From Hyphomicrobiales bacterium (GTDB lineage Bacteria; Pseudomonadota; Alphaproteobacteria; Rhizobiales; Rhodobiaceae): a stretch of DNA of 64,000 nt. The position numbers and the translations under genes are program-made. Positions 1-64,000 of the stretch are shown piece after piece. Every line of letters starts with the position of its first letter. Position 1 is the stretch's first letter. The notes beneath the pieces are model-generated. The model was not told the origin of the DNA. It was given only the letters and a program-made list of their open reading frames with translations, and searched no databases. Location of the stretch: assembly GCA_002869065.1 (NCBI GenBank), contig PKTR01000002.1:124001-188000 (forward strand), in the 5' to 3' direction.

Positions 1-2
1 CC

Positions 3-662
3 AACGCCGCGGCCTATCCGGCTAGCCACCTGCTCGCGCGCTATGACCGCATGGGTTACGACTTCGAACCGCATCAGGTGGTTTCGAGCCGGGACACGCT
101 GACACACGCGCTCAGCCAGCGCGACGCGCGCCGCTGGGGCATCATGGCGTCACGCAGCTTCGATGTCGGCGATCTCGGCGCGCACTGCATCTTCCTTGGT
201 GACGACCCGGCAATCTACGACGCCGTCGACGGGTTCATCCTGATCGGCAGCGGGGAATGGAGCGAGCGGCGTCAGGATCTGCTCGCCACCGCGCTTCTCC
301 GCTCTCCCCGGCCGGTTCTCGTCGGCAATCCCGACCTGGTGGCACCGCTTGCAAGCGGGCTCGCAGTGCAGCCTGGCTACTATGCGCACCGGCTGGCGGA
401 CGCGACCGGGGTCGAACCGGAATTCTTCGGCAAGCCGTTCGCCAATATCTACGAACTCGCCTTCGAGCGGTTTGGCGACAGGGTCCCGCGCGAGCGGGTG
501 GTGATGGTCGGGGATACGCTGCACACGGATGTGCTGGGCGGAGCTGCTGCCGGGGTGCGCACCGCGCTCGTCGCCGGCTACGGCCTGCTCGCCGAGGGCG
601 ACCCGCATGGCGCGATCGCGGCCTCGGGCATCGTACCGGATTTCATTCTGGGACGGCCCTGA
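3..662 (+). CDS. HAD-superfamily class IIA hydrolase, 5' end outside the window
   Basis: The open frame enters from the left edge without a start, so only the C-terminal ~219 residues are seen; the ATG at 51 is internal. The conserved HAD motif with VVMVGDTLHTDVLGG lies about 40 residues before the end and provides the Mg-binding Asp. The N-terminal piece NAAAYPAS resembles the SNAPRP motif of the TIGR01459-type HAD-IIA phosphatases, whose cap sits between HAD motifs II and III. The expected role is a cytosolic phosphatase acting on a small sugar or nucleotide phosphate; the substrate is unknown. The nucleophile motif I is outside the window, so activity cannot be judged. Confidence 0.8.
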   Translation, partial: NAAAYPASHLLARYDRMGYDFEPHQVVSSRDTLTHALSQRDARRWGIMASRSFDVGDLGAHCIFLGDDPAIYDAVDGFILIGSGEWSERRQDLLATALLRSPRPVLVGNPDLVAPLASGLAVQPGYYAHRLADATGVEPEFFGKPFANIYELAFERFGDRVPRERVVMVGDTLHTDVLGGAAAGVRTALVAGYGLLAEGDPHGAIAASGIVPDFILGRP

Positions 663-698
663 CGGGGCAGGCAAAGCGACACGCCGCGCCGGCTCCTG

Positions 699-980
699 TC
701 AGCCGGCGGTGCCGAGTTCCTTCATCAGCCAGGCGGCATTTTCGAGCTGGGCTTCGGCGACTTCGATCTTGCGCTGCAAACGCTCGCGGCGGCCGTCGCT
801 TTCGGCCTCGCCCAGTTCGCCCTGCAGCTTTTCCTTCTTCGCCTTGATCTTCTCGATCATCCGCTCGACGTGACTGAGCTTGATTTCGTCGGCTTTCCCG
901 TCGCTCAAACGCTGACGGTACTTTTCGAGCTTTTCCGCACTCTTCGACAATTTCATCGGAAGGACCTGATTGTCTGCCAC
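699..980 (-). CDS. Small coiled-coil protein of unknown function
   Basis: This 93-residue protein is rich in Lys, Glu, Arg, Leu and Ala, with heptad-like spacing from about residue 10 to 88, so it should form one long helix or coiled coil. It has no signal peptide, membrane segment or cysteine. The start used is GTG at 980; an ATG at 956 (MKLSKSAEKL) is an alternative, and neither has a strong ribosome binding site. It is convergent with the upstream HAD gene and lies 63 bases beyond the Na/Pi cotransporter on the same strand. Function is not recognised. The charged helical composition is typical of coding sequence here, but the gene remains hypothetical. Confidence 0.6.
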   Translation of the reverse strand: MADNQVLPMKLSKSAEKLEKYRQRLSDGKADEIKLSHVERMIEKIKAKKEKLQGELGEAESDGRRERLQRKIEVAEAQLENAAWLMKELGTAG

Positions 981-1043
981 AGTCCGCTCGCACCGTCTTC
1001 ACAAATTACTGACGGCACAGCATAGAACCGCGATGTAACGGGT

Positions 1044-2864
1044 TCATGACACATCGGCGTCTCCCTCCGCACTTTCAGAGATGGTCTCCGCATCGTCCTC
1101 TTCGACCGACAGAATGCGTTCCACCTCGGCCATGCCGCTTTCCTTCGACAGGTAATAGAGCTTGGCTGCCTCCATCAGATCGCGCATGGCATCGAAAGCA
1201 TAGCCCGAGTCATTGAGGAATGAGGTTGCGGCATGAGGGCTCAGGGCGCGCTTTCTGATCAGATCCTCAACCTGCTTGCTGGTGTTGCGGTAGCTCGCCT
1301 CGATCTGGACGCGTTCGTCGTCGAGCCAAAGACTTGACCGCTCGTCCGCATCCTCATGTTCCAGCTTGTTGATCTCGGCCAGGATCTGGGCAATCTCGGT
1401 GCGGATCCCGTTGTAGAGATCGGTGACGGCACCAAGCTGCGCCGAGGTGTAGGCGCTGGTGTTGCGGCGCATGTGCTTGACCGCCTTGACCGCCTGCACG
1501 ATGCGCCGCGCGACTTCGAGGAGATCGTAGACGCGGGCGACGACATCGGGCGGCATATCCTTGTCGCCGATGCGCGTCGCGAACTCGACGATTGCCGCAT
1601 AGAGCGTCTTCACGCGATGCTCGTAGCGTGCACTCAAATCGACATCGATCGGCGTCCGGCTCTCGGCAACCGTTTTCGGGATGCTCGTGGAGGCATAGAT
1701 TTCCGCCAGACGGATATTGAGCCCCTCGCCGATGACCTCGACCGCATTGTCGTAGAGATGGCCGACTTCCTTGCGCAGCGCGCTCTCGATGGTCGCGGGG
1801 TAATCGTCGACCGCCGCGTTCAGATAGCGCGGTTTGCTGACGTCTGGCTTTTGCTCGACGATGACGCGCTCGAGGAAACGGATCAGCAGGCGCAAGAGCG
1901 GCAGCATCAGGACGACGCCGAGCACGTTGAAGATCGTGTGGAAGACGGCGAGCTTGAGCGCGAAATCATTGTCGGCGATGCCGACAAAGGCGCTGACCTC
2001 GTCGACCGCGTTGCGCAGATGCTGGATCAGGGCAAGTGCGACGGCGGCCGTGACGACATTGAAGATGATATGGGCGAGCGCCAGGCGTTTGCCCTGGAAA
2101 TTGGCGCTCAGCGCCCCGAGTACCGCCGTCACCGTGGTGCCGATATTGGCGCCGATGGCGAGCGCCAGCGCGTTCTCGTAGGAAATCTGCCCAGCGGCCA
2201 GCGCGGTGATGACCAGCACCATCGTCGCGTGGCTGGACTGCATGACGATGGTCGCTGCAGCACCGACCAGCGTGTAGACGGCGAGGCCGGCGAAACCCGT
2301 CATGGCGAAGCGGGTCAGGTCGATCTGTTCCTTGAAGGTCTCGAACCCGCTTTTCATGTAGTGGATACCGAGGAACAGGAAGCCGACGCCGGCAAGCACG
2401 TAACCGGCACCCTTGAGGTATTTCGAATTCTGGAAGACGAGGATCGCGCCGAGGGCCAGCATCGGCATGGCGTAGGACGCGATATCGACCTTGAGGCCAA
2501 TACCGGCGACCAGCCAGGCGCCCGTCGTGGTGCCGATATTGGCGCCGAAAATGATGCCGACACCGGCAATCAGGCTGATCAACCCCGCGCTCAGGAAGGA
2601 GATCGTGATGACGGAGACGAGCGAACTCGACTGCATGATGGTCGTCGACACGATGCCGAAGGTGACGGAGCGCAGGACGGAGCGGGTCATCCGCTCCAGG
2701 GTGCGTTCCAGCACACCGCCGCTGAACAGCTTGAAGCCATCCTCGAGCATGAGCATGCCGAAAAGGAAGATCGCCACACCGGCGGCGATCTCCTGAAAAT
2801 TCGGACTGAGCCAGAAGCTGAACAACAGGGCGCCAAGGACCGCTGCCAGCAGAAATCTTTTCAT
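1044..2864 (-). CDS. Na+/phosphate cotransporter family protein with C-terminal PhoU-like domain
   Basis: A 606-residue inner-membrane protein. The first ~340 residues are hydrophobic, with two inverted Na/Pi repeats marked by TTIMQSSSLVSV and TIVMQSSHATMV; such QSS motifs are the signature of the NptA/SLC34 family that couples phosphate movement to sodium. The rest is a soluble helical region (about 360-590) like PhoU, as in many bacterial homologues. The gene starts 17 bases after the PiT permease gene on the same strand, so the two probably form one transcript. Direction of transport is not settled for this bacterial group: uptake is usually assumed, and a role in phosphate export has been proposed for E. 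coli YjbB. Confidence 0.88.
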   Translation of the reverse strand: MKRFLLAAVLGALLFSFWLSPNFQEIAAGVAIFLFGMLMLEDGFKLFSGGVLERTLERMTRSVLRSVTFGIVSTTIMQSSSLVSVITISFLSAGLISLIAGVGIIFGANIGTTTGAWLVAGIGLKVDIASYAMPMLALGAILVFQNSKYLKGAGYVLAGVGFLFLGIHYMKSGFETFKEQIDLTRFAMTGFAGLAVYTLVGAAATIVMQSSHATMVLVITALAAGQISYENALALAIGANIGTTVTAVLGALSANFQGKRLALAHIIFNVVTAAVALALIQHLRNAVDEVSAFVGIADNDFALKLAVFHTIFNVLGVVLMLPLLRLLIRFLERVIVEQKPDVSKPRYLNAAVDDYPATIESALRKEVGHLYDNAVEVIGEGLNIRLAEIYASTSIPKTVAESRTPIDVDLSARYEHRVKTLYAAIVEFATRIGDKDMPPDVVARVYDLLEVARRIVQAVKAVKHMRRNTSAYTSAQLGAVTDLYNGIRTEIAQILAEINKLEHEDADERSSLWLDDERVQIEASYRNTSKQVEDLIRKRALSPHAATSFLNDSGYAFDAMRDLMEAAKLYYLSKESGMAEVERILSVEEDDAETISESAEGDADVS

Positions 2865-2881
2865 GTGCTATGCCGCTCCGA

Positions 2882-4468
2882 TCACGGCAGCATCATGCCG
2901 CGGAAAACGAAATAAAACATTGCCGCGAGAACCGCCGAGACGGGAACGGTGATGATCCATGCCGACACGATCTTAAACAGCGAGGAGCGCTTGAACAATT
3001 GGCGCTTCAGGGCCTTGCGGAGCTGCTTGCGCTGCGCGGCGTCGATGACGGCTTCCGGCCCCATGGCCTTCAGTTCCTGCAGCATGCGCTCCTTTTCCAC
3101 CGAGGGCGCGTTCTGGAAGCGGCGCAACACGGCTTCGGCCTGCGAGAAATCGGCCTGGCCCTCATGCTTGGACAGCACGTCCTCGACCACCGCGCCCATG
3201 CGCTGCTCGAGGAACTCGCGCAGGAAGCCGACGCCGAAGACGGCGCCGAGCGCGACATGGGTGGAGCTGATCGGCAGACCGAGCTGGCTGGCCACGATCA
3301 CGGTGATGGCGGCGGCCAGCGCGATGCAGAAGGCGCGCGAGCGATCCAGTTCGGTGATCTCGGTGCCGACGGTGCGGATCAGCTTGGGCCCGAACAGCGC
3401 CAGACCGAGCGAAATGCCAAGCGCGCCGATCGCCATCACCCACATCGGGATCGCAACCTTGGCGCCGCCGCCGCCGGCAACCGTCAGTGCGTCGACGATA
3501 CCGGCGAGGGGGCCGACCGCGTTGGCGACGTCGTTGGCGCCATGGGCGAAACTCAACAGCGCGGCAGCAAAGATGAGCGGCAGGCCGAACAGACGGTTGA
3601 CGCCTTCGCGGTCCGGCGAGACCACCGTCAGCTTCTTGCGCACCTGCGGACGCACGATTATGAAGACCACCACGGCCATGACGAAACCGGCGACAAGCGC
3701 GACCGGGAACGACACCGCGACGATGTGCTTGATGCCCTTCAGCGCGATATAGGTGGTGAACGCCCAAGCCATGATGGCAATCATCGCGGGCACCACCTTG
3801 ATCGCCTGCTCGACAGGATCGTCTCGGAAGAACACCAGCCGCTTCAGGGTGTAGAGGAAAGCGGCGGCGATGATCCCGCCGGTGATCGGCGAAACGATCC
3901 AGCTGAGCACGATCATGCTCATGGAATTCCAGTTGACGATGTCCCAGCCGGCGGCGGCGATACCGGCGCCCATGACACCGCCGACGATGGAGTGCGTGGT
4001 CGACACCGGCGCGCCGAGCCAGGTGGCGAGATTGAGCCAGATGGCTGCGCCGAGAAGCGCGCCCATCATCACCCACACGAACATGTCTGAATTGCCGATA
4101 GTGGCCGGGTCGATGATCCCCTTCTTCACCGTCTTGACCACATCGCCACCGGCGATGATGGCACCGCCCGCCTCGAAAACGGCGGCGATGAGGATCGCGC
4201 CCGTCAAGGTCAGGGCAAAGGAGCCGACGGCCGGCCCGACATTGTTGGCGACGTCGTTGGCGCCGATATTCATCGCCATGTAGGCGCCGATGACGGCGGC
4301 CGCGATCAGCAGGTAGACCTGCTCGACATGGCCGAACTTCGAACCGGTGTATATCATCACGATCATCATGAAGATGATCGCCGAACCGATGCGACCGATC
4401 TCGCCGCGGCTGATGCCCGCTGCCTGCTCGATCTTGAGGTATTCCTTGAGCTTCAAATTCGCCCCCAT
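2882..4468 (-). CDS. pit: PiT-family inorganic phosphate permease
   Basis: This low-affinity phosphate permease works by proton or cation symport in the inner membrane. It has about ten hydrophobic segments and the two PiT signature repeats, GANDVANNVGPAVGS near the N terminus and GANDVANAVGPLAG in the second half. The start chosen is ATG 4468 (MGANLKLKEYLKIEQ), preceded by GGGGAA; an upstream in-frame start at 4561 would add 31 residues rich in Cys and Arg that do not look native. With start 4468 the protein has 528 residues. It is followed 17 bases later by the Na/Pi cotransporter gene. Pairing of Pit with a PhoU-like partner is common in rhizobia; here the PhoU-like domain is in the cotransporter. 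Confidence 0.9.
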   Translation of the reverse strand: MGANLKLKEYLKIEQAAGISRGEIGRIGSAIIFMMIVMIYTGSKFGHVEQVYLLIAAAVIGAYMAMNIGANDVANNVGPAVGSFALTLTGAILIAAVFEAGGAIIAGGDVVKTVKKGIIDPATIGNSDMFVWVMMGALLGAAIWLNLATWLGAPVSTTHSIVGGVMGAGIAAAGWDIVNWNSMSMIVLSWIVSPITGGIIAAAFLYTLKRLVFFRDDPVEQAIKVVPAMIAIMAWAFTTYIALKGIKHIVAVSFPVALVAGFVMAVVVFIIVRPQVRKKLTVVSPDREGVNRLFGLPLIFAAALLSFAHGANDVANAVGPLAGIVDALTVAGGGGAKVAIPMWVMAIGALGISLGLALFGPKLIRTVGTEITELDRSRAFCIALAAAITVIVASQLGLPISSTHVALGAVFGVGFLREFLEQRMGAVVEDVLSKHEGQADFSQAEAVLRRFQNAPSVEKERMLQELKAMGPEAVIDAAQRKQLRKALKRQLFKRSSLFKIVSAWIITVPVSAVLAAMFYFVFRGMMLP

Positions 4469-4547
4469 TTTCCCCGATGCGCGACGACACAAAAGCCCTC
4501 GCTCCTCTCGCAGCCGGCAAAACAGCCAAGGTCTACAAGAGGAATCG

Positions 4548-4573
4548 CCGTCACAATTCATTCATCGAATTGT
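4548..4573. promoter_or_regulatory. Possible regulatory site upstream of the PiT permease gene
   Basis: In the 267-base spacer before pit there is a perfect inverted repeat ACAATTC-N7-GAATTGT (4553-4573). It overlaps a weak Pho-box-like tandem, CCGTCAC-AATT-CATTCAT (4548-4565), which matches the CTGTCAT-N4-CTGTCAT consensus at 5 of 7 positions in each half but reads on the plus strand, opposite to pit. PhoB control would fit the phosphate genes around it, but the orientation is against it, so the call is tentative. Confidence 0.3.
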
Positions 4574-4663
4574 AACATTCGTCTCCCGAAACGGCCTGAT
4601 CTGCATCAAGCAAAACAGCGGATTTCAGCGGTTTCTCCCCGAAAAAATATGGGCAGGACACGA

Positions 4664-4695
4664 CAAAGCCGCACGCGGGGGCACCACGTGCGGCT
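4664..4695 (-). terminator. Hairpin after opgG, probable terminator
   Basis: AGCCGCACG (4667-4675) pairs perfectly with CGTGCGGCT (4687-4695). On the minus strand the hairpin is followed by only a short T run (GGCTTTGTC). It lies 41 bases beyond the opgG stop, so it most likely ends the opgG transcript ahead of the pit promoter. Confidence 0.5.
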
Positions 4696-4735
4696 CAGTG
4701 CTCAATCCGGGGATAGATGTCGTCCGTGCCGCCTG

Positions 4736-6328
4736 TCAGTGCCTGGCGGCCTTGGCGACCTGCGACGCGTGCATCTGGCCGAGCCAGGTCTCGGTCAGCG
4801 GCTTGCCGTCCTTGGACAGGAAGGCACGGATATCGATGGTGCCCGCATCGGCGGGGACTTCGAGATCGCAGGTCAGCCGCCATGCGTTCTTGGTGCCGAC
4901 GATCGGCAGGGTGTAGGCGCGCTTGACCGTGCCGCCACTCGCCGTCACCTTCGCCTTGACCGCATCCTTCTGGGTCAGACCGGCAAGCGGCGAGCCCTCA
5001 AAATCGATGACGATGCGGACCTGATCGTCGGGTCGTGGCTGGCCGGGCACGCCACCGCGACCGGTTCGGCTGGCGACGGTGCGGGCGAGCGCGCCCGGAT
5101 AGGGCTCGTCGCGGTTCCAGTGCAGCTTGTAGGAAAAAGTCATCGGTTCACCGACCACCGGCGCCCGCTCCGGGTTCCAGTAGGCGACGATATTGTCGAA
5201 GATCTCGTCGTTGGTCGGGATCTCGACGAGCTGTACCGCTCCCTTGCCCCACTCGCCGACCGGCTCGATCCACACCGAGGGACGGCGATTGTAGAACACC
5301 CCGTCATCCTGATAGTTGGCGAAGGCGCGGTCACGCTGAATGAGGCCGAAACCTTTCACGTCCTCGTCGACGAAGCTCGAGGTGACGACGCGGTCGGGAT
5401 TGTTGAGCGGACGCCAGATGCGCTCGCCGGTTCCGGTTTCAATGGCAAGACCGTCTGAGTCGTGCACCTCCGGGCGCCAGTCGTAGGCCGAGGCGCGGTT
5501 CATTTCCGAATACCAGAACATCGAGGTGAGCGGCGCGATGCCGACACGCTCGACGGCGTTACGAAAGAACAGCGTCGCGGTGACGTCGAGCACCTGGCCG
5601 TCGCCGTTCGCCGCGCGAATACGGTAGGCGCCGGTCACGCTCGGACCGTCGAGCAGCGCGTAGATCACCGCATTTTCACCGGCAACCTCGCCATCGGAGA
5701 AATAGAACTCGGTGAAGCGCGGAAACTCTTCCGGTTTGGCAAGGCCGGTATCGATGGCAACACCGCGCGCCGACAGGCCGTACTGGGTCTCCGCGCCGTC
5801 GGTGCGGAAATAGGCGCCGCCGAGGAACGATATCCAGTCGGTCTTGAGATCGTCGCGCATGATGCGGAAGCCGGCGAAACCGGCCTCGTTCTCGATCGCT
5901 TTGGCCGGGCTGTCGTCGGGCATGGAGAAATAGTCGGCGGAATAAAGGATCTCGCGCGCTTTGCCGTCGGCCACCAGGCTCATGCGAACCGGGGCGCGAA
6001 AGAAGCGGCCGAGATGGAAGAACTGGAGCGGCGCGGTCTTGCCGGCAAAGACGGTGGCGTCCTCGTTGAAGCGGATCTTCCAGTGGGCATCATAGTCGAT
6101 GCGGTCGAGTAGCTCGGGATGCGCCGGCTCGTGGGGCTTGAAGGGTTCGGCGGCAAGCGCGCGGGCCTTTTCGCTCAGAATGTCGAAGGAAAAGTCCTCC
6201 GGCGGGCCAAGCTTCGGCTCGGCGGCGTGGCCGGCTGCTGAAAGTCCGGGGAGCGCGAGGAGAACGGCAACAGCGAGAGCGGAGAGCCGGCGTGCCGGCT
6301 GAAAGCGGGTGAAAGCGAAAAATGTCAT
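4736..6328 (-). CDS. opgG: Periplasmic glucan biosynthesis protein OpgG/MdoG
   Basis: A 530-residue exported protein with a Sec signal peptide (Arg-rich start, hydrophobic stretch about residues 12-30, cleavage near AGHAAEP). The mature part matches the MdoG/OpgG fold: FSFDILSEKARALA near the start, then the beta-rich glucan domain with RFTEFYF and RDRAFANYQDDGVFYNRRPS motifs. OpgG family proteins shape or branch the periplasmic glucan backbone in many proteobacteria, helping in osmoadaptation and host interaction. No OpgH glucosyltransferase gene lies beside it, so the partner must be elsewhere, or the glucan backbone is made by an unlinked synthase. It is divergent from the AraC-type regulator. 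Confidence 0.9.
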   Translation of the reverse strand: MTFFAFTRFQPARRLSALAVAVLLALPGLSAAGHAAEPKLGPPEDFSFDILSEKARALAAEPFKPHEPAHPELLDRIDYDAHWKIRFNEDATVFAGKTAPLQFFHLGRFFRAPVRMSLVADGKAREILYSADYFSMPDDSPAKAIENEAGFAGFRIMRDDLKTDWISFLGGAYFRTDGAETQYGLSARGVAIDTGLAKPEEFPRFTEFYFSDGEVAGENAVIYALLDGPSVTGAYRIRAANGDGQVLDVTATLFFRNAVERVGIAPLTSMFWYSEMNRASAYDWRPEVHDSDGLAIETGTGERIWRPLNNPDRVVTSSFVDEDVKGFGLIQRDRAFANYQDDGVFYNRRPSVWIEPVGEWGKGAVQLVEIPTNDEIFDNIVAYWNPERAPVVGEPMTFSYKLHWNRDEPYPGALARTVASRTGRGGVPGQPRPDDQVRIVIDFEGSPLAGLTQKDAVKAKVTASGGTVKRAYTLPIVGTKNAWRLTCDLEVPADAGTIDIRAFLSKDGKPLTETWLGQMHASQVAKAARH

Positions 6329-6557
6329 GCGGGTCAGCGATCCGTAAACGCGCAGCCGGTCGGGCGTGCGCTGGTGACAATGTTACGGATTGCCTCAAAC
6401 CAGTTAATCGTGGCGCTCTTCGGGCAGCGACGAGCAAAAACCCTCGGAACGAGGCCATCGCACCCACGCGATTTGCGGCTCTGCTGCAAGGTCCGCAAGA
6501 TCGGTGGCGCGCGCCAGCCGGTCCGGATGCCAAATTGGCTCCGCCATGGAGACAGGA

Positions 6558-7442
6558 ATGACGACCGCCGCAGCCGACCGCTATCTCGCCCGCATGAGAC
6601 GGGTCCTTGCCCATATCGATGCACACCCCGAAAGCGACCTTGGGCTGGACGCACTGTGCGACGTCGCCGCATTCTCGAAGTTTCACTTCCATCGGCAATT
6701 CACCGCCACGTTCGGCGTGCCGGTCAGGCGCCACGTTCAACTCGTGCGGCTCGAACGCGCCGTCCATCGCCTCGCCTACCGGACAAACGAAACCGTCACC
6801 GATATCGCGTTCGGGGCCGGCTACGACGCGCCCGATGCGTTCGCCCGTGCGTTTCGCCGACATTTCGGACAGACGCCATCGGCGTTTCGTCGTTGCCCCG
6901 ACCGGGCGGCGTGGCAGACGGCGCTCGAGCCGCTTGCAAACCTGAGGAAGAAGAGCATGACCGCCTATTCGCCGATGGACGTGGAAATCGTCTCGCATCC
7001 GACTGTTCGCGTCGCGGTGCTGGAACACCACGGCAACCCGGCCGATCTGCATGAGACTATCCGGCGCTTCATCGAATGGCGCAAGGCGACCGGGCTTGGC
7101 CCGCAAAAAAGCGCCACCTACAACGTCTTCCATTCGGATCCACAGTCGACGCCGGCCGACGCGTTCCGGCTCGATATCTGCGCCGCGAGCGATCGTCCGA
7201 TCGCCGCCAACGGTAGCGGCGTCCGGGAAGGCGCTATTCCGGGCGGGCGGTGTGCCAGGCTTCGGGTGGTCGGATGCAGCGACCTTGAAGAGCCGGCGAC
7301 CTGGCTTTACCGCGAATGGCTGCCGGCCTCGGGCGAGGAATTGCGGGACTTCCCGATCTTCTGCGAACGAAAGACCCTGTTCCCCGACGTGTCTGAAGGG
7401 GAAACGATCACGGACCTCTTCCTGCCCTTGCGCGAGAAATAG
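6558..7442 (+). CDS. AraC-family regulator with C-terminal GyrI-like effector domain
   Basis: A 294-residue protein with a two-helix-turn-helix AraC DNA-binding domain at residues ~8-110 (sequence around FSKFHFHRQFTATFGVP and DIAFGAGYDAPDAFARAFRRHFG) followed by a GyrI-like domain (~135-294) that in relatives such as Rob and BmrR-like proteins binds small lipophilic ligands. The DNA-binding domain is N-terminal, as usual in AraC-GyrI fusions. Start ATG 6558 is placed 8 bases after GGAG; an ATG at 6546 is possible. It is divergent from opgG and convergent with phoB. Its targets are not evident; regulation of an efflux or stress function elsewhere is the usual role. Confidence 0.85.
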   Translation: MTTAAADRYLARMRRVLAHIDAHPESDLGLDALCDVAAFSKFHFHRQFTATFGVPVRRHVQLVRLERAVHRLAYRTNETVTDIAFGAGYDAPDAFARAFRRHFGQTPSAFRRCPDRAAWQTALEPLANLRKKSMTAYSPMDVEIVSHPTVRVAVLEHHGNPADLHETIRRFIEWRKATGLGPQKSATYNVFHSDPQSTPADAFRLDICAASDRPIAANGSGVREGAIPGGRCARLRVVGCSDLEEPATWLYREWLPASGEELRDFPIFCERKTLFPDVSEGETITDLFLPLREK

Positions 7443-7486
7443 CGGGCTTTGCAGAGGACGCTCGACACGCGGACCGCTGCGAGAAA

Positions 7487-8179
7487 TCAGAGCACGAACT
7501 GGTCGTCGAAGGCGTAACCGGCACCGCGCACGGTGCGGATCGGATCTTTCGAGCGGCCACGATTGATCGCCTTGCGCAGCCGGCCGACATGAACATCGAC
7601 GGTGCGTTCGTCGACATAGACGTCGCGGCCCCAGACGCCATCCAGCAGCTGTTCGCGGTTGAACACCCTACCCGGCGACTGCATGAGGAACTCGAGCAGC
7701 CGGAACTCGGTCGGGCCGAGGTGGATCTCGCGGCCGGAGCGGTGAACCCGATGGGTTTCGCGGTCGAGCGACAGATCGCCCGCCGTCAGCAGCGAGGAAA
7801 CCACCTCCGGCTTCGAGCGGCGCAGGATGGCGCGCACACGGGCCATCAGCTCGGGCACCGAGAACGGCTTGACCACATAGTCGTCGGCGCCGGTCGCGAG
7901 GCCACGGATACGCTCGGATTCCTCGCCGCGCGCCGTCAGCATGATGATCGGCAGCTTTTCGGTGCGCTCACGGGCCCGCAGACGGCGGCACAGCTCGATG
8001 CCCGACAGGCCCGGCAGCATCCAGTCCAGCAACAGCAGGTCGGGCAGGCTTTCGCTCAACAGGAGTTCCGCATCGTCGCCACGAGCGCAAACCTCGCACT
8101 CGTAGCCTTCGGATTCCAGATTGTAGCGGAGCAGAAGGCTAAGCGGCTCCTCATCTTCGACAATCAGGATCTTCGGCAT
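7487..8179 (-). CDS. phoB: Phosphate regulon response regulator PhoB
   Basis: A 230-residue OmpR-class response regulator. The receiver domain has the acidic pocket near EDEE (9-11), the phospho-acceptor Asp52 in LDWMLPG and the conserved Lys of VKPFS. The C-terminal winged helix (~130-228) contains VDVHVGRLRKAINRG, the recognition helix region shared with PhoB. It is the last gene of the phoR-pstSCAB-phoU-phoB block, 97 bases after phoU. Phosphorylated by PhoR when phosphate is scarce, it should bind Pho boxes such as the one in front of pstS. The position at the end of the pst operon gives positive autoregulation if it is cotranscribed. Confidence 0.95.
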   Translation of the reverse strand: MPKILIVEDEEPLSLLLRYNLESEGYECEVCARGDDAELLLSESLPDLLLLDWMLPGLSGIELCRRLRARERTEKLPIIMLTARGEESERIRGLATGADDYVVKPFSVPELMARVRAILRRSKPEVVSSLLTAGDLSLDRETHRVHRSGREIHLGPTEFRLLEFLMQSPGRVFNREQLLDGVWGRDVYVDERTVDVHVGRLRKAINRGRSKDPIRTVRGAGYAFDDQFVL

Positions 8180-8276
8180 TCATCTCTCCGGTACGGATGC
8201 CTCTCGACGCAAGCTCTCCGGCTGCGGGCACCCCTAAGCGTCGCGGCACCGGACTGGCGCCGCGCGCAGGCCTGGG

Positions 8277-9002
8277 TCAATCGTTGCTGTCCGACTTGAA
8301 TTCGACGGCGGTCGTGCTCGACTCGTCGCCCTTCGGACGTTCGTCGGCCGGCTGCTCGCCGGTAACGAGGTAGTGGATCGTCTCGGCGATGTTGGTGGCA
8401 TGGTCGCCGATGCGTTCGATGTTCTTGGCGCAGAACAGCAAATGCGTGCAGTGCGAGATGTTGCGCGGATCTTCCATCATGTAGGTCAGGAGTTCGCGGA
8501 ACAGCGAGGTATAGAGCGCGTCGATCTCGTCATCGGCCTCGCGCACGGCGGCGGCAACCGAGAGGTCGCGGGTGCCGTAGCAATCGAGCACGGTCTTGAG
8601 CTGCTGCAGGGCAAGCTCGGCCAGATGCTCGACGCCAAGCGCCAGCTTGTTGGAATGGAACTGGGTGTCGATCGCCAGAACCCGCTTGGCGATGTTCTTG
8701 GCGAGATCACCGACCCGTTCCAGATCGCCGGAAATGCGCATCGTGGCGACCACTTCGCGCAGATCGTGCGCCATCGGCTGACGGCGGGCGATGAGGATGA
8801 TGGCGCGGTCCTCGACGGCGCGCTGGAGATCGTCGAGACGGTGGTCGGCGACGATGATTTCCTGCGCCTGGGACGTGTCCTGTCGTGCCAGCGCGGTAAC
8901 CGAGTCGGCAACCAGCGTCTCCGCGAGGCCACCAATTTCGGCGATACGCCGGGCCAGTTCCTTCAGCTCTTCGTCAAAGGATTTAACGATATGATCGCTC
9001 AT
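8277..9002 (-). CDS. phoU: Phosphate signalling protein PhoU
   Basis: A 241-residue all-helical cytosolic protein with two PhoU three-helix bundles. Conserved acidic metal-binding patches are seen in DLERVGDLAKNIAKR and in ERIGDHATNIAETIHY. PhoU links the Pst transporter to PhoR and keeps the Pho regulon off when phosphate is plentiful. It lies between pstB and phoB in the same orientation, but the 130-base gap behind pstB is filled by a RIME-like repeat (9031-9136), which may reduce read-through or allow RNA processing. The ~20-residue C-terminal tail, rich in Asp, Glu and Ser, lies beyond the PhoU core. Confidence 0.95.
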   Translation of the reverse strand: MSDHIVKSFDEELKELARRIAEIGGLAETLVADSVTALARQDTSQAQEIIVADHRLDDLQRAVEDRAIILIARRQPMAHDLREVVATMRISGDLERVGDLAKNIAKRVLAIDTQFHSNKLALGVEHLAELALQQLKTVLDCYGTRDLSVAAAVREADDEIDALYTSLFRELLTYMMEDPRNISHCTHLLFCAKNIERIGDHATNIAETIHYLVTGEQPADERPKGDESSTTAVEFKSDSND

Positions 9003-9030
9003 TGCCTGCTCCTTCGCACGCGCTGCACAG

Positions 9031-9136
9031 AGAACATTTCCTGTTTTTCCTGAAACACTGGAAATGTTCTATCCGTTTGCTTTTGCGCGTATTCTTTTCC
9101 GAAAACCGGTTCCCACTTTTCGGGAATGCGCTCTAG
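9031..9136. repeat. RIME-like palindromic mosaic repeat, copy 1
   Basis: Two palindromes in tandem. The first pairs AGAACATTTCC (9031-9041) with GGAAATGTTCT (9060-9070). The second runs from GCGTATTC (9087) to GAATGCGC (9124-9131) around a core containing CCGAAAACCGGTTCCCAC. The same architecture and an identical 24-base core occur at 55587-55713. The layout fits the Rhizobium-specific intergenic mosaic elements known from Rhizobiales. The right end, CTCTAG, supplies the TAG stop codon of pstB (9133-9135). Confidence 0.8.
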
Positions 9137-9948
9137 CCGAACCGGCCGGTAATGTAGTCCTGGGTGCGCTTGTCGTGCGTATTGGTGAAGATGTGTTCGG
9201 TCGTTCCCTCTTCGACGAGAACTCCGAGATGGAAGAATGCCGTACGCTGTGACACACGCGCCGCCTGCTGCATCGAGTGCGTCACGATGACGATCGTGTA
9301 GTTTTCGCGCAGTTCGTCAATCAATTCCTCGACCTTGGCGGTCGCGATCGGATCGAGGGCCGAACACGGCTCGTCCATCAGGATCACTTCCGGGCTGACC
9401 GCGATCGCGCGTGCGATACACAGGCGCTGCTGCTGGCCGCCGGACAGGCCGGTGCCGGGCGCGTCGAGACGGTCCTTGACCTCGTTCCACAGACCGGCCT
9501 TCTGCAGGCCGGAGGCGACGATCTCGTCGAGCGCGGCCTTGTTGCGGGCAAGGCCGTGGATGCGCGGGCCGTAGGCAACGTTGTCGTAGATCGACTTCGG
9601 AAACGGGTTCGGCTTCTGAAACACCATGCCGACCTTGGCACGAAGCTGCACCGGGTCGACCTTGGGGTCGTAGATATCTTCGCCGTCGATGAGGATCTTG
9701 CCCTCGACGCGGCAGATATCGATGGTGTCGTTCATCCGGTTGATCGAACGCAGGAAGGTCGACTTGCCGCAGCCCGACGGGCCGATGAAGGCGGTGACGG
9801 AACGCGCGGGAATGTCTACGCTGACATCCTTGATGGCGTGGGTATCACCATAATAGACCTGCACTCCGCGGGCGACGATGGCGGGTTCGGCCGCACCGGC
9901 AGACGTGGATGTTTCGGCAGCCGCGTCGATTTTGGTGGCATCGTTCAT
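9133..9948 (-). CDS. pstB: Phosphate ABC transporter ATPase PstB
   Basis: A 271-residue ATPase with Walker [10 protein letters not shown] (56-64), a Q-loop, the ABC signature LSGGQQQR (168-175) and Walker B ILMDEP (189-194), followed by the D-loop SALDP. It energises high-affinity phosphate import by PstSCA at the inner membrane. A ~20-residue Ala/Thr-rich N-terminal extension precedes the usual start. The gene is 15 bases after pstA. The protein ends in the family-typical YITGRFG and its TAG stop lies inside the RIME-like repeat, so the repeat inserted at, or replaced, the exact end of the gene without changing the protein end. Confidence 0.96.
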
Positions 9949-9963
9949 TGGTCTGCACTCTCC

Positions 9964-11304
9964 TTACCAGCGGCGCTCGAACCTGCGGCGCAGGACAATT
10001 GCAACAATGTTCATGATCATCAGGAACAGAAGCAGGATGATGATCCCGCCCCAGGCTCGTTCGTAAAAGGCCGGATCGGCGCGCTTTGCCCATTCATAGA
10101 TCTGGGCGGGCATGGCCGAGTTCGGCGACAGGAAACCGGCCGCCACCCCATCGGGGAAATTCGACGCGATGAAGCCGACCATGCCAATCAGGAGCAGCGG
10201 CGCGGTTTCGCCGAGCGCCTGCGCCAGGCCGATGATGGTGCCGGTGAGAATACCGGGCATGGCCAGTGGCAGGACGTGATGGAAGATCGACTGCATCTTC
10301 GAGGCACCGACGCCGAGGGCGGCATCGCGGATCGACGGCGGCACCGCCTTCAGCGAGGCGCGCGTCGAGATGATGATTGTCGGCAGCGTCATCAGGGTCA
10401 GCACCAGACCACCGACCAGCGGCGCCGACTGCGGCAGGTGCGAAAACTGGATGAAGACCGCAAGTCCGAGAATGCCGAAGACGATCGAGGGCACGGCGGC
10501 GAGGTTCGAGATGTTGACCTCGATCAGATCGGTGAAGCGGTTCTGCGGGGCGAACTCTTCCAGATAGATGGAGGCCGCGACACCGATCGGCAGCGACAGG
10601 AACAGCACCACCAGCATCATGAAGAACGACCCGATCATCGAGACGCCCATGCCGGCCTGTTCGGGACGGGAGTCGGACGCGTCGCTTCCGAGAATGAAGT
10701 CCCAGTTGAAACGCTTCTCGACAATGCCGGCGTCCATCATCTGATCGATGAGATCGAGGTGCGCGGCGTCGAGATTCTTGTCGTTGACCAGGTCTTCGCG
10801 CTTCACACGGCCCTTCAGGTAGCCGTCGACGCGCGACGAGGCGATGAACTCGAAATCGATGGTCTTGCCGTACTGATCCGGGTTGGCGAGCGCATAGTCA
10901 CGCATGGTCGAGGCTGCGCCGGAAGACAGGATCTTGCGCAGATCCTTGGCCTTCATGTCGGTCTCGATCTTGGCGCCGGACAATTCGTTGGTGAGCGCCT
11001 TGGTGATGACAGTCCGGTATTTCGATGTCTTGACGACCGACTTCTCGGCTGAATCGATCTCGGCCTTGTTGAGCGTGATCGGTACCGTCACGAATGTCTG
11101 GCTGAACGCGCCGAGACCGTTCGACAGGATCGCCCACAACAGCGCGACAAGGAACAGTAGGCCGACCGAGATCGCGGCGATGCCGTAGATCTTGAACCGC
11201 TTCTCGGCGGCGTTGCGCTTTCGGGTCAGGGCGTCGACGGTCAGAAGCGACGTCTTTTTGCCGGCACCAGCCGCCGGCTTGGAGCTTGCGGTCGCGTCGG
11301 TCAT
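9964..11304 (-). CDS. pstA: Phosphate ABC transporter permease PstA with large N-terminal periplasmic insertion
   Basis: A 446-residue permease, about 150 residues longer than E. coli PstA. After a cytosolic start and one membrane helix (~38-60) comes a ~150-residue soluble region, then the BPD_transp_1 core (~230-440) with the EAA-type loop near RDAALGVGASKMQSIFHHVLPLAMPGI that contacts PstB. The extra region corresponds to the DUF3333-type extension found in many alphaproteobacterial PstA proteins. The ATG start at 11304 overlaps the pstC stop (ATGA), indicating translational coupling. A longer in-frame extension to 11772 lies inside pstC and is rejected. Confidence 0.95.
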   Translation of the reverse strand: MTDATASSKPAAGAGKKTSLLTVDALTRKRNAAEKRFKIYGIAAISVGLLFLVALLWAILSNGLGAFSQTFVTVPITLNKAEIDSAEKSVVKTSKYRTVITKALTNELSGAKIETDMKAKDLRKILSSGAASTMRDYALANPDQYGKTIDFEFIASSRVDGYLKGRVKREDLVNDKNLDAAHLDLIDQMMDAGIVEKRFNWDFILGSDASDSRPEQAGMGVSMIGSFFMMLVVLFLSLPIGVAASIYLEEFAPQNRFTDLIEVNISNLAAVPSIVFGILGLAVFIQFSHLPQSAPLVGGLVLTLMTLPTIIISTRASLKAVPPSIRDAALGVGASKMQSIFHHVLPLAMPGILTGTIIGLAQALGETAPLLLIGMVGFIASNFPDGVAAGFLSPNSAMPAQIYEWAKRADPAFYERAWGGIIILLLFLMIMNIVAIVLRRRFERRW

Positions 11305-12770
11305 TCGTACTGTTCCCGGTATTTGCGGACGATGTAGAGGGCCGCAATGTTGAGCCCAAGCGTGATGACGAAGAGCGTCATGCCGAGCGCGAAGGCAACC
11401 AGCGCCTCGGGCGAGGCAAAGTCGGCGTCGCCGGTCAACTGACTGACGATCTTGGCGGTTACGGTGGTCATGGCCTCGAGCGGGTTGAGGCTGAGACGGG
11501 CGGCGGCACCGGCACCGAGCACCACGATCATGGTCTCGCCGATGGCGCGCGAGGCGGCCAGCAGGATGGCGCCGACGATGCCCGGCAGCGCGGCCGGCAG
11601 GATGACCTGCTTGACGGTTTCGGAATGGGTCGCGCCGAGACCGAGCGACCCGTCGCGCATGGCCTGCGGCACGGCGTTGATGATGTCGTCGGAGAGCGAG
11701 CTGACGAACGGGATCAGCATGATGCCCATGACGAAGCCGGCGGTCAGCACCGAGGATGCGCCCTGCATCCACTCGACGCCGAGAGCGCCGTCCTTGCCGA
11801 AGACGCCGACAAGCAGCGGGCCGACGGTGAGCAGCGCAAAAAGGCCGTAGACGATGGTCGGGATACCGGCGAGCACTTCAAGCAACGGCTTGGCGACGGC
11901 GCGCACGGCGGGGCCGGCATATTCCGACAGGTAGATGGCGGCGAACAGGCCGATCGGCACGGCGACGGCCAGCGCGATGAAGGAGATATACAGCGTCGCC
12001 CAGATCAGCGGCACGATGCCGAGTTCCGATCCGCCGCCGAAGCTCGGCGACCAGGTCAGGCCGAAGAAGAAGTCGGCGGCCGGGAAAATGCGGAAGAATT
12101 CGACTGTGTTGAAAATCAGCGACAGCACGATGCCAAGCGTGGTGAGAATGGCGATCGAGGCGGCGCCGACGAGAATCCACAGAACGACGCGCTCAACGAC
12201 ATTGCGGGCGCGGAAGTCCTTGTGGGAACGCAGATAGGCCACGACGAACCCGGCAAGGCCAACGAAAATGACGATGATGGCCCGCCACAGCGAACCGATC
12301 GCGCTGAGTGTGCGGTAGCGCTGCGCGGCGCGCAGCGTTTCGGCGTTCACATCGCTGCCGAGCGCCACACCCACCTTGCCGAGGCGATCGCGTACATCGG
12401 TGAATTCGGTGCGGATCGAACCGGCCTGTTCGGGCGTCATCGCGCCGGCTTCGACGGCGACGTCGAGGCCGTTGGCGACGCGCTCCACGTCACTCATGAC
12501 CAGATCGAGCGAACTCGCGGCGATCGACTTCTCGGAGATCAGCGAGGAGACCTGGGCGTTGATCACAACGGGCTGGACGGCGAGCCAGACCAGAAGAACG
12601 AGAAGAGACGGCAGCAGAACCATCAGCACCGCGTGCCAGCCATAGTAGCTTGGCAGCGAATGGAGGATGCGACTGTCGCCTCCGGCGGACCTCAATGCCC
12701 TGGCCCGGCCGAGAGCATACCCGACAACGGCCAAGGCCAGCAGTACCAGGAAGACCAACGAGAGTGACAT
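11301..12770 (-). CDS. pstC: Phosphate ABC transporter permease PstC with N-terminal extension
   Basis: A 489-residue permease, ~170 residues longer than E. coli PstC. The N-terminal part has a signal-anchor-like helix, a second helix (~47-67), a ~75-residue soluble segment and a third helix (~160-180). The typical PstC core follows, with GIPTIVYGLFALLTVG and the EAA loop GLGATHSETVKQVILPAALPGI. It forms the phosphate channel with PstA. A hairpin terminator or attenuator sits between pstS and pstC, so pstC should be expressed below pstS. The extended PstC and extended PstA occur together, which suggests that the two extra soluble regions face each other in the periplasm (inference). Confidence 0.95.
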   Translation of the reverse strand: MSLSLVFLVLLALAVVGYALGRARALRSAGGDSRILHSLPSYYGWHAVLMVLLPSLLVLLVWLAVQPVVINAQVSSLISEKSIAASSLDLVMSDVERVANGLDVAVEAGAMTPEQAGSIRTEFTDVRDRLGKVGVALGSDVNAETLRAAQRYRTLSAIGSLWRAIIVIFVGLAGFVVAYLRSHKDFRARNVVERVVLWILVGAASIAILTTLGIVLSLIFNTVEFFRIFPAADFFFGLTWSPSFGGGSELGIVPLIWATLYISFIALAVAVPIGLFAAIYLSEYAGPAVRAVAKPLLEVLAGIPTIVYGLFALLTVGPLLVGVFGKDGALGVEWMQGASSVLTAGFVMGIMLIPFVSSLSDDIINAVPQAMRDGSLGLGATHSETVKQVILPAALPGIVGAILLAASRAIGETMIVVLGAGAAARLSLNPLEAMTTVTAKIVSQLTGDADFASPEALVAFALGMTLFVITLGLNIAALYIVRKYREQYE

Positions 12771-12790
12771 GAGGAATACCCAACAGGCGG

Positions 12791-12824
12791 AAAAGAGAAG
12801 AAAGGGCGGCCGAAGCCGCCCTTT
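12791..12824 (-). terminator. UUCG-loop hairpin between pstS and pstC, terminator or attenuator
   Basis: In the minus-strand transcript AAAGGGCGGC pairs perfectly with GCCGCCCTTT around a TTCG tetraloop (12801-12824), followed by the pyrimidine tract CTTCTCTTTT. It is a strong intrinsic terminator signal placed 16 bases after the pstS stop. Partial read-through is expected so that the binding protein is made in excess of the permeases, a known arrangement in binding-protein operons. Confidence 0.8.
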
Positions 12825-12839
12825 CGAACTTCGGGCTTA

Positions 12840-13895
12840 TTACTGGCCCATCGTCTGTTCGGCTTCAACCGCGGCCTGAGTCGCGGCCAGTTCCGGATCG
12901 GAAACCAGGCCGTACTCGGCGAGCGGGCCGTCACCGCCGGCGATTTCGTCGGAGACGAAGAACTGGGCGTATTCCTTGAGGCCCGGGATCACGCCGATAT
13001 GCGCCTTCTTGACGTAGAAGAACAGCGGGCGGGAGACCGGATACTCACCGGAAGCGATCGACGCGGTCGACGGGGTCACGCCGGACATGGTCGCAACCTG
13101 CAGCTTGTCGGTGTTGTTCTCGTAGAACGCCAGACCGAACACGCCGATGCCATCCTTGTTGGAGTCGATGCGGGCGAGGGTCTCGGTGTAGTCACCGTCG
13201 ATGTCGACCGACAGACCGTCGGTGCGCAGCGCGATGCAAGCCTTCTCGGCGGCCTTCTTCTTGGCCTTGTCCGAGTCGCCTTCAGCGGCGGCGAGGAAGG
13301 CCTCGAAGTCGCCGGTGGCTTCGCAGCCGGCCAGGATGACCTTGTCTTCGAAGACTTCACGGGTGCCGTGCTTGGTGCCCGGGACGAAGGCCATGATCGG
13401 CTGAGCCGGGAGTTCCGCGTTCACGTCCTTCCAGGTCTTGTTCGGATTGTCGACGATCTTGCCGTCAACGACGACCTTGTCGGACAGGGCCTTGTACCAG
13501 TCAGCCGGGGTGAAGGCGAACGAGTTGCCGTTGATGTCGGAGGCAAACACGATGCCGTCGTAGCCGATGCGGACTTCGACGATGTCCTTCACGCCGTTCT
13601 CGGCGCAGGTCTTGATTTCCTTGTCCTTGATCTTGCGCGAGGCATTGGCGATGTCGATGGTGTTCTCACCAACGCCGGTGCAGAACTTCTTCAGGCCGGC
13701 CGACGAGCCGCCCGATTCAACGACCGGGGTCGGGAAATCGGTGTTCTCGCCGAACGCTTCAGCGACGATCGAGGCATACGGCAGGACGGTGGAGGAACCG
13801 GCAATCTGGATCTGATCGCGAGCCTGGGCAGCACCGGCAAACATGGTTCCGGCGACGGCAAGCGCGGCGGCGCTCGCAAAAGTGGCGAATTTCAC
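12840..13895 (-). CDS. pstS: Phosphate-binding periplasmic protein PstS
   Basis: A 351-residue exported protein. The start is GTG 13895, preceded by AAGGGAGAGG; this gives a clean signal peptide (VKFATFASAAALAVAGTMFAGAAQA) followed by RDQIQIAGSSTVLPY, the family's phosphate-binding SST-type loop. An upstream ATG at 13982 would spoil the signal peptide. Further ligand elements are ESGGSSAGLKKFC and PGTKHGTREVFED. Five or so Cys residues in the mature part suggest disulfides. It captures phosphate for PstCAB. A Pho-box-like site lies about 120 bases upstream, making this the likely promoter-proximal gene of the pst-phoU-phoB unit. Confidence 0.95.
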   Translation of the reverse strand: MKFATFASAAALAVAGTMFAGAAQARDQIQIAGSSTVLPYASIVAEAFGENTDFPTPVVESGGSSAGLKKFCTGVGENTIDIANASRKIKDKEIKTCAENGVKDIVEVRIGYDGIVFASDINGNSFAFTPADWYKALSDKVVVDGKIVDNPNKTWKDVNAELPAQPIMAFVPGTKHGTREVFEDKVILAGCEATGDFEAFLAAAEGDSDKAKKKAAEKACIALRTDGLSVDIDGDYTETLARIDSNKDGIGVFGLAFYENNTDKLQVATMSGVTPSTASIASGEYPVSRPLFFYVKKAHIGVIPGLKEYAQFFVSDEIAGGDGPLAEYGLVSDPELAATQAAVEAEQTMGQ

Positions 13896-14002
13896 GTGAC
13901 CTCTCCCTTGAAATGTAGGTCTTGAAGCAGGAGCGCGACATGCCGCCGCGGTCGTTCCGCAGCCATGTCGCAAAGACGACACTAGTGCCGTCGCGCAATC
14001 CT

Positions 14003-14034
14003 TTTATGATCTTTGCTTGTAAGTTTTGTGACAG
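14003..14034 (-). promoter_or_regulatory. Pho box and -10 element upstream of pstS
   Basis: On the minus strand CTGTCAC-AAAA-CTTACAA (14017-14034) resembles the PhoB consensus CTGTCAT-N4-CTGTCAT: 6 of 7 in the first half, 4 of 7 in the second, and an A-rich 4-base spacer. Eight bases downstream is CATAAA (14003-14008), a reasonable -10, and no -35 is evident, as is usual for PhoB-activated promoters. The first half is also part of a perfect inverted repeat ACAGTA-N5-TACTGT. The site lies just beyond the phoR stop, so pstS has its own promoter. Confidence 0.7.
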
Positions 14035-14063
14035 TATAATCTACTGTTTTTATTGGATTATTT

Positions 14064-15404
14064 TTATTCGTTTGAATCTTTTGCGACAGACTCGCCGGAA
14101 TCCAGCCAAACTGTGAAGGTCGAGCCCTCGCCGGGCTCGCTTTCAACGGCAAGGCGACCGCGATGGCGGGCGAGGATGTGTTTGACGATGGCGAGGCCGA
14201 GGCCGGTGCCCTTCTGCTCACGGCTGGTAACGACGTCGACGCGGTAGAATCGCTCGGTCAGACGCGGCACGTGCTCCTCGGCGATGCCCTGCCCCCAGTC
14301 GCGCACGGAAACGGCAATCCGTTCCGGCCCGCCGTTTTCGCGCACCCGACGGGCGCCGATGCGCACCCGGCCTCCCGAACCGCCGTATTTGATCGCGTTT
14401 TCCGTGAGATTCTCGAAAACCTGCACGAGTTCATCGCGGTCACCACGAACGATCAGCGGGTCGGCCGGCAATTCCTTTTCGATCACCACGCCGTTTTCCT
14501 CGGCGAGCGGCGTCAGCGCGTCGGCCACATGGGTCAGGGCGGCGGTCATATCGACGGGATCGGTCGGCCGGACATGGGCGCGCATCTCGATGCGCGACAG
14601 CGACAGGAGGTCGTCGATCAGGCGCGCCATGCGGCCGGCCTGATCGCGCATGATGCCTAGAAAGCGTTCGCGGGCGTTCGGATCGTCCTTTGCCGGTCCC
14701 TGCAACGTGTCGATGAAACCGGTGAGCGAGGCAAGCGGGGTGCGCAGCTCATGGCTCGCATTGGCCACGAAATCCGCCCGCATGCGCTCGAGGCGATGCT
14801 GCTCGGTCAGGTCGTGGACAACGACAAGGACGAAATCGGGATGCGGCCCGGCGCGGCCACGGCGCGCCGACGGCACTTCGAGCGACGTGATGTAGGCCTC
14901 GAACAGGCGTTCGGTCGGCACCTTCTCGGACCAGCGGATGCGTTCGGCGGGCTTGCCGGCGGCAACCCGGTCGAGCGCCTCGAGGAAGGACGGCATGCGC
15001 AGCTTGAACGACAGCGGATCGCCGGGGCGGACCGCGCCCAACTCCTGATCGACGGCGGCGTTGGCGTAGCGGACGATGCCGCGGCCGTCGGTGATGAAGC
15101 AGGGCTGCGGCAACGCCTCGACGACCGATTTCATGGACGTGCTCGGCCAGACCGGGCTGCGCTTCTCTTCCTTCGGGGCAGCGGTCTCGACCGGACGCCT
15201 CGGCTGCAACATCGCAGCCGACAGCACGACCAGCGCCGCGCCGGTCGCGGCAAAGCCGAGCGGTAGGCCGGCCGTGAAGACGGCGGCGGCCAGCACGGCG
15301 ATCGCCGTCAGCACCGGCCAGCGCGCGTCGAACAGGCGGCGGGCAAACTGCTTCACCTCGTTGTCCGGCCCGTTCCGGCCCATCTGGTCGTCAACTCCGC
15401 TCAT
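14064..15404 (-). CDS. phoR: Phosphate regulon sensor histidine kinase PhoR
   Basis: A 446-residue kinase. Two hydrophobic segments at ~27-46 and ~49-66 anchor it in the membrane with little periplasmic part, as in other PhoR proteins. A PAS domain follows (~90-200), then HisKA with His218 in [10 protein letters not shown], and HATPase_c with the N box ([10 protein letters not shown]), G1 box (RDWGQGI) and G2 box ([12 protein letters not shown]). It phosphorylates PhoB under phosphate limitation, with input from PstSCAB and PhoU. Start ATG 15404 follows GGGAGAG; the frame stays open far upstream into the opposite ppk2 gene, and that part is rejected. It is divergent from ppk2. Confidence 0.94.
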
Positions 15405-15644
15405 GACTCTCCCAACCCGTGGCCCCGATACGAGGTGTTGCTGCGGGCTTCGCCCTTGCGGGCGGCATTCCCCATGTTCGACATCGCGGAGACCGTGCCG
15501 GATCTCCGCCTTATGCAATTGGCCGCAGGCATTCACCACGATATCATTGCGGCAGCGCCCGGCGCGGGGACCGACAATGCCGGTTCTCGACGACGAAATG
15601 ATGAACCCTTTTTTGTAGCCGGCGCAACATTTTACGAGGATGGC

Positions 15645-16508
15645 GTGACAACAAAGACACCCGCGGCAAGCGATTTCGACCTTGAGAATCCCAAGTTGCC
15701 GGAGGAAATCGACGACAAGGCCTTCGGCTCGGGCGGCTACCCGCACAAGAAGCCGATGGACCGCAAGGACTACGAGAAGGCGCTCTACGACCTTCAGGTC
15801 GAACTGGTGAAGGCGCAGGCCTGGGCACGCGAGGAAGGCAAGCGCCTCGTCGTCGTGTTCGAGGGTCGCGATGCAGCCGGCAAGGGCGGCACGATCAAGC
15901 GGTTCACCGGCAATCTCAATCCGCGCTACGCCCGTGTCGTCGCACTCGCCAAGCCGACCGACCGCGAACAAGGCCAGTGGTATTTCCAGCGCTATATCGA
16001 GCAGCTGCCGACCAAGGGCGAGTTCGCCCTGTTCGACCGCTCCTGGTACAATCGCGGCGTGGTCGAGCGGGTCATGGGCTTTTGCACCGAAGACGAAAGC
16101 GAGGCGTTCCTGAAGGAAGTGCCGCGCTTCGAGGACATGCTGATCGACGACGGCGTCATCCTGATCAAGTTCTGGCTCAATATCGGCCGCGAGATGCAGC
16201 TCAAGCGCTTCCACGAACGGCGCCACGACCCGGTGAAGATCTGGAAGCTGTCGCCGATCGACGTCAAGTCGCTCGGCATGTGGGACGAGTACACCGCCGC
16301 GCGCAACCGCATGCTCGATATGACCCACACCGACCACGCGCCGTGGACGATCATCCGCGCCAACGACAAGAAGCGGGCGCGGCTGAACGCCATCCGCCAT
16401 GTGCTGTTGCAGCTCAACTATCCGGACAAGGACCGCAAGGCGATCGGCGCCGTCGACGAAGAGATCGTCGGGACGGGTCCCGGCTTCCTGCTGCGCGGGC
16501 AGGAATAG
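15645..16508 (+). CDS. ppk2: Polyphosphate kinase 2
   Basis: A 287-residue cytosolic kinase of the PPK2 family, which moves phosphate between polyphosphate and nucleoside di- or monophosphates. Walker [10 protein letters not shown] is at 74-82 and Walker B FDRSWYNR at 130-137; the lid region follows with [17 protein letters not shown]. One-domain length fits class I (NDP-phosphorylating) enzymes, but the class is not certain by eye. The start chosen is GTG 15645 after GAGG; the frame is open back to 15435, but that part has no PPK2 similarity. The gene faces away from phoR, fitting a role in using stored phosphate. The divergent 240-base spacer holds no convincing Pho box. Confidence 0.9.
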
Positions 16509-16510
16509 GC

Positions 16511-16822
16511 ATGGGCTGGCGACGACAGGCCAGTCCCGGTGTTCTGGCGCTGCTAATTGCGGCGGCGGGCACCCCTGCCACCGCCGGCACCTGTATCATC
16601 ACGCTGAACCACTACGACCGGGTCGCCGCCGTCCACGGCAAGGCCGATCCGGCTGCGTTCTGCCAGTCGTTCTCGGCCGATTTCCGCGCCAATTCGTGCC
16701 GTGGGGTCCGCCCCGGCTGGAGCCGCTCGGCGTGCGATGCCTATCGCTTCCGGGAGTCCGCCTATCTCGCCAAGGTCATGCCCGGCTATCACGACTGGTC
16801 GGTGATCTTCCGCCGCGACTGA
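16511..16822 (+). CDS. Small exported protein with four cysteines, unknown function
   Basis: A 103-residue protein starting 2 bases after the ppk2 stop, so probably cotranscribed. The N terminus MGWRRQ plus a hydrophobic stretch (GVLALLIAAAG) and TPATAG gives a plausible signal peptide cut near residue 25. The mature ~78 residues carry four cysteines (about 27, 49, 62, 74), enough for two disulfides, and end in a tyrosine-rich YHDWSVIFRRD. No family is recognised. An ordinary exported protein of unknown role is the safest call. Confidence 0.6.
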   Translation: MGWRRQASPGVLALLIAAAGTPATAGTCIITLNHYDRVAAVHGKADPAAFCQSFSADFRANSCRGVRPGWSRSACDAYRFRESAYLAKVMPGYHDWSVIFRRD

Positions 16823-16908
16823 GGCGACGCCGCCGGTGGACAGGCCGGGGACGTCATGGCAAACGGGAACGGGGCGGCAGATGGCCGCCAACGCACGGAA
16901 CGAGGCCC

Positions 16909-17487
16909 ATGCTGCAGGTTGAACCGACGGCTATTCCCGGTGTCCTGATCGTCACGCCGAAACGGCACAGCGACGCGCGTGGCTTCTTTTCCGAGGTCTA
17001 CAACACGGAGCGCTGGCGCGAGGCCGGCATCGACGCCGATTTCGTGCAGGACAATCAGTCTCTGTCGCGCGAAGCCGGCACGATCCGCGGTCTGCATTTC
17101 CAGATCCCGCCGCGCGAGCAAGGGAAATTGGTGCGTGTCACGCATGGTTCGATCCTTGACGTTGCGGTCGATATCCGGCGCGGCTCGCCGACCTTCGGCC
17201 AGGTGGTCGAGGTCGAGCTTTCGGCCGTCAACTGGCGCCAGCTCTGGCTGCCGGCGGGAATGGCACACGGATTCTGCACCCTCGAGCGCGATACCGAGGT
17301 GATCTACAAGGTGACTGCCGGCTACGCGCCGGAGGCCGAACGGGGCATCGCCTTCGACGATCCGGCACTCGGCATAGGCTGGCCGGTTTCGGGCAAACAG
17401 GCGATCCTGGCGGACCGCGACCGGACGTTCCCGCCGCTTTCCGAGCTGCCGGACTACTTCACCTTCGAGGGCGAACAGGACCAATGA
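16909..17487 (+). CDS. rfbC: dTDP-4-dehydrorhamnose 3,5-epimerase RfbC/RmlC
   Basis: A 192-residue cupin enzyme that epimerises dTDP-4-keto-6-deoxyglucose at C3 and C5, the third step of dTDP-L-rhamnose synthesis. Catalytic His63 is in RGLHFQIPP; other family features are [20 protein letters not shown] and [10 protein letters not shown]. Start ATG 16909 gives the usual length. It is the first gene of rfbC-rfbB-rfbD; its ATGA overlaps the rfbB start (17484-17487). L-Rhamnose made here would go to O-antigen or exopolysaccharide. Confidence 0.95.
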
Positions 17488-18569
17488 GCGCCGAGGCGAG
17501 CGACATTGCGGGCATGCGCGTTCTGGTGACCGGCGGGGCCGGCTTCATCGGCTCGGCGGTGTGCCACTATCTGGTCGGGGAACTCGGAGCCTCCGTCGTC
17601 AATGTCGACAAGCTGACCTACGCGGCGAACCTTTCCTCGCTCGCGGCGATCGCGGATTGCCCGGCTTACGATTTCGTCGAAGCAGACATTTGCGACCGCG
17701 CGGCGATGGACGCGGTGTTCGCGCGCTTTTCGCCAGACGCGGTGCTGCATCTGGCGGCGGAAAGCCATGTCGACCGCTCGATCACCGGCGCGGCAGATTT
17801 CATTTCGACCAACATCGTCGGCACCTTCACGCTGCTCGAGGCCGCGCGTCTCTACCTCGACACACTCGCTGCCGACAAGCGTGAGCGCTTCCGCTTCGTC
17901 CATGTCTCAACCGATGAGGTCTACGGCTCGCTCGGCGCGGAGGGACTGTTCCGCGAGGACACGCCGTACGATCCGAGTTCGCCCTATTCGGCATCCAAGG
18001 CCGCGTCCGACCATCTGGCGATCGCCTGGGGCCGGACCTATCGCTTGCCGGTGATCGTCTCGAACTGCTCGAACAATTACGGCCCCTGCCAGTTGCCGGA
18101 AAAGCTCATCCCGCTGACCATCCTGAACGCGCTTTCCGGCGATCCCCTGCCGGTCTATGGCAGCGGCGCCAATGTGCGCGACTGGCTTCATGTCGATGAC
18201 CACGCCCGCGCGCTCGTCACGGTGATGACGAAGGGCCGGATCGGCGAGAAATACAACATCGGCGGCCATGCCGAGCGCACCAATCTGCAGGTGGTCGAGG
18301 CGATCTGCGCCCTGCTCGACCGCCTCGCGCCGACCGACCATCCGCATCGCGACCTCATCACCTTCGTTGCCGACCGGCCGGGCCACGATCTGCGCTATGC
18401 GATCGATGCCGGCAAGATCACGGCGGAACTCGGCTGGGCGCCGCAAGAAAGTTTCGAGAGCGGGCTTGAGAAGACCGTGCGCTGGTATCTCGACAATCGC
18501 GCCTGGTGGGAACCGTTGCGGCATCATTCGACGGAGCGGCTCGGGTTGTTGCGGGAGACGCCGGCGTGA
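17484..18569 (+). CDS. rfbB: dTDP-glucose 4,6-dehydratase RfbB/RmlB
   Basis: A 361-residue extended SDR enzyme converting dTDP-glucose to dTDP-4-keto-6-deoxyglucose with bound NAD. The Rossmann motif [10 protein letters not shown] is at ~17-26, STDEVYGS at ~142-149 and the catalytic YSASK (Tyr168, Lys172) follows; [15 protein letters not shown] is the substrate loop of this family. It is the second step enzyme, coupled to rfbC by an ATGA overlap and to rfbD by a GTGA overlap. The last ~15 residues ([10 protein letters not shown]) are variable. Confidence 0.95.
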
Positions 18570-19465
18570 GCCCGCGTATCCTCGTTGCCGGCGCGGAGGG
18601 ACAGGTCGCCCGCTCATTGGTCGAGGCGGCACATGAGTGCGACGTTCCGATGCTGGCGCTCGGTCGTTCGGCGCTCGATCTTACCGCTCTCGACGCGCTG
18701 CCGGCGGGTGCCCTCGCCTTTCGCCCCACCCTCATCGTCAACGCCGCCGCCTACACCGCCGTCGACAAGGCGGAAAGCGAGCGCGAGGCAGCTTTCGCGG
18801 TGAACGCGACCGGTGCGGGAAAGCTCGCGGCACTGGCAACCGAGGCCGGCCTGCCGATCATCCATCTGTCGACCGACTACGTGTTCGATGGTGAGAAATC
18901 CACGCCCTATTGCGAGGATGATGCGACCAACCCGCGAAGCGTTTACGGCGCGTCGAAGCTCGCCGGGGAAGCCGCCGTCGCGGCCGCCAATCCGCGTCAC
19001 ATCATTCTGCGCACGGCCTGGGTGCACAGCCCGTTCGGAAGCAATTTCGTCAAGACCATGCTGCGGCTCGGGCGCGAGCGCGATAGGTTGCGGGTCGTGG
19101 CAGACCAAATCGGCTCACCGACCTATGCGGGCGATCTTGCGAATGCGATTCTTCATATAGCCACCAAGACTCCCGCCTCTGGCTGGCATGAGTCGCTTGC
19201 AGGCATCTATCATGCCGCCGGTGCCAGCGAGACGAGCTGGCACGGCCTTGCGCAGACCGTCTTCGCGACCGCGCACGAGATCGACGGCAGGCCCATGCCA
19301 TCGGTCGAGGCGATCGCCACCATCGACTACCCGACGGCAGCGGAAAGACCGGCAAACTCGCGCCTCGACTGCACGAAGCTTGCACGCACATTCGGCATCG
19401 CATTGCCAGACTGGCGCGACGGGGTCCGGCGCTGTGTCGAACGACTAGTCACGGACGGGGCGTAA
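18566..19465 (+). CDS. rfbD: dTDP-4-dehydrorhamnose reductase RfbD/RmlD
   Basis: A 299-residue SDR reductase that makes dTDP-L-rhamnose using NAD(P)H. It shows the nucleotide loop GAEGQV (9-14), [20 protein letters not shown] and the catalytic YGASK (Tyr127, Lys131). The start is GTG 18566, overlapping the rfbB stop as GTGA; the longer ATG at 18506 lies inside rfbB. A bulged GC hairpin with TTTT follows the stop, so the operon seems to end here. rfbA, the thymidylyltransferase for the first step, is absent from this cluster and must lie elsewhere. Confidence 0.94.
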
Positions 19466-19490
19466 GCGGCCTGCCGACGGGCGGCCTTTT
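19466..19490 (+). terminator. Terminator after rfbD
   Basis: GGCC-T-GCC (19468-19475) pairs with GGC-GGCC (19480-19486) around a GACG loop, with one bulged T, and is followed directly by TTTT (19487-19490). It begins right after the rfbD stop and separates the rhamnose genes from the acyl-CoA dehydrogenase. Confidence 0.55.
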
Positions 19491-19597
19491 CGGTTGCGTT
19501 CCTCCGGTAAAGCCCGTTCCATAGCAACAAATCGACTCCAGTCGTCAAATCAGAAGCGGGCATCCGTGTCCGCCGCCATTCGGGGAGCGTCCGTTCG

Positions 19598-20860
19598 ATG
19601 GATTTCGCCTATTCGCCCAAGGTTCAGGAACTGCGCCGCCGTCTGCGGACCTTCATGGACGATCATGTGGTGCCGGCCCACAAGACCTATCTGGAAGAGA
19701 CCGAGCGCGGCATTTTCCCGCCGCAGATCCTCGAGGATTTGAAAGCGCTGGCGAAGTCGGAAGGGCTGTGGAACCTGTTCCTGCCGGCGCTGAAGGACGA
19801 CGAACCGGGTACAAGGCTGACCAACATCGAATACGCGCCGCTTGCGGAAATCATGGGCCGCATCTGGTGGGCGTCTGAGGTGTTCAACTGCAATGCGCCG
19901 GACACGGGCAACATGGAACTGCTGCACATGTTCGCCTCGCCGATGCAGCGCGAGCGCTGGCTCAATCCGTTGCTCAATGGCGAGATCCGCTCGTGCTTCT
20001 GCATGACCGAGCCGGATGTGGCCTCATCCGACGCGACCAATATCGAGACCACGATCCTGCGCGACGGCGACGACTACGTCATCAGCGGCCGCAAGTGGTT
20101 CATCACCGGCGCCGCCGATCCGCGCTGCAAGATCGCCATCGTGCTCGGCGTCTCCGACACCAGCCCGGATGCCGATCCGCACCGGCGGCATTCGATGGTG
20201 ATGGTGCCGATGGACACGCCGGGCCTGAAGGTCGTGCGCAACATCCCGATCATGCACCACATCTCGCCGGAGGGGCATTGCGAGGTCGTGTTCGACCATG
20301 TGCGCGTGCCGAAGGAGAACCTGCTCGGCGAAGAAGGCAAGGGCTTCGCGCTGGCGCAGGCCCGCCTCGGGCCGGGCCGCATCCACCATTGCATGCGCTC
20401 GATCGGCCAGTGCGAACTGGCGCTCGAACTTGCCTGCGAGCGGGCGATGGAGCGCAAGGCCTTCGGCAAGCATCTCTACGATCACGGCCAGGTGGCGGAG
20501 TGGATCGCCCTGTCGCGCATGGAGATCGATCAGGCGCGGCTTTACGTGCTGCGCGCGGCCTGGCTGATCGACCAGGAAGGCAACCGCGCGGCGCGCACCG
20601 AGGTTTCCGCGATCAAGGTGATCGTGCCGCGGCTGCAGACCACCGTTCTCGACCGGGCGATGCAGGTATTCGGCGCGATGGGCCTGACGCCCGACACGCC
20701 GCTCTCCTTCCTGTGGACCTGGGGACGGGCGCTGCGCTTCATCGACGGGCCGGACGAGGTGCACATCCGCGCCGTCGCGCGCCGCGAGATGAAGACCGCG
20801 CGCGAGGAAATCGGCCGGACATTGCCCTACTTCACCATCCCCGACGATCTGGGGCGGTAG
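19598..20860 (+). CDS. Acyl-CoA dehydrogenase family protein (ACAD10/11-like)
   Basis: A 420-residue FAD enzyme with all three ACAD parts: N-terminal helical domain (1-130), beta domain (~135-250, with CFCMTEPDVASSDATN and GRKWFITGA for FAD and substrate binding), and C-terminal helical domain. RLGPGRIHHCMRSIGQCE is typical of the ACAD10/11-related bacterial branch rather than of classical short-chain enzymes. It should oxidise an acyl-CoA with transfer of electrons to ETF. No ligase, thiolase or ETF gene is adjacent, so the substrate is open. It starts 132 bases after rfbD and is followed by a repeat-rich spacer. Confidence 0.9.
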   Translation: MDFAYSPKVQELRRRLRTFMDDHVVPAHKTYLEETERGIFPPQILEDLKALAKSEGLWNLFLPALKDDEPGTRLTNIEYAPLAEIMGRIWWASEVFNCNAPDTGNMELLHMFASPMQRERWLNPLLNGEIRSCFCMTEPDVASSDATNIETTILRDGDDYVISGRKWFITGAADPRCKIAIVLGVSDTSPDADPHRRHSMVMVPMDTPGLKVVRNIPIMHHISPEGHCEVVFDHVRVPKENLLGEEGKGFALAQARLGPGRIHHCMRSIGQCELALELACERAMERKAFGKHLYDHGQVAEWIALSRMEIDQARLYVLRAAWLIDQEGNRAARTEVSAIKVIVPRLQTTVLDRAMQVFGAMGLTPDTPLSFLWTWGRALRFIDGPDEVHIRAVARREMKTAREEIGRTLPYFTIPDDLGR

Positions 20861-20926
20861 GAGGACCAGGCACCTCTCGTCGTCATCCTCCAGCTTTTCT
20901 TTTCGTCATCCTACTGCCCCTTCCTT

Positions 20927-21073
20927 CGTCATCCTCCGGCTTGACCGGAGGATCGGCCGGCAACGGGCCAGATCCTGGCGGTTGCTTGCAAAGGATCGGA
21001 GCCTCGATCGCTCTCAATCAATGCACGCCCAGACGAGTCGAGAGCGATCCTCCGGTCAAGCCGGAGGATGACG
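20927..21073. repeat. Large inverted repeat of REP-like units after the acyl-CoA dehydrogenase gene
   Basis: A 28-base unit beginning CGTCATCCTCCGGCTTGACC (20927-20954) recurs as its perfect reverse complement at 21046-21073. Each unit is itself palindromic (CCTCCGGcttgaCCGGAGG). Inside lies a second inverted pair, GATCGCTCTC (21006-21015) and GAGAGCGATC (21040-21049). Partial CGTCATCCT units precede it (from 20880). No protein is encoded in the 360-base spacer 20861-21220. This looks like a REP doublet of the kind scattered in alphaproteobacterial genomes. Confidence 0.8.
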
Positions 21074-21135
21074 TGAGTGAGTGGAGGGGTGCAGGCGGCA
21101 AACCGCTCCGGGCATACCGTGTCGAGAGGGGCAAT

Positions 21136-21166
21136 GGGCCCCGGCTCAGGGGCCGGGGTGACGGGG
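21136..21166 (-). repeat. REP-like palindrome, copy 1 (second copy at 31271)
   Basis: GGGCCCCGGCTCAGGGGCCG followed by GGGTGACGGGG forms a hairpin and matches the reverse complement of 31271-31300 except for one or two bases at the loop. The two copies lie in opposite orientation, flanking the 21-31 kb catabolic region. Confidence 0.7.
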
Positions 21167-21220
21167 AGTGCGAGGGGACGGTGTCGTGCTTACCCGTGAG
21201 TGCGAGGCAGCAAAGCCCCT

Positions 21221-21982
21221 TCACCCCACAATCCCGACCACGATGAGCCGGATTGCCGCGGCCGTCGCCAACGCCAGCGCGATCCAGCGGAAGCGGCGGT
21301 CGATCCAGTCGCGGCAATAGGGCGCGAGGCGGACGCCGGCATACATGGCCGGCGCCAGAAGTACGACGCCAACGAAGTCCTGCAGATCGACCCGGCCGGT
21401 GGCGGCCAGAACCAGAAACGAGGCCATCGCGCCGAACGAAAAGAAGGCGCTCAGCGTCGGGCGCGCATGGCCCGGCGCGGCGTTCTGGTAGACGATCGCC
21501 ATTGGCGGCGCGCCAACCGAGGTGATGGTGCCGGTGAGGCCCGAGACCGTGCCCATGGTGACGAGCGAGATACGGTTCAGCGGCAGCACGACGCCGGCGA
21601 CGCTGAGGATGACGGCGACGAGGATCGAGAGACCGAAGGCGAGCGAAAAGCCGTGCCGGTCCGGCAGCAAATAGAGCACGAGCGCGGCGAGAAACGCACC
21701 GGACACGCGGCCGAAAAGGCCGATGCCGACCTCGTCCCAGTGGATCGCCGGGCGCTCGCGCACCGCGGCCATCGTCGCCGTGACGAAGCCGAGCAATAGC
21801 ACCGGGACCGGCACCAGCTCGACATCGATGACGGCGAGCAGGGGGGCTGCGACGAGGCCGAAACCCATACCGGTGTTCGACTGCACCATTGCCGCGACAA
21901 GCACGATGGCAATCGCCAGCGCGTAGGACGGCAACGGCAGCAGATGCAGGCCGAGCGCTTCGATTGCCGTCCCTCCCCTCAA
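21221..21982 (-). CDS. TauE/SafE-family membrane exporter
   Basis: A ~253-residue inner-membrane protein with about eight hydrophobic segments in two repeats. The family-type motif AAMVQSNTGMGFGLVAAPLL near the N terminus and GLTGTITSVGAPPMAIVYQN at the start of the second half mark TauE/SafE (PF01925). Members export sulfite, sulfoacetate or organic acids. The reading begins at TTG 21982, 11 bases after the TRAP large permease gene, but the exact start is uncertain because a GGGGAGGG lies just inside it. It closes the TRAP operon, which makes it a candidate exporter for a by-product of the substrate taken up; whether that is a sulfur oxyanion cannot be told. Confidence 0.85.
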   Translation of the reverse strand: MRGGTAIEALGLHLLPLPSYALAIAIVLVAAMVQSNTGMGFGLVAAPLLAVIDVELVPVPVLLLGFVTATMAAVRERPAIHWDEVGIGLFGRVSGAFLAALVLYLLPDRHGFSLAFGLSILVAVILSVAGVVLPLNRISLVTMGTVSGLTGTITSVGAPPMAIVYQNAAPGHARPTLSAFFSFGAMASFLVLAATGRVDLQDFVGVVLLAPAMYAGVRLAPYCRDWIDRRFRWIALALATAAAIRLIVVGIVG

Positions 21983-21993
21983 TCAGGCCGGGT

Positions 21994-23307
21994 TTACGTC
22001 CCCGGCCGCGCCCGCATGTTCTCGGGCAGATAGGTGGCGAGATCCGGGAAGAAGATCAGGATGAACACCATCACCACCATGATCAGGAACATCGGCAGCG
22101 CGGCGCGGGCGATGTAGCCCATCTCGTGGCGTGTCATGCCCTGCATCACGAACAGGTTGAAGCCGATCGGCGGGGTGATCTGCGCCATCTCGACGACGAC
22201 GACGATGAAGATACCGAACCAGATGACGTCGATGCCGGCCTGGCGGATCATCGGCTCGACGACCGCCATGGTCAGCACCACCGAGGAGATGCCATCGAGG
22301 AAGCAGCCGATGATGATGTAGAACACCATCAGCGCGAGGATCAGCACGGTCGGCGACAGGTTCAGCGAGGCGATCCACTGGGCCAGTTCGCGCGGCAGGC
22401 CGGTGAAGCCCATCGACAGCGACAGGAAGGCGGCACCAGCGAGGATCAGCGCGATCATCGCCGAGGTGCGCGTCGCGCCCATCAGACTTGCGGTGAAGCT
22501 CTTCCAGGTCAGCGAGCGCTGGCCGGCGGCGAGCAGCAGAGAGCCGATGACGCCGAAGGCGGCCGCTTCGGTCGCGGTTGCGAACCCGAGATACATCGAG
22601 CCGATAACGAGCGTGATGAGCAGAATGACCGGGATCAGGAAACGGGAGTTCTTGACCCGGTCGAGCATGGTCATTTTGGGCTCAGGCTTCGGCGCCTCGC
22701 CGCGGTGGAACACCGACAAGAGCGCGACATAGAGCATGAACAGCGTAGCGAGCACGAGGCCCGGCAGGATGCCGGCCATGAACAGCTTCGAGATCGACTC
22801 GTTGATGGTGACGCCATAGACGATCAGCGTCAGCGACGGCGGGATCATCAGCCCGAGCGTTGCGGCGCCAGCCAGCGTGCCGATCACCATCTTCTCGGGA
22901 TAGCCGCGCTTGCGGAGTTCGGGGATCGACATCTTGCCGACGGTGGTCAACGTCGCCGCCGACGAGCCGGACACCGCGGCAAAGACCGTGCAGCCGACGA
23001 TGTTGGTGTGCAAAAGGCCGCCCGGTAGTGGCGCCATCCATGGCGACAACCCCTTGAACATGTCCTCCGACAACCGCGTTCGATAGAGGATCTCGCCCAT
23101 CCAGATGAACAGCGGCAGCGCTGTCAGCGACCAGCTCGAGGACGAGGTCCAGATCGTCGTGATCATGGCGTCGCCGGCCGGGCGCGTGGTGAACAGTTCG
23201 ACGCCGACGAAGGCAACGCCAAGCAGCGCCAGACCGACCCAGACGCCGGAGCCGAGCAGCAGGAAGAGAACGAAGAGAAAGATGCCGGTGAGTGCGAATC
23301 CGTCCAT
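21994..23307 (-). CDS. dctM: TRAP transporter large permease (DctM family)
   Basis: A 437-residue, ~12-helix inner-membrane protein of the DctM family, the ion-coupled translocation subunit of a TRAP transporter. Typical features are FLFVLFLLLGSGVWVGLALLG at the start, AAVSGSSAATLTTVG, LMIPPSLTLIVYG and the C-terminal AQITPPIGFNLFVMQG. It begins 5 bases after the small permease and ends 11 bases before the TauE gene. Together with the binding protein at 24014 it should import a carboxylate, probably the substrate of the linked flavoprotein, enolase and ThDP enzymes. Confidence 0.93.
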   Translation of the reverse strand: MDGFALTGIFLFVLFLLLGSGVWVGLALLGVAFVGVELFTTRPAGDAMITTIWTSSSSWSLTALPLFIWMGEILYRTRLSEDMFKGLSPWMAPLPGGLLHTNIVGCTVFAAVSGSSAATLTTVGKMSIPELRKRGYPEKMVIGTLAGAATLGLMIPPSLTLIVYGVTINESISKLFMAGILPGLVLATLFMLYVALLSVFHRGEAPKPEPKMTMLDRVKNSRFLIPVILLITLVIGSMYLGFATATEAAAFGVIGSLLLAAGQRSLTWKSFTASLMGATRTSAMIALILAGAAFLSLSMGFTGLPRELAQWIASLNLSPTVLILALMVFYIIIGCFLDGISSVVLTMAVVEPMIRQAGIDVIWFGIFIVVVVEMAQITPPIGFNLFVMQGMTRHEMGYIARAALPMFLIMVVMVFILIFFPDLATYLPENMRARPGT

Positions 23308-23312
23308 GGCCG

Positions 23313-23846
23313 CTACTCCCCGTGGCTCTGTTCAACGGTGTCCGCCTTGATGCCGTGCGAGCCGGCGAAGATCAGGCGGAAAAGATGGTCAGCGAAGGCG
23401 AGCGCCAGAAGGCAGGTGCCGATGGCCATCGCCATTTGCGGGATCCAGATCGGCGTCGCATCCTGACCCTGACTGATGTCGTTCAGCTTGCGCGACCAGT
23501 AGACGGCCTTGACCGCGTACCAGGCGAAATAGGTCGACAGCGCCGTGCCGATACCAAAGCACCAAAGCTCGCCCCAGAATCGGTATTTGCCGAGATTGTT
23601 GAGCAGGATGCTGACGCGGATATGGGCGCCATGGTTGAGCGCGTGCGCGAAAGCAAAGAACGATGCGGCGGCCATGAAATAGCCGGCATAATCGGTCGAA
23701 CCGGGGATGACCTGACCGGTCCAGCGCGCGCTCATCTGCAGCACGATGATGATCAGAATCATGATCAGACAGAGAGCGGCGATGATGCCGCCGGCGGTGT
23801 AGAGCGCATCGAGAATGCGCCTGAGGGTGCGCCCCAAAGCCTGCAT
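23313..23846 (-). CDS. dctQ: TRAP transporter small permease (DctQ family)
   Basis: A 177-residue protein with four hydrophobic segments, the DctQ layout: ILDALYTAGGIIAALCLIMILIII first, then the SARWTGQVIPGSTDYAGYFMAA region conserved in this family, and a last helix near MAMAIGTCLLALAFADHLFRLI. It partners the DctM protein encoded 5 bases later. The start ATG 23846 follows GGGGGAA. A 167-base spacer separates it from the binding protein gene. Confidence 0.9.
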   Translation of the reverse strand: MQALGRTLRRILDALYTAGGIIAALCLIMILIIIVLQMSARWTGQVIPGSTDYAGYFMAAASFFAFAHALNHGAHIRVSILLNNLGKYRFWGELWCFGIGTALSTYFAWYAVKAVYWSRKLNDISQGQDATPIWIPQMAMAIGTCLLALAFADHLFRLIFAGSHGIKADTVEQSHGE

Positions 23847-24013
23847 TTTCGTTCCCCCGACCGAATTTGCCCTGGCGGCGGGATGCCCGATCCCGGACCG
23901 TCACAAGCCTGTGCATGGAAGGAGCGGCGCAGCGGACCGGTCACGCAGACGGCCCGGCGGTCACTCCGGCAGAAAAGCCGGGAGGGTCGCCCCTCCCGGC
24001 CTGTCGTTCGGGC

Positions 24014-25006
24014 TTACTGCATCGCCGTGAAGGCGTCGACGATGGCCTTGCCTTCTTCGCCGGCGCTCTCGAGCCACTCGGCGGTCATGGTCTTGCCGAT
24101 CTCTTTCAGCTCGGCGGTCAGGCCGTCATTTGCCTTGCCGACGGTCATGCCGTTGTCCTTCAGCCCGTTCAGGGTGAACTGGGTGTATTCGACGGCACGC
24201 CAGTTACCGGCGTATTCGGCGAGGTTGGCGCAGCCGAGGATGACGTTCTGCGTACCCTCGTCGAGACCGGTCCAGGCGTCCTTGTTGACGAAGACGTAGT
24301 TGCGCGGCAGCCAGGCATCGACCTCGTAGAAGTGGGTCAGGCTTTCCCAGACCTTGCGGTCGTAGCCGGTCGAACCCGACGAGATCATCGATTCGGCGAC
24401 GCCGGTGGCAAACGCCTGCGAGATTTCAGCGGCTTCGATCTGCACCGGCAGCATGCCGGTCAGTTCGGCGAGACGCGCGGTCGCGGTCGAGTAGGAGCGG
24501 AACTTGACGCCCTTCATGTCGGCGACCGAGTTCACTTCCTTCTTGAAGTAGAGGCCCTGCGGCGGCCACGGCACGGCGTAGAGCAGCTTCAGGTTCTGAC
24601 CGTCGAGGACCTTTTCGAGCGTCGGCTTGGCGGCCTTCCACAGCTTCGCGGAATCCTCGAACGAGGTGGCGAGGAACGGGATCGAGTCGAAGCCGAAGAT
24701 GGCGCTCTCGTTCTGGTGGGCCGACAGCAGGCGTTCGCCGATCGGCGCCTGGCCGGTCTGCACCGCGCGCTTGATCTCGTTGCCCTTGAACAGCGAGCCG
24801 GACGGGTGGGTGACGATCTCAAGATTGCCGCCGGTACCGGTGGTGACGCAGGCGGCGAATTCGGCGCCGACCGCGGAGTGGAAGTTGGTCGCGGAATAGG
24901 CCATCGGCATATCCCACTTCTCGGCCTGCGCGGCGGTTGCCGCAAGGCCGGCCAGCAATACGCCGGCGCTGACCGCCGTGGTCATCTTGATGAATTTCCG
25001 GATCAT
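24014..25006 (-). CDS. dctP: TRAP transporter substrate-binding protein (DctP family)
   Basis: A 330-residue periplasmic protein with a Sec signal peptide (MIRKFIK, hydrophobic to ~residue 22, AAQAEKW). The mature sequence is DctP-like, including VKFRSYS, whose Arg is the residue that normally salt-bridges the carboxylate of the ligand, and FATGVAESMISSGSTGYD. Other positions differ from well-known C4-dicarboxylate DctP proteins, so the ligand is probably a different organic or amino acid. It starts after AAGGGAG and is 96 bases from the flavoprotein gene, which suggests cotranscription with the enolase-flavoprotein pair. Confidence 0.92.
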   Translation of the reverse strand: MIRKFIKMTTAVSAGVLLAGLAATAAQAEKWDMPMAYSATNFHSAVGAEFAACVTTGTGGNLEIVTHPSGSLFKGNEIKRAVQTGQAPIGERLLSAHQNESAIFGFDSIPFLATSFEDSAKLWKAAKPTLEKVLDGQNLKLLYAVPWPPQGLYFKKEVNSVADMKGVKFRSYSTATARLAELTGMLPVQIEAAEISQAFATGVAESMISSGSTGYDRKVWESLTHFYEVDAWLPRNYVFVNKDAWTGLDEGTQNVILGCANLAEYAGNWRAVEYTQFTLNGLKDNGMTVGKANDGLTAELKEIGKTMTAEWLESAGEEGKAIVDAFTAMQ

Positions 25007-25102
25007 CGTGGATCTCCCTTTTCACTTGCTCCAGACTGTTGACTTCCCCTCACCGGGCCAGTGTGGCCCGTAAGTTCTTGCTCGAAAACCCCTTCCCCTT
25101 TT

Positions 25103-26389
25103 TTACGCGGCGAACCGCGCCGGGTCGTAGAGCGTCAGGTCGGCGTTGGATCGCCGGCCCGAGATCATGTCGGCCAGCATGCGGCCGGTCTTCGGTCCGC
25201 CCGTCAGGCCGATATGGTGGTGGCCGAAGCCGAGATAGACGCCCGGCTTTCCGGGCACTTCGCCGATCAGCGGGATCGAGTCCGACGGCGCCGGGCGGTG
25301 ACCCATCCAGCGCACGACCTCCTTGTATTCGATGCCCGGCAGCGCCTCATGGATACGATGCAGAAGCAGCTTGAAGGCGGCCTCGCTCGGCTCGGCGTCC
25401 AGCCCGCCGAATTCGACGATGCCGGCACAGCGCAGGCGCCCTTCCATCGGCGTCGCGACGAATTTGCCCGTCGTCACCATCATCGGCGAACGCGGCATGA
25501 CCGACGGTTCGACCAGCTCGATGTGGTAGCCACGCTCGGTTTCGAGCGGCACGTCGAGACCGAGCTTCTTGCACAGCGGCTTCGACCACACGCCGGTCGC
25601 CATCACCACCTTGTCGGCGGCGATCAGGCCCTCGTTCGTGTCGACACCGACGACCTTGCCGCCCTCATAGGCGACGTCGCGGGCTTCGGCGATGACGAGC
25701 CTGCCGCCATTGGCGACGACGTGATCGGCGAGCGCCTTCACATGCATGCCGGGATCGGTGATGTGGCCGTGGTCAGGCATGCGCACGGCGAAGTCGTAGC
25801 CGTCGCCAAAGGCCGGATCGTAGACGCGGAAGGCGTCGCGATCGAGCAGTTCCCAGGTGAAGCCGAATTCCTTGCGCAGCTTCCAGACATAGGCGTCGGA
25901 TTCGTAGGCCGCGCGGTCGGCGTAGACGAAAACGTAGTCGGACGGGACGACGTATTTTTCCGCCGGAGTGCCGGCGGCGAGCGCCAGATGCTGTTCGACG
26001 CTGTCGCCGAGAAGCTGGGTCAGCGCGGCGCCGACGCGGCGGTTCGCCTTCTCGGTCGCGTTCATCATGTAGCGCAACAGCCAGGGCGTCAGCTTCGGCA
26101 TATAGCCCCATTTGAGGAACAGCGGGCTCAAGGGATCGAGCAGCATGCCCGGCGCCTTGAACATCAGGCCGGGCACGGTGACCGGGACGACCGCGCATGA
26201 GGCGAGCACGCCGCCATTGCCGTGCGAGGTGCCTTCGGCGGGGCCGAGCTTGTCGATCAGCACCACGTCAAAACCGTCGCGCTGCAGCCAGACCGCGGTG
26301 GAAACACCGACGATGCCGGCGCCGATGACGGCGACGGTTTCGCGCTTGGCGCCGGACTCTTTGGAATTCTGGGTCATTGTCTCGCTCAC
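25103..26389 (-). CDS. FAD-dependent D-amino-acid dehydrogenase-like oxidoreductase (DadA family)
   Basis: A 428-residue DAO-family flavoprotein. The dinucleotide loop is GAGIVGVSTAVWLQRDGFDVVLID (18-41) and the second FAD element GTSHGNGG follows at ~53-60; C-terminal GFGHHHIGLTGGPKTG closes the FAD site. The overall pattern matches DadA, which oxidises D-amino acids to keto acids at the membrane with quinone as acceptor; relatives oxidise cis-4-hydroxy-D-proline. The start is GTG 26389 after AGGAG, 3 bases past the enolase stop. Linked enolase, ThDP enzyme and TRAP importer suggest it acts on an imported amino or imino acid; substrate unproven. Confidence 0.85.
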   Translation of the reverse strand: MSETMTQNSKESGAKRETVAVIGAGIVGVSTAVWLQRDGFDVVLIDKLGPAEGTSHGNGGVLASCAVVPVTVPGLMFKAPGMLLDPLSPLFLKWGYMPKLTPWLLRYMMNATEKANRRVGAALTQLLGDSVEQHLALAAGTPAEKYVVPSDYVFVYADRAAYESDAYVWKLRKEFGFTWELLDRDAFRVYDPAFGDGYDFAVRMPDHGHITDPGMHVKALADHVVANGGRLVIAEARDVAYEGGKVVGVDTNEGLIAADKVVMATGVWSKPLCKKLGLDVPLETERGYHIELVEPSVMPRSPMMVTTGKFVATPMEGRLRCAGIVEFGGLDAEPSEAAFKLLLHRIHEALPGIEYKEVVRWMGHRPAPSDSIPLIGEVPGKPGVYLGFGHHHIGLTGGPKTGRMLADMISGRRSNADLTLYDPARFAA

Positions 26390-26392
26390 CCG

Positions 26393-27532
26393 TCAGCTCC
26401 TGGTCTCGATGGCGTAATGGCCGAGCTTGTCCTCGTCGATGGCGATGCCGAGCCCCGGCCCGTCGGGCACAATGACGGCACCGTTCTCGATCGGGAACTG
26501 CTCCTCCAGGAGATCTTCCTTCAAATAATATTGCGCCTGGTAGAACTCGCAGCCGAGCGCGATCGCCGGCGTTGCCGCGATCATGTGCGTGCCGGCGAGG
26601 TGGGCAAGCCCGGTCTCGAACATATCGCCGCCATAGGCGCCGAGACCGGCGGCGGCGGCGATTTCGGCAATCGTCCGGCCGGCTCTGAGACCGCCCGACT
26701 TCATGATCTTGATCGAGAAGCCGTCGGCGGCCTCCTCGGCAATTGCGCGCAACGCGTCGGTTGCCGTGAACACGCTTTCGTCGGCGAGGATCGGCACGTC
26801 GAGCGAGGCGGCGAGCGAGGCCATCAGCGAGACCTTGTCGGCGCGCACCGGCTGCTCGATGAAGGTCGGCGAAAAGACCTCGATGTCGCGCAGGCGGCGC
26901 AGCGCGTCGAAAGGCGCAAGGCCCTGATTGTAGTCGACGCGGATATCGAGTTCGGGAAAGTCGTTGCGCAGGGATTCAAGGCGCATGACGTCAAAGTCGT
27001 GGCCGGCAAAACCGGTCTTCAGCTTGACGATGCCGACGCCATCTTCAATAAGGCGTTCGACCAGCGCGAAATCGTTTTCCCAGGTCGGGTCGGCAAGCGA
27101 GACGCTCAGCGGAATGGTGTCACGGCAGCGGCCGCCGAGCAGCGCCCAGACCGGCAGGCCGTAGTAGCGGCCGAGGCAATCGAGCAGTGCGGTTTCAAGG
27201 GCTGCCTTGGCATCGCCATGGCCGGCAAGAGCGGCGTCGGCGGACGCCATGATGCCGGAGATGTCGCGCGGGTCGGCGCCGATGACGAAAGGATGGAGAT
27301 AGGTCGCGAGCGCCACCATGGTCGCTTCGGCGGTGCCGGCAAAGACCGGCCAGGGAGCGGCTTCGCCCCAGCCGACGACGCCTTCACTGGTCTCGAGACG
27401 GAGGATGACGTGGGCTGTGGTACCGGCGACGTCGCCAATGCCGTGGCTGCGGCGCGACCGGACCGGCAGGCGAGCCAAGGTGACCGTCATGCGGTCGATC
27501 GTACCCGGACCGTCGCCGAATGCCTCCCTCAC
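26393..27532 (-). CDS. Enolase-superfamily enzyme, muconate lactonizing (MLE) subgroup
   Basis: A 379-residue enzyme with the capping domain and TIM-like barrel of the enolase superfamily. Metal ligands are Asp200 (VDYNQG), Glu226 (IEQP) and Asp251 (ADES). The bases are a KxK pair Lys170/Lys172 (VKLKTG) and Lys275 on the opposite face (SIKIMK), the set that defines the MLE subgroup, which holds muconate cycloisomerases, dipeptide and hydroxyproline-betaine epimerases and cis-3-hydroxy-L-proline dehydratase. No muconate or o-succinylbenzoate genes are adjacent, so epimerisation, racemisation or dehydration of an amino-acid-like substrate fits the DadA-like neighbour better (inference). Start GTG 27532 follows AAGGGAGG; ATG 27490 is an alternative. 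Confidence 0.88.
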   Translation of the reverse strand: MREAFGDGPGTIDRMTVTLARLPVRSRRSHGIGDVAGTTAHVILRLETSEGVVGWGEAAPWPVFAGTAEATMVALATYLHPFVIGADPRDISGIMASADAALAGHGDAKAALETALLDCLGRYYGLPVWALLGGRCRDTIPLSVSLADPTWENDFALVERLIEDGVGIVKLKTGFAGHDFDVMRLESLRNDFPELDIRVDYNQGLAPFDALRRLRDIEVFSPTFIEQPVRADKVSLMASLAASLDVPILADESVFTATDALRAIAEEAADGFSIKIMKSGGLRAGRTIAEIAAAAGLGAYGGDMFETGLAHLAGTHMIAATPAIALGCEFYQAQYYLKEDLLEEQFPIENGAVIVPDGPGLGIAIDEDKLGHYAIETRS

Positions 27533-27555
27533 GGCATTTGCCTCCCTTGTTGCCC

Positions 27556-27630
27556 CATCGGATGTTCCCCAACGTCCGATGAGAGGACACGATAAGATTT
27601 TATCGATAATTTGTCGATATAACCTCGATA
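27556..27630 (-). promoter_or_regulatory. Phased TCGATA operator-like array upstream of the enolase gene
   Basis: Three TCGATA motifs start at 27603, 27614 and 27625, exactly 11 bases apart, in an AT-rich stretch unlike its surroundings. The first is inside the 10-base palindrome TTATCGATAA. Between the array and the enolase start is an inverted repeat CATCGGA (27556-27562) and TCCGATG (27575-27581). Same-face spacing suggests cooperative binding of a regulator and an internal promoter for the enolase-dadA-TRAP-tauE genes. The regulator is not identified; the GntR operator candidate at 29456 has a different sequence. Confidence 0.5.
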
Positions 27631-27673
27631 ACTTTTTTCAGACCCGGTTCCGCAGCTCCTTTGCCGGCGTCGA

Positions 27674-29377
27674 TCAGGCGATCCATTCGCTGACGGGCGC
27701 AGCTGCATCCTGCAACGGCTCGGCGATCACGTCTACAAGAGTCGGCTCACCGGCCTCGACGGCCTTGCGCAACACGCCTTCCAATTCGCTCGGATCCTCG
27801 ACCCGCCAGCTCTTCACGCCATAGGCGGCGGCGACCGCGGCGTGGTCGGTGCGCGAGAAGTCGACATTGTAATATCGCTCGTTGTAGCCGCTCTTCTGGC
27901 CGGCCTTGATCCAGCCGAACACGCTGTTGGAAAACACGATTGCGGTGATCGGCAGGCGATGGCGGACGATGGTTTCGAACTCGCCGACCGTGAAGCCGAA
28001 GGACCCGTCGCCCATCGCGGCGACGACCTGCGCATCGGGACGACCGATCTGCGCGCCCATCGCCGCGCCAAGCGCGTAGCCGAGCGCGCCGTGCGCCCGG
28101 TTGGAGATGAAATGCCGGCCGGTCTGGCGTGTCGGATAGAAGGCCGAGAAGTACGGGCACGGCGTGCCCGGATCGGCGCAGATTACGGCATCGTCGGCAA
28201 GCACGCGCGACAGCGTCGCGATCACCCGCTCCGGCGTGATCGGCCGCGATGTCGAGGCGGCGAGACGTTCGAAAGCGGCGAATTTATCTGCCTTTGCTTT
28301 CGACACCCGCGCGGCGCCGTCATTGCCGGCATGTGCCGAGCCGACTTCGCCTTCAACGGCATCGGCCAACGCGGCAAGAGCGAGCTTGGCATCGCCGATG
28401 ACGGCGGCCTCGGTCTCGTAATTGGCCGACACCGCCATCGGGTCGGAATCGATATGAACGATGCGGGTGCCCGGCGCCGGGAAACGCCAGCGCTCGGTCG
28501 TCACCGAGCCGGCGCGGCAGCCGATGAAGAGCACAAGATCGGCTTCGGCGACGACCGCGCGGGTCGCCGGCACGCCGCCGTTCGAGCCGACCACACCAAG
28601 CGCGAGCGGATGGCTGTCGGGGATACTCCCCTGCCCCGAGATCGTCGTTGCGACCGGCATCGAAAGCGCCTCGGCAAGGCGGATCAGATCCGCTTCGCCG
28701 CCCGACAAGACGACGCCGCCGCCGCAGACGATGATGCCGCGTTTAGCCGTCACGAGCGCCTTGGCAGCCGCTTCCACCGCGCACGGGTCGGGGCCGGTGC
28801 GCCAGGCCGGGAAGGTCGCGTGATCGCTCTGCGCCCAGATCTCGCTGTCGGCGACGGCTGCGCGCTGCACGTCGAGCGGCAGGCCGATATGGGCGGCGCC
28901 CGGCGTGCCGGTGGTCATGGCGCGGAAGGCCTCGCGCATGGCAGACGGTAGCCGCGAGGCGTCATCGATCACCGTGTTCCATTTGGTCAGCGGGCGGAAC
29001 AGCGCCGCCTGATCGAGCTCGGTCAGCGGATAGCGGCCGCGCGCCGTGGTCGAGACGTCCGTGGTTATTGCAAGTATGGGCACAGAGGACTCGTTTGCCT
29101 CGACCACGCCCGGCAGAATGTAGGTCGCGCCGCCGCCGGACGGGCCTTCGCAGACGCCGACGCGGCCGGTGACGCGGGCATAGGCGTCGGCCATATAGGC
29201 GGCGTGGCGCTCGTCGCGAGTGAGGATGTGGGTGATGCCGTGATCGAGGCGTTCGAGCGCATCGTAGAAGGGCAGCGTGGTGTCGCCGCACAGGCCGAAC
29301 ATATGCTTCACGCCGTGCGCGGCGAGCATGCGGACCATGGCTTCGGCACCGGTCAGTTCGTTGCCCCGCGTCGTCAT
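27674..29377 (-). CDS. Thiamine-diphosphate-dependent enzyme, acetolactate synthase-like
   Basis: A 567-residue ThDP enzyme with the three-domain layout of the acetohydroxyacid synthase family. The catalytic Glu56 is in LTRDERHAAYMADAYARVTG, and the ThDP/Mg motif GDGSFGFTVGEFETIVRHRL lies near residue 445. In the middle domain GCRAGSVTTERWRFP suggests a nucleotide or FAD-like fold. It is not a clear AHAS large subunit: no small subunit gene is nearby and the context is catabolic. Carboligase, decarboxylase or acetyltransferase activity on a 2-keto or aldehyde intermediate is possible. The start ATG 29377 follows GAAGGAACGG. It is divergent from the GntR gene and upstream of the enolase gene. 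Confidence 0.85.
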   Translation of the reverse strand: MTTRGNELTGAEAMVRMLAAHGVKHMFGLCGDTTLPFYDALERLDHGITHILTRDERHAAYMADAYARVTGRVGVCEGPSGGGATYILPGVVEANESSVPILAITTDVSTTARGRYPLTELDQAALFRPLTKWNTVIDDASRLPSAMREAFRAMTTGTPGAAHIGLPLDVQRAAVADSEIWAQSDHATFPAWRTGPDPCAVEAAAKALVTAKRGIIVCGGGVVLSGGEADLIRLAEALSMPVATTISGQGSIPDSHPLALGVVGSNGGVPATRAVVAEADLVLFIGCRAGSVTTERWRFPAPGTRIVHIDSDPMAVSANYETEAAVIGDAKLALAALADAVEGEVGSAHAGNDGAARVSKAKADKFAAFERLAASTSRPITPERVIATLSRVLADDAVICADPGTPCPYFSAFYPTRQTGRHFISNRAHGALGYALGAAMGAQIGRPDAQVVAAMGDGSFGFTVGEFETIVRHRLPITAIVFSNSVFGWIKAGQKSGYNERYYNVDFSRTDHAAVAAAYGVKSWRVEDPSELEGVLRKAVEAGEPTLVDVIAEPLQDAAAPVSEWIA

Positions 29378-29455
29378 TTCCCGTTCCTTCATCTCTTGCC
29401 ACAGGCGGTGCCCGAACCGCTTTCCGGCACGTTCAACGCTAGCCCGCAACAACTC

Positions 29456-29485
29456 TATACAAGCCTGTATACAGGTGAGTATAAT
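29456..29485. promoter_or_regulatory. GntR-type operator and promoter between the ThDP enzyme and GntR genes
   Basis: The 154-base divergent spacer contains CCTGTATACAGG (29464-29475), a perfect palindrome, and an overlapping TATACA-AGCC-TGTATA (29456-29471). Sites centred on GTATAC are typical of FadR/VanR-class GntR repressors. Immediately to the right is a perfect -10 hexamer TATAAT (29480-29485) reading toward gntR. Binding here would control both the ThDP operon and the regulator itself. Confidence 0.6.
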
Positions 29486-29531
29486 CTCAGCCAGCTGTCA
29501 AGCGATTCCGATTTCGGGAGGATGGAAGACC

Positions 29532-30287
29532 GTGCCCGCAGCCAGTTCCGCCCAGCCGGCGGCATCACGTTCCGAGGCGACAACCACGCCCTCTTCAGCC
29601 ACGACCAATGTGGGGCGCATCGAGGATGCCGTGCGGCGTATGGCGATCGCCTACGAGTTCCTGCCCGGCGAACGGATCAATGAGGGCGACCTCGCCAGGA
29701 AACTCGGCGCCAGCCGCACCCCCGTGCGCGAGGCGCTCAACCGGCTGCTCGCCGACGGGCTGATCCTGTTCCGGCCCGGTCAGGGGTTCTTCTGCCGCCA
29801 GCTCGATCCGAAGGAGATTTTCGATCTCTACGAGGTGCGCCGCATTCTCGAGGTCGAGGCCGTGCGGCTGGCCTGCGAGCGGGCGAGCGACGAGGCGCTC
29901 TCGGCCGTCGTCGCGGCCTATGCCAGCCACAGCGCGGCAACCGACGGCAAGACGGTCGAAGCACTGGTCGAGGATGACGAGCGTTTCCACCTCAGCGTCG
30001 CCGGGCTCGCCGGCAATGGCGAACTGGTCGCGCGGCTTGCCAAGATCAATGAGCGCATCCGCTTCGTGCGCTGGATCGACATGGACGATCGCCTGCCCTA
30101 CACACGCGGAGAGCATGAGGCGCTGGTGGCAGCACTTGAAGCGCGCGATGCCGACGCCTGCGCCGGTGTTCTGACGACGCATATCGGCAAGCGGCTCGAC
30201 CAGATCGTCGCCGTCGTACGGCGCGGCATTTCGCGATTGTACGTGCCCGATATGCCGGGCATGGTGGATCACACATCCACGCAATAG
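29532..30287 (+). CDS. GntR-family transcriptional regulator (FadR/FCD type)
   Basis: A 251-residue repressor. The winged helix (~35-100) has RINEGDLARKLGASRTPVRE, the GntR signature, and the C-terminal all-helical FCD domain (~110-235) carries metal- and ligand-binding positions such as DDERFHLSV, and HEALVAALEARDADAC. FCD regulators usually sense organic acids. The start is GTG 29532, after GGAGG and GGAAGA; the frame is open further upstream but into the promoter. Divergent from the ThDP gene and 12 bases before the racemase gene, it should regulate this catabolic locus, probably through the palindrome at 29464. Confidence 0.88.
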   Translation: MPAASSAQPAASRSEATTTPSSATTNVGRIEDAVRRMAIAYEFLPGERINEGDLARKLGASRTPVREALNRLLADGLILFRPGQGFFCRQLDPKEIFDLYEVRRILEVEAVRLACERASDEALSAVVAAYASHSAATDGKTVEALVEDDERFHLSVAGLAGNGELVARLAKINERIRFVRWIDMDDRLPYTRGEHEALVAALEARDADACAGVLTTHIGKRLDQIVAVVRRGISRLYVPDMPGMVDHTSTQ

Positions 30288-30299
30288 GGAAACGTCGTC

Positions 30300-31037
30300 A
30301 TGATCGCACTCGGCGGCAAAACGGTCTTCGGCGCCACGGTCGGCATCCTGATGCTGGAAACGCGGTTTCCGCGCATTCCCGGCGACATGGGCAACGCGCT
30401 GACCTGGCCCTTCCCGGTGCATTACCGGGTGGTGCGCGGGGCGAGCCCCGACGTCGTCGTGCGACGCGATCCGAGCGCCCTGAAGGATGCCTTCATCGAA
30501 GCCGGGCGCGATCTCGTCGCCATGGGTGCCGACGGCATCACCACCAATTGCGGCTTCCTCATCCGCTTCCAGAACGACCTCGCCGACGCGCTCGGCGTGC
30601 CGGTCGCAACCTCGGCGCTGATGCAGGTGCCGCTGGTCGAGGCAACGCTGCCGGCCGACCGCCGTGTCGGGGTGCTGAGCATTTCGGCCAACACGCTGAC
30701 GCCGGCATTGCGCGCCGCCGCCGGTATTTCCGAGGATACGCCGGTCGTCGGCACCGACGGGGGCCGCGAGTTCACCCGCGCCATCCTCGACGACGAGCCG
30801 GAAATGAATGTGGAGCTTGCCCGCCAGGACCTGCTCGACGCGGCAGCCGCGCTCATCGAGGACCGGGCCGACATCGGCGCCATCGTGCTCGAATGCACCA
30901 ATATGGTGCCCTACGCGGCCGATATCCGCCGCCTCACCGGCCTGCCGGTCTATTCGATCTACTCGTTCGTGAGCTGGTTCCAGGCCGGCCTGCTGCCCCG
31001 CCGCTTTCCCGAACACCACGACGATCCGCGGTATTGA
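30300..31037 (+). CDS. Aspartate/glutamate/hydantoin racemase family protein
   Basis: A 245-residue cytosolic enzyme of the Asp/Glu racemase superfamily, with two lobes each giving one catalytic Cys: Cys84 in GITTNCGFL and Cys199 in VLECTNM. The sequence LMLETRFPRIPGDMGNALTWPFPV near the start is characteristic of the subfamily found beside catabolic operons rather than MurI. Such enzymes racemise amino acids or hydantoins, or isomerise maleate. Here it follows the GntR gene by 12 bases. Producing the D-isomer for the DadA-like enzyme is an attractive but unproven role. Confidence 0.82.
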   Translation: MIALGGKTVFGATVGILMLETRFPRIPGDMGNALTWPFPVHYRVVRGASPDVVVRRDPSALKDAFIEAGRDLVAMGADGITTNCGFLIRFQNDLADALGVPVATSALMQVPLVEATLPADRRVGVLSISANTLTPALRAAAGISEDTPVVGTDGGREFTRAILDDEPEMNVELARQDLLDAAAALIEDRADIGAIVLECTNMVPYAADIRRLTGLPVYSIYSFVSWFQAGLLPRRFPEHHDDPRY

Positions 31038-31113
31038 GGGGGGAGAATTGACGCGCTCACGGCTGAGCGCGGGCTCGCGCCCGCTAGCCTCCGCGGGGGC
31101 GCCCTGACCGGCT

Positions 31114-31210
31114 CAAGTCGGGTGTTCCCGACTTGTCAGTCGCAATTGAGCGGAACACGGGAACACCCGTGTTCCGGCGCGCAGTCGCGCTTGCGGACCC
31201 GATGGGTCCG
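31114..31210. repeat. Array of four short perfect hairpins
   Basis: Four hairpins lie in a row: CAAGTCGGG-TGTT-CCCGACTTG (31114-31135); an 11-base stem CGGAACACGGG / CCCGTGTTCCG around AACA (31151-31176); GCGCG-CAGT-CGCGC (31177-31190); CGGACCC-GAT-GGGTCCG (31194-31210). The cores of the first two, GGGTGTTCCC and GGGAACACCC, are reverse complements of each other. They sit 76 bases after the racemase stop in a 661-base spacer (31038-31698) without a gene. They may end or protect the racemase transcript. Confidence 0.65.
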
Positions 31211-31270
31211 ATGAGTGCTTTGCGGCAGCGCTGGCCAATCATAGGCACACCACGAGTCCTCCCTCACTCT

Positions 31271-31300
31271 CCCCGTCACCCCGGCCTTGAGCCGGGGCCT
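31271..31300 (+). repeat. REP-like palindrome, copy 2
   Basis: CCCCGTCACCCCGGCCTTGA then GCCGGGGCCT folds on itself and matches 21136-21166 in inverted orientation. A different small palindrome, ATGCCGG-N9-CCGGCAT, lies at 31392-31414 and ends in GACGAAGG; it belongs to another family of dispersed repeats common in alphaproteobacteria. No gene is seen in this spacer. Confidence 0.7.
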
Positions 31301-31495
31301 AATGCCCTTCTCGGAACGGTATGCCGGTGCGAAAGCGGGCAAGCGCCTTGCTTCACTCTCCACCATCTCTACCCGGGGCGTCTGCCATTGGATGCCGGTA
31401 TCCAAGTCCGGCATGACGAAGGAGAGGGAAGAGCGAGCAGTATCTCAGTGCCAATTCAGAGGTAGTGCGAAATTCACTGGCGCCCCTACCCCAAC

Positions 31496-31525
31496 AAAAA
31501 ACCCCGGGGCGGTGAAGCCCCGGGG
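31496..31525 (-). terminator. Strong terminator after the second TRAP operon
   Basis: On the minus strand CCCCGGGGC pairs perfectly with GCCCCGGGG around TTCACC and is followed by six T residues. It lies about 170 bases beyond the binding-protein stop at 31699. Between them are two more perfect hairpins: GGACGATGTCTC / GAGACATCGTCC (31595-31634) and CCAAAAAGT / ACTTTTTGG (31661-31684). Confidence 0.85.
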
Positions 31526-31698
31526 CGCAGGATGCCCGCCCGCACGAGTGAGGGTCAGTGCGGGCGAGGAGTCCTTCTGGCTTGGATTCCGCCCGGACGA
31601 TGTCTCATCCCAATTGGGTCCAGAGACATCGTCCAAGTGTCTGTCCATGCGAATTCTTGTCCAAAAAGTCTGCCAACTTTTTGGGAACGCGCATTGGA

Positions 31699-32748
31699 TC
31701 AGCCGTAGCGGTACGGCCGGCCGGCCTTGGCCATGTCGGCGTTGTACTTCTTGAAGATGTCGACGACCTTCTTCTTGGTGTCGGACTCGGCCGCGATTTC
31801 GTCCCAGAACTTGTGGGCAGCGGCTTCGACCTGATCCCATTCGGCGTCCGGAATCGAGGTCAGCTTCATCTTGGTTCCGTCGACACGCAGCGCGGCTTCG
31901 CCGCCCCAGTACCACCACTGGCGGTAATAGTGCGAGGACTCCATGGCCAGCATCAGCAGTTCCTTGAGATCGTCCGGCACTTCGTTCCAACGGTCCATGT
32001 TGGCGAAGAAGTGGCCGATCCAGGCGCCCGAGATGTTGTTGGTCAGGAAGTAGTTGGTCACGTCGGCCCAACCTACCGTGTAGTCCTCGGTGATGCCCGA
32101 CCAGGCGATGCCGTCGAGTTCGCCGGTCTGCACGGCGACTTCGATGTCTTCCCACGGCAGGGTGACCGGCACGACGCCGAACTGGGCCAGGAAGCGGCCC
32201 GCGGTCGGGAAGGTGAAGACGCGCTTGCCCTGCAGGTCGGCGAGCGAGTTGATCGGGTCCTTGGTGGCGAAGTGGCACGGATCCCACGAGCCGGCGGAGA
32301 TGTGCTTGACGCCGACCTTGGCGTATTCCTCTTCCCAGATCTTCTTCAGGCCGTACTGGTTGAACAGCACCGGCACGTCGAGCGAATAGCGCGAGGCGAA
32401 CGGGAAGTAGCCGCCGAACACGGTGACTTCGGTCGGCGAGGCCATGGAGTCGTCGTCCGACTGCACCATGTCGATGGTGCCGGCCTGCATGGCGCGGAAC
32501 AGTTCACCGGTCGGAACCAGCGAGTCCGAGGTGTAGAGCTCGATCTCCATGCGGCCGGCGGCGATCTTGTTGAAGGAGTCGATGGCCGGCTTGACCACGT
32601 GCTCGGCGAGCGCCGGGCCGGCATAGGTCTGCAGGCGCCACTTGATCGGGGCCTGCGCCTTCACATAGGGCGCGGCCAGGGTGGAAGCACCGACGGCGGC
32701 TGCGGAGCCGAGGGCGGCGTTTTTCAGAAAATCGCGTCTATTGGTCAT
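31699..32748 (-). CDS. TRAP transporter substrate-binding protein (TakP-like) with Tat signal
   Basis: A 349-residue periplasmic binding protein. The N terminus TNRRDFLKNAALGSAAAVGA is a twin-arginine signal with cleavage near PYVKAQA. The mature part resembles the TakP/DctP7 group that binds 2-keto acids or similar carboxylates, with KWRLQTYAGP, GKRVFTFPTAGRFLAQFG (conserved ligand-region Arg), ELDGIAWSGITEDY and a Trp-rich RQWWYWGG. The start ATG 32748 puts the signal at the very N terminus; the upstream extension to 32835 is rejected. It is the last gene of the second TRAP operon, behind a 120-base spacer containing a hairpin. Confidence 0.9.
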   Translation of the reverse strand: MTNRRDFLKNAALGSAAAVGASTLAAPYVKAQAPIKWRLQTYAGPALAEHVVKPAIDSFNKIAAGRMEIELYTSDSLVPTGELFRAMQAGTIDMVQSDDDSMASPTEVTVFGGYFPFASRYSLDVPVLFNQYGLKKIWEEEYAKVGVKHISAGSWDPCHFATKDPINSLADLQGKRVFTFPTAGRFLAQFGVVPVTLPWEDIEVAVQTGELDGIAWSGITEDYTVGWADVTNYFLTNNISGAWIGHFFANMDRWNEVPDDLKELLMLAMESSHYYRQWWYWGGEAALRVDGTKMKLTSIPDAEWDQVEAAAHKFWDEIAAESDTKKKVVDIFKKYNADMAKAGRPYRYG

Positions 32749-32811
32749 GGCGGTTGTCCTCTGTTTCAAGACGGTCGTTTGGCTCTTTGACGTTTTTCTT
32801 GTTTTTGGAGC

Positions 32812-32830
32812 CCGCCGGACGACCCGGCGG
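32812..32830 (-). other. Hairpin in the spacer between the large permease and binding protein genes
   Basis: CCGCCGG (32812-32818) and CCGGCGG (32824-32830) form a perfect 7-base stem with a 5-base loop. In the minus-strand RNA it is not followed by T residues, so it is not an obvious terminator. A processing or stabilising element that raises the level of the binding protein relative to the permeases is likely (inference). Confidence 0.45.
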
Positions 32831-32868
32831 AGCATCGATGCAAAGTTGGCGCGAATGCGTCCGTCACC

Positions 32869-34179
32869 TCATCGGCTGTAGACGTATTCCGGCAGCCACA
32901 GGGCGATCTGCGGGAACGCCATCACTATGGCCAGCGCCAGGATCATCACGCCGACGAACGGCACGATGGAGCGGTAGATGTCGTGAATGGTGATTTCCGG
33001 AGGCGCCATCGCGCGCATCAGGAATAGATTGTAGCCGAAGGGCGGCGTCATGTAGGCGACCTGGGTGGTGATCGTGTAGAGCACGCCGTACCAGATCAGG
33101 TCGAAGCCGAGCACCTTCACCAGCGGCACGTAAAGCGGCGCGACGATGACCAGCATCGCCGTGTCGTCGAGGAACGTGCCCATGATCAGGAAGGTCAGCT
33201 GCATGATGATCAGGATGACCCAGGGATTGAGGTCGAGCTGGTCGATGAACAGGCTCTTGATCGCCTTGACCGCGCCGAGGCCGTCGAACACGGCGCCGAA
33301 ACCGAGCGCGGCCATGATGATCCACATGAACATGCACGAGACGAACAGGGTCTGACGGACAGAAACCTCGAACACGGCGCGGTTCATGCGGCCCTTGACG
33401 ACGGCCGCGAGGATCGCGGCGATGGCGCCGATGGCGGAGCTTTCGACGAGGCTCGTCCAGCCGCGCACGAAGGGGAACATCATGACGAAGAAGATAACGA
33501 GCGGCAGCAGGCCGGCGCGCAACAGGCGCATCTTCTCTTCCAGCGGCACGTTGCGTTCCTCGGCCGGCAAGGCGGGGCCGAGGTTGGGGTTCAGCTTGCA
33601 GCGGATGGCGATGTAGATCATGAACATCGCCGCCATCATCAGGCCCGGGAAGACGCCGGCGAGCCAGAGCTGGCCGACCGGCTGGCGGGCGATCATGGCG
33701 TAGAGCACCAGCACCACCGACGGCGGCACGAGGATGCCGAGCGAGGATCCGGCCTGGATGACGCCGGTGACCATGATCTTGTTGTAGCCGCGCTTCAAAA
33801 GCTCCGGCAGGGCGATGGTGGCGCCGATCGCCATGCCGGCGACCGACAGGCCGTTCATCGCCGAGATCAGCACCATCAGCGCGATCGTGCCGATGGCGAG
33901 GCCGCCGTTGAGCGGGCCCATCCAGACGTGGAACATCTTGTAGAGGTCGTCGGCGATCTTCGATTCCGACAGCACGAAGCCCATGAGGATGAACATCGGC
34001 AGGGTCAGCAGCGGATACCAGTTCATCAGGCTGATGGCGGCCGAGAACGGGATATTGGAGCCGCCCGTCCCCCACAAAAGGATCGCGGCGAGCGAACCGA
34101 CGGCGCCGATCGCCCCGAAGACGCGCTGTCCGGTGAACAGCAGCAGCATCATCGAGGAGAACATGAACAGGGCGATCAT
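32869..34179 (-). CDS. TRAP transporter large permease (DctM family), apparent original start interrupted by TAG
   Basis: A 436-residue DctM protein with FTGQRVFGAIGAVGSL near the start, LVPPSVVLVLYAM, and the C-terminal QVAYMTPPFGYNLFLMRAM. As read it starts at ATG 34179, but that ATG has no ribosome site at the right distance. Twelve bases upstream an ATG (34189-34191) overlaps the small permease stop as TGATG and has GGGGAGG 7 bases before it; its reading is ATG-TCC-TAC-TAG-ATG. Relatives commonly begin with MSY and an acidic residue here, so GAG to TAG is a likely nonsense change. Reinitiation at codon 5 could still give a nearly full protein. Confidence 0.88.
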   Translation of the reverse strand: MIALFMFSSMMLLLFTGQRVFGAIGAVGSLAAILLWGTGGSNIPFSAAISLMNWYPLLTLPMFILMGFVLSESKIADDLYKMFHVWMGPLNGGLAIGTIALMVLISAMNGLSVAGMAIGATIALPELLKRGYNKIMVTGVIQAGSSLGILVPPSVVLVLYAMIARQPVGQLWLAGVFPGLMMAAMFMIYIAIRCKLNPNLGPALPAEERNVPLEEKMRLLRAGLLPLVIFFVMMFPFVRGWTSLVESSAIGAIAAILAAVVKGRMNRAVFEVSVRQTLFVSCMFMWIIMAALGFGAVFDGLGAVKAIKSLFIDQLDLNPWVILIIMQLTFLIMGTFLDDTAMLVIVAPLYVPLVKVLGFDLIWYGVLYTITTQVAYMTPPFGYNLFLMRAMAPPEITIHDIYRSIVPFVGVMILALAIVMAFPQIALWLPEYVYSR

Positions 34180-34190
34180 CTAGTAGGACA

Positions 34191-34796
34191 TCACAGCGCC
34201 TCCCCGCGGATGCGCGCGATATCACGGAAGAACTCCGCCAACGCCTGCAGGATCATCAGGAAGATGCCGATGCACATGGTCAGCTTGATCGGCCACATCC
34301 ATGGCCGCCAGGCCGTGTTGGAGCGCTCCAGATAGCCAAGCGCCTTGCCGGCCGCCTCGCCGCCTTCGGTGAAGAAGGTGACAACCAGATCCTTGAAGAA
34401 GGTGAAGGGCTCGCCCTTGAAGTGGCCGAGCGAGTAGGCGGCGCTGTCGATGCCGCCATAGAGCAGCACGCCGAGATAGAAGATCAGGAAGAAGACGATG
34501 ACGGCATCCACCGCCGCCTTGGTCTTGGGCGACCAGGAGCCGTAGAACAGGTCCATGCGGACATGCGCATCGTCCTTGCCCTGCATCGAATACGGCCCGC
34601 CGAGCAGGTAATAGGCGACCATCGCGAACTGAGCCATTTCAAGGGTCCACAGCGACGGCAGGAAGAAGGTCTTGGAGATCGACGACCACAGCAAAATCGC
34701 CATCATCGCGAAGATGAGATACATCGCGAAGCGGCCGAGGCGATAATTGATCGCGTCGACCATGCGGACGAAACCCTTCACGGCGCTAGGCATCAA
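34191..34796 (-). CDS. TRAP transporter small permease (DctQ family)
   Basis: A 201-residue DctQ-type protein with four hydrophobic segments: MYLIFAMMAILLWSSI first, then YYLLGGPYSMQGKDDAHVRMDLFYGSWSPK, which is conserved in the longer DctQ branch, and helices ending with MCIGIFLMILQALAEFF. It has a ~40-residue soluble loop between helices 3 and 4 (FKGEPFTFFKDLVVTFFTEGGEAA). It is followed by the large permease through a TGATG overlap and preceded by the N-formylglutamate-amidohydrolase-like gene at 41 bases. It acts with the large permease and the TakP-like binding protein. Confidence 0.9.
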   Translation of the reverse strand: MMPSAVKGFVRMVDAINYRLGRFAMYLIFAMMAILLWSSISKTFFLPSLWTLEMAQFAMVAYYLLGGPYSMQGKDDAHVRMDLFYGSWSPKTKAAVDAVIVFFLIFYLGVLLYGGIDSAAYSLGHFKGEPFTFFKDLVVTFFTEGGEAAGKALGYLERSNTAWRPWMWPIKLTMCIGIFLMILQALAEFFRDIARIRGEAL

Positions 34797-34837
34797 ACGA
34801 GCCCCTTCCCCTGCCGAACATGCTTCCCCTTTCCTCC

Positions 34838-35644
34838 CTAGGCCGTGCCGCCCGTGGCGGCGCTGCCGGAAATCGTTGTGTCAACCGTGGCGATCGCGGC
34901 GCGTAATACGCGCGTCAGATAGCCGGCCATAGTGTCGATACCTGCCGCTTCGGCGATCAGGTCGTTGCGGATCTCGATCATGACGTTGAGAAGGCCGCGT
35001 TTCACGCCCTGCTCGATCAGCGTGTGGGTGACGCCGTCCTCCGGGCCATACGGATCGTTGCGGCCGACGACGAACTCATCGCCGGCAGCGTCCAGAACCG
35101 CATCGGCGAGACGGCTGTCGCTGTCGTGCAGGATGCCGATCTCGACGGCGCGGCGGGCGCCCTTGTAGACCGGTGTGAAAGAATGGATCGTGACGATGAC
35201 CGGCGGATGACCGGCCGCCTTACCGGCCTCGATGCGCGCGCCCAGCGCTGCACGGAACGGAAAGTAGAACCGTTCGGCGCGGTCCCGACGCTGCCCGTCC
35301 GTCAGGCCGGCATTGCCGGGAATGGTGAAGATCTCGCTCACGTCGGGCATCGCGCTCGGCGCTTCGGGCGGGCGGTTGCAGTCGTAGACGAGGCGCGACA
35401 CGCGCTGAAAGACGAGCGGCGAATCGAAGGCGGCAGAGAGCTTTTGCGCCACCGCCAGCGCGCCCGGATCCCAGGCGATATGGCTGACCCGCGCGGCTTC
35501 CTCGAGGCCGAGATTGTCGAATTCGGGAGGAATGAAACTGGAGGCGTGTTCGCACACGAAGAGGACGCCGCCACGACCGGACGGGTTGGCTACCCCCACC
35601 ACCTCATCGGTCGCGGGAATGTCCGAGGTGGCGTGGATTTCCAT
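34838..35644 (-). CDS. N-formylglutamate amidohydrolase family protein
   Basis: A 268-residue member of the FGase family, Zn-dependent hydrolases that remove formyl from N-formylglutamate in histidine breakdown. Metal-site elements CEHASSFIP near the start and TIHSFTP (~residue 150) are present, with IEIRNDLI near the end. No other hut genes are nearby, so it is not a standard HutG; many homologues sit next to TRAP transporters and are unassigned. It is the first gene of the TRAP operon and faces the RpiR regulator across a 178-base spacer, so it probably hydrolyses an N-acylated compound taken up by this TRAP system (inference). Confidence 0.82.
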   Translation of the reverse strand: MEIHATSDIPATDEVVGVANPSGRGGVLFVCEHASSFIPPEFDNLGLEEAARVSHIAWDPGALAVAQKLSAAFDSPLVFQRVSRLVYDCNRPPEAPSAMPDVSEIFTIPGNAGLTDGQRRDRAERFYFPFRAALGARIEAGKAAGHPPVIVTIHSFTPVYKGARRAVEIGILHDSDSRLADAVLDAAGDEFVVGRNDPYGPEDGVTHTLIEQGVKRGLLNVMIEIRNDLIAEAAGIDTMAGYLTRVLRAAIATVDTTISGSAATGGTA

Positions 35645-35671
35645 CGCCGAATGCGCTCCCCTGTGCCTTTA

Positions 35672-35707
35672 TTGAATATATCTTTTCAGACGCAGTTTTC
35701 CTGTCAA
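35672..35707 (-). promoter_or_regulatory. Possible promoter for the N-formylglutamate-amidohydrolase/TRAP operon
   Basis: On the minus strand a perfect -35 hexamer TTGACA (35702-35707) is followed by an AT-rich stretch ending in TATATT (35675-35680). The spacing to TATATT is 21 bases, longer than ideal, and hexamers at better distance are poorer. The AT-rich divergent spacer is the obvious place for RpiR binding. Confidence 0.35.
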
Positions 35708-35822
35708 GTTATTTTCCTTACACTGTGGACACCGGACGGGACGAAGGCGAACGAGAAAAATTAAGCCGTTTAAGGACCTTTGGACGAATCGTTACGCCGG
35801 GCCAAAACGCGGGGAACGGGCC

Positions 35823-36698
35823 ATGGAGACGGTACAGGGACTGACGGTTGCGGAGCGCATCCAGGCAAAGTTCGACGTTCTGACCCGCGCCGAGCGGCAG
35901 CTCGCGAACGCCATGATGCAGAACTATCCGATCTCCGGGTTGGGCAGCATAACGGCGGTGGCCGAGACCTCCGGCGTGTCGACGCCGACGGTCGCGCGGA
36001 TGGCCAAGAAACTCGGCTTCAACGGTTTTCCGGAACTGCAGGCGGCGCTACGATCCGAGCTTGAGGCGACGATTTCCAACCCGATCGCCAAGCATGACCG
36101 CTGGGCGGAGAACGCGCCCGACACGCATATCCTCAACCGCTTCGCCGATGCGGTCAGCGACAACATGCGGCGCACGCTGAAGCAGCTCAATCCGGAGGCG
36201 TTCAACGAGGTCACGGCGCTGCTCGCCGACAAGGACCGCGCCATCGGCATCGTCGGCGGGCGAATCACGCGAGCGATCGCCGACTATTTCTTCACCCACA
36301 TGCAGGTGATCCGTACCGGCGTCACGCTGATCGCGCCGAACGCCAACACCTGGCCGCACTATCTCTTGAACATGAAGCCGGGCGACGTGCTGGTCGCCTT
36401 CGACATCCGCCGCTACGAGAACGACGTGCTGCGGCTTGCCGAAATGGCGCGCGAGCGCGGCATCGTGCTGGTGCTGTTCACCGACCAGTGGGGCTCGCCG
36501 GCGGCGAAATACGCCGCGCACAGCTTCCATTGCCGCATCGAGGTGCCGTCGGCGTGGGATTCCTCGGTGGTCACGCTGTTCATCGTCGAGGCGCTGATCG
36601 CCGCCGTCCAGACCACGATGTGGGACGAGACCAAGGACCGTATGGCGACGCTCGAAGGCCTGTTCGACCAGATGAAGATGTTCCGCAAGTTCATCTAA
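35823..36698 (+). CDS. MurR/RpiR-family transcriptional regulator
   Basis: A 291-residue regulator with an N-terminal RpiR helix-turn-helix domain (~1-80; ISGLGSITAVAETSGVSTPT and VARMAKKLGFNGFPELQAAL) and a C-terminal SIS domain (~125-260) with IGIVGGRITRAIADYF and MKPGDVLVAFDIRRYEND. SIS domains in this family bind phosphorylated sugars, but a sub-branch near TRAP or amino-acid operons binds other ligands. It is divergent from the N-formylglutamate-amidohydrolase/TRAP operon, which it likely controls, and convergent with the SLC13 gene. Start ATG 35823. Confidence 0.88.
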   Translation: METVQGLTVAERIQAKFDVLTRAERQLANAMMQNYPISGLGSITAVAETSGVSTPTVARMAKKLGFNGFPELQAALRSELEATISNPIAKHDRWAENAPDTHILNRFADAVSDNMRRTLKQLNPEAFNEVTALLADKDRAIGIVGGRITRAIADYFFTHMQVIRTGVTLIAPNANTWPHYLLNMKPGDVLVAFDIRRYENDVLRLAEMARERGIVLVLFTDQWGSPAAKYAAHSFHCRIEVPSAWDSSVVTLFIVEALIAAVQTTMWDETKDRMATLEGLFDQMKMFRKFI

Positions 36699-36721
36699 AT
36701 TCCGGAACTACGGCAGCGTTT

Positions 36722-38200
36722 TCAGTGCATCGTCCGCAGCAGCGGCGCGAGCGCGAGCGCGGCAAGCGCCACCAACACCACCGACAGGATGTTCATCACG
36801 AAACCGGCGCGCATCATCGCCGCCACGGTTACGTGGCCGGTGCCGAAGACGAGCGCATTCGGTGGTGTCGCGACCGGCAGCATGAAGGCGCAGCTTGCCG
36901 CCATCGCGACAACCGCCGAGATGGTGATCAGGTCGATGCCTGTACCGGCGGCGATGGTGGCGACGATCGGCAGCAGGGCCGCGACGGTCGCGGTGTTGGA
37001 GGCAAGCTCGGTCAATAGCACGACGGTTGCCGTCAGCACCAGCAGGAAGCCGAGCATCGGCAGATCGCCAAGGCCGGCAAGCCCCGAGCCGATCCATTTC
37101 GCCAGCCCGCTCGCATCCATCGCGGCCGCCAGCGACAGGCCGCCGCCGAACAGGATCAGAACGTGCCAGGGGATCTCGGCGGCATCGTCCCAGCTCATAA
37201 GGAAGCGACGCTGCGGCGTGATTCCGGCGGGGATGAGGAACAGGATCGCGCCGCAGAAAATGGCGATGGCGGGATCGCTGAGGGCTTCCAGACCGGGAAC
37301 CTGGTTCAAAAGCGGACGGGTGATCCACAGCGAGGCGGCGGCAACGAAGACCAGCGCGACGCGGCGCTCCGCGGCGGTCATCGGCCCGGGCACCGCTAGC
37401 CGCTCGATCAGCCCACCGGTGCGCATGGCGGCTGCGAAATCGCCGGCGACGGGATAGATGACGCGGGTCAGGACGAGCCAGGCGATCGGCATGAAGACGA
37501 TGACGAGCGGAATGGCGACCGCCGACCAGGCCGCAAAGGACAGGTCGATACCGTGCTGTTCGAACAGATAGCCAGCGAGCAGCGCGTTCGGGGGCGTGCC
37601 GATCAGCGTGCCGACGCCACCGATCGAGGCGCCGTAAGCGAGGCCGAGCAGCAGCGAAAGCGCGAAGCGGCGGACATTCTCGCCCTTACCTTCGTTCTCT
37701 TCCATCACCGTGATGATCGACACCGCAACCGGCAGCATCAGGACGACGGCGGCGGTGTTGGAAATCCACATCGACAACAGCCCGCTCGCGACCATGAAAC
37801 CGAGCACGAGGCGGCGCGGCTCAAGGCCTATGGTGCGCACCACCGAATGCGCGAGCCGGCGATGCAGCCCCCAGCGCTTGACGCCGGAGGCAAGCAGGAA
37901 GCCGCCCATGAACAGAAACACGAGCGGATTGGCATAGGGTGCCGCCGCCTTGGCGATCGGCATGATGCCGGCAAGCGGCACGACGATCAGCGGCAGCAAC
38001 GCGGTGATGCCGATCGGGATCGGCTCGGTACTCCACCAGATCGCCATCATCGCGGCGAGCCCAAGCGTGCGCCAGCCCGCGACCGGCAGATCTCCGGGCG
38101 GCGGGGCGATCAGGGTGAGGAGAAAAACGGCAAACCCGGCGACCAGACCGATGGCGGCCGGGACCGACAAAAGGGCGGGCTGCGGTGCTTGTTCCGGCAT
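36722..38200 (-). CDS. SLC13/DASS-family anion permease
   Basis: A 492-residue inner-membrane carrier with two inverted repeats. Each has the family's SNT motif, SNTAAVVLMLPV and SNTATVAALLPI, that forms the sodium and carboxylate site, plus IWWSTEPIPIG near the N terminus and a C-terminal ATPPNALVFGTG loop. DASS members import di- and tricarboxylates, or sulfate in other branches, with Na+. The start ATG 38200 gives a short cytosolic tail; the longer frame to 38281 includes a non-native Cys/Arg stretch. It is convergent with rpiR and divergent from the agmatinase gene. Confidence 0.88.
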   Translation of the reverse strand: MPEQAPQPALLSVPAAIGLVAGFAVFLLTLIAPPPGDLPVAGWRTLGLAAMMAIWWSTEPIPIGITALLPLIVVPLAGIMPIAKAAAPYANPLVFLFMGGFLLASGVKRWGLHRRLAHSVVRTIGLEPRRLVLGFMVASGLLSMWISNTAAVVLMLPVAVSIITVMEENEGKGENVRRFALSLLLGLAYGASIGGVGTLIGTPPNALLAGYLFEQHGIDLSFAAWSAVAIPLVIVFMPIAWLVLTRVIYPVAGDFAAAMRTGGLIERLAVPGPMTAAERRVALVFVAAASLWITRPLLNQVPGLEALSDPAIAIFCGAILFLIPAGITPQRRFLMSWDDAAEIPWHVLILFGGGLSLAAAMDASGLAKWIGSGLAGLGDLPMLGFLLVLTATVVLLTELASNTATVAALLPIVATIAAGTGIDLITISAVVAMAASCAFMLPVATPPNALVFGTGHVTVAAMMRAGFVMNILSVVLVALAALALAPLLRTMH

Positions 38201-38408
38201 CGAATCGGCCCCCGTTGAATCTCCTCCGGTTGTATACCCGGCGACCCCGCACCGCCAAGTGCGGCGTGCTGGCGGCAGCAACCGAGCGGCCTCACGGTCG
38301 TGGCTTTTGCATTCGTGCCGAAACGCTTAGGCTCCGGATCAAGCCCCGGGCTCGGGCATTATGTGACTCGAGCATCCTGCCGTAGACCACCAGCAGCGGA
38401 GAAATCTC

Positions 38409-39368
38409 ATGGCATCGCACGGATATGAAGGCGGGCGTCTCAATCTCCCCTTTGTCGGCATCTGCACCTTCGGCAAGAATCCTTACGTCGAGGACTGGGA
38501 CGCGATCGACGCCGATGTCGCGGTGCTTGGCGCGCCGTTCGATTTCGGCACCCAGTGGCGGGCCGGCGCGCGGTTCGGGCCGCGCGGTATCCGCGAGGCC
38601 TCGACCCTGTTCTCGTTCGGCCATGCGGGCGCCTACGACCACGAGGACGACGTTGTCTACCTTCCGGCGGAAACCACCCGCATCGTCGATATCGGCGCCG
38701 CCGACATCATCCACACCGATACGATCAAGAGCCACGCCAACATCGAATACGGCGTGCGCAAGATCCTGGCGGCCGGTGCGCTGCCGGTGGTGCTCGGCGG
38801 CGATCACTCGGTCAACATTCCCTGCATCAACGCGTTCGACGATCAGGAACCGATCCATGTGGTGCAGATCGACGCTCATCTCGACTTCGTCGACGAGCGG
38901 CACGGGGTGCGCTACGGCCACGGCAATCCGATGCGGCGCGCAGCGGAGAAGGACTATGTGACCGGGCTGACCCAGCTCGGCATCCGCAACGTTTCGTCGA
39001 CCGCGCGCGATGGCTATGACGACGCCAGGCGGATGGGCTCCGACATCCTGTCGGTGCGGCAGTTCCGCAAGCTCGGCGTCGAGGACGTGCTGGCGCGCAT
39101 TCCGGCCGGCAAACGCTACTATCTCACCATCGACATCGACGGCTTCGACCCGTCGATCGCGCCGGGCACCGGCACGCCGAGCCATGGCGGCTTCCTCTAT
39201 TACGAGATGCTGGAGCTGATGGACGGGCTCGCTAAACAGGGAACCATCGTCGGCATCGATCTCGTTGAAGTCGCGCCGGACTACGACCAGACCGGCACCA
39301 CCACGATCCTCGCCGCACAACTTCTGATGAACATCCTTGGGCGCGTGCTGCATTATCGCAGCCGATAG
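38409..39368 (+). CDS. speB: Agmatinase/ureohydrolase family protein
   Basis: A 319-residue Mn-dependent ureohydrolase. The metal ligands are in GGDHS (130-134), DAHLD (155-159) and DIDGFDP (242-248), all conserved, so it should be active. The family splits guanidino compounds such as agmatine, guanidinobutyrate, guanidinopropionate or formiminoglutamate. SpeB is the closest general label, but the subgroup (NPMRRAAEKDYVTGLTQLG, SHGGFLYYE) is also used for guanidino acids. The neighbouring SLC13 carboxylate carrier and N-acyl hydrolase make a guanidino acid substrate plausible. It lies in its own unit, divergent from SLC13. Confidence 0.85.
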   Translation: MASHGYEGGRLNLPFVGICTFGKNPYVEDWDAIDADVAVLGAPFDFGTQWRAGARFGPRGIREASTLFSFGHAGAYDHEDDVVYLPAETTRIVDIGAADIIHTDTIKSHANIEYGVRKILAAGALPVVLGGDHSVNIPCINAFDDQEPIHVVQIDAHLDFVDERHGVRYGHGNPMRRAAEKDYVTGLTQLGIRNVSSTARDGYDDARRMGSDILSVRQFRKLGVEDVLARIPAGKRYYLTIDIDGFDPSIAPGTGTPSHGGFLYYEMLELMDGLAKQGTIVGIDLVEVAPDYDQTGTTTILAAQLLMNILGRVLHYRSR

Positions 39369-39511
39369 TACTATCCGAACCTTCCAAGCAGCGGTTCAAT
39401 TTCACTTTTGCCGGCAAACAATCAAGACGTGTATTAGGAGTTGGCGAAAAAAATCCCCTTCGAGATTGAAGTGCGCTAAGCTTACGTTGGGGAGCTTATG
39501 GGGGAGAAGTC

Positions 39512-41317
39512 GTGCAAAACGGGGACATACGCGATGCGTTGCAGCGGGTCCTCGCCGCCGACGGGTTGGTCAATTCGCCCAATCTGAGTGCCTTCCTGAG
39601 CTATGTCGTCGAGGAAAAGCTCGCCGGGCGGGCGGATCGGCTGAAGGCTTATTCCATCGCCACCGAGGCGCTTGGCCGCTCGTCGGATTTCGACCCGAAC
39701 GACAACCCTCTGGTGCGCGTTCACGCCCGCCGCCTGCGCGATGCACTGGCGCGATATTATACCGGTCCGGGACGCGACGATCCGCTTCGAATTGAGTTGC
39801 CGGTCGGCACCTATGCGCCGAATTTCATCGCCGACGGCACCGGAGAGCCCAGCGCGGAAGGCCTAGCGCCCGAAACCGGCGCCGAGGCGCCCGCGCATGT
39901 CCCCCATCCTTCGGAAACCGGGAGTGAGCCGGCGGCAGCTGAGACGGTAAAGCCCGCCCGCCGCGGCGGCATCGCCTGGGTACCGATCGCCATCATTCTC
40001 GGCGTCTCCGCCCTCATCGGCCTCGGCGCGTTCTTTGCCTGGCAATATTGGAGCACGCACACCGAACGGGCCCACCGGTCCCGGCTCGCCACGATCGAAG
40101 CCGACTACCCGGCGGGGAAAGGGCTCGATGCGACGCGCATCCTGCCGCAGGTCTTTGTAGAGGTGCAGGAGGATGACGACCTGCCGAAATGGTTCATCCG
40201 GGATCTCTATCGCAACCGCATCGAAACCTTCATCCAGCGGTTCGACAACACGGTCGTCGTGCGTCGTGACACCGGCGAAGAACGCTCCGGTCCCGACCAG
40301 CCGAGCTACCGGCTGAGCATCACCTTCACCCGCGACGGCGACAACGTGCTCGGGCTGATGCAGGTCCTGCATATCGATGACGGACGGCTGATCGCTTCGG
40401 AGCAGTTCCCGCTGCGATCCGACATGATGCGGATCTACCTGCCCGGCAGCCTGCATCGCACGCCGCAAGACCTCGCTCAGGTCCGGCAACTCGTGCAGGT
40501 TTACGGCGCGATCTTCAACGACATCATCAATCTGGAGCGGGTCAGCGAGCCGCTCGCCTGCCTGCACAAGGGCTACGGCTACTATCTCGACTCCAACGCG
40601 CGGAACCACTCCGCCGCGCGTGCCTGCCTGGAAAAGACGATCGTCGACAATCCGCGACTGGCGCCGGCCTTCTCGCTGCTTGGCGCGATGTATCTGACCG
40701 AGTATCGCCGCGAGATCAACCGGCTCCCCGGTGATCCGCTGGAGCGGGCGGAGGCGGCGATGCGGCGCGCCATTCAACTCGCGCCGACCTCGTCGATCGC
40801 CTATCAGAACCTGCAAAGCCTGATGCTGGTCAAGGGCGACATCAATGCCGCCGTTGAAGCCGGTGCCCGCGCCGTTGCGCTCAATCCGGAAGACATGGAA
40901 GCGATCGGCAATTACGGCACGGTGCTTGCCCGGGTCGGCCGGCATCTCGAAGCCGCGTCGCTGCTGTTGCGGGCCGAGGCAAACAGCCGCGCGGTTCCGC
41001 AATGGATGCATTTCTACGCCTTCGTCGCGCTCAACAATCTCGGTCGCGCGGAAGACGCCGACCGGCAGACGACGACGCTGGTCGGTACCCGCAGCTCGCT
41101 CTACCTGGCGGCAGTCGCGATTGCCGCCCACCGACGCGGCGACGAAACGGCCGCGCATGCCGCACTTGAGGGCATTCAGGAGATGGAACCGGACTTCGGG
41201 GAGAACCCGTACGGGCTGTTCCGGCGTCGGGGTTTTGCGGACTCCGTTACACAGATACTTCTGGGCGAACTTTCGGCCGCCGGACTCGAATTACCGGGCA
41301 AGCATCTAACTTATTGA
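39512..41317 (+). CDS. Membrane-anchored TPR protein with N-terminal signalling-type domain
   Basis: A 601-residue protein. The first ~105 residues (FLSYVVEEKLAGRADRLKAY, DFDPNDNPLVRVHARRLRDA) form a domain that in rhizobial proteins often precedes adenylate cyclase or TPR parts; its function is not established. Then comes an Ala/Glu/Pro linker (~110-148), one transmembrane helix (~153-175) and a large region with TPR-like helical repeats (~350-590) such as NPRLAPAFSLLGAMYLTEYR and NPEDMEAIGNYGTVLARVGRHLEA. No cyclase or kinase domain is present. The start is GTG 39512 after GGGGGAGAAG. Topology places TPRs in the periplasm if the N-terminal domain is cytosolic. Confidence 0.75.
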   Translation: MQNGDIRDALQRVLAADGLVNSPNLSAFLSYVVEEKLAGRADRLKAYSIATEALGRSSDFDPNDNPLVRVHARRLRDALARYYTGPGRDDPLRIELPVGTYAPNFIADGTGEPSAEGLAPETGAEAPAHVPHPSETGSEPAAAETVKPARRGGIAWVPIAIILGVSALIGLGAFFAWQYWSTHTERAHRSRLATIEADYPAGKGLDATRILPQVFVEVQEDDDLPKWFIRDLYRNRIETFIQRFDNTVVVRRDTGEERSGPDQPSYRLSITFTRDGDNVLGLMQVLHIDDGRLIASEQFPLRSDMMRIYLPGSLHRTPQDLAQVRQLVQVYGAIFNDIINLERVSEPLACLHKGYGYYLDSNARNHSAARACLEKTIVDNPRLAPAFSLLGAMYLTEYRREINRLPGDPLERAEAAMRRAIQLAPTSSIAYQNLQSLMLVKGDINAAVEAGARAVALNPEDMEAIGNYGTVLARVGRHLEAASLLLRAEANSRAVPQWMHFYAFVALNNLGRAEDADRQTTTLVGTRSSLYLAAVAIAAHRRGDETAAHAALEGIQEMEPDFGENPYGLFRRRGFADSVTQILLGELSAAGLELPGKHLTY

Positions 41318-41523
41318 TTCATAACGCAACGAATTGCCGTTTAACTGTTACATTCCGCCAAGTAAACCGTATCGATCTGGAAGTTTTCGGCCAAAAACAC
41401 CACATATGAGGTCAGACGACGCCGGCAAATGGAGACCGGCCATGTCGCGGAATTTCCCAATTCGTAAGACTACAGCCCGCTGCCGGCGGCAGGGGCATGG
41501 TCGTGCTTTGTCGAGGCCCCTCT

Positions 41524-41931
41524 ATGAACATGCAATTTAAGGACATTCTGGTTCTGGAAGACAGAACCTACCTGATCGGTGAACTTGCCAGACACTTCGA
41601 TGTCAGCCTGCGCACCATTCGTTTCTATGAAGAAAAGGGTTTGCTGTCGCCCGCTCGCAAGGGCACACACAAACGCCTCTTCTCGACTGAAGACGTGCGG
41701 CGGCTCGACTTCATCATCAACTGTCGCAATATCGGTCTGACGGTCGAGGCGATCGCCGAACTTCTGCAGGCGCGCGATACGATGCCGAACGATCAGTTCC
41801 AGGCGGAGCTCGCACGTCAGCTCAGGCAGCGCCTGACCGATCTCGATCTCGAGATCAACACGCTCGAAGAGCAGCGCAAGGAGATCGAAGACCGGATCAC
41901 CGACAGCGACCAGAGAGCCAAGAAATTCTGA
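41524..41931 (+). CDS. MerR-family transcriptional regulator
   Basis: A 135-residue regulator: winged helix (~17-85) with YLIGELARHFDVSLRTIRFY and HKRLFSTEDVRRLDFIINCR, followed by a long dimerisation coiled coil (~95-130, DLDLEINTLEEQRKEIEDRI). There is no cysteine cluster, so metal sensing as in MerR or CueR is unlikely, and there is no C-terminal ligand domain. The architecture fits the small MerR proteins found near acyl-CoA dehydrogenase genes in proteobacteria, but none is adjacent. Start ATG 41524 follows GAGG. It is convergent with the RTX protease gene across a shared terminator. Confidence 0.85.
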   Translation: MNMQFKDILVLEDRTYLIGELARHFDVSLRTIRFYEEKGLLSPARKGTHKRLFSTEDVRRLDFIINCRNIGLTVEAIAELLQARDTMPNDQFQAELARQLRQRLTDLDLEINTLEEQRKEIEDRITDSDQRAKKF

Positions 41932-41952
41932 CCGACCCCGAGGGTGTCTCAT

Positions 41953-41994
41953 AAGGGCGGTTGCGCGACAGTTCCCCTCGCGCGGCCGCCCTTT
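41953..41994. terminator. Bidirectional terminator between merR and the RTX protease gene
   Basis: AAGGGCGGTTGCGCG (41953-41967) pairs with CGCGCGGCCGCCCTT (41979-41993) including two G-T pairs, giving a 15-base stem, followed by TTTT on the plus strand and preceded by an AT-rich CTCATAA on the other side. It serves the converging transcripts of merR and the protease. Confidence 0.8.
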
Positions 41995-42010
41995 TCAATC
42001 GGGATACGGA

Positions 42011-43732
42011 TCAGAGCAGATCGGCGATGTTGAAGACGGTACCGCCGAAGTCGATCTTCTCGACCCCATACAGGATGTCCGCCGCGTTGCCGTCCCCGGT
42101 ATCGACGACCCGCACACCGCCGTCTGAACGCTCGGAGAGCTGATAGCGGCTGCGCGCACCGTCATAGTTGGCCTGGTCCGTTCCAGTGCCCCCGTAGATC
42201 AGGTCATTGCCGCCGCCGCCCTCGAGCGTATCGTTGCCGGCGTCGCCACGCAGCGTGTCACCGCCAAAGCCACCAAAGAGCTGGTCGTCTCCGCTGGCAC
42301 CATCAAGCAGATCGTTGCCCAGCGCTCCGGTGAGGACATCGTCATCCGCACCGCCGAATAGCCTGTCGTTTCCCTTCATGCCCTGAAGGACGTCGTCGCC
42401 GGCCATCCCTTCCAGCTTGTTGCCCTTCGTGCTGCCGGTCAGGCTGTCGTCGCCGGACGCACCGCGCGCATTTTCAAAGCCGGAAATCCTGTCGATGCCT
42501 TGCCCGGTCTGCTGAGCAGCGGTCTTGCCGAGATCGAGCGTGAACGAATAATACGAGCCCTCATCGACGAAGAGGTAGGTGTCGGACCCGCGCCCGCCAG
42601 CCAGCGTATCATTGTCATAACCACCGGCGATCTTGTCGTTGCCGGGGCCGCCGGAGAGGAAATTGCCGTCCCAGTAGGTGCCCTTGAGGGTATCGCCGAA
42701 CTTACTGCCGATGAACTTCTCGATATCGCTCAGCGTTTCGACCTTCTGGCCGGCGATCACGACCTTGCGGTCGCTGTAGGAAGAAGAGGCGGGTCGAAGG
42801 AAGATCGCCTTGCCTTCATTGCTGTAGTCGGCGGTGTCGGTGCCCGCGCCACCGTCGATACGATCGCGGCCGCCATCCCCTTTCAGCGTGTCGTTGCCGT
42901 CGCCGCCGATCAGCAGATCGTTGCCGGCACCGCCCTTGAGCGTGTCCCGGCCCTGAACGCCGCTCAGCGTATCATTGCCACCCTTGCCGCTCAGCCTGTC
43001 TGCTTCCGTCGTGCCGCGAATGCCGTTGTTCGCGGTGGAGCCACTCGCCGTCAGTAACTTGCTCGCCTTGTTCCAGGACCAGGAAATCCCCTGGGCGTCG
43101 AGGGGTCCGCCATACAGGGCGCGGGCGGCATTGTCGTCGAACGAGCCGAGCCGGTCGAGACGGCCGGTGTAGCTCATCACCGAGTGTTGGGCGTTGTCGA
43201 GACTGGTTGGCAGCGTGGGATCACCGTCGAAAGGGTGTTTCAGGCCGAGGGCATGACCGATCTCGTGAATGAGGATGTGCAGGTCATCGCCGACTTCGCC
43301 GGAAACATAGTCGCTTCGATCGATGAAAACGCCGCCCTGCGACATCGCATCGAAATAGTTCCCGCCACCCGGCGTCGTGGTGCTCGACCAGGTGCCGGAT
43401 GGATAATAGGCGAAACCGGCGGCCGAGGCCTTTCCGGGAATCTGGTTGAAGTTCAGGAACATGAAGGGGATTTCCCCCTTGCCGGGAGCCACTTCGATGA
43501 ACTTGATGCCGGAAACCTCTTCCCACATCGCCATCGCCTGGCGAACAGCCTGCTTCTCGGCGGCGGTGAACGCCCGAAAACTGCCGGCGGCATCGGGATA
43601 ACGGTTGGCGGCAGATGCGGGAATCTTGTTCGGGAACGAATAGGTGATGAAGGCGGCCTTGCCGACTCCCGTCTGGTAGCCCCAGGCCGAATAGTCGGAC
43701 AGAAGCGCGGTGAAATTTCTCACAACCGTCAT
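42011..43732 (-). CDS. Serralysin-type (M10) RTX metalloprotease
   Basis: A 573-residue secreted protease. The zinc site is HEIGHALGLKH (156-166: His156, Glu157, His160, His166) with the Met-turn SVMSYTG (Met186). From ~residue 225 to the end there are many calcium-binding RTX nonapeptides, such as GGAGNDLLIGGDGNDTLKGD, in three blocks separated by non-RTX segments. No Sec signal is present, and the C-terminal end (VFNIADLL) fits type I secretion. No ABC/MFP/TolC genes or inhibitor gene are in the window, so the exporter is encoded elsewhere. It is divergent from imuA. Confidence 0.9.
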   Translation of the reverse strand: MTVVRNFTALLSDYSAWGYQTGVGKAAFITYSFPNKIPASAANRYPDAAGSFRAFTAAEKQAVRQAMAMWEEVSGIKFIEVAPGKGEIPFMFLNFNQIPGKASAAGFAYYPSGTWSSTTTPGGGNYFDAMSQGGVFIDRSDYVSGEVGDDLHILIHEIGHALGLKHPFDGDPTLPTSLDNAQHSVMSYTGRLDRLGSFDDNAARALYGGPLDAQGISWSWNKASKLLTASGSTANNGIRGTTEADRLSGKGGNDTLSGVQGRDTLKGGAGNDLLIGGDGNDTLKGDGGRDRIDGGAGTDTADYSNEGKAIFLRPASSSYSDRKVVIAGQKVETLSDIEKFIGSKFGDTLKGTYWDGNFLSGGPGNDKIAGGYDNDTLAGGRGSDTYLFVDEGSYYSFTLDLGKTAAQQTGQGIDRISGFENARGASGDDSLTGSTKGNKLEGMAGDDVLQGMKGNDRLFGGADDDVLTGALGNDLLDGASGDDQLFGGFGGDTLRGDAGNDTLEGGGGNDLIYGGTGTDQANYDGARSRYQLSERSDGGVRVVDTGDGNAADILYGVEKIDFGGTVFNIADLL

Positions 43733-44054
43733 CGGAACATGCCCTTCCCGCTGGCGTCGTCTCGCTCAAGGAAACATCGAAATATGGCCATGGCAGGCCC
43801 CGGCGGTCAGGCCAGGGCACAGCACATCCATCCCCGTTTCAACGCTGACGATAGAAAAGACCGGAAACAGCCGCAAGTGAGCGCAGCCTGGGGGCACCTC
43901 CACGGCAGCGACAAATTTTTGTCCACGGCGTCCCGGCAGCGATCTCCTTGCGCCGCAAGAGAGATTTCCCGGAACGCCGGCAGAGGCCCCGGCCGGAGCC
44001 AAACCGGGAGTCCCGTCAAGGGATTGACTTCCGTTCCCGCCTCGCTTTTGATGA

Positions 44055-44069
44055 GAACAAATAAGGAAC
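44055..44069 (+). promoter_or_regulatory. LexA (SOS) box upstream of imuA
   Basis: GAAC-AAATAAG-GAAC is an exact match to the alphaproteobacterial LexA operator GAAC-N7-GAAC. It ends 12 bases before the imuA ATG, where it would block transcription of imuA-imuB-dnaE2 until DNA damage. The rest of the 349-base spacer 43733-44081 shows no gene. Confidence 0.85.
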
Positions 44070-44081
44070 ATACAGGAAGCC

Positions 44082-44873
44082 ATGAGCGACGTTCTTGCCC
44101 GTCTGAAACAGCTTAACAGCGGTTTTTCACCGTTAAACGGGCTGGATTCCGCTGCCCGGCGGCATATCGCTTTCGGCGTCGAGACGATCGACCGGCGGCT
44201 CGATGGCGGCCTGCTGGCGGGCCGGCTGCACGAGGTTCTTCCGGCACGCAGCGCCGATGCGGCCAGAGCGAGCGCCTTTGCAGGCGCGCTTGCCCATCGC
44301 GCCGGCCGGCAGGAGCGGCAGGTGGTTTGGATCCGCCAGACGGTTTCGGAGCTCGAGGCCGGCGGGCTCTATGCACCGGGACTTGCCGAACTCGGCTTCG
44401 ACCCGGCAGGCCTGACCGTCATTCGCGCCCGCAACCACCGCACGCTGTTGTTGGCCGCGCTGGAGGCGATCCGCTGCACCCCGCTCGGCGCGGTCGTCAT
44501 CGAGGCCTGGGGCAATTCCCGCCCGCTCGATCTCACCGCCACGCGGCGGCTGACCTTCGCGGCGGAGAAGTCCGGTGTCACGCCGATCCTTCTATGGATT
44601 GCGGCAAAGCCGACGGCGAGCGCGGCGATAACCCGCTGGCAGGTCCGTTCCGCACCGTCGCGCCCGCTTGCCGCCAACGCGCCGGGCCTGCCCGTCTTCG
44701 ACCTCACCTTGTTGCGTAATCGCGCCGGCGCCTCCGGTCAGCGCTGGCGAGTGGAGTGGGATCATGAACATTTCCGGTTCCGACCGGCCGCGCCGCTATC
44801 TGGCGGTGTGGCTGCCCTTCCTGCCGGCCGACCGGCTGAGACATCGCGACAGCCCGTCGCCCGTACGGGGTGA
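44082..44873 (+). CDS. imuA: ImuA, SOS mutagenesis accessory protein
   Basis: A 263-residue RecA/SulA-like protein that, with ImuB and DnaE2, forms the damage-inducible translesion mutasome of many bacteria lacking UmuDC. Residues ~30-215 follow the ImuA pattern: GVETIDRRLDGGLLAGRLHE, a degenerate ATP-binding core without an obvious Walker A, and RLTFAAEKSGVTPILLW. The start follows AGGAAG. The last 110 bases overlap the start of imuB in another frame, which is common in rhizobial imuAB. LexA control is indicated by the exact operator just upstream. Confidence 0.9.
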   Translation: MSDVLARLKQLNSGFSPLNGLDSAARRHIAFGVETIDRRLDGGLLAGRLHEVLPARSADAARASAFAGALAHRAGRQERQVVWIRQTVSELEAGGLYAPGLAELGFDPAGLTVIRARNHRTLLLAALEAIRCTPLGAVVIEAWGNSRPLDLTATRRLTFAAEKSGVTPILLWIAAKPTASAAITRWQVRSAPSRPLAANAPGLPVFDLTLLRNRAGASGQRWRVEWDHEHFRFRPAAPLSGGVAALPAGRPAETSRQPVARTG

Positions 44874-46341
44874 TGCCCCCTTATGCTTCGTCGAGCAGGT
44901 GCGCGGTGCGCTGAGGATTGCCGCCGTCGACATGCGCGCGCGCCAACTCGGGCTCGCACCGGGGCTGATGCTGGCCGATGCGCGCGCGCTGGTGCCCGAT
45001 CTTGCCGCCGTCGACATCGACCGCGAGGCCGATCGGACGTGGCTCACGCGGATCGCGGATTTCTGCGACCGCTATACGCCGCTCGTCAGCCTCGACGAGG
45101 AAGGCGGCGTCACCCTCGACATCACCGGCTGCGCCCATCTGTTCGGCGGCGAAGAGGGATTGCGCGCCGACCTCACCCGGCGGCTGTCACGCATCACGAG
45201 CCTGGTGCGCAGCGCGATCGCCGGCACGCCGCACGCCGCGCGCGCCCTCGCCCGCTATGGGGAAAGCACCATCGTCGAGCCGGGCATGGAGCGGGATGCG
45301 GTGCGGGCGCTGCCGGTCGCTGCTCTCGACATCGATGCGGCGACGATTGCCGCGCTCGAGCAGGTCGGGCTGCGCAGCATCGGCGCGCTTGTCGAGCGGC
45401 CCCGCATACCGCTTGCCGAACGCTTCGGACGCGACTTCCCGCGCCGGCTCGCCCGACTGCTGGGCGAGGAGGATATCGGCATCACCCCGCGCCGGCCGCT
45501 GCCGCTGTGCAGTGCCGAGCGCCAGTTCGCCGAGCCGATCGCCCGCATCGAGGACATTCTCGACGTGCTCGCCAGCCTGTTCAAACAGAATGCACGCACA
45601 CTTGAGGAACGCGGTGAAGGCGGGCGCCGCTTCGAGGCCGGGTTCTTCCGCGCCGATGGCGGCGTCACGCACCTGATCATCGAGACCGGCCGTCCGACCC
45701 GCGATCCCGACATCCTCATCCGGCTGTTCCGCGAGCGGCTCGACGCGCTGAACGATCCGCTCGATCCGGGCTTCGGCTACGATCTGGTGCGGCTCTCGGT
45801 GCTCCTCACCCAGCCGCTCGTTGCCGTGCAGAACAGCCTCGACGGCCACACAATGGAAGACGGCGAGGTCGCCGCGCTGGTCGACCGGCTGACCACGCGG
45901 CTCGGGGCGGACGCCGTGCTGCGTTTCCTGCCGCAGGAAACCTACATCCCGGAGCGGGCGATGCGGCTGGTGACGGCGGCGGCGGCCGAAGCGGTGCTGG
46001 CGGACGGGGCCACCGACCTCTGGCCGGAGCGGGCGATGAACGACGCGCCACTGCGGCCGCTGTATCTGTTCGCCCATCCAGAACTGATCGAGACGCTTGC
46101 CGAGGTGCCGGACGGGCCGCCGCTCAAATTCCGCTGGCGGCGGGTGCTGCACGACATCACGCGGGCCGAGGGGCCGGAGCGCATCGCGCCGGAATGGTGG
46201 CGCGATGGCGCAGGGGCTGCGACGCGCGACTATTTCCGGGTCGAGGATGCCGACGGCCATCGCTTCTGGCTCTATCGCGAAGGGCTTTATGAAAGCGAGA
46301 CGGGAACGCCGCGCTGGTTCATGCACGGGCTGTTCGCATGA
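44764..46341 (+). CDS. imuB: ImuB, Y-family DNA polymerase-like protein
   Basis: A 525-residue protein with a Y-family polymerase fold (~10-340): RYLAVWLPFLPADRL at the start, VSLDEEGGVTLDITGCAHLF in the palm, helix-hairpin-helix IAALEQVGLRSIGALVERP, then the little finger and a C-terminal extension. ImuB proteins have lost polymerase activity and act as the hub linking DnaE2, ImuA and the beta clamp. The start ATG 44764 is inside imuA, after GGAG. Its stop overlaps the dnaE2 start (ATGA at 46338). Confidence 0.92.
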   Translation: MNISGSDRPRRYLAVWLPFLPADRLRHRDSPSPVRGDAPLCFVEQVRGALRIAAVDMRARQLGLAPGLMLADARALVPDLAAVDIDREADRTWLTRIADFCDRYTPLVSLDEEGGVTLDITGCAHLFGGEEGLRADLTRRLSRITSLVRSAIAGTPHAARALARYGESTIVEPGMERDAVRALPVAALDIDAATIAALEQVGLRSIGALVERPRIPLAERFGRDFPRRLARLLGEEDIGITPRRPLPLCSAERQFAEPIARIEDILDVLASLFKQNARTLEERGEGGRRFEAGFFRADGGVTHLIIETGRPTRDPDILIRLFRERLDALNDPLDPGFGYDLVRLSVLLTQPLVAVQNSLDGHTMEDGEVAALVDRLTTRLGADAVLRFLPQETYIPERAMRLVTAAAAEAVLADGATDLWPERAMNDAPLRPLYLFAHPELIETLAEVPDGPPLKFRWRRVLHDITRAEGPERIAPEWWRDGAGAATRDYFRVEDADGHRFWLYREGLYESETGTPRWFMHGLFA

Positions 46342-49300
46342 GCCCTCCCCGCACCGACCACCGCACCGGCTCCGGCTATGTGGAACTCGGCGTCGTCTCG
46401 AACTTCTCGTTCCTGCGCGGCGCCTCGCATCCCGACGAGCTGGTGAGCCATGCGGCAAAGCTCGGCCTCGCCGGCCTCGGGCTTGCCGACCGCAACACGC
46501 TGGCCGGCGTGGTGCGCGGCCATGTCGCCCTGCGCGACGTGGCGCCGGATCACCCCGCCTTCCGTTATCTGGTCGGCGTGCGGCTGCTGTTTGCCGATGC
46601 AACGCCGGACCTTCTCGTCTATCCGCAGGACCGCGCCGCCTATGGCCGGCTCTGTGCCCTGCTGACGCGCGGCAACCGGCGGACGGACAAGGGCAACTGC
46701 ACCCTTTATTTCGACGACCTCGCTGACCACGCCGAGGGCCAGCTCTTCATCCTGATGCCGGAGGAAGCCGACCTTGCCGGCAATCTTGCCGCGCTCGAAG
46801 CCCTTGCCCGCCTCGCGCCGGGGCGGGTGTGGCTTGGGGCCGCCTGCCGCTATCTCGGCCGCGACCGGGCGCGACTCGATGCACTCGCCGACCTTGCCGG
46901 CAAGGCGCGTGTGCCGCTGATCGCCACCAATGACGTGCTCTATCACGCGCCCGAACGGCGGCCGCTGCAGGACACGCTGACCTCAATCCGCGAACATGTG
47001 ACCATCTTCGAAGCGGGCAAGCGGCTCGAACAGAATGCCGAGCGGCATCTGAAGCCGCCCGAGGAGATGGTCCGCCTGTTCCGCGCCCATCCGCAGGCGA
47101 TTGCCGAGACAATCCGCTTTGCCGAGCGCATCCGCTTCAGCCTCGAGGATCTGCGCTACAACTATCCGCAGGAGACCGTCGGCAATGGCGAGACGGCGCA
47201 GCAGACCCTTGAACGGCTGACCTGGGAGGGCGCGCGCAAACGCTATCCCGGCGGCATTCCCTTCAAGGTTCGGCGCGGCGTGCTGACCGAGTTCAGGCTG
47301 ATCGCGGAAAAGCGCTACGCGCCCTATTTCCTCACCGTCGCCGACCTGATGCGCTTTGCCCGCGAGGAGCGCGGCATTCTCTGTCAGGGGCGCGGCTCGG
47401 CGGCCAATTCCACGGTCTGCTTCTGTCTCGGTATCACCGAGGTCGATCCGATGGTCGGCAATCTGGTGTTCGGCCGCTTCATCTCGACCGAGCGCGACGA
47501 GCCGCCCGACATCGACGTCGATTTCGAGCACGAGCGGCGCGAGGAAGTGATCCAGTATCTTTACGCCAAATACGGCCGCCACCGGGCGGCGCTGACGGCG
47601 TCGGTCACCACCTATCGCAGCCGCAGCGCGGTGCGCGAGATCGGCAAGGTGTTCGGACTATCGAGCGACGCGATCGCGGCGTTGAACGGCATGAGCTGGG
47701 GCTCGTCATCGACCGGGCTGAAGGAAAACCGGGTCGCCCAGGCGGGCTTCGACCTCAGCGATCCGACCCTGCGGCGGGTGTTCGCGCTGGTGCGTGCGCT
47801 GGTCGGCTTTCCCCGCCATCTCTCGCAGCATGTCGGCGGTTTCGTGCTGACCGGCGACCGGCTCGACCATTCGGTGCCGATCGCCAATGCGGCGATGGCC
47901 GAACGCACCACCATCGAATGGGACAAGAACGACCTCGACGCGCTCGGCATCCTCAAGGTCGATATCCTGGCGCTCGGCATGCTGAGCTGCATCCGCCGCG
48001 CCTTCGAGCTGATGCGGGTGCATTACGGCCGGATGCTGACGCTTGCCGAAATCATGCGCGATCAGGACGAGCAGGTCTACGCGATGACGCGGCGGGCCGA
48101 CACGATCGGCGTTTTCCAGATCGAAAGCCGGGCGCAGATGTCGATGCTGCCGCGGCTGAAGCCGCGCAGCTTCTACGACCTCGTCATCGAGGTGGCGATC
48201 GTGCGGCCGGGGCCGATCCAGGGCGGCATGGTGCACCCTTATCTGAAGCGCCGGCAGAACGGCGTACCGGCGAAGGAAAAGCTGCACCCGCAGCTCTACG
48301 CGGTGCTGGAGCGCACCCTCGGCATTCCGTTGTTTCAGGAGCAGGCGATGCAGATCGCCATCGTCGCCGGCGGATTTACGCCCGGCGAGGCCGACCAGCT
48401 GCGCCGCGCCATGGCCACCTTCCGCCGCGCGGGCACCATCGGCACCTTCCGCGACCGTCTGATCGGCGGCATGCTTCAGCGCGGCTATGAGCGCGATTTC
48501 GCCGAGCGCTGCTTCAAGCAGATCGAGGGCTTCGCCGACTACGGCTTTCCCGAAAGCCACGCGGCCTCCTTCGCCCTTCTCGTCTATGTCTCGTGCTGGC
48601 TCAAATGCCACTATCCAGACGTGTTCGCCTGCGCGCTGATGAACGCCCAGCCGATGGGCTTTTACGCGCCGGCGCAGATCGTGCGCGACGCCCGCGAGCA
48701 CGGCGTCGAGATCCGCTCCGTCGACATCAACCATTCGCAGATCGAGCACGCGCTCGAACCGGGCCAACGCGCCGCCGATCATTTGTGGGAGAGGCATCGC
48801 GAGATGGCCGGCGACATCCACTCCACCCACGCGTTGCGGCTCGGCCTCGACCAGATCAAGGGCATGCGGCGGGACGATGCGGGGGTGATCGTGGCGCGGC
48901 GCGGCGCGGGCTACGATTCCGTGCGCGATCTGTGGCTGAGGACCGGGCTTGAGACAGCGACGCTGGAGCGACTGGCCGAGGCCGACGCGTTCCGCTCGCT
49001 CGGCCTCGACCGGCGCGCGGCGCTGTGGGCGGTGAAGGGGCTGAAAGGGTCGGCCGGTGCCGACACCCTGCCGCTGTTTGCCGCCGCAGAACCCGCCCGG
49101 CGCGAGGAGCCCGACGCCAATTTGCCGCCGCTGCCGCCCGGCGAGGACGTCATCCACGACTATCGCAGCCTGTCGCTGTCGCTGAAGGCGCATCCGGTCA
49201 GCTTCCTGCGGGCGCGCTTGCGCGAGCGCGGCATCCTGACCGCCGCCGAGGTCAACACCACAACGGATGGGCATATGGTGCATGCCGCCGGCCTCGTTCT

Positions 49301-49682
49301 GGTGCGCCAGCGGCCGGGCACGGCGAGCGGCGTCATCTTCGAGACGGTCGAGGACGAGACCGGCGTCGTCAACGTGATCGTGTGGCCGAAAGTGTTCGAG
49401 CACTACCGGCGCATCGTGCTTGGCGCGCGTTTCTTATGCGTGCGCGGTCCGGTGCAGAAGGAAGGCCTCGTGGTGCATGTGATCGCCCGCGAGCTCTACG
49501 ACTACACGCCGGCGCTGCTGGCGCTTGCCAATGGCGAGGACATCGGCTCGTCGGCGCTGGCGCGGGCCTCGCGGCGGCATGCGCCTAACGCGGCCGAGCC
49601 GCCATCGCTGCTGCCGGGCAACGGGCCGCATCCGACCCAGCCGCTGCTTTCGGCGCTGCCGTCGGGGCGCAATTTCCACTGA
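46338..49682 (+). CDS. dnaE2: Error-prone DNA polymerase III alpha subunit DnaE2
   Basis: A 1114-residue C-family polymerase. The N-terminal PHP domain (~10-270, YVELGVVSNFSFLRGASHPD) is followed by the polymerase palm with the catalytic acids in PDIDVDFEHERREEV and in the later DILALGMLS segment, the thumb and fingers, and a C-terminal OB fold (~990-1070, VHAAGLVLVRQRPGTASG). Length and context mark DnaE2 rather than replicative DnaE1. It makes mutagenic bypass synthesis after SOS induction. Start ATG 46338 overlaps imuB by 4 bases. A weak CGCCC-GACG-GGGCG hairpin at 49782-49795 may end the operon. Confidence 0.95.
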   Translation: MSPPRTDHRTGSGYVELGVVSNFSFLRGASHPDELVSHAAKLGLAGLGLADRNTLAGVVRGHVALRDVAPDHPAFRYLVGVRLLFADATPDLLVYPQDRAAYGRLCALLTRGNRRTDKGNCTLYFDDLADHAEGQLFILMPEEADLAGNLAALEALARLAPGRVWLGAACRYLGRDRARLDALADLAGKARVPLIATNDVLYHAPERRPLQDTLTSIREHVTIFEAGKRLEQNAERHLKPPEEMVRLFRAHPQAIAETIRFAERIRFSLEDLRYNYPQETVGNGETAQQTLERLTWEGARKRYPGGIPFKVRRGVLTEFRLIAEKRYAPYFLTVADLMRFAREERGILCQGRGSAANSTVCFCLGITEVDPMVGNLVFGRFISTERDEPPDIDVDFEHERREEVIQYLYAKYGRHRAALTASVTTYRSRSAVREIGKVFGLSSDAIAALNGMSWGSSSTGLKENRVAQAGFDLSDPTLRRVFALVRALVGFPRHLSQHVGGFVLTGDRLDHSVPIANAAMAERTTIEWDKNDLDALGILKVDILALGMLSCIRRAFELMRVHYGRMLTLAEIMRDQDEQVYAMTRRADTIGVFQIESRAQMSMLPRLKPRSFYDLVIEVAIVRPGPIQGGMVHPYLKRRQNGVPAKEKLHPQLYAVLERTLGIPLFQEQAMQIAIVAGGFTPGEADQLRRAMATFRRAGTIGTFRDRLIGGMLQRGYERDFAERCFKQIEGFADYGFPESHAASFALLVYVSCWLKCHYPDVFACALMNAQPMGFYAPAQIVRDAREHGVEIRSVDINHSQIEHALEPGQRAADHLWERHREMAGDIHSTHALRLGLDQIKGMRRDDAGVIVARRGAGYDSVRDLWLRTGLETATLERLAEADAFRSLGLDRRAALWAVKGLKGSAGADTLPLFAAAEPARREEPDANLPPLPPGEDVIHDYRSLSLSLKAHPVSFLRARLRERGILTAAEVNTTTDGHMVHAAGLVLVRQRPGTASGVIFETVEDETGVVNVIVWPKVFEHYRRIVLGARFLCVRGPVQKEGLVVHVIARELYDYTPALLALANGEDIGSSALARASRRHAPNAAEPPSLLPGNGPHPTQPLLSALPSGRNFH

Positions 49683-50050
49683 CCGACCGGATGCGAGCGC
49701 CATCGCGCCTACCGCGTCTGGAGTACGCCGCCCCAACATGTGTCTGATATCACGTTTTGGTTGATTGCCTTCTTCCCCGGGCGCCCGACGGGGCGTTTGT
49801 GCTTGTGAAGGGGAACGCAATCCGGCAATGCGTATCGAGGGGGCGCAACGCCGGTGGCCGGCGGGTAACGACATCGCTAAAAGGCCGGCGAACGGAGAGA
49901 CAACCGCATCTTTTTGATGGCGGTGCCTGTTCCTGTCGCCAATCCGGGACGCGTCCACACCGCAGCGACACGCCTTGTCGCCGGACGTTTCCCGACCTAT
50001 GCGATGCCCGTTCCTGGAGCTGCTGTGCGGCGCAAGCAGGAGGCTGAACA
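49683..50050. other. 368-base spacer after dnaE2
   Basis: No gene is seen. Near 49782-49796 a 5-base GC hairpin with a short TTTGT tail could be a weak terminator for dnaE2. The right part holds the promoter region of the TMEM43-like gene, whose ATG at 50051 follows GCAGGAGG at a good distance. No convincing operator or repeat was found. Confidence 0.5.
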
Positions 50051-51241
50051 ATGCCCGACACTTATGTCGAGGTTACCCATACCTCGTGGTTCACCCGTAT
50101 CCGCAAGAGTTTCGGCGGCATCGTCGCCGGGTTCCTGCTGATCCTCGCGGCGATCGCCGCGCTGTTCTGGAACGAAGGCCGCGCCGTCACCATGCAGCGC
50201 GCACTGGAAGAAGGCGCCGGCCTGGTGCAGACCATCGATGCCGGCCGGGTCGATCCGCAATTCGACGGCAAGCTGGTGCATTTCACGGCCGACCTGCAGC
50301 CGCAGGGCACGCCCGGCGACCCGCTGTTCAAGACGATTGTCGCGCCGGCCGGATCGCTGCGCCTGACCCGCAAGGTCGAGATGTATCAGTGGGTCGAAAA
50401 CAAGAAGACCAAGACGCAAAAGAAACTCGGCGGCGGCGAAGAAACCGTCACCACCTACAGCTATGAAAAGATCTGGTCGGAGCGGGCGGTCGACAGTTCG
50501 TCGTTCAAGCACCCGAGCGGCCACATGAACCCGCCAAAGTCCCTCGCAAGCGAAACCGCTCATGCCGACAGCACCAAGGCCGGCGCCATCACCATCACCA
50601 GCCCGTCGGTTTTCGCGCTCGGCAAGGATGAGCCGCTCGCACTGAGCGAGGCCGATGGGCGGACCGTCAAGCTTGCGGTCGGCACCGGGCGGCCGGTGCA
50701 TGTTCAGGGCGGCACGGTGCTGCTCGGCTTTGAGCCGACCGCGCCGCTGGTCGGCGATCTGCGCATTACGTTCTCGTCGGCAAGCGTCGAGCGGGTCAGC
50801 GCCGTCGGCAAGATGGTCGGCGACGAACTCGGCTCCTTCACGACCTCGAACGGCACCAACCTGTTCATGGTGCGCGAGGGCGAGGCGACCGCCGCGCAGA
50901 TGTTCAAGGCGGCCGAGGATGCCAACACGACGATGACCTGGATCATCCGCATCGGCGGGCTGCTCGCCATGCTGGCCGGCTTCCGGCTCGTCTTCGGCGT
51001 CATCGGCGTTCTCGGCGACGTGGTGCCTTTCATCGGCGATGTGATGCGCTTCGCGACCGGCCTCGTCTCGTTCGCGCTGACCGCCGTGATCGGGCCGACC
51101 GTCATCGGTATCGCCTGGCTCTACTACCGGCCGGTCGTCGGGCTTTCGATCATCGGCGTCGGGCTGATCCTCGCGGTCGGCTTCCTGATGCTCGGCAAGA
51201 TGCGCGCTCGCGATCGTGCCGCGGCGGCGGGCACCGCCTGA
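50051..51241 (+). CDS. TMEM43-family membrane protein
   Basis: A 396-residue membrane protein matching the bacterial TMEM43 (LUMA) group. One helix near the start (~23-40, GGIVAGFLLILAAIAALFWNEGRA, with the family NEGRAV motif right after it), a ~250-residue extramembrane domain starting TADLQPQGTPGDPLF, and about four helices at the C terminus (~295-385). The human protein is a nuclear-envelope membrane organiser; the bacterial role is unknown. The large domain is probably periplasmic. It stands alone, before the LRR gene by 125 bases. Confidence 0.8.
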   Translation: MPDTYVEVTHTSWFTRIRKSFGGIVAGFLLILAAIAALFWNEGRAVTMQRALEEGAGLVQTIDAGRVDPQFDGKLVHFTADLQPQGTPGDPLFKTIVAPAGSLRLTRKVEMYQWVENKKTKTQKKLGGGEETVTTYSYEKIWSERAVDSSSFKHPSGHMNPPKSLASETAHADSTKAGAITITSPSVFALGKDEPLALSEADGRTVKLAVGTGRPVHVQGGTVLLGFEPTAPLVGDLRITFSSASVERVSAVGKMVGDELGSFTTSNGTNLFMVREGEATAAQMFKAAEDANTTMTWIIRIGGLLAMLAGFRLVFGVIGVLGDVVPFIGDVMRFATGLVSFALTAVIGPTVIGIAWLYYRPVVGLSIIGVGLILAVGFLMLGKMRARDRAAAAGTA

Positions 51242-51366
51242 CATCGCACACGCCAATTGCGGGCCGGCACGCCGGCCCGCATCCTTCCCCTTGTGCCGGG
51301 CCCCGATGATCCGAAAGCGGGCATGGCTTCGTTACTGCAGATACTCGTTCACGGGAGACTACAGGA

Positions 51367-52518
51367 ATGAACACGACACTTCGCGGGCTCGCCGCAGCCG
51401 CCTTTTTCGCCGGAAGCCTCGCTCTGATGCCGCTTCCCGCCCTCGCCTTCGACGGCGCTGGCGTTGCCGCGCGCTTCAACGAACTCGAGATCAAGGTTTC
51501 GAACAAGCCGGCGACGCCGGAATCGCTCGCCAAGCTCAGCTACCTGTCGCCGCCGCACAAGGCCAAGCAGCAGCTGACCGACGCCGACCTCGCGCTGATC
51601 GCGACGCTGCCGAAGCTGACCACGCTCGATATCGGCGGAGCGGAGCAGATCACGGTCGCCGGCATCGAGGCGGTTGCCACCTCGACCAGCATCACGCGGC
51701 TGACGATCGGGCGCACGGCGCTTGGCGATGCGGGTATTGCGGCGGCCGTCGGCATGACGCAGCTCGAAGAACTCAATCTTGGCGGCATGAAGAACGTGAC
51801 GTCGGCTGCCGCGCCAATGATCGCCTCGCTGCCGAAACTGCGCAAGCTGGACATCTCGCGGCTCGGCTTCACCAATGACGACCTCGCGGCGTTCGCCAAC
51901 CACCCGACGCTGGCCGAAGTCAACGTCTCCAGCGTCGCCTCGGTGAGCGATGCCGGTGTCGCCCATCTGGCGACCATGCCCAATCTGCGCAGCCTGCAGC
52001 TCACCTTCACGGCAATCGACGGGAGCTGCTTCACCGCGCTCGCCAATGCGCCGAAGCTTTCCTACCTGTCGGCGATGAGCACCAAGCTGAGCGATGCGGC
52101 GACCACCGATATCGGCAAGCTGGCCGCCATGGAGCAACTGTTCATCTGGAACAACGACATCGGCGACGAGACGGTGGGGCGGCTGAAAAGCCTCTCGAAG
52201 CTGAAGATCCTCTACCTCAACAGCACCAAGGTGACCGACGCGGGGCTCGCGGAAATCGCCGACCTGCCGTCGCTGGAAACGCTGTGGCTCGGCGACACGG
52301 CCGTCACCGATACCGGCCTTGTCGGCCTCAAGACGCCGAAGCTCTCCTGGCTCTATGTGGAAAAGACCGCCGCCACCAACGCCATTCTCGACGACATGGC
52401 GATGCGGCCTTCGCTGCGCATGCTGTCGACCAAGGGGTCGCAGATCACTCAGGAAGCAGGCGACGCCGCGCTCGCCAAGCGTCCGGCGGACATCAAGAAG
52501 CTCAAGATCTATTATTGA
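51367..52518 (+). CDS. Exported leucine-rich-repeat protein
   Basis: A 383-residue protein with a Sec signal peptide (MNTTLRGLAAAAFFAGSLAL, cut near ALAFDG). The rest consists of ~12-13 leucine-rich repeats of 22-25 residues with the bacterial and cysteine-containing-type pattern LxxLxxLxLxxTxVTDxGL (for example LSKLKILYLNSTKVTDAGLAEI). They form a horseshoe binding surface. No enzymatic or cell-wall domain is attached. Partner unknown; periplasmic or secreted protein-protein interaction is expected. The start follows GGGAGACTACAGGA. Confidence 0.8.
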   Translation: MNTTLRGLAAAAFFAGSLALMPLPALAFDGAGVAARFNELEIKVSNKPATPESLAKLSYLSPPHKAKQQLTDADLALIATLPKLTTLDIGGAEQITVAGIEAVATSTSITRLTIGRTALGDAGIAAAVGMTQLEELNLGGMKNVTSAAAPMIASLPKLRKLDISRLGFTNDDLAAFANHPTLAEVNVSSVASVSDAGVAHLATMPNLRSLQLTFTAIDGSCFTALANAPKLSYLSAMSTKLSDAATTDIGKLAAMEQLFIWNNDIGDETVGRLKSLSKLKILYLNSTKVTDAGLAEIADLPSLETLWLGDTAVTDTGLVGLKTPKLSWLYVEKTAATNAILDDMAMRPSLRMLSTKGSQITQEAGDAALAKRPADIKKLKIYY

Positions 52519-52620
52519 GCTCTGGCGTGGCCGCCACAGGCCGCCCCACAATGCGATCTGAAAACAGGACGGGCGCCAGAAACGGCGCCCGTTTGCTTGA
52601 GCCATCAACCGAGGCGCAAG

Positions 52621-53988
52621 CTACTTGCTGAGGCGGACCTGGGAGACATATTCGGAGAACAGCGCCGCAAGTCCGCTCTCGATCTCGGTGGCGGAGTTCG
52701 CCTGCAGGAACAGGCTGCTGTCGCTGGCACAGGCCTCCAGCGCGACCGGGATATATTGCTGACGCGTCTTCGGGCCGTAGCTCGGCGCGACCGTGCCGTC
52801 CCAGACCGTGCGGAACTTGCTGCTGTTCATGGTCTTGCCGAGCGTGGCGGCATAGCCCCAGTCGGTCGGCATCGGCAGATATTCGGTGTAGAGAACGCCG
52901 AGCTCGGCGCCGAGACCTTTCACATCGCCGCACCAGTCCGGATTGAGCGGGGTCAGCACCGTCTGCAACAGACTGGCGTCAACGGGGAAACGGAAGCCGG
53001 AGCTCGTCTGCAGCACCCAGTTTCGTTCCGAATGGACGCCGTCGGTCAGCAGAAGAACCAGTTTCTTCGGCGCGCTGGCCGAGCTGCCGTCGCCGGCGGT
53101 GCCGATCATGCTTTTCAGTTCGTCGAAGGATTCATCGAAGAAGGAGGCCTGTTCGGAGGAGGCGCTGGTCAGGCCGCTGGAATCGTCCTTCAGCGCGGCG
53201 CGTGCAGCCGAGGTCGAGGTGGTCGGCGCGAGGACCTCGGTGGCTCCCTGCCCGATCGTGTAGAGCCCGACCCGGATGCGCGCATGGCCGCTGTCGGCCG
53301 CGTCGATCATGTCGAGGACTTCCTCGACGGCGTCGAGCGCAACGTCGGTGCGCAGCTTCACACCCATGGCGACAGCAAGCTCGTAGACGGTGTCGTAGGA
53401 CTTGCCGCCGTAATGGAACGGCCCGCCCTCGACCATGTGGCAGGCAAAGGCGCAACCGGCCTCGGAGTTCATCAGCGACTGCTGACCGGTCGCCGTTGCC
53501 GCCAGAAGCATCGAGGCCGATTTGTCGAGCACGATATAGACATTGAGATGGGACTGGGCGCCACTGGCCGCCGAACTCGTCACGCTGACATCGACAGTCT
53601 CGATATTGGCGAGCGCCAGCAGCGTCGTGGTGACGGTGGCCGATGCGGTGGCGGAAATCTCGCCGTCGTTCATCCCGACCGACACTTCGTGGAGCTCGTA
53701 ATCGCCAGCGGCAACGCCTGGCTGCAGCTCCACCCATTGCTGGATCTTCGTCTGCAGGCCGGACTCGTCGAGCGACGACGCGCTCTTGGCGGCTGCCAGA
53801 ACCGCCGCATCGAGGTCCGATTGCAGCGTCGAGCGCACGCTGTAGGCGCGCGCGAAATCGAGCCCCATGCCGACCGCAATCAGCAATGGCAGAAGAAGCA
53901 GGGCAAATATCATGATGACATTGCCGTCGTCGCGGGAGAGGAATTCGCGCATGCGCTTCAACACGTCGTCACCATTTGCGTTTGCCAA
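52621..53988 (-). CDS. TadG/TadE-like pilus assembly protein with von Willebrand A domain
   Basis: A 455-residue protein. The N-terminal GNVIMIFALLLLPLLIAVGMGLDFARAY is the TadG-type prepilin-like anchor (helix ~23-43), followed by a helical stalk and a von Willebrand A domain from ~148 with the metal motif DKSAS (155-159) and VLLLTDGVHS. TadG proteins sit in the envelope with Flp pilus machinery, and variants with vWA are common in rhizobia. No tad or cpa genes are in the window. The start is uncertain: TTG 53988, GTG 53964 and ATG 53952 are possible, all with poor ribosome sites. Confidence 0.82.
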   Translation of the reverse strand: MANANGDDVLKRMREFLSRDDGNVIMIFALLLLPLLIAVGMGLDFARAYSVRSTLQSDLDAAVLAAAKSASSLDESGLQTKIQQWVELQPGVAAGDYELHEVSVGMNDGEISATASATVTTTLLALANIETVDVSVTSSAASGAQSHLNVYIVLDKSASMLLAATATGQQSLMNSEAGCAFACHMVEGGPFHYGGKSYDTVYELAVAMGVKLRTDVALDAVEEVLDMIDAADSGHARIRVGLYTIGQGATEVLAPTTSTSAARAALKDDSSGLTSASSEQASFFDESFDELKSMIGTAGDGSSASAPKKLVLLLTDGVHSERNWVLQTSSGFRFPVDASLLQTVLTPLNPDWCGDVKGLGAELGVLYTEYLPMPTDWGYAATLGKTMNSSKFRTVWDGTVAPSYGPKTRQQYIPVALEACASDSSLFLQANSATEIESGLAALFSEYVSQVRLSK

Positions 53989-54560
53989 ACCGGACTACGC
54001 GCAGTGCTCAAGAAGCGCGGGCGGTCTTGATGTATCGTTCTACCCGACAAGGATGAGAACTCGCTTAAATTGATCGATAAAAACCTAGAGAATATCTTTT
54101 AAATATCCGTTATTCGGCGCTTTTCCGAATGTTTCCGCAATTTGCGTCGGATCATCCCGTCAACACTGCGCGCAACCCTTGATAGGCGGCACCGTTGATC
54201 CTTTCTTGCGCCATTGGTTGCGCGGCGCTGCTCCCAAGACATCGCATCGCACCCCTCTGTCAATTTTGCGATATCTCCCGTATTTTCCTCTTTTTCTTCG
54301 TATTTCAAATAATTCTTTTCGTATTTCTAGATTCTTTTCCCGAAAATATCTCGCTCGAATAAATGATAATTTTTCCCGCAAATAGAAACAGAGATATTTA
54401 TTGCATTACTAGCGACAGATTTTTGTTTTGCACATGATTATGAATACAGTGAACAAACTGAGAAAAATTTGCAAAATCCGTTTTATTTCTCTTGGAGCCG
54501 GTTCCAATTTCACTGGCAAGGCTCTAAGCTTGTTGCACTGCAACAGCCGGGACGAGGTTT
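53989..54560. other. AT-rich 572-base spacer
   Basis: This is by far the most AT-rich stretch of the window (runs such as TATTTTCCTCTTTTTCTTCG and AAATGATAATTTTTCCC), flanked by GC-rich genes. Small frames exist but have no ribosome sites or recognisable sequence. It probably contains long promoters for tadG and the methyltransferase gene, may bind a xenogeneic silencer such as MucR, and may mark a past insertion. Confidence 0.6.
54531..54545 (+). promoter_or_regulatory. Perfect 15-base palindrome in front of the O-methyltransferase gene
   Basis: TGTTGCA-C-TGCAACA ends 15 bases before the methyltransferase ATG, where a bound repressor would block transcription or ribosome access. The form suits a dimeric helix-turn-helix protein; the owner is unknown and no regulator gene is adjacent. 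Confidence 0.45.
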
Positions 54561-55574
54561 ATGACGGTTCTGACGAAGGCCGAAGAGATTTCCGATATCG
54601 CGTTTGGTTTCATGGGCTCAAAGGCGCTTTTCGCCGCCCTCCACCACGGAATTTTCACGCACCTGTCCGACGGACCGATGACCGCCGAGGAAGCCGGAGC
54701 GGCGTCCGGGCTGCATCCGGAACGAGCGCGCACATTGCTGACGGCGCTCGCCGCGCTCGGGCTCGTCACCGTCGACGACGACCGCTTCGCCAATTCGCCG
54801 GCGGCGAATGCCTTTCTGGTGAAAGGCGCGAAATACGATTTCGGTGACTATCTGCGCCTGCAGGTGGACCGGCAGATGTACGGCCTGCTCGACCAGATCG
54901 AGCTGGCGCTCGCCAACAAGCTGCCCGAGGACGCCACGGCCTCCTATGCCGAATGGTTTTCCGATCCCGACGAAGCCCAACTCTACTCGAAGAGCCAGCA
55001 TGCCGGTTCGCTCGGGCCGGCGCGTGGACTGGCGCGCGCACTCGACATTGCCCATGCCCGGCGCCTGCTCGATGTCGGCGGCGGCACCGGCGCCTTTGCG
55101 ATCACGCTTTGCAGGGAGTTTCCCGAACTCGAGGCGACCATCGTCGACTTTCCGAATGTCGCCGAACTCGGCCGCGCCTATGTCGAAAAGGCCGGTCTTT
55201 CGGACCGCATCCGCTACGTGCCGGGTAACGCGCTGTCGACCGAGTGGCCGATGGAGCAGGACGTCATCCTGATGTCCTATCTGATGTCCGGCGTTCCGGG
55301 CGACACCCATGAAGGCCTGATGAAGCGGGCCTTCGATCATCTGGTGCCGGGCGGCGAGTTCCTGATCCACGATTTCGTCGTTTCCTCGTGCCGGACCGAG
55401 CCGAAGCTTGCCGCGCTCTGGCAGCTCCAGCACACCGCGTTCACGCCGGGCGCGCGCTCGCTTGACGACGCCTGGCTTGCCGAACAGATGGCGGCGGCCG
55501 GCTTCACCGACGTCACCGTCGAGCCGATGATCCCGGAAATGACCATGCTGGCGCACGGCAAGAAGCCGGCCTGA
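54561..55574 (+). CDS. SAM-dependent O-methyltransferase (acetylserotonin/CrtF type)
   Basis: A 337-residue class I methyltransferase with an N-terminal winged-helix dimerisation domain (~10-90, AEEAGAASGLHPERARTLLT) and a catalytic domain with motif I LLDVGGGTGAFAI (~167-179), VDFPNV and LVPGGEFLIHDFV. This is the plant-type O-methyltransferase layout also found in CrtF and in antibiotic methyltransferases. The substrate may be a carotenoid, quinone or small phenol, but no pathway genes adjoin. Start ATG 54561 follows GACGAGG. The gene sits behind an AT-rich spacer and a palindrome. Confidence 0.85.
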   Translation: MTVLTKAEEISDIAFGFMGSKALFAALHHGIFTHLSDGPMTAEEAGAASGLHPERARTLLTALAALGLVTVDDDRFANSPAANAFLVKGAKYDFGDYLRLQVDRQMYGLLDQIELALANKLPEDATASYAEWFSDPDEAQLYSKSQHAGSLGPARGLARALDIAHARRLLDVGGGTGAFAITLCREFPELEATIVDFPNVAELGRAYVEKAGLSDRIRYVPGNALSTEWPMEQDVILMSYLMSGVPGDTHEGLMKRAFDHLVPGGEFLIHDFVVSSCRTEPKLAALWQLQHTAFTPGARSLDDAWLAEQMAAAGFTDVTVEPMIPEMTMLAHGKKPA

Positions 55575-55586
55575 TCCCGTCTCTTC

Positions 55587-55713
55587 TAGAGCGTATCGCG
55601 TGATCATTGAATCACTCGATACGCTCTAATATTTTGTTTTGACGCGTATTCTTATCCGAAAACCGGTTCCCACTTTTCGCTGACGCGAACCATCGGTTCG
55701 GGAATACGCTCTA
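55587..55713. repeat. RIME-like palindromic mosaic repeat, copy 2
   Basis: TAGAGCGTATCG (55587-55598) pairs with CGATACGCTCTA (55617-55628) around GTGAT/ATCAC; then a second palindrome goes from GCGTATTC (55644) to GAATACGC (55702-55709) with the core CCGAAAACCGGTTCCCAC and an extra ~20-base segment not present in copy 1 (9031-9136). It lies between the methyltransferase and BKACE genes; the rest of the spacer to 55890 shows nothing further apart from the BKACE ribosome site AGGGAGGG. Confidence 0.82.
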
Positions 55714-55890
55714 GGCTAGGCGTCGTTTCGCCCCGCAATCCGGTCAAAGAAACGCTCGCGTCGGCCGCGATCCGAACCGTATAAGCAGGGTTCGTGTCGC
55801 GGCGGCGAGGAAGGATTCGCACGCCGCACGACCCAAGCCGCCTGACGGCCAACAAACGCGCGCCCGGCGGGGCCGCCAAGGGAGGGTGCG

Positions 55891-56802
55891 ATGCCGCTGA
55901 CCATGAACCGGGAGGTCTTCATCACCTGTGCGGTGACCGGCTCGGGCGGGACACAGGACAAGTCCCCGCATGTGCCGCGCAGCCCCGAGCAGATCGCGGC
56001 AAGCGCCATCGACGCCGCAAAGGCCGGCGCAGCCGTCGTGCACTGCCATGTGCGCGACCCGGAAACCGGCGCACCGTCGCGCCGCCCGGAGCTTTACCGT
56101 GAACTGACCGAGCGTATCCGCGACGCCGATGTCGACGTGGTCCTCAATCTCACCGCCGGCATGGGCGGCGATATCGTGTTCGGCTCGACCGAGGCACCCT
56201 TCCCGCTCAACGAGGCGGCGACCGACATGATCGGCGCCAGCGCGCGCATGGAACATGTGCGCCAATGCCTGCCGGAGATCTGCACGCTCGATTGCGGCAC
56301 GATGAACTTCGCCGAAGCCGACTACGTGATGACCAACACGCCGGGCATGCTGCGCGCCATGGGTGGCATGATGACCGAGCTCGGCGTCAAGCCGGAGATC
56401 GAGGCCTTTGACACCGGCCATCTGTGGTTCGCCAAGCAACTGGTCGAGGAAGGCACGCTGTCCTCGCCCGCCCTCGTGCAGCTGTGCATGGGCGTTCCCT
56501 GGGGCGCGCCGAACGACCTCAACACCCTGATGGCGATGGTCAACGCAATCCCGCACGAGTGGACCTGGTCGGCGTTCAGCCTGGGACGGGACCAGATGCC
56601 CTATGTGGCGGCCGCCGTTCTCGCCGGCGGCAATGTGCGCGTCGGGCTCGAGGACAATCTGTTTCTGGAAAAGGGCGTGCTGGCGACCAACGCCCAGCTG
56701 GTCGAAAAGGCAGTCGGGATCATCGAGGGGCTCGGAGCGCGGGTGCTCGGGCCTCAGGCAGTGCGCGAGAAACTCGGTCTGACCAAGAGGGCGCCGCGAT
56801 GA
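55891..56802 (+). CDS. Beta-keto acid cleavage enzyme (BKACE), probably 3-dehydrocarnitine cleavage
   Basis: A 303-residue TIM-barrel Zn enzyme of the BKACE family (PF05853), which condenses a beta-keto acid with acetyl-CoA and splits it into a CoA ester and acetoacetate. Zn ligands His51 and His53 are in HCHVRDPETG, and the late Glu is in VGLEDNLF. The ATGA overlap with the L-carnitine dehydrogenase gene identifies the substrate as 3-dehydrocarnitine: products would be betainyl-CoA and acetoacetate. This matches the carnitine degradation route known in Pseudomonas and Sinorhizobium. The start ATG 55891 follows CAAGGGAGGG. Confidence 0.9.
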   Translation: MPLTMNREVFITCAVTGSGGTQDKSPHVPRSPEQIAASAIDAAKAGAAVVHCHVRDPETGAPSRRPELYRELTERIRDADVDVVLNLTAGMGGDIVFGSTEAPFPLNEAATDMIGASARMEHVRQCLPEICTLDCGTMNFAEADYVMTNTPGMLRAMGGMMTELGVKPEIEAFDTGHLWFAKQLVEEGTLSSPALVQLCMGVPWGAPNDLNTLMAMVNAIPHEWTWSAFSLGRDQMPYVAAAVLAGGNVRVGLEDNLFLEKGVLATNAQLVEKAVGIIEGLGARVLGPQAVREKLGLTKRAPR

Positions 56803-58226
56803 AGGCGGCAATCGTCGGCGGCGGCGTCATCGGCGGCGGCTGGGCGGCGCGCTTCCTTCTGAACGGCTGGGACGTCGCGATCTTCGATACGGACCCAGAG
56901 GCCGAGCGCAAGATCGGCGAGGTGATCGCCAATGCGCGGCGCAGCCTGCCGAGCCTCTACGACCACGCGCTGCCGGCGGAAGGCGCCCTCACCTACCATA
57001 CCGACCTGGCCGAGGCCGTTGCCGATGCGGACTGGGTGCAGGAGAGCGTGCAGGAACGGCTCGACCTGAAGCACGCCGTGCTCGGCAGCCTGTCGGAGCT
57101 TGCGCCGGCGCACGCCGTCATCGGCTCTTCGACGTCGGGCTTCAAGCCGTCGGAGCTGAACGCCAGGGGCGCGCGCGCCGTCGTCGCACACCCGTTCAAC
57201 CCGGTCTATCTGCTGCCGCTGGTCGAGCTGGTCGGGCCTCAGGCGGAGACCGAAAAGGCGGCGGTGATCCTGCACGATATCGGCATGTTCCCGCTCATCC
57301 TGCGCAAGGAAATCGATGCCCATATCGCCGACCGGCTGCTCGAGGCCGTGTGGCGGGAGAGCCTGTGGCTGGTCAAGGACGGCATCGCGACGACGGCGGA
57401 GATCGACGAGGCGATCCGCATGGCGTTCGGCATCCGCTGGGCGCAGATGGGGCTGTTCGAAACCTACCGGATCGCCGGCGGCGAAGCGGGCATGAAGCAC
57501 TTCATGGCGCAGTTCGGTCCGGCGCTCGAATGGCCGTGGACCAAGCTGACCGACGTGCCGGAGTTTTCCGAGGAGCTGGTTGATCTGATTGCCGGACAGT
57601 CGGACAGCCAATCCGGCCACCTCACGATCCGGGAGCTGGAGCGGCTACGAGACGACAATCTGGTCGGCATGATGCGGGCGCTGAAGAAATCTGCGACCGG
57701 CGCCGGCGCGGTTCTGGTGCGCCACGAGGCGGCGCTCGGCAATGCCCGGTCGACCCCCGAGCCGGTTGCAGGCGAACTCGCGCTGACCGGCGAACGGCAC
57801 ATTCCGCAAAGCTGGACCGACTATAACGGTCACATGAACGAGGCCCACTATCTCGAAGCCGGATCGCGGGCGACCGACCGCTTCATGGCGATGATCGGCG
57901 CCGACGACGCCTATATCGCGAGCGGGAAGTCCTACTTCACCGTCACCAACCACATCCGTCACCTGGGCGAGCTCAATGCCGGTGAGCGTATGACGATCAG
58001 GACCCAGGTGCTAAACGGCGATGGCAAGAAGCTGCACCTCTACCATTTCCTCTATGGCGGCGAAGGCCAGCTTGCGGCCTCGGTCGAGAGCCTGCTGTTG
58101 CATGTCGATCTGTCCACTCGCGCGACCTCGCTGCCGAATCCGGCCGTGGCGGAAAGGCTCGCCGCGTGGATGGAGGCGCACAAGAACCTGCCGCTGCCGG
58201 AAGGCGCCGGCAAGGCCGCGCGCTAG
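56799..58226 (+). CDS. lcdH: L-carnitine dehydrogenase fused to betainyl-CoA thioesterase
   Basis: A 475-residue bifunctional protein. Residues 1-~315 are a 3-hydroxyacyl-CoA-dehydrogenase-like NAD enzyme with GGGVIGGGW (6-14), ESVQERLDLK and HPFNPVYLLPLVELV. The remaining ~140 residues form a hotdog thioesterase with the DYNGHMNEAHY motif. L-carnitine dehydrogenase makes 3-dehydrocarnitine, the substrate of the upstream BKACE, and the thioesterase releases glycine betaine from betainyl-CoA. The fused form is known from Rhizobiales. The start is ATG 56799, overlapping the BKACE stop (ATGA). Regulator and carnitine importer are not in the window. Confidence 0.9.
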   Translation: MKAAIVGGGVIGGGWAARFLLNGWDVAIFDTDPEAERKIGEVIANARRSLPSLYDHALPAEGALTYHTDLAEAVADADWVQESVQERLDLKHAVLGSLSELAPAHAVIGSSTSGFKPSELNARGARAVVAHPFNPVYLLPLVELVGPQAETEKAAVILHDIGMFPLILRKEIDAHIADRLLEAVWRESLWLVKDGIATTAEIDEAIRMAFGIRWAQMGLFETYRIAGGEAGMKHFMAQFGPALEWPWTKLTDVPEFSEELVDLIAGQSDSQSGHLTIRELERLRDDNLVGMMRALKKSATGAGAVLVRHEAALGNARSTPEPVAGELALTGERHIPQSWTDYNGHMNEAHYLEAGSRATDRFMAMIGADDAYIASGKSYFTVTNHIRHLGELNAGERMTIRTQVLNGDGKKLHLYHFLYGGEGQLAASVESLLLHVDLSTRATSLPNPAVAERLAAWMEAHKNLPLPEGAGKAAR

Positions 58227-58265
58227 AGCGCTTGCGGACATAACAAAACGGGGAGGAGAACACCG

Positions 58266-59237
58266 ATGAAGGTTGCGATCATAGGCGGCCACGGGTTCCT
58301 GGGGCAGCGGCTGGCAAAGCGCCTGTTGCAGAAGGGCGAAGCCGTCGGGCCCGACGGCGCGCTGCAGCCGATCGACGAATTGATCCTGATCGATCAGGTC
58401 GCGCCGGAAGCTCCGCTTGAAGGCGTGACAACGATCATCGGCGACGTTGCCGAGCCGGGCTTTTTCGACCGCGCGCTCGGCGACGACGTCACCAGCGTCT
58501 TCCATCTCGCCGCAATCGTCAGCTCCGCCGCCGAAGCCGATTTCGATCTCGGCATGCGGGTCAATCTCGACGCGACCCGGGCGCTGCTGGAGCTCTGCCG
58601 GGCGATGCCGATTGCGCCGCGCCTCGTCTTCACCAGCTCGGTCGCGGTGTTCGGCAATGCGCCGCCGATGATCGAGGACGACACGCCCGCCCTGCCGCTG
58701 TCGTCCTACGGGACGCAGAAGGTGATCGGCGAATATCTGGTCAATGATTACAGCCGCAAGGGCTATCTCGACGGGCGCTGCCTGCGGCTGCCGACCGTCG
58801 TCATCCGGCCCGGAAAGCCAAACCGCGCCGCATCGTCCTTTGCCAGTTCGATCCTGCGCGAACCGCTGCAGGGCGAGATGGCGATCTGTCCCGTCGACAC
58901 CGGTCTCAGCCTGTGGATCCAGTCGCCGCGCGTGGTCGTCGAGAACCTCATCCACGCACACGACCTCGCCACGGACGCGTGGTCGGACGGTGCGCGCATT
59001 CTCAACCTGCCGGGACTCACCGTGACGGTCGCGGAGATGATCGAGGCGCTTGCCCGCGCCAGCGGCGACACCTCGCTGATCCGCCACGAGCCGGACGCGG
59101 AAATCGCCCGTATCGTCGGCAGCTGGCCGGGCGCCATGAACACACCGCGCGCCACCCGTCTCGGCTTCTCAAAGGACGAGACCATCGACGCCATCGTCGC
59201 CGCCTTCAGGCAAGAAGAACTGGGCGGCGCGCGCTGA
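58266..59237 (+). CDS. denD: NAD-dependent epimerase/dehydratase family protein, DenD-like
   Basis: A 323-residue extended SDR. GGHGFLGQRLAKRL (8-21) is the nucleotide loop, VFTSSVAVFG and SSYGTQK give the catalytic Tyr-x-x-x-Lys, and GYLDGRCLRLPTVVIRPGKPN follows the D-erythronate dehydrogenase (DenD) pattern. DenD oxidises D-erythronate to 2-keto-D-erythronate, but the usual partner genes (denV-like isomerase, kinase, aldolase) are absent. The start follows GGGGAGGAG. It is 39 bases after lcdH, so cotranscription is possible and a role beside carnitine use cannot be excluded. Confidence 0.8.
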   Translation: MKVAIIGGHGFLGQRLAKRLLQKGEAVGPDGALQPIDELILIDQVAPEAPLEGVTTIIGDVAEPGFFDRALGDDVTSVFHLAAIVSSAAEADFDLGMRVNLDATRALLELCRAMPIAPRLVFTSSVAVFGNAPPMIEDDTPALPLSSYGTQKVIGEYLVNDYSRKGYLDGRCLRLPTVVIRPGKPNRAASSFASSILREPLQGEMAICPVDTGLSLWIQSPRVVVENLIHAHDLATDAWSDGARILNLPGLTVTVAEMIEALARASGDTSLIRHEPDAEIARIVGSWPGAMNTPRATRLGFSKDETIDAIVAAFRQEELGGAR

Positions 59238-59299
59238 AAGAGCGTATTATCGGCGCACCGGGCGCGAAGCGTCCCAGCCTTTTTGGGAAGAGGTCAACA

Positions 59300-59677
59300 A
59301 TGCGGGTTTTGACTTGGAAAAATGCGGCGCGTCGTCTGGCGATCGCGGGGCTCGCCGCCGGTTTCGCACTGCTTGCCGGCGCGACGGCCAACGCGCAGCA
59401 GCTCGATGAGGGCTGGTGGATCGTGCTCGGCTCGTTCCCGACCGAGCCGTGGGAGCGGCAGGCGAGCGACCTCGAGACCATGCACCTAAAGGCCCGTCCC
59501 TGCCGGCTTGAGCCGTTCAACGACTTTTCGGCCAAATTCGAAGGCTTCCGGCCCGGCTACAACGTCTTCGTCGTCGGCGCCTATGCGAGCAAGGGCGAAG
59601 CGCAGAACAAGTTGCTGATGGTGAGGAGCTGCTTCGCCGACGCCTATGTCAAATACGGGCGCTATCTCGGCGAGTGA
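59300..59677 (+). CDS. Small exported SPOR-like protein
   Basis: A 125-residue protein with a signal peptide (ARRLAIAGLAAGFALLAGAT, cut near ANAQQ). The mature part contains WWIVLGSFPTEPWERQASDL and NVFVVGAYASKGEAQNKLLM, a pattern like one SPOR-type alpha/beta repeat with duplicated beta strands; two cysteines (in RPCRLE and RSCFAD) could pair. Binding to denuded peptidoglycan is possible, but the SPOR match is weak. The start ATG 59300 follows AGAGG. It is convergent with bhcD. Confidence 0.55.
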   Translation: MRVLTWKNAARRLAIAGLAAGFALLAGATANAQQLDEGWWIVLGSFPTEPWERQASDLETMHLKARPCRLEPFNDFSAKFEGFRPGYNVFVVGAYASKGEAQNKLLMVRSCFADAYVKYGRYLGE

Positions 59678-59734
59678 CGCGGTATAACGACACCCGCCAC
59701 CGGGATCGCTCCCGGCGGCGGAGGTGTTGTTTTC

Positions 59735-60697
59735 TCAGATATCGATCTCGCCGGCCGTTCCGGCGGCAATCGCGCCCTCGACGGCAGCAGCGGCCACCGC
59801 GAGATCTTGCAGACCGACGCCGGTTCCGTCGAACAGCGTGATCTCGTCCTCGCTGGTCCGTCCCGCGTGACGGCCGAGGATGACATCTCCGATCGGGGTG
59901 ATCGCATCGGCCGAGACCAGACCCGCCTCCACCGCGTGCTGACACTCGCCGATGGTGGTTGCCTGCTGCAGTTCATCGGTGAACAGCGTCGCGGTGGCGA
60001 CCAGCTCGGCGGCGACCTCCTGCTTGCCCTTCGTGTCGGTGCCCATGCAGGCGATGTGCGTGCCGGGGCGGACCTGCTCGCGCATCAGGATCGGGCCGAA
60101 GCTTGAGGTGATGGTGATGATCACATCGGCTTCCGCGCCGAGCCGGTCGAGATCGACCGCCTCGAAGGGCAGGCCGAGGTCGGCGGCGGCTTCGGCGAGT
60201 TTCGTCAGCCGCTCGGGATTGCGGTTCCAGGCAACGACCTTTTCGAAGCTGCGCACCTTGGCCGCTGCCCGCATCTGAAAGGCCGACTGGTGGCCGGCGC
60301 CGACCATGCCGAGCACGCGGGCATCCCCCCGTGCCAGCCGGTCGATCGAGACGGCGGAAGCCGCCGCCGTGCGCAACGCGGTCAGCAGATTGCCGCCGAC
60401 CATTGCCGTCGGACGGCCGCTGTCGGGATCGAACAGATAGACCGTCGACTGGTGGTTCGGGATGCCGCGCTCGGCATTACCGGGGAAATAGCCGCCCGCC
60501 TTGACGCCGAGCAGGTGGCCGACCCGGTCGAGGCCGGACTTGAAGCCGTATTGGCGGCCCTCGCCCAGCGCCTCGCGGACGACCGGGAAATTGTAGGCGC
60601 CGCCCTCGGCCATCGCGGCGAACACCGCCTCAACCGCCGTGAACGCCTTTTCAGGCGTCATAAGGCCGGCGATATCGCGTTCGGGCACAACATGCAT
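59735..60697 (-). CDS. bhcD: Iminosuccinate reductase BhcD
   Basis: A 320-residue member of the ornithine cyclodeaminase/mu-crystallin family. The Rossmann loop is GMVGAGHQSAFQMRAA and the family elements GGYFPGN and ACMGTDTKGKQEV are present. In the beta-hydroxyaspartate cycle BhcD reduces iminosuccinate to L-aspartate with NADH, closing the cycle. The call rests on family plus position directly after bhcC-like, bhcB-like and bhcA-like genes; on family alone it would be an ornithine cyclodeaminase-like enzyme. The start ATG 60697 is 9 bases after GAGG; the longer frame to 60742 overlaps bhcC. Confidence 0.88.
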   Translation of the reverse strand: MHVVPERDIAGLMTPEKAFTAVEAVFAAMAEGGAYNFPVVREALGEGRQYGFKSGLDRVGHLLGVKAGGYFPGNAERGIPNHQSTVYLFDPDSGRPTAMVGGNLLTALRTAAASAVSIDRLARGDARVLGMVGAGHQSAFQMRAAAKVRSFEKVVAWNRNPERLTKLAEAAADLGLPFEAVDLDRLGAEADVIITITSSFGPILMREQVRPGTHIACMGTDTKGKQEVAAELVATATLFTDELQQATTIGECQHAVEAGLVSADAITPIGDVILGRHAGRTSEDEITLFDGTGVGLQDLAVAAAAVEGAIAAGTAGEIDI

Positions 60698-60708
60698 GGT
60701 CACGGTCC

Positions 60709-61872
60709 TCAGTAAGCCTTGCCGCGAGCCGAAACCGGCCACACCTTCTCGACCTTGCCGCCACGGACGCCGACATACCAGTCGTGGACGTTGGCGGTCG
60801 GATCGCAGTGACCCGGCACGAGGCGCAGCTTCTCACCGACCTTGAGCACGCCGTTCACGTCCTCGATGACGCCGTGCTCGTCGGAGCACTTGATGTATTT
60901 GACGTCGTCACGGCCATAGATGACCGGCAGGCCGCTGTCGATCGACTGGGCCTTGAGGCCGGCGTCGCAGATCGCCTTGTCGGTCTTGGCGTGGCTCATC
61001 ACCTGGGTGAGGATGAAGAACGCGTTCTCCCATTCGCCCTGGTCGATGCGCTTGCCGTCCTTGTCGTGGATGCGTCCGTAGTCGGCGTCCATGAAGGCGT
61101 AGGAACCGCACTGCAGCTCGTTGTAGACGCCGGAATTCGACTCGAAATAGTAGGAGCCGGTGCCGCCGCCCGAAACCAGTTCCGGCTCGAGGCCGGCCGA
61201 CTTCAGGCCCTTCACCGCGTTCTCGACCATCTCGATGGCGATATCGAGCTTCGCCTTGCGGTCCTCGTAGGAATCGAGGTGCTGCATGGCGCCCTGATAG
61301 GCCTGGATGCCGGAGAATTTCAGTCCCTCGGCGGTGTCGATCGCCTGGGCGAGCGAGACCACGTCCTGCGTCGTCGTCACGCCGCAGCGCCCGGCGCCGC
61401 AATCGATCTCGACGAAGCATTCAAGCGTCGTGCCATGCTTCTGTGCCGCCGCCGACAGTTCGGCGACGTTTTCCTTGTCGTCGACGCAGACGATGATGCG
61501 CGAGCCGAGCTTCGGCAGGCGGGCAAGGCGGTCGATCTTCATCGGGTCGCGGACCTGGTTCGACACCAGCACGTCCTTGATTCCACCGCGCACGAAGACT
61601 TCCGCCTCGCTGACCTTCTGGCAGCACACGCCGATGGCGCCGCCGAGTTCTTCCTGCAGCTTCGCGACATCGACGGATTTGTGCATCTTGCCGTGGGCGC
61701 GGTGGCGCATGCCATGCGCCTTGGCGTAGTCGCCCATCTTCTTGACGTTGCGCTCAAGCGCATCGAGGTCTAGGACGAGGCACGGGGTCTGGATGTCCTT
61801 CTCGTCCATGCCCGGCACTGCGGGCACGTCGAAACCGACTTCCAGTTCGTCGAAATTGACAGGCGCGTTCAT
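60709..61872 (-). CDS. bhcC: Beta-hydroxyaspartate aldolase BhcC
   Basis: A 387-residue PLP enzyme of the alanine-racemase/D-threonine aldolase fold. The N-terminal barrel has TPCLVLDLDALERN and the PLP lysine region HRAHGKMHKS; the C-terminal part ends with GHCDPTANVHDWYVGVRGG, whose His and Asp bind the divalent metal. BhcC joins glycine and glyoxylate to (2R,3S)-beta-hydroxyaspartate. The start ATG 61872 sits 7 bases after GGGAG; the ATG 6 bases upstream is too close to it. It ends 11 bases before bhcD. Confidence 0.9.
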   Translation of the reverse strand: MNAPVNFDELEVGFDVPAVPGMDEKDIQTPCLVLDLDALERNVKKMGDYAKAHGMRHRAHGKMHKSVDVAKLQEELGGAIGVCCQKVSEAEVFVRGGIKDVLVSNQVRDPMKIDRLARLPKLGSRIIVCVDDKENVAELSAAAQKHGTTLECFVEIDCGAGRCGVTTTQDVVSLAQAIDTAEGLKFSGIQAYQGAMQHLDSYEDRKAKLDIAIEMVENAVKGLKSAGLEPELVSGGGTGSYYFESNSGVYNELQCGSYAFMDADYGRIHDKDGKRIDQGEWENAFFILTQVMSHAKTDKAICDAGLKAQSIDSGLPVIYGRDDVKYIKCSDEHGVIEDVNGVLKVGEKLRLVPGHCDPTANVHDWYVGVRGGKVEKVWPVSARGKAY

Positions 61873-61887
61873 GGTCATTCTCCCTTG

Positions 61888-62838
61888 TCAGGAATTCCAG
61901 GGCAGCGCGTCGAGATCGACATTGCCGCCGGTGATGATGACGCCGACACGCTTGCCGGCGAAGAGGTGCTTGTTCTTCAGGATCGTCGCGAGCGGCACGG
62001 CGCTCGACGGCTCCATGACGATCTTCATGCGCTTCCAGATCAGCTTCATCGCGTCGACGATTTCCTCTTCCGAAGCGGTGAGGATGTCGGTGACGTGGTT
62101 CGACACGAAGTGCCAGGTCAGTTCCTTCAGCGGCACCTTGAGGCCGTCGGCGACGGTGACCGGCGCGTCGTCGGCGATGATGTGGCCGGCCTTGAAACTG
62201 CGATAGGCGTCGTCGGCCTGCTCGGGCTCGGCGGCATAGATCTGCACGTCCGGCGCGATGTTCGACAGGGTCAGGCAGGTGCCGGACACCATGCCGCCGC
62301 CGCCAATCGGCGCAATGACGGCATCGAGACCCTCGACCTGGTCGTTCAGTTCGAGCGCGCAGGTGCCCTGACCGGCGATGACGCGCGGGTCGTTGTAGGG
62401 GTGGACGAATTCGGCGCCCGTTTCGGCAACCACTTCGGCAAACACCGCCTCGCGGCTCGAGGTCGAGGGTTCGCACTCGACGATGGTGCCGCCATAGCCG
62501 CGGACGGCATCCTTCTTTGCCTGCGGTGCGGTGCGCGGCATCACCACCGTGCACGGGATTCCGCGCCGGCCGGCGGCATAGGACAGGCAGGTGCCGTGGT
62601 TGCCCGACGAGTGCGTGGCGACGCCCTTTGCGGCCTGTTCGTCGCTCAGCCCGAACACCGAGTTCGAGGCGCCGCGCGCCTTGAAGGCGCCGGCCTTCTG
62701 GAAGTTCTCGCATTTGAAGAACAGTTCGGCGCCGGCGAGCCCGTTGATGAAGCTCGACGTCAGGACGGGCGTTCGGTGGATGTGCGGGCGAATGCGCTCA
62801 AACGCGCTTTCAACGTCGTCGAATGTCGGAATGTACAT
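61888..62838 (-). CDS. bhcB: Beta-hydroxyaspartate dehydratase BhcB
   Basis: A 316-residue fold-type II PLP enzyme of the threonine/serine dehydratase family. Lys53 in FQKAGAFKARGA is the PLP lysine, SSGNHGTCL the phosphate-binding loop and PIGGGGMVSG the glycine loop. BhcB eliminates water from beta-hydroxyaspartate to iminosuccinate. On family alone threonine dehydratase or serine racemase would be possible; neighbours decide. The start ATG 62838 (MYIPTFDDV) follows GGAAAC; a TTG at 62859 is less likely. It is 15 bases before bhcC. Confidence 0.9.
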   Translation of the reverse strand: MYIPTFDDVESAFERIRPHIHRTPVLTSSFINGLAGAELFFKCENFQKAGAFKARGASNSVFGLSDEQAAKGVATHSSGNHGTCLSYAAGRRGIPCTVVMPRTAPQAKKDAVRGYGGTIVECEPSTSSREAVFAEVVAETGAEFVHPYNDPRVIAGQGTCALELNDQVEGLDAVIAPIGGGGMVSGTCLTLSNIAPDVQIYAAEPEQADDAYRSFKAGHIIADDAPVTVADGLKVPLKELTWHFVSNHVTDILTASEEEIVDAMKLIWKRMKIVMEPSSAVPLATILKNKHLFAGKRVGVIITGGNVDLDALPWNS

Positions 62839-62871
62839 GTCGCTGTTTCCAATCGGCAAACGGGTACGCGG

Positions 62872-64000
62872 TCAGGCGGCCTTGGAGCGGTTCGCCGCCC
62901 CGTTGATGCTGGTGCGATAGTATTCCTGCGCGGCGGCGACGCCCGACCCGAGCGTGATCGGCAGGTCGAGATCGGCCATGACCATTTCGGCCGTGGCGAT
63001 GCCCGACAACGCCATCACGTCGGTCATCGAGCCGAGATGGCCGATGCGGAACACCTTGCCGGCGACATCGCCGAGCCCGGCACCGAAGGCGACACCATAG
63101 GCGGACGCCGCATGGGCAACGATGCGGTTGGCGTTGAAGCCCTCCGGCGCAACGATCGCGCTGACCGTGTCGGACTGCAGCTTCTTTTCCTCGGCGCACA
63201 GCTTCATGCCCCAGGCGTCGACCGCCCGGCGAACGCCCTCGGCGATGCGGTAGTGACGGGCGAAGACATTCTCCAGACCCTCGGCTTCCAGCATGCGGAT
63301 CGAGTGGTCGAGGCCGCGGATCAGATTGACCGGCGGCGTATAGGGAAAGCCACCATCCGCATTGGTCTTCAGCATGTCGCGGAAGTCGAAGAAGCAGCGC
63401 GGGCAGCGGGCGCTTTCCATCGCCGCGAGCGCCTTCTGGCTGACCGCCAGGATCGACAGGCCGGACGGCAGCATGAAGCCCTTCTGCGAGCCGGTAATGG
63501 CGATATCGACGCCCCAATCGTCCATGCGGAAATCCATCGAGGCGATCGAGCTGACGCCATCGACGAACAGCAGCGCGGGGTGATGCGCATTGTCGAGCGC
63601 GCGGCGCACGGCGGCGACATCGGAGCGGACCCCGGTCGCGGTCTCGTTATGGGTGACGAGGACAGCGCGGATCTTGTGGCTGGAATCAGCGATCAGCGCC
63701 TGTTCGAAGGCATTGATCGGCGCGCCCCTGCCCCACTTCTCCTCGATCACCTGAACGTCCATTCCCTGGCGCTGGCACAGATCGATCCAGCGGTGCGAGA
63801 ACATGCCGTGGCGCGCGGCGAGGACCGTGTCGCCGGGCGACAGCGTGTTGGTGACGGCCGCTTCCCATGCGCCGGTACCGGTCGCCGGGAACAGGATCGT
63901 CTCGGCGCTCGTCGTCTTGACGATGCGCTTCACGCCCTCGAGCACGGGCTTGAACATGTCAACGAAGGTCGGCGAGCGGTGGTCGATCGACGGGAAGTCG
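62872..64000 (-). CDS. bhcA: Aspartate-glyoxylate aminotransferase BhcA, 5' end outside the window
   Basis: A class V PLP aminotransferase; 376 residues are visible and the frame continues past the right edge (DFPSIDHRSPTF before MFKPVLEG), so ~15-20 residues are missing. The PLP lysine is in ITGSQKGFMLPSG, and FPATGTGAWEAAV and HNETATGVRSD are family motifs of alanine/serine-glyoxylate aminotransferases. In the beta-hydroxyaspartate cycle BhcA transfers the amino group from L-aspartate to glyoxylate, giving glycine and oxaloacetate. It is the first gene of bhcABCD; the usual divergent IclR-type BhcR would lie just outside. Confidence 0.9.
   Translation of the reverse strand, partial: DFPSIDHRSPTFVDMFKPVLEGVKRIVKTTSAETILFPATGTGAWEAAVTNTLSPGDTVLAARHGMFSHRWIDLCQRQGMDVQVIEEKWGRGAPINAFEQALIADSSHKIRAVLVTHNETATGVRSDVAAVRRALDNAHHPALLFVDGVSSIASMDFRMDDWGVDIAITGSQKGFMLPSGLSILAVSQKALAAMESARCPRCFFDFRDMLKTNADGGFPYTPPVNLIRGLDHSIRMLEAEGLENVFARHYRIAEGVRRAVDAWGMKLCAEEKKLQSDTVSAIVAPEGFNANRIVAHAASAYGVAFGAGLGDVAGKVFRIGHLGSMTDVMALSGIATAEMVMADLDLPITLGSGVAAAQEYYRTSINGAANRSKAA

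Follow-up and report, generated by a model that had tools for sequence, protein, structure and literature searches.

The genes at positions 21221-31037 of the window, the 64,000-nucleotide stretch of Hyphomicrobiales DNA analyzed here, appear to form a regulon for the uptake and utilization of pyroglutamate (5-oxoproline), with a racemization and an oxidative branch, a reading that we favor with modest confidence. As the predicted ligand, pyroglutamate is well supported, and the order of the enzymatic steps is one that we infer. The gene calls and coordinates of the original prediction were verified for the whole cluster, except that its six genes on one strand are in fact seven minus-strand genes, running from TauE through the ThDP enzyme with gaps of 11, 5, 167, 96, 3 and 141 bp. 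The GC content shows no clear jump across the cluster in 2 kb steps, so that local composition was rejected as a sign of recent transfer, although a search of two same-genus genomes did not find the cluster.

Conservation and modular build of the cluster

The gene set is kept together, as modules, across about 25 genera, and the cluster is widespread among marine alphaproteobacteria, with orthologues in laboratory strains of Ruegeria pomeroyi and Phaeobacter. Among the best 80 enolase loci, DadA adjoins in 78, DctP is present in 78, DctM and DctQ in 77, the racemase in 61, the ThDP gene in 54 (one of them just a 34% paralogue) and GntR in 49, while the genes flanking the cluster are mostly unrelated between loci. 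The clustering of these genes is far beyond chance. The neighborhoods support the original idea of one conserved catabolic unit for import, racemization, oxidation and a keto-acid step; dispersal of the homologous genes had been named as the finding that would overturn it, and the comparison found them kept together.

The modular build was not part of that prediction. The enolase is not an indispensable core, because four DctP-centered loci (L159, L162, L164 and L165) retain DadA, TRAP and racemase genes without it, the racemase match in L165 being weak. DadA is missing in L006, L021 and L188, and in Shinella, Tistrella and Thioclava relatives of the enolase and DadA are paired with an amino-acid ABC importer, not with TRAP genes. 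In Ruegeria pomeroyi and its relatives, the TRAP-enolase-DadA and ThDP-GntR-Rac modules lie at separate loci, as would be expected if the two were independent and had become neighbors by chance. This explanation is very improbable, given that a Rac orthologue occurs in 33/33 genomes holding the cluster with its TRAP-enolase-DadA module, and that the ThDP and enolase genes are coupled, overlapping or abutting in many loci without LysR. In six of the genomes where Rac lies away from the cluster, its neighbors are GntR and the operator, and four of these six have the ThDP gene there as well; in split clusters, GntR, the racemase and usually the ThDP gene travel together with the operator CTGTATACAG.

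The TauE/SafE-family permease (21221-21982, minus strand; Pfam TauE, 78 bits) is encoded in 5/80 related loci, and a BASS-like permease is found downstream in 51/80. Either permease is an optional addition to the cluster, and these counts do not support the earlier role of TauE in exporting an anionic by-product. The amino-sulfonate candidate is not supported either. Amino-sulfonate catabolism, in which TauE would export sulfite and the ThDP enzyme would be Xsc-like, agrees with the family membership of TauE, and its probability is nevertheless close to negligible: TauE is rare among the loci, the ThDP enzyme reaches 285.6 bits with the sulfoacetaldehyde acetyltransferase model (Xsc, TIGR03457; cut-off 676.4), sulfonate genes are absent nearby, and the DctP is of the pyroglutamate type.

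The binding protein and the 5-oxoprolinase link

The TRAP importer comprises the large permease DctM (21994-23307; TIGR00786, 378.6 bits, above cut-off), the small permease DctQ (23313-23846; Pfam DctQ) and the solute-binding protein DctP (24014-25006), all on the minus strand. The three top structural matches of DctP are solved pyroglutamate binders, 6wgm (Z 43.5), 2pfz (43.1) and 2pfy (43.0), and the next-best match follows at Z 35.1; the sequence score with 6wgm is 372 bits, at 58% identity. Moreover, the protein keeps 33/33 signature columns, which are those fixed in the oxoprolinase-linked DctPs and the three solved binders. Both the closeness in sequence and fold and the signature columns place it in the pyroglutamate-binding DctP subfamily. 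Tree building groups the DadA/enolase-associated DctPs in one clade with a support of 100/100, in which 6wgm is nested. These comparisons give good support for a pyroglutamate-binding type of importer. A modified proline, one of the original candidates, was the right direction, because the binding protein points to 5-oxoproline.

Bordetella pertussis DctP6 and DctP7 (2pfz and 2pfy) and 6wgm share the subfamily and all signature residues with the window DctP, and contain pyroglutamate as the ligand in their solved structures. The Bordetella DctP genes are close to a eukaryotic-type 5-oxoprolinase (PMC13274462), whereas the importer of the window is linked to DadA, the enolase and the ThDP enzyme instead. 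6wgm is a marine metagenome protein, the structure of which is titled pyroglutamate-specific.

Eleven columns differ between the DctPs linked to DadA and the enolase and those linked to oxoprolinase. The alphaproteobacterial clade might therefore have shifted to hydroxyproline, proline betaine or another ring amino acid, with the enolase as its epimerase or dehydratase. DadA-like enzymes oxidize D-hydroxyprolines, and the enolase scores 123.1 bits with cis-3-hydroxy-L-proline dehydratase, although the cut-off for that family is 500 bits. Such a shift is unlikely in our view, as 6wgm, with its title, belongs to the clade, the window DctP retains the signature columns, the downstream hydroxyproline genes are absent from the cluster, and 12 loci have pxpBCA within the cluster.

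The link to 5-oxoprolinase, also missing from the original prediction, was observed at several levels. Phylum-wide, 20/33 DctP loci without DadA carry 5-oxoprolinase genes within about 8 kb (OPLAH in 15, Pxp in 5), and DctP lies beside oxoprolinase on plasmids of Azospirillum, Leisingera, Thermus and Acidovorax. The pxpBCA genes are found inside the cluster in 12/80 closest enolase loci, such as L068, and in the genome of L013 Rac is divergent from BASS-pxpBCA. PxpA or full-length OPLAH is encoded in 32/33 cluster genomes and, in addition to these, in that of the window, where OPLAH is on C5 and PxpABC at C2:585-588 kb; neither was detected in the exception among the 33, the draft genome G798. 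In a class sample, oxoprolinase occurs in 18/20 enolase genomes versus 191/365 others (Fisher p 0.0008), but genome size and the high base rate (54%) partly confound this association. The cluster of the window itself contains no 5-oxoprolinase genes and is not a Pxp-type pyroglutamate operon. On the strength of these gene associations, it is well supported that the enzymes constitute one regulated set, to which some of the genomes add 5-oxoprolinase genes.

Enzymes and the proposed racemization and oxidation route

The Asp/Glu/hydantoin-type racemase, Rac (30300-31037, plus strand), belongs to the PRK07475 family (301.2 bits, cut-off 231), and among its homologues Cys84 is nearly invariant and Cys199 invariant. 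The closest folds to the Rac model are the allantoin and hydantoin racemases (Z 17.7-17.1), which share the fold and the two active-site cysteines, but only 14-20% identity; the lead over the aspartate racemases is about 2 in Z, and the glutamate racemases rank lower, at Z about 14. The substrates of allantoin and hydantoin racemases are five-membered ring amides. The modeled fold makes Rac a candidate pyroglutamate racemase, an activity for which we found no report in the literature searched.

The enolase (26393-27532, minus strand) has the KxK motif, the Asp-Glu-Asp metal ligands and the opposite Lys of the MLE subgroup, and K170xK172, D200, E226, D251 and K275 are conserved in 99% of 99 homologues. 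It scores below the cut-off of the curated muconate cycloisomerase model (TIGR02534; 235.6 bits, cut-off 334.95), and that reading was rejected. Its close relatives, probably orthologues, are the orphan structures 3i6e and 3i6t (442-444 bits; 443.7 for 3i6e), which are labeled muconate cycloisomerase, in the case of 3i6e by homology only; a literature search by PDB codes found no publication showing a function for either. A nearly identical protein in an R. pomeroyi strain is encoded within the pyroglutamate-type cluster L068.

The DadA-like FAD-dependent amino-acid dehydrogenase (25103-26389, minus strand) has the DAO fold and belongs to the wider flavoprotein group (Pfam DAO, 194 bits), scoring below the cut-off for DadA itself (PRK00711; 187.5 bits, cut-off 383). 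The ThDP-dependent enzyme (27674-29377, minus strand, with a possible in-frame TTG start at 29452) contains the Pfam TPP_enzyme N, M and C domains, and its catalytic Glu and GDG...N motif are invariant in 62 homologues; its score with the acetolactate synthase large subunit model is below cut-off (TIGR00118; 401.1 bits, cut-off 538.35). None of the catabolic enzymes of the cluster exceeds the equivalog cut-off of a curated functional family.

In the pyroglutamate regulon that we favor, DctPQM would import pyroglutamate, and the cytosolic Rac and/or the enolase would interconvert its L- and D-forms. A 5-oxoprolinase (PxpABC or OPLAH), encoded elsewhere in the genome of the window, could open L-pyroglutamate to L-glutamate. 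The DadA-like flavoprotein would oxidize D-pyroglutamate to a 2-oxo acid, on which the ThDP enzyme may then act; the simplest such product is 2-oxoglutaramate, which equilibrates with 2-hydroxy-5-oxoproline. The oxidative, ATP-independent route as such, from the racemase (Rac and/or the enolase) through the DadA-like flavoprotein to the ThDP enzyme, is proposed tentatively, as a possibility. The flavoprotein would oxidize the lactam ring of D-pyroglutamate and pass the electrons to the respiratory chain. Two points speak against the regulon reading: the oxidation of amino acids N-acylated as a lactam is not among the known DadA reactions, and the cluster showed no gene for an omega-amidase.

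Hydrolysis might instead come first. PxpABC or OPLAH would open pyroglutamate, Rac would be a glutamate racemase, DadA would convert D-glutamate to 2-oxoglutarate for decarboxylation or carboligation by the ThDP enzyme, and the enolase would epimerize the ring form. The presence of a 5-oxoprolinase in nearly every cluster genome and the place of Rac within the Asp/Glu racemase superfamily speak for this order, as does Raoultella, in which dadA expression goes up during growth on D-glutamate (PMC6131576). However, most clusters, that of the window included, carry no oxoprolinase, the nearest folds to Rac are those of ring-amide racemases rather than glutamate racemases, and the draft genome G798 shows neither PxpA nor full-length OPLAH, and we consider the hydrolysis-first order rather doubtful.

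The proposed oxidative logic resembles, by analogy, the use of D-arginine in Pseudomonas, where a D-amino acid is handled by DauA and then by a ThDP decarboxylase, AruI, which is able to act on the 2-oxo acid. The D-arginine route differs in its substrate and importer and in having no MLE enolase, and DauA and AruI are related to the cluster enzymes at the superfamily level only. The DauA flavoprotein converts a D-amino acid to the 2-oxo acid (PMC5619798).

In every cell, glutamate and glutamine give rise to pyroglutamate spontaneously, and some bacteria use it as an osmolyte, yet there are few studies of its utilization by bacteria (PMC13274462). In the literature that we found, bacteria break it down by a route that consumes ATP and yields glutamate. 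Neither a gene cluster of this composition nor a pyroglutamate pathway linked to an enolase, DadA or a racemase was found in the literature searched, and the text of a paper on R. pomeroyi transporter mutants does not mention pyroglutamate; the racemizing and oxidizing route seems not to have been described before. The cluster would add a dedicated pyroglutamate-type importer, a regulator whose operator is defined, and four orphan enzymes, including the 3i6e-type enolase, and several orphan families would gain a named pathway if the pyroglutamate reading is true.

Regulator and operators

As originally described, a divergent regulator-racemase pair, the GntR/FCD transcriptional regulator (about 29532-30287, plus strand; Pfam GntR and FCD) and Rac, lies opposite to the seven minus-strand genes. 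The operator (CTGTATACAG; motif TGTATACA) was present in 40/40 GntR-ThDP intergenic regions examined (0.05 expected, the shuffled mean), and it was also present in all six split loci. This conservation provides good support for the regulator acting on the ThDP-facing promoter through CTGTATACAG. In the window, the operator CCTGTATACAGG at 29464-29475 (no strand assigned) is probably the site of the regulator.

Of the two operator-like sites noted originally, CCTGTATACAGG was borne out by footprinting in 40/40 loci. The second, a TATCGATA-type inverted repeat upstream of the enolase gene (about 27595-27625, no strand assigned), is unproven because a similar sequence recurs in just one other locus, L028, and a conserved second operator ahead of the enolase gene was rejected.

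The pxpTABC-pxpR system of Corynebacterium glutamicum is similar in combining genes for pyroglutamate uptake and catabolism with a divergent GntR regulator and a palindromic operator, a single one in C. glutamicum, but it employs the APC-type transporter PxpT and a purely hydrolytic route, and lacks a counterpart of the racemase, the flavoprotein, the enolase and the ThDP enzyme (PMC13274462). Its operator is agattgttcaacaatct, as compared to CTGTATACAG in the cluster (PMC13274462); the motifs differ, and an operator shared with PxpR was rejected. The GntR/FCD gene, as read from its sequence, starts with GTG after GGAGG.

Gene content and conservation of the cluster

Seven genes follow one another on the minus strand, encoding TauE, DctM, DctQ, the TRAP binding protein DctP (24014-25006), a DadA-like flavoprotein, an MLE-type enolase and a ThDP-dependent enzyme, and genes for a GntR/FCD regulator and an Asp/Glu/hydantoin-type racemase (Rac) stand opposite them. 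The original prediction had described this gene set as a catabolic system at 21221-31037; genes and coordinates are correct and the outline of its interpretation holds, while the substrate it left vague is probably pyroglutamate (5-oxoproline). Comparison with orthologs, such as that of locus L012, most likely places the ThDP protein start at 29377, and the GntR protein start is most likely a GTG at 29532, preceded by GGAGG. The enolase catalytic residues are intact (K170xK172, D200, E226, D251, K275; kept in 99% of 99 homologs), the ThDP enzyme has the catalytic Glu and GDG...N motif found in 62/62 homologs, and Cys84 and Cys199 of the racemase are nearly invariant and invariant, respectively. 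No catabolic enzyme of the cluster passed an equivalog cut-off, and we infer the enzyme roles. A second complete TRAP system (DctP, DctM, DctQ; 31699-34796, minus strand) lies directly behind the cluster; its DctP shares only about 26% identity with that of the cluster and is not a cluster companion in other genomes.

Scanning a single genome per bacterial species returned 369 enolase relatives. The 80 fetched as loci span about 25 genera in Rhodobacterales, Rhodospirillales, Hyphomicrobiales and other groups. The enolase neighbors DadA (78/80), DctP (78/80), DctM and DctQ (77/80), racemase (61/80), ThDP (54/80, one a mere 34% paralog) and GntR (49/80). Since protein identities between loci are near 60% and flanking genes mostly differ, the grouping is selected rather than inherited by proximity. 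The distribution is patchy, and both searched genomes of the window's own genus lack the cluster.

The imported ligand

The window DctP is 58%, 44% and 39% identical to the solved binding proteins 6wgm, 2pfz and 2pfy, whose entry titles all give pyroglutamate, and these three stand apart at Z 43, whereas the best of the other TRAP binding proteins reaches 35. In a tree of 81 sequences, the DadA/enolase-linked DctPs form a single clade (support 100/100) with 6wgm nested within, and the window protein keeps all 33 columns fixed in both the solved binders and oxoprolinase-linked relatives. Among 40 DctP loci sampled phylum-wide, seven have DadA; 20 of the other 33 have a 5-oxoprolinase of the OPLAH type (15) or Pxp type (5) within about 8 kb, as do annotated plasmids of Azospirillum, Leisingera, Thermus and Acidovorax. 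Moreover, pxpBCA lies at the cluster end in 12/80 enolase loci, including a Ruegeria pomeroyi strain. Fold match, tree, signature columns and neighbors thus give strong indirect support for pyroglutamate as the ligand.

The nearest described bacterial system, pxpTABC-pxpR of Corynebacterium glutamicum, is regulated by a pyroglutamate-binding GntR repressor (KD 726 nM; PMC13274462), but differs in its transporter, its operator and its purely hydrolytic route. Bordetella TRAP binders lie near a eukaryotic-type oxoprolinase (PMC13274462), and at L109 and L200 two or three pyroglutamate-type binders surround a single OPLAH gene, resembling Bordetella DctP6/DctP7. At L180, L183 and L197, enolase and racemase genes adjoin an apparent TAXI-type TRAP importer in place of the DctP importer, with an MlrC-like protein at L180 and L183; these genes may form a sister pathway that handles a related substrate.

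Oxidation or prior ring opening

The closest folds to the Rac model are allantoin and hydantoin racemases (Z 17.7 to 17.1), ahead of aspartate racemase (15.8) and glutamate racemases (about 14), which makes a ring amide such as pyroglutamate a plausible substrate. Some MLE-subgroup enolases are N-acyl amino acid racemases, and pyroglutamate is itself an amino acid with an internal N-acylation. Enolase-less loci retain DadA with importer and racemase, which suggests that DadA is central, although three loci lack it. Enzymes of the DadA type require a D-configured substrate and produce a 2-oxo acid or imine; D-pyroglutamate would yield 2-oxoglutaramate, cyclizing to 2-hydroxy-5-oxoproline. Since 2-oxo acids are the substrates of ThDP enzymes, the one encoded here would act on this product. 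Where an amino-acid ABC importer replaces TRAP, relatives retain the enolase, flavoprotein and ThDP enzyme or add a D-2-hydroxyacid dehydrogenase, consistent with a 2-oxo acid product. At L006, which lacks DadA, RidA-like and glutamine-synthetase-like genes (1944-4131) lie directly upstream of ThDP-Rac-enolase-TRAP.

Alternatively, the ring might be opened first and DadA take D-glutamate. PxpA or full-length OPLAH is encoded somewhere in 32/33 cluster genomes, as well as in the window's own, and a class-wide sample has 5-oxoprolinase in 18/20 genomes with an enolase relative versus 191/365 without, hand-counted from the union of two lists, with larger genomes favoring both genes. We consider this order the less likely of the two. 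Direct oxidation of pyroglutamate is possibly a new branch of its use; among the open-licence literature, we found no paper linking an enolase, DadA-like or ThDP enzyme to this compound.

In the window's own genome, a separate operon (L085; G000:C2:585-593 kb) comprises LysR, DUF1445 (D-glutamate cyclase-like), another TRAP, DUF2848-like, PxpB, PxpC and PxpA; a tyrosine integrase gene lies nearby. DUF1445 adjoins pyroglutamate-type TRAP genes in 7/40 sampled loci, a recurrence suggesting a wider D-glutamate/pyroglutamate system.

Operators and modular arrangement

The GntR-ThDP intergenic region contains TGTATACA in 40/40 loci (expectation from shuffled sequence, 0.05); 8-mers outside this palindrome reach at most 17 of the 40. 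In six genomes examined in which GntR, racemase and ThDP are missing from the enolase cluster, GntR and racemase occur at a second locus together with TGTATACA, joined in four by a ThDP ortholog (60-62% identity). Because these split loci keep the operator and Rac occurs in 33/33 cluster genomes tested, the system seems to be built from two modules, TRAP-enolase-DadA and ThDP-GntR-Rac, which many genomes carry side by side and some at separate loci. One split genome has Rac divergent from BASS-pxpBCA, tying it directly to 5-oxoprolinase.

A LysR gene is present in about 48/80 loci, almost always oriented divergently to the enolase gene and, in L012, L047 and others, placed between it and ThDP (or GntR). 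Where LysR precedes the enolase, ATCATTTC lies upstream of the latter in 37/47 loci and is a probable second operator type; the window has neither a LysR gene nor this arrangement. At L222 and L223, in the genomes of L044 and L052, TGTATACA stands beside GntR-Rac and again upstream of a distantly related (34%) ThDP gene, a hint that a substitute ThDP enzyme is under the control of this regulator.
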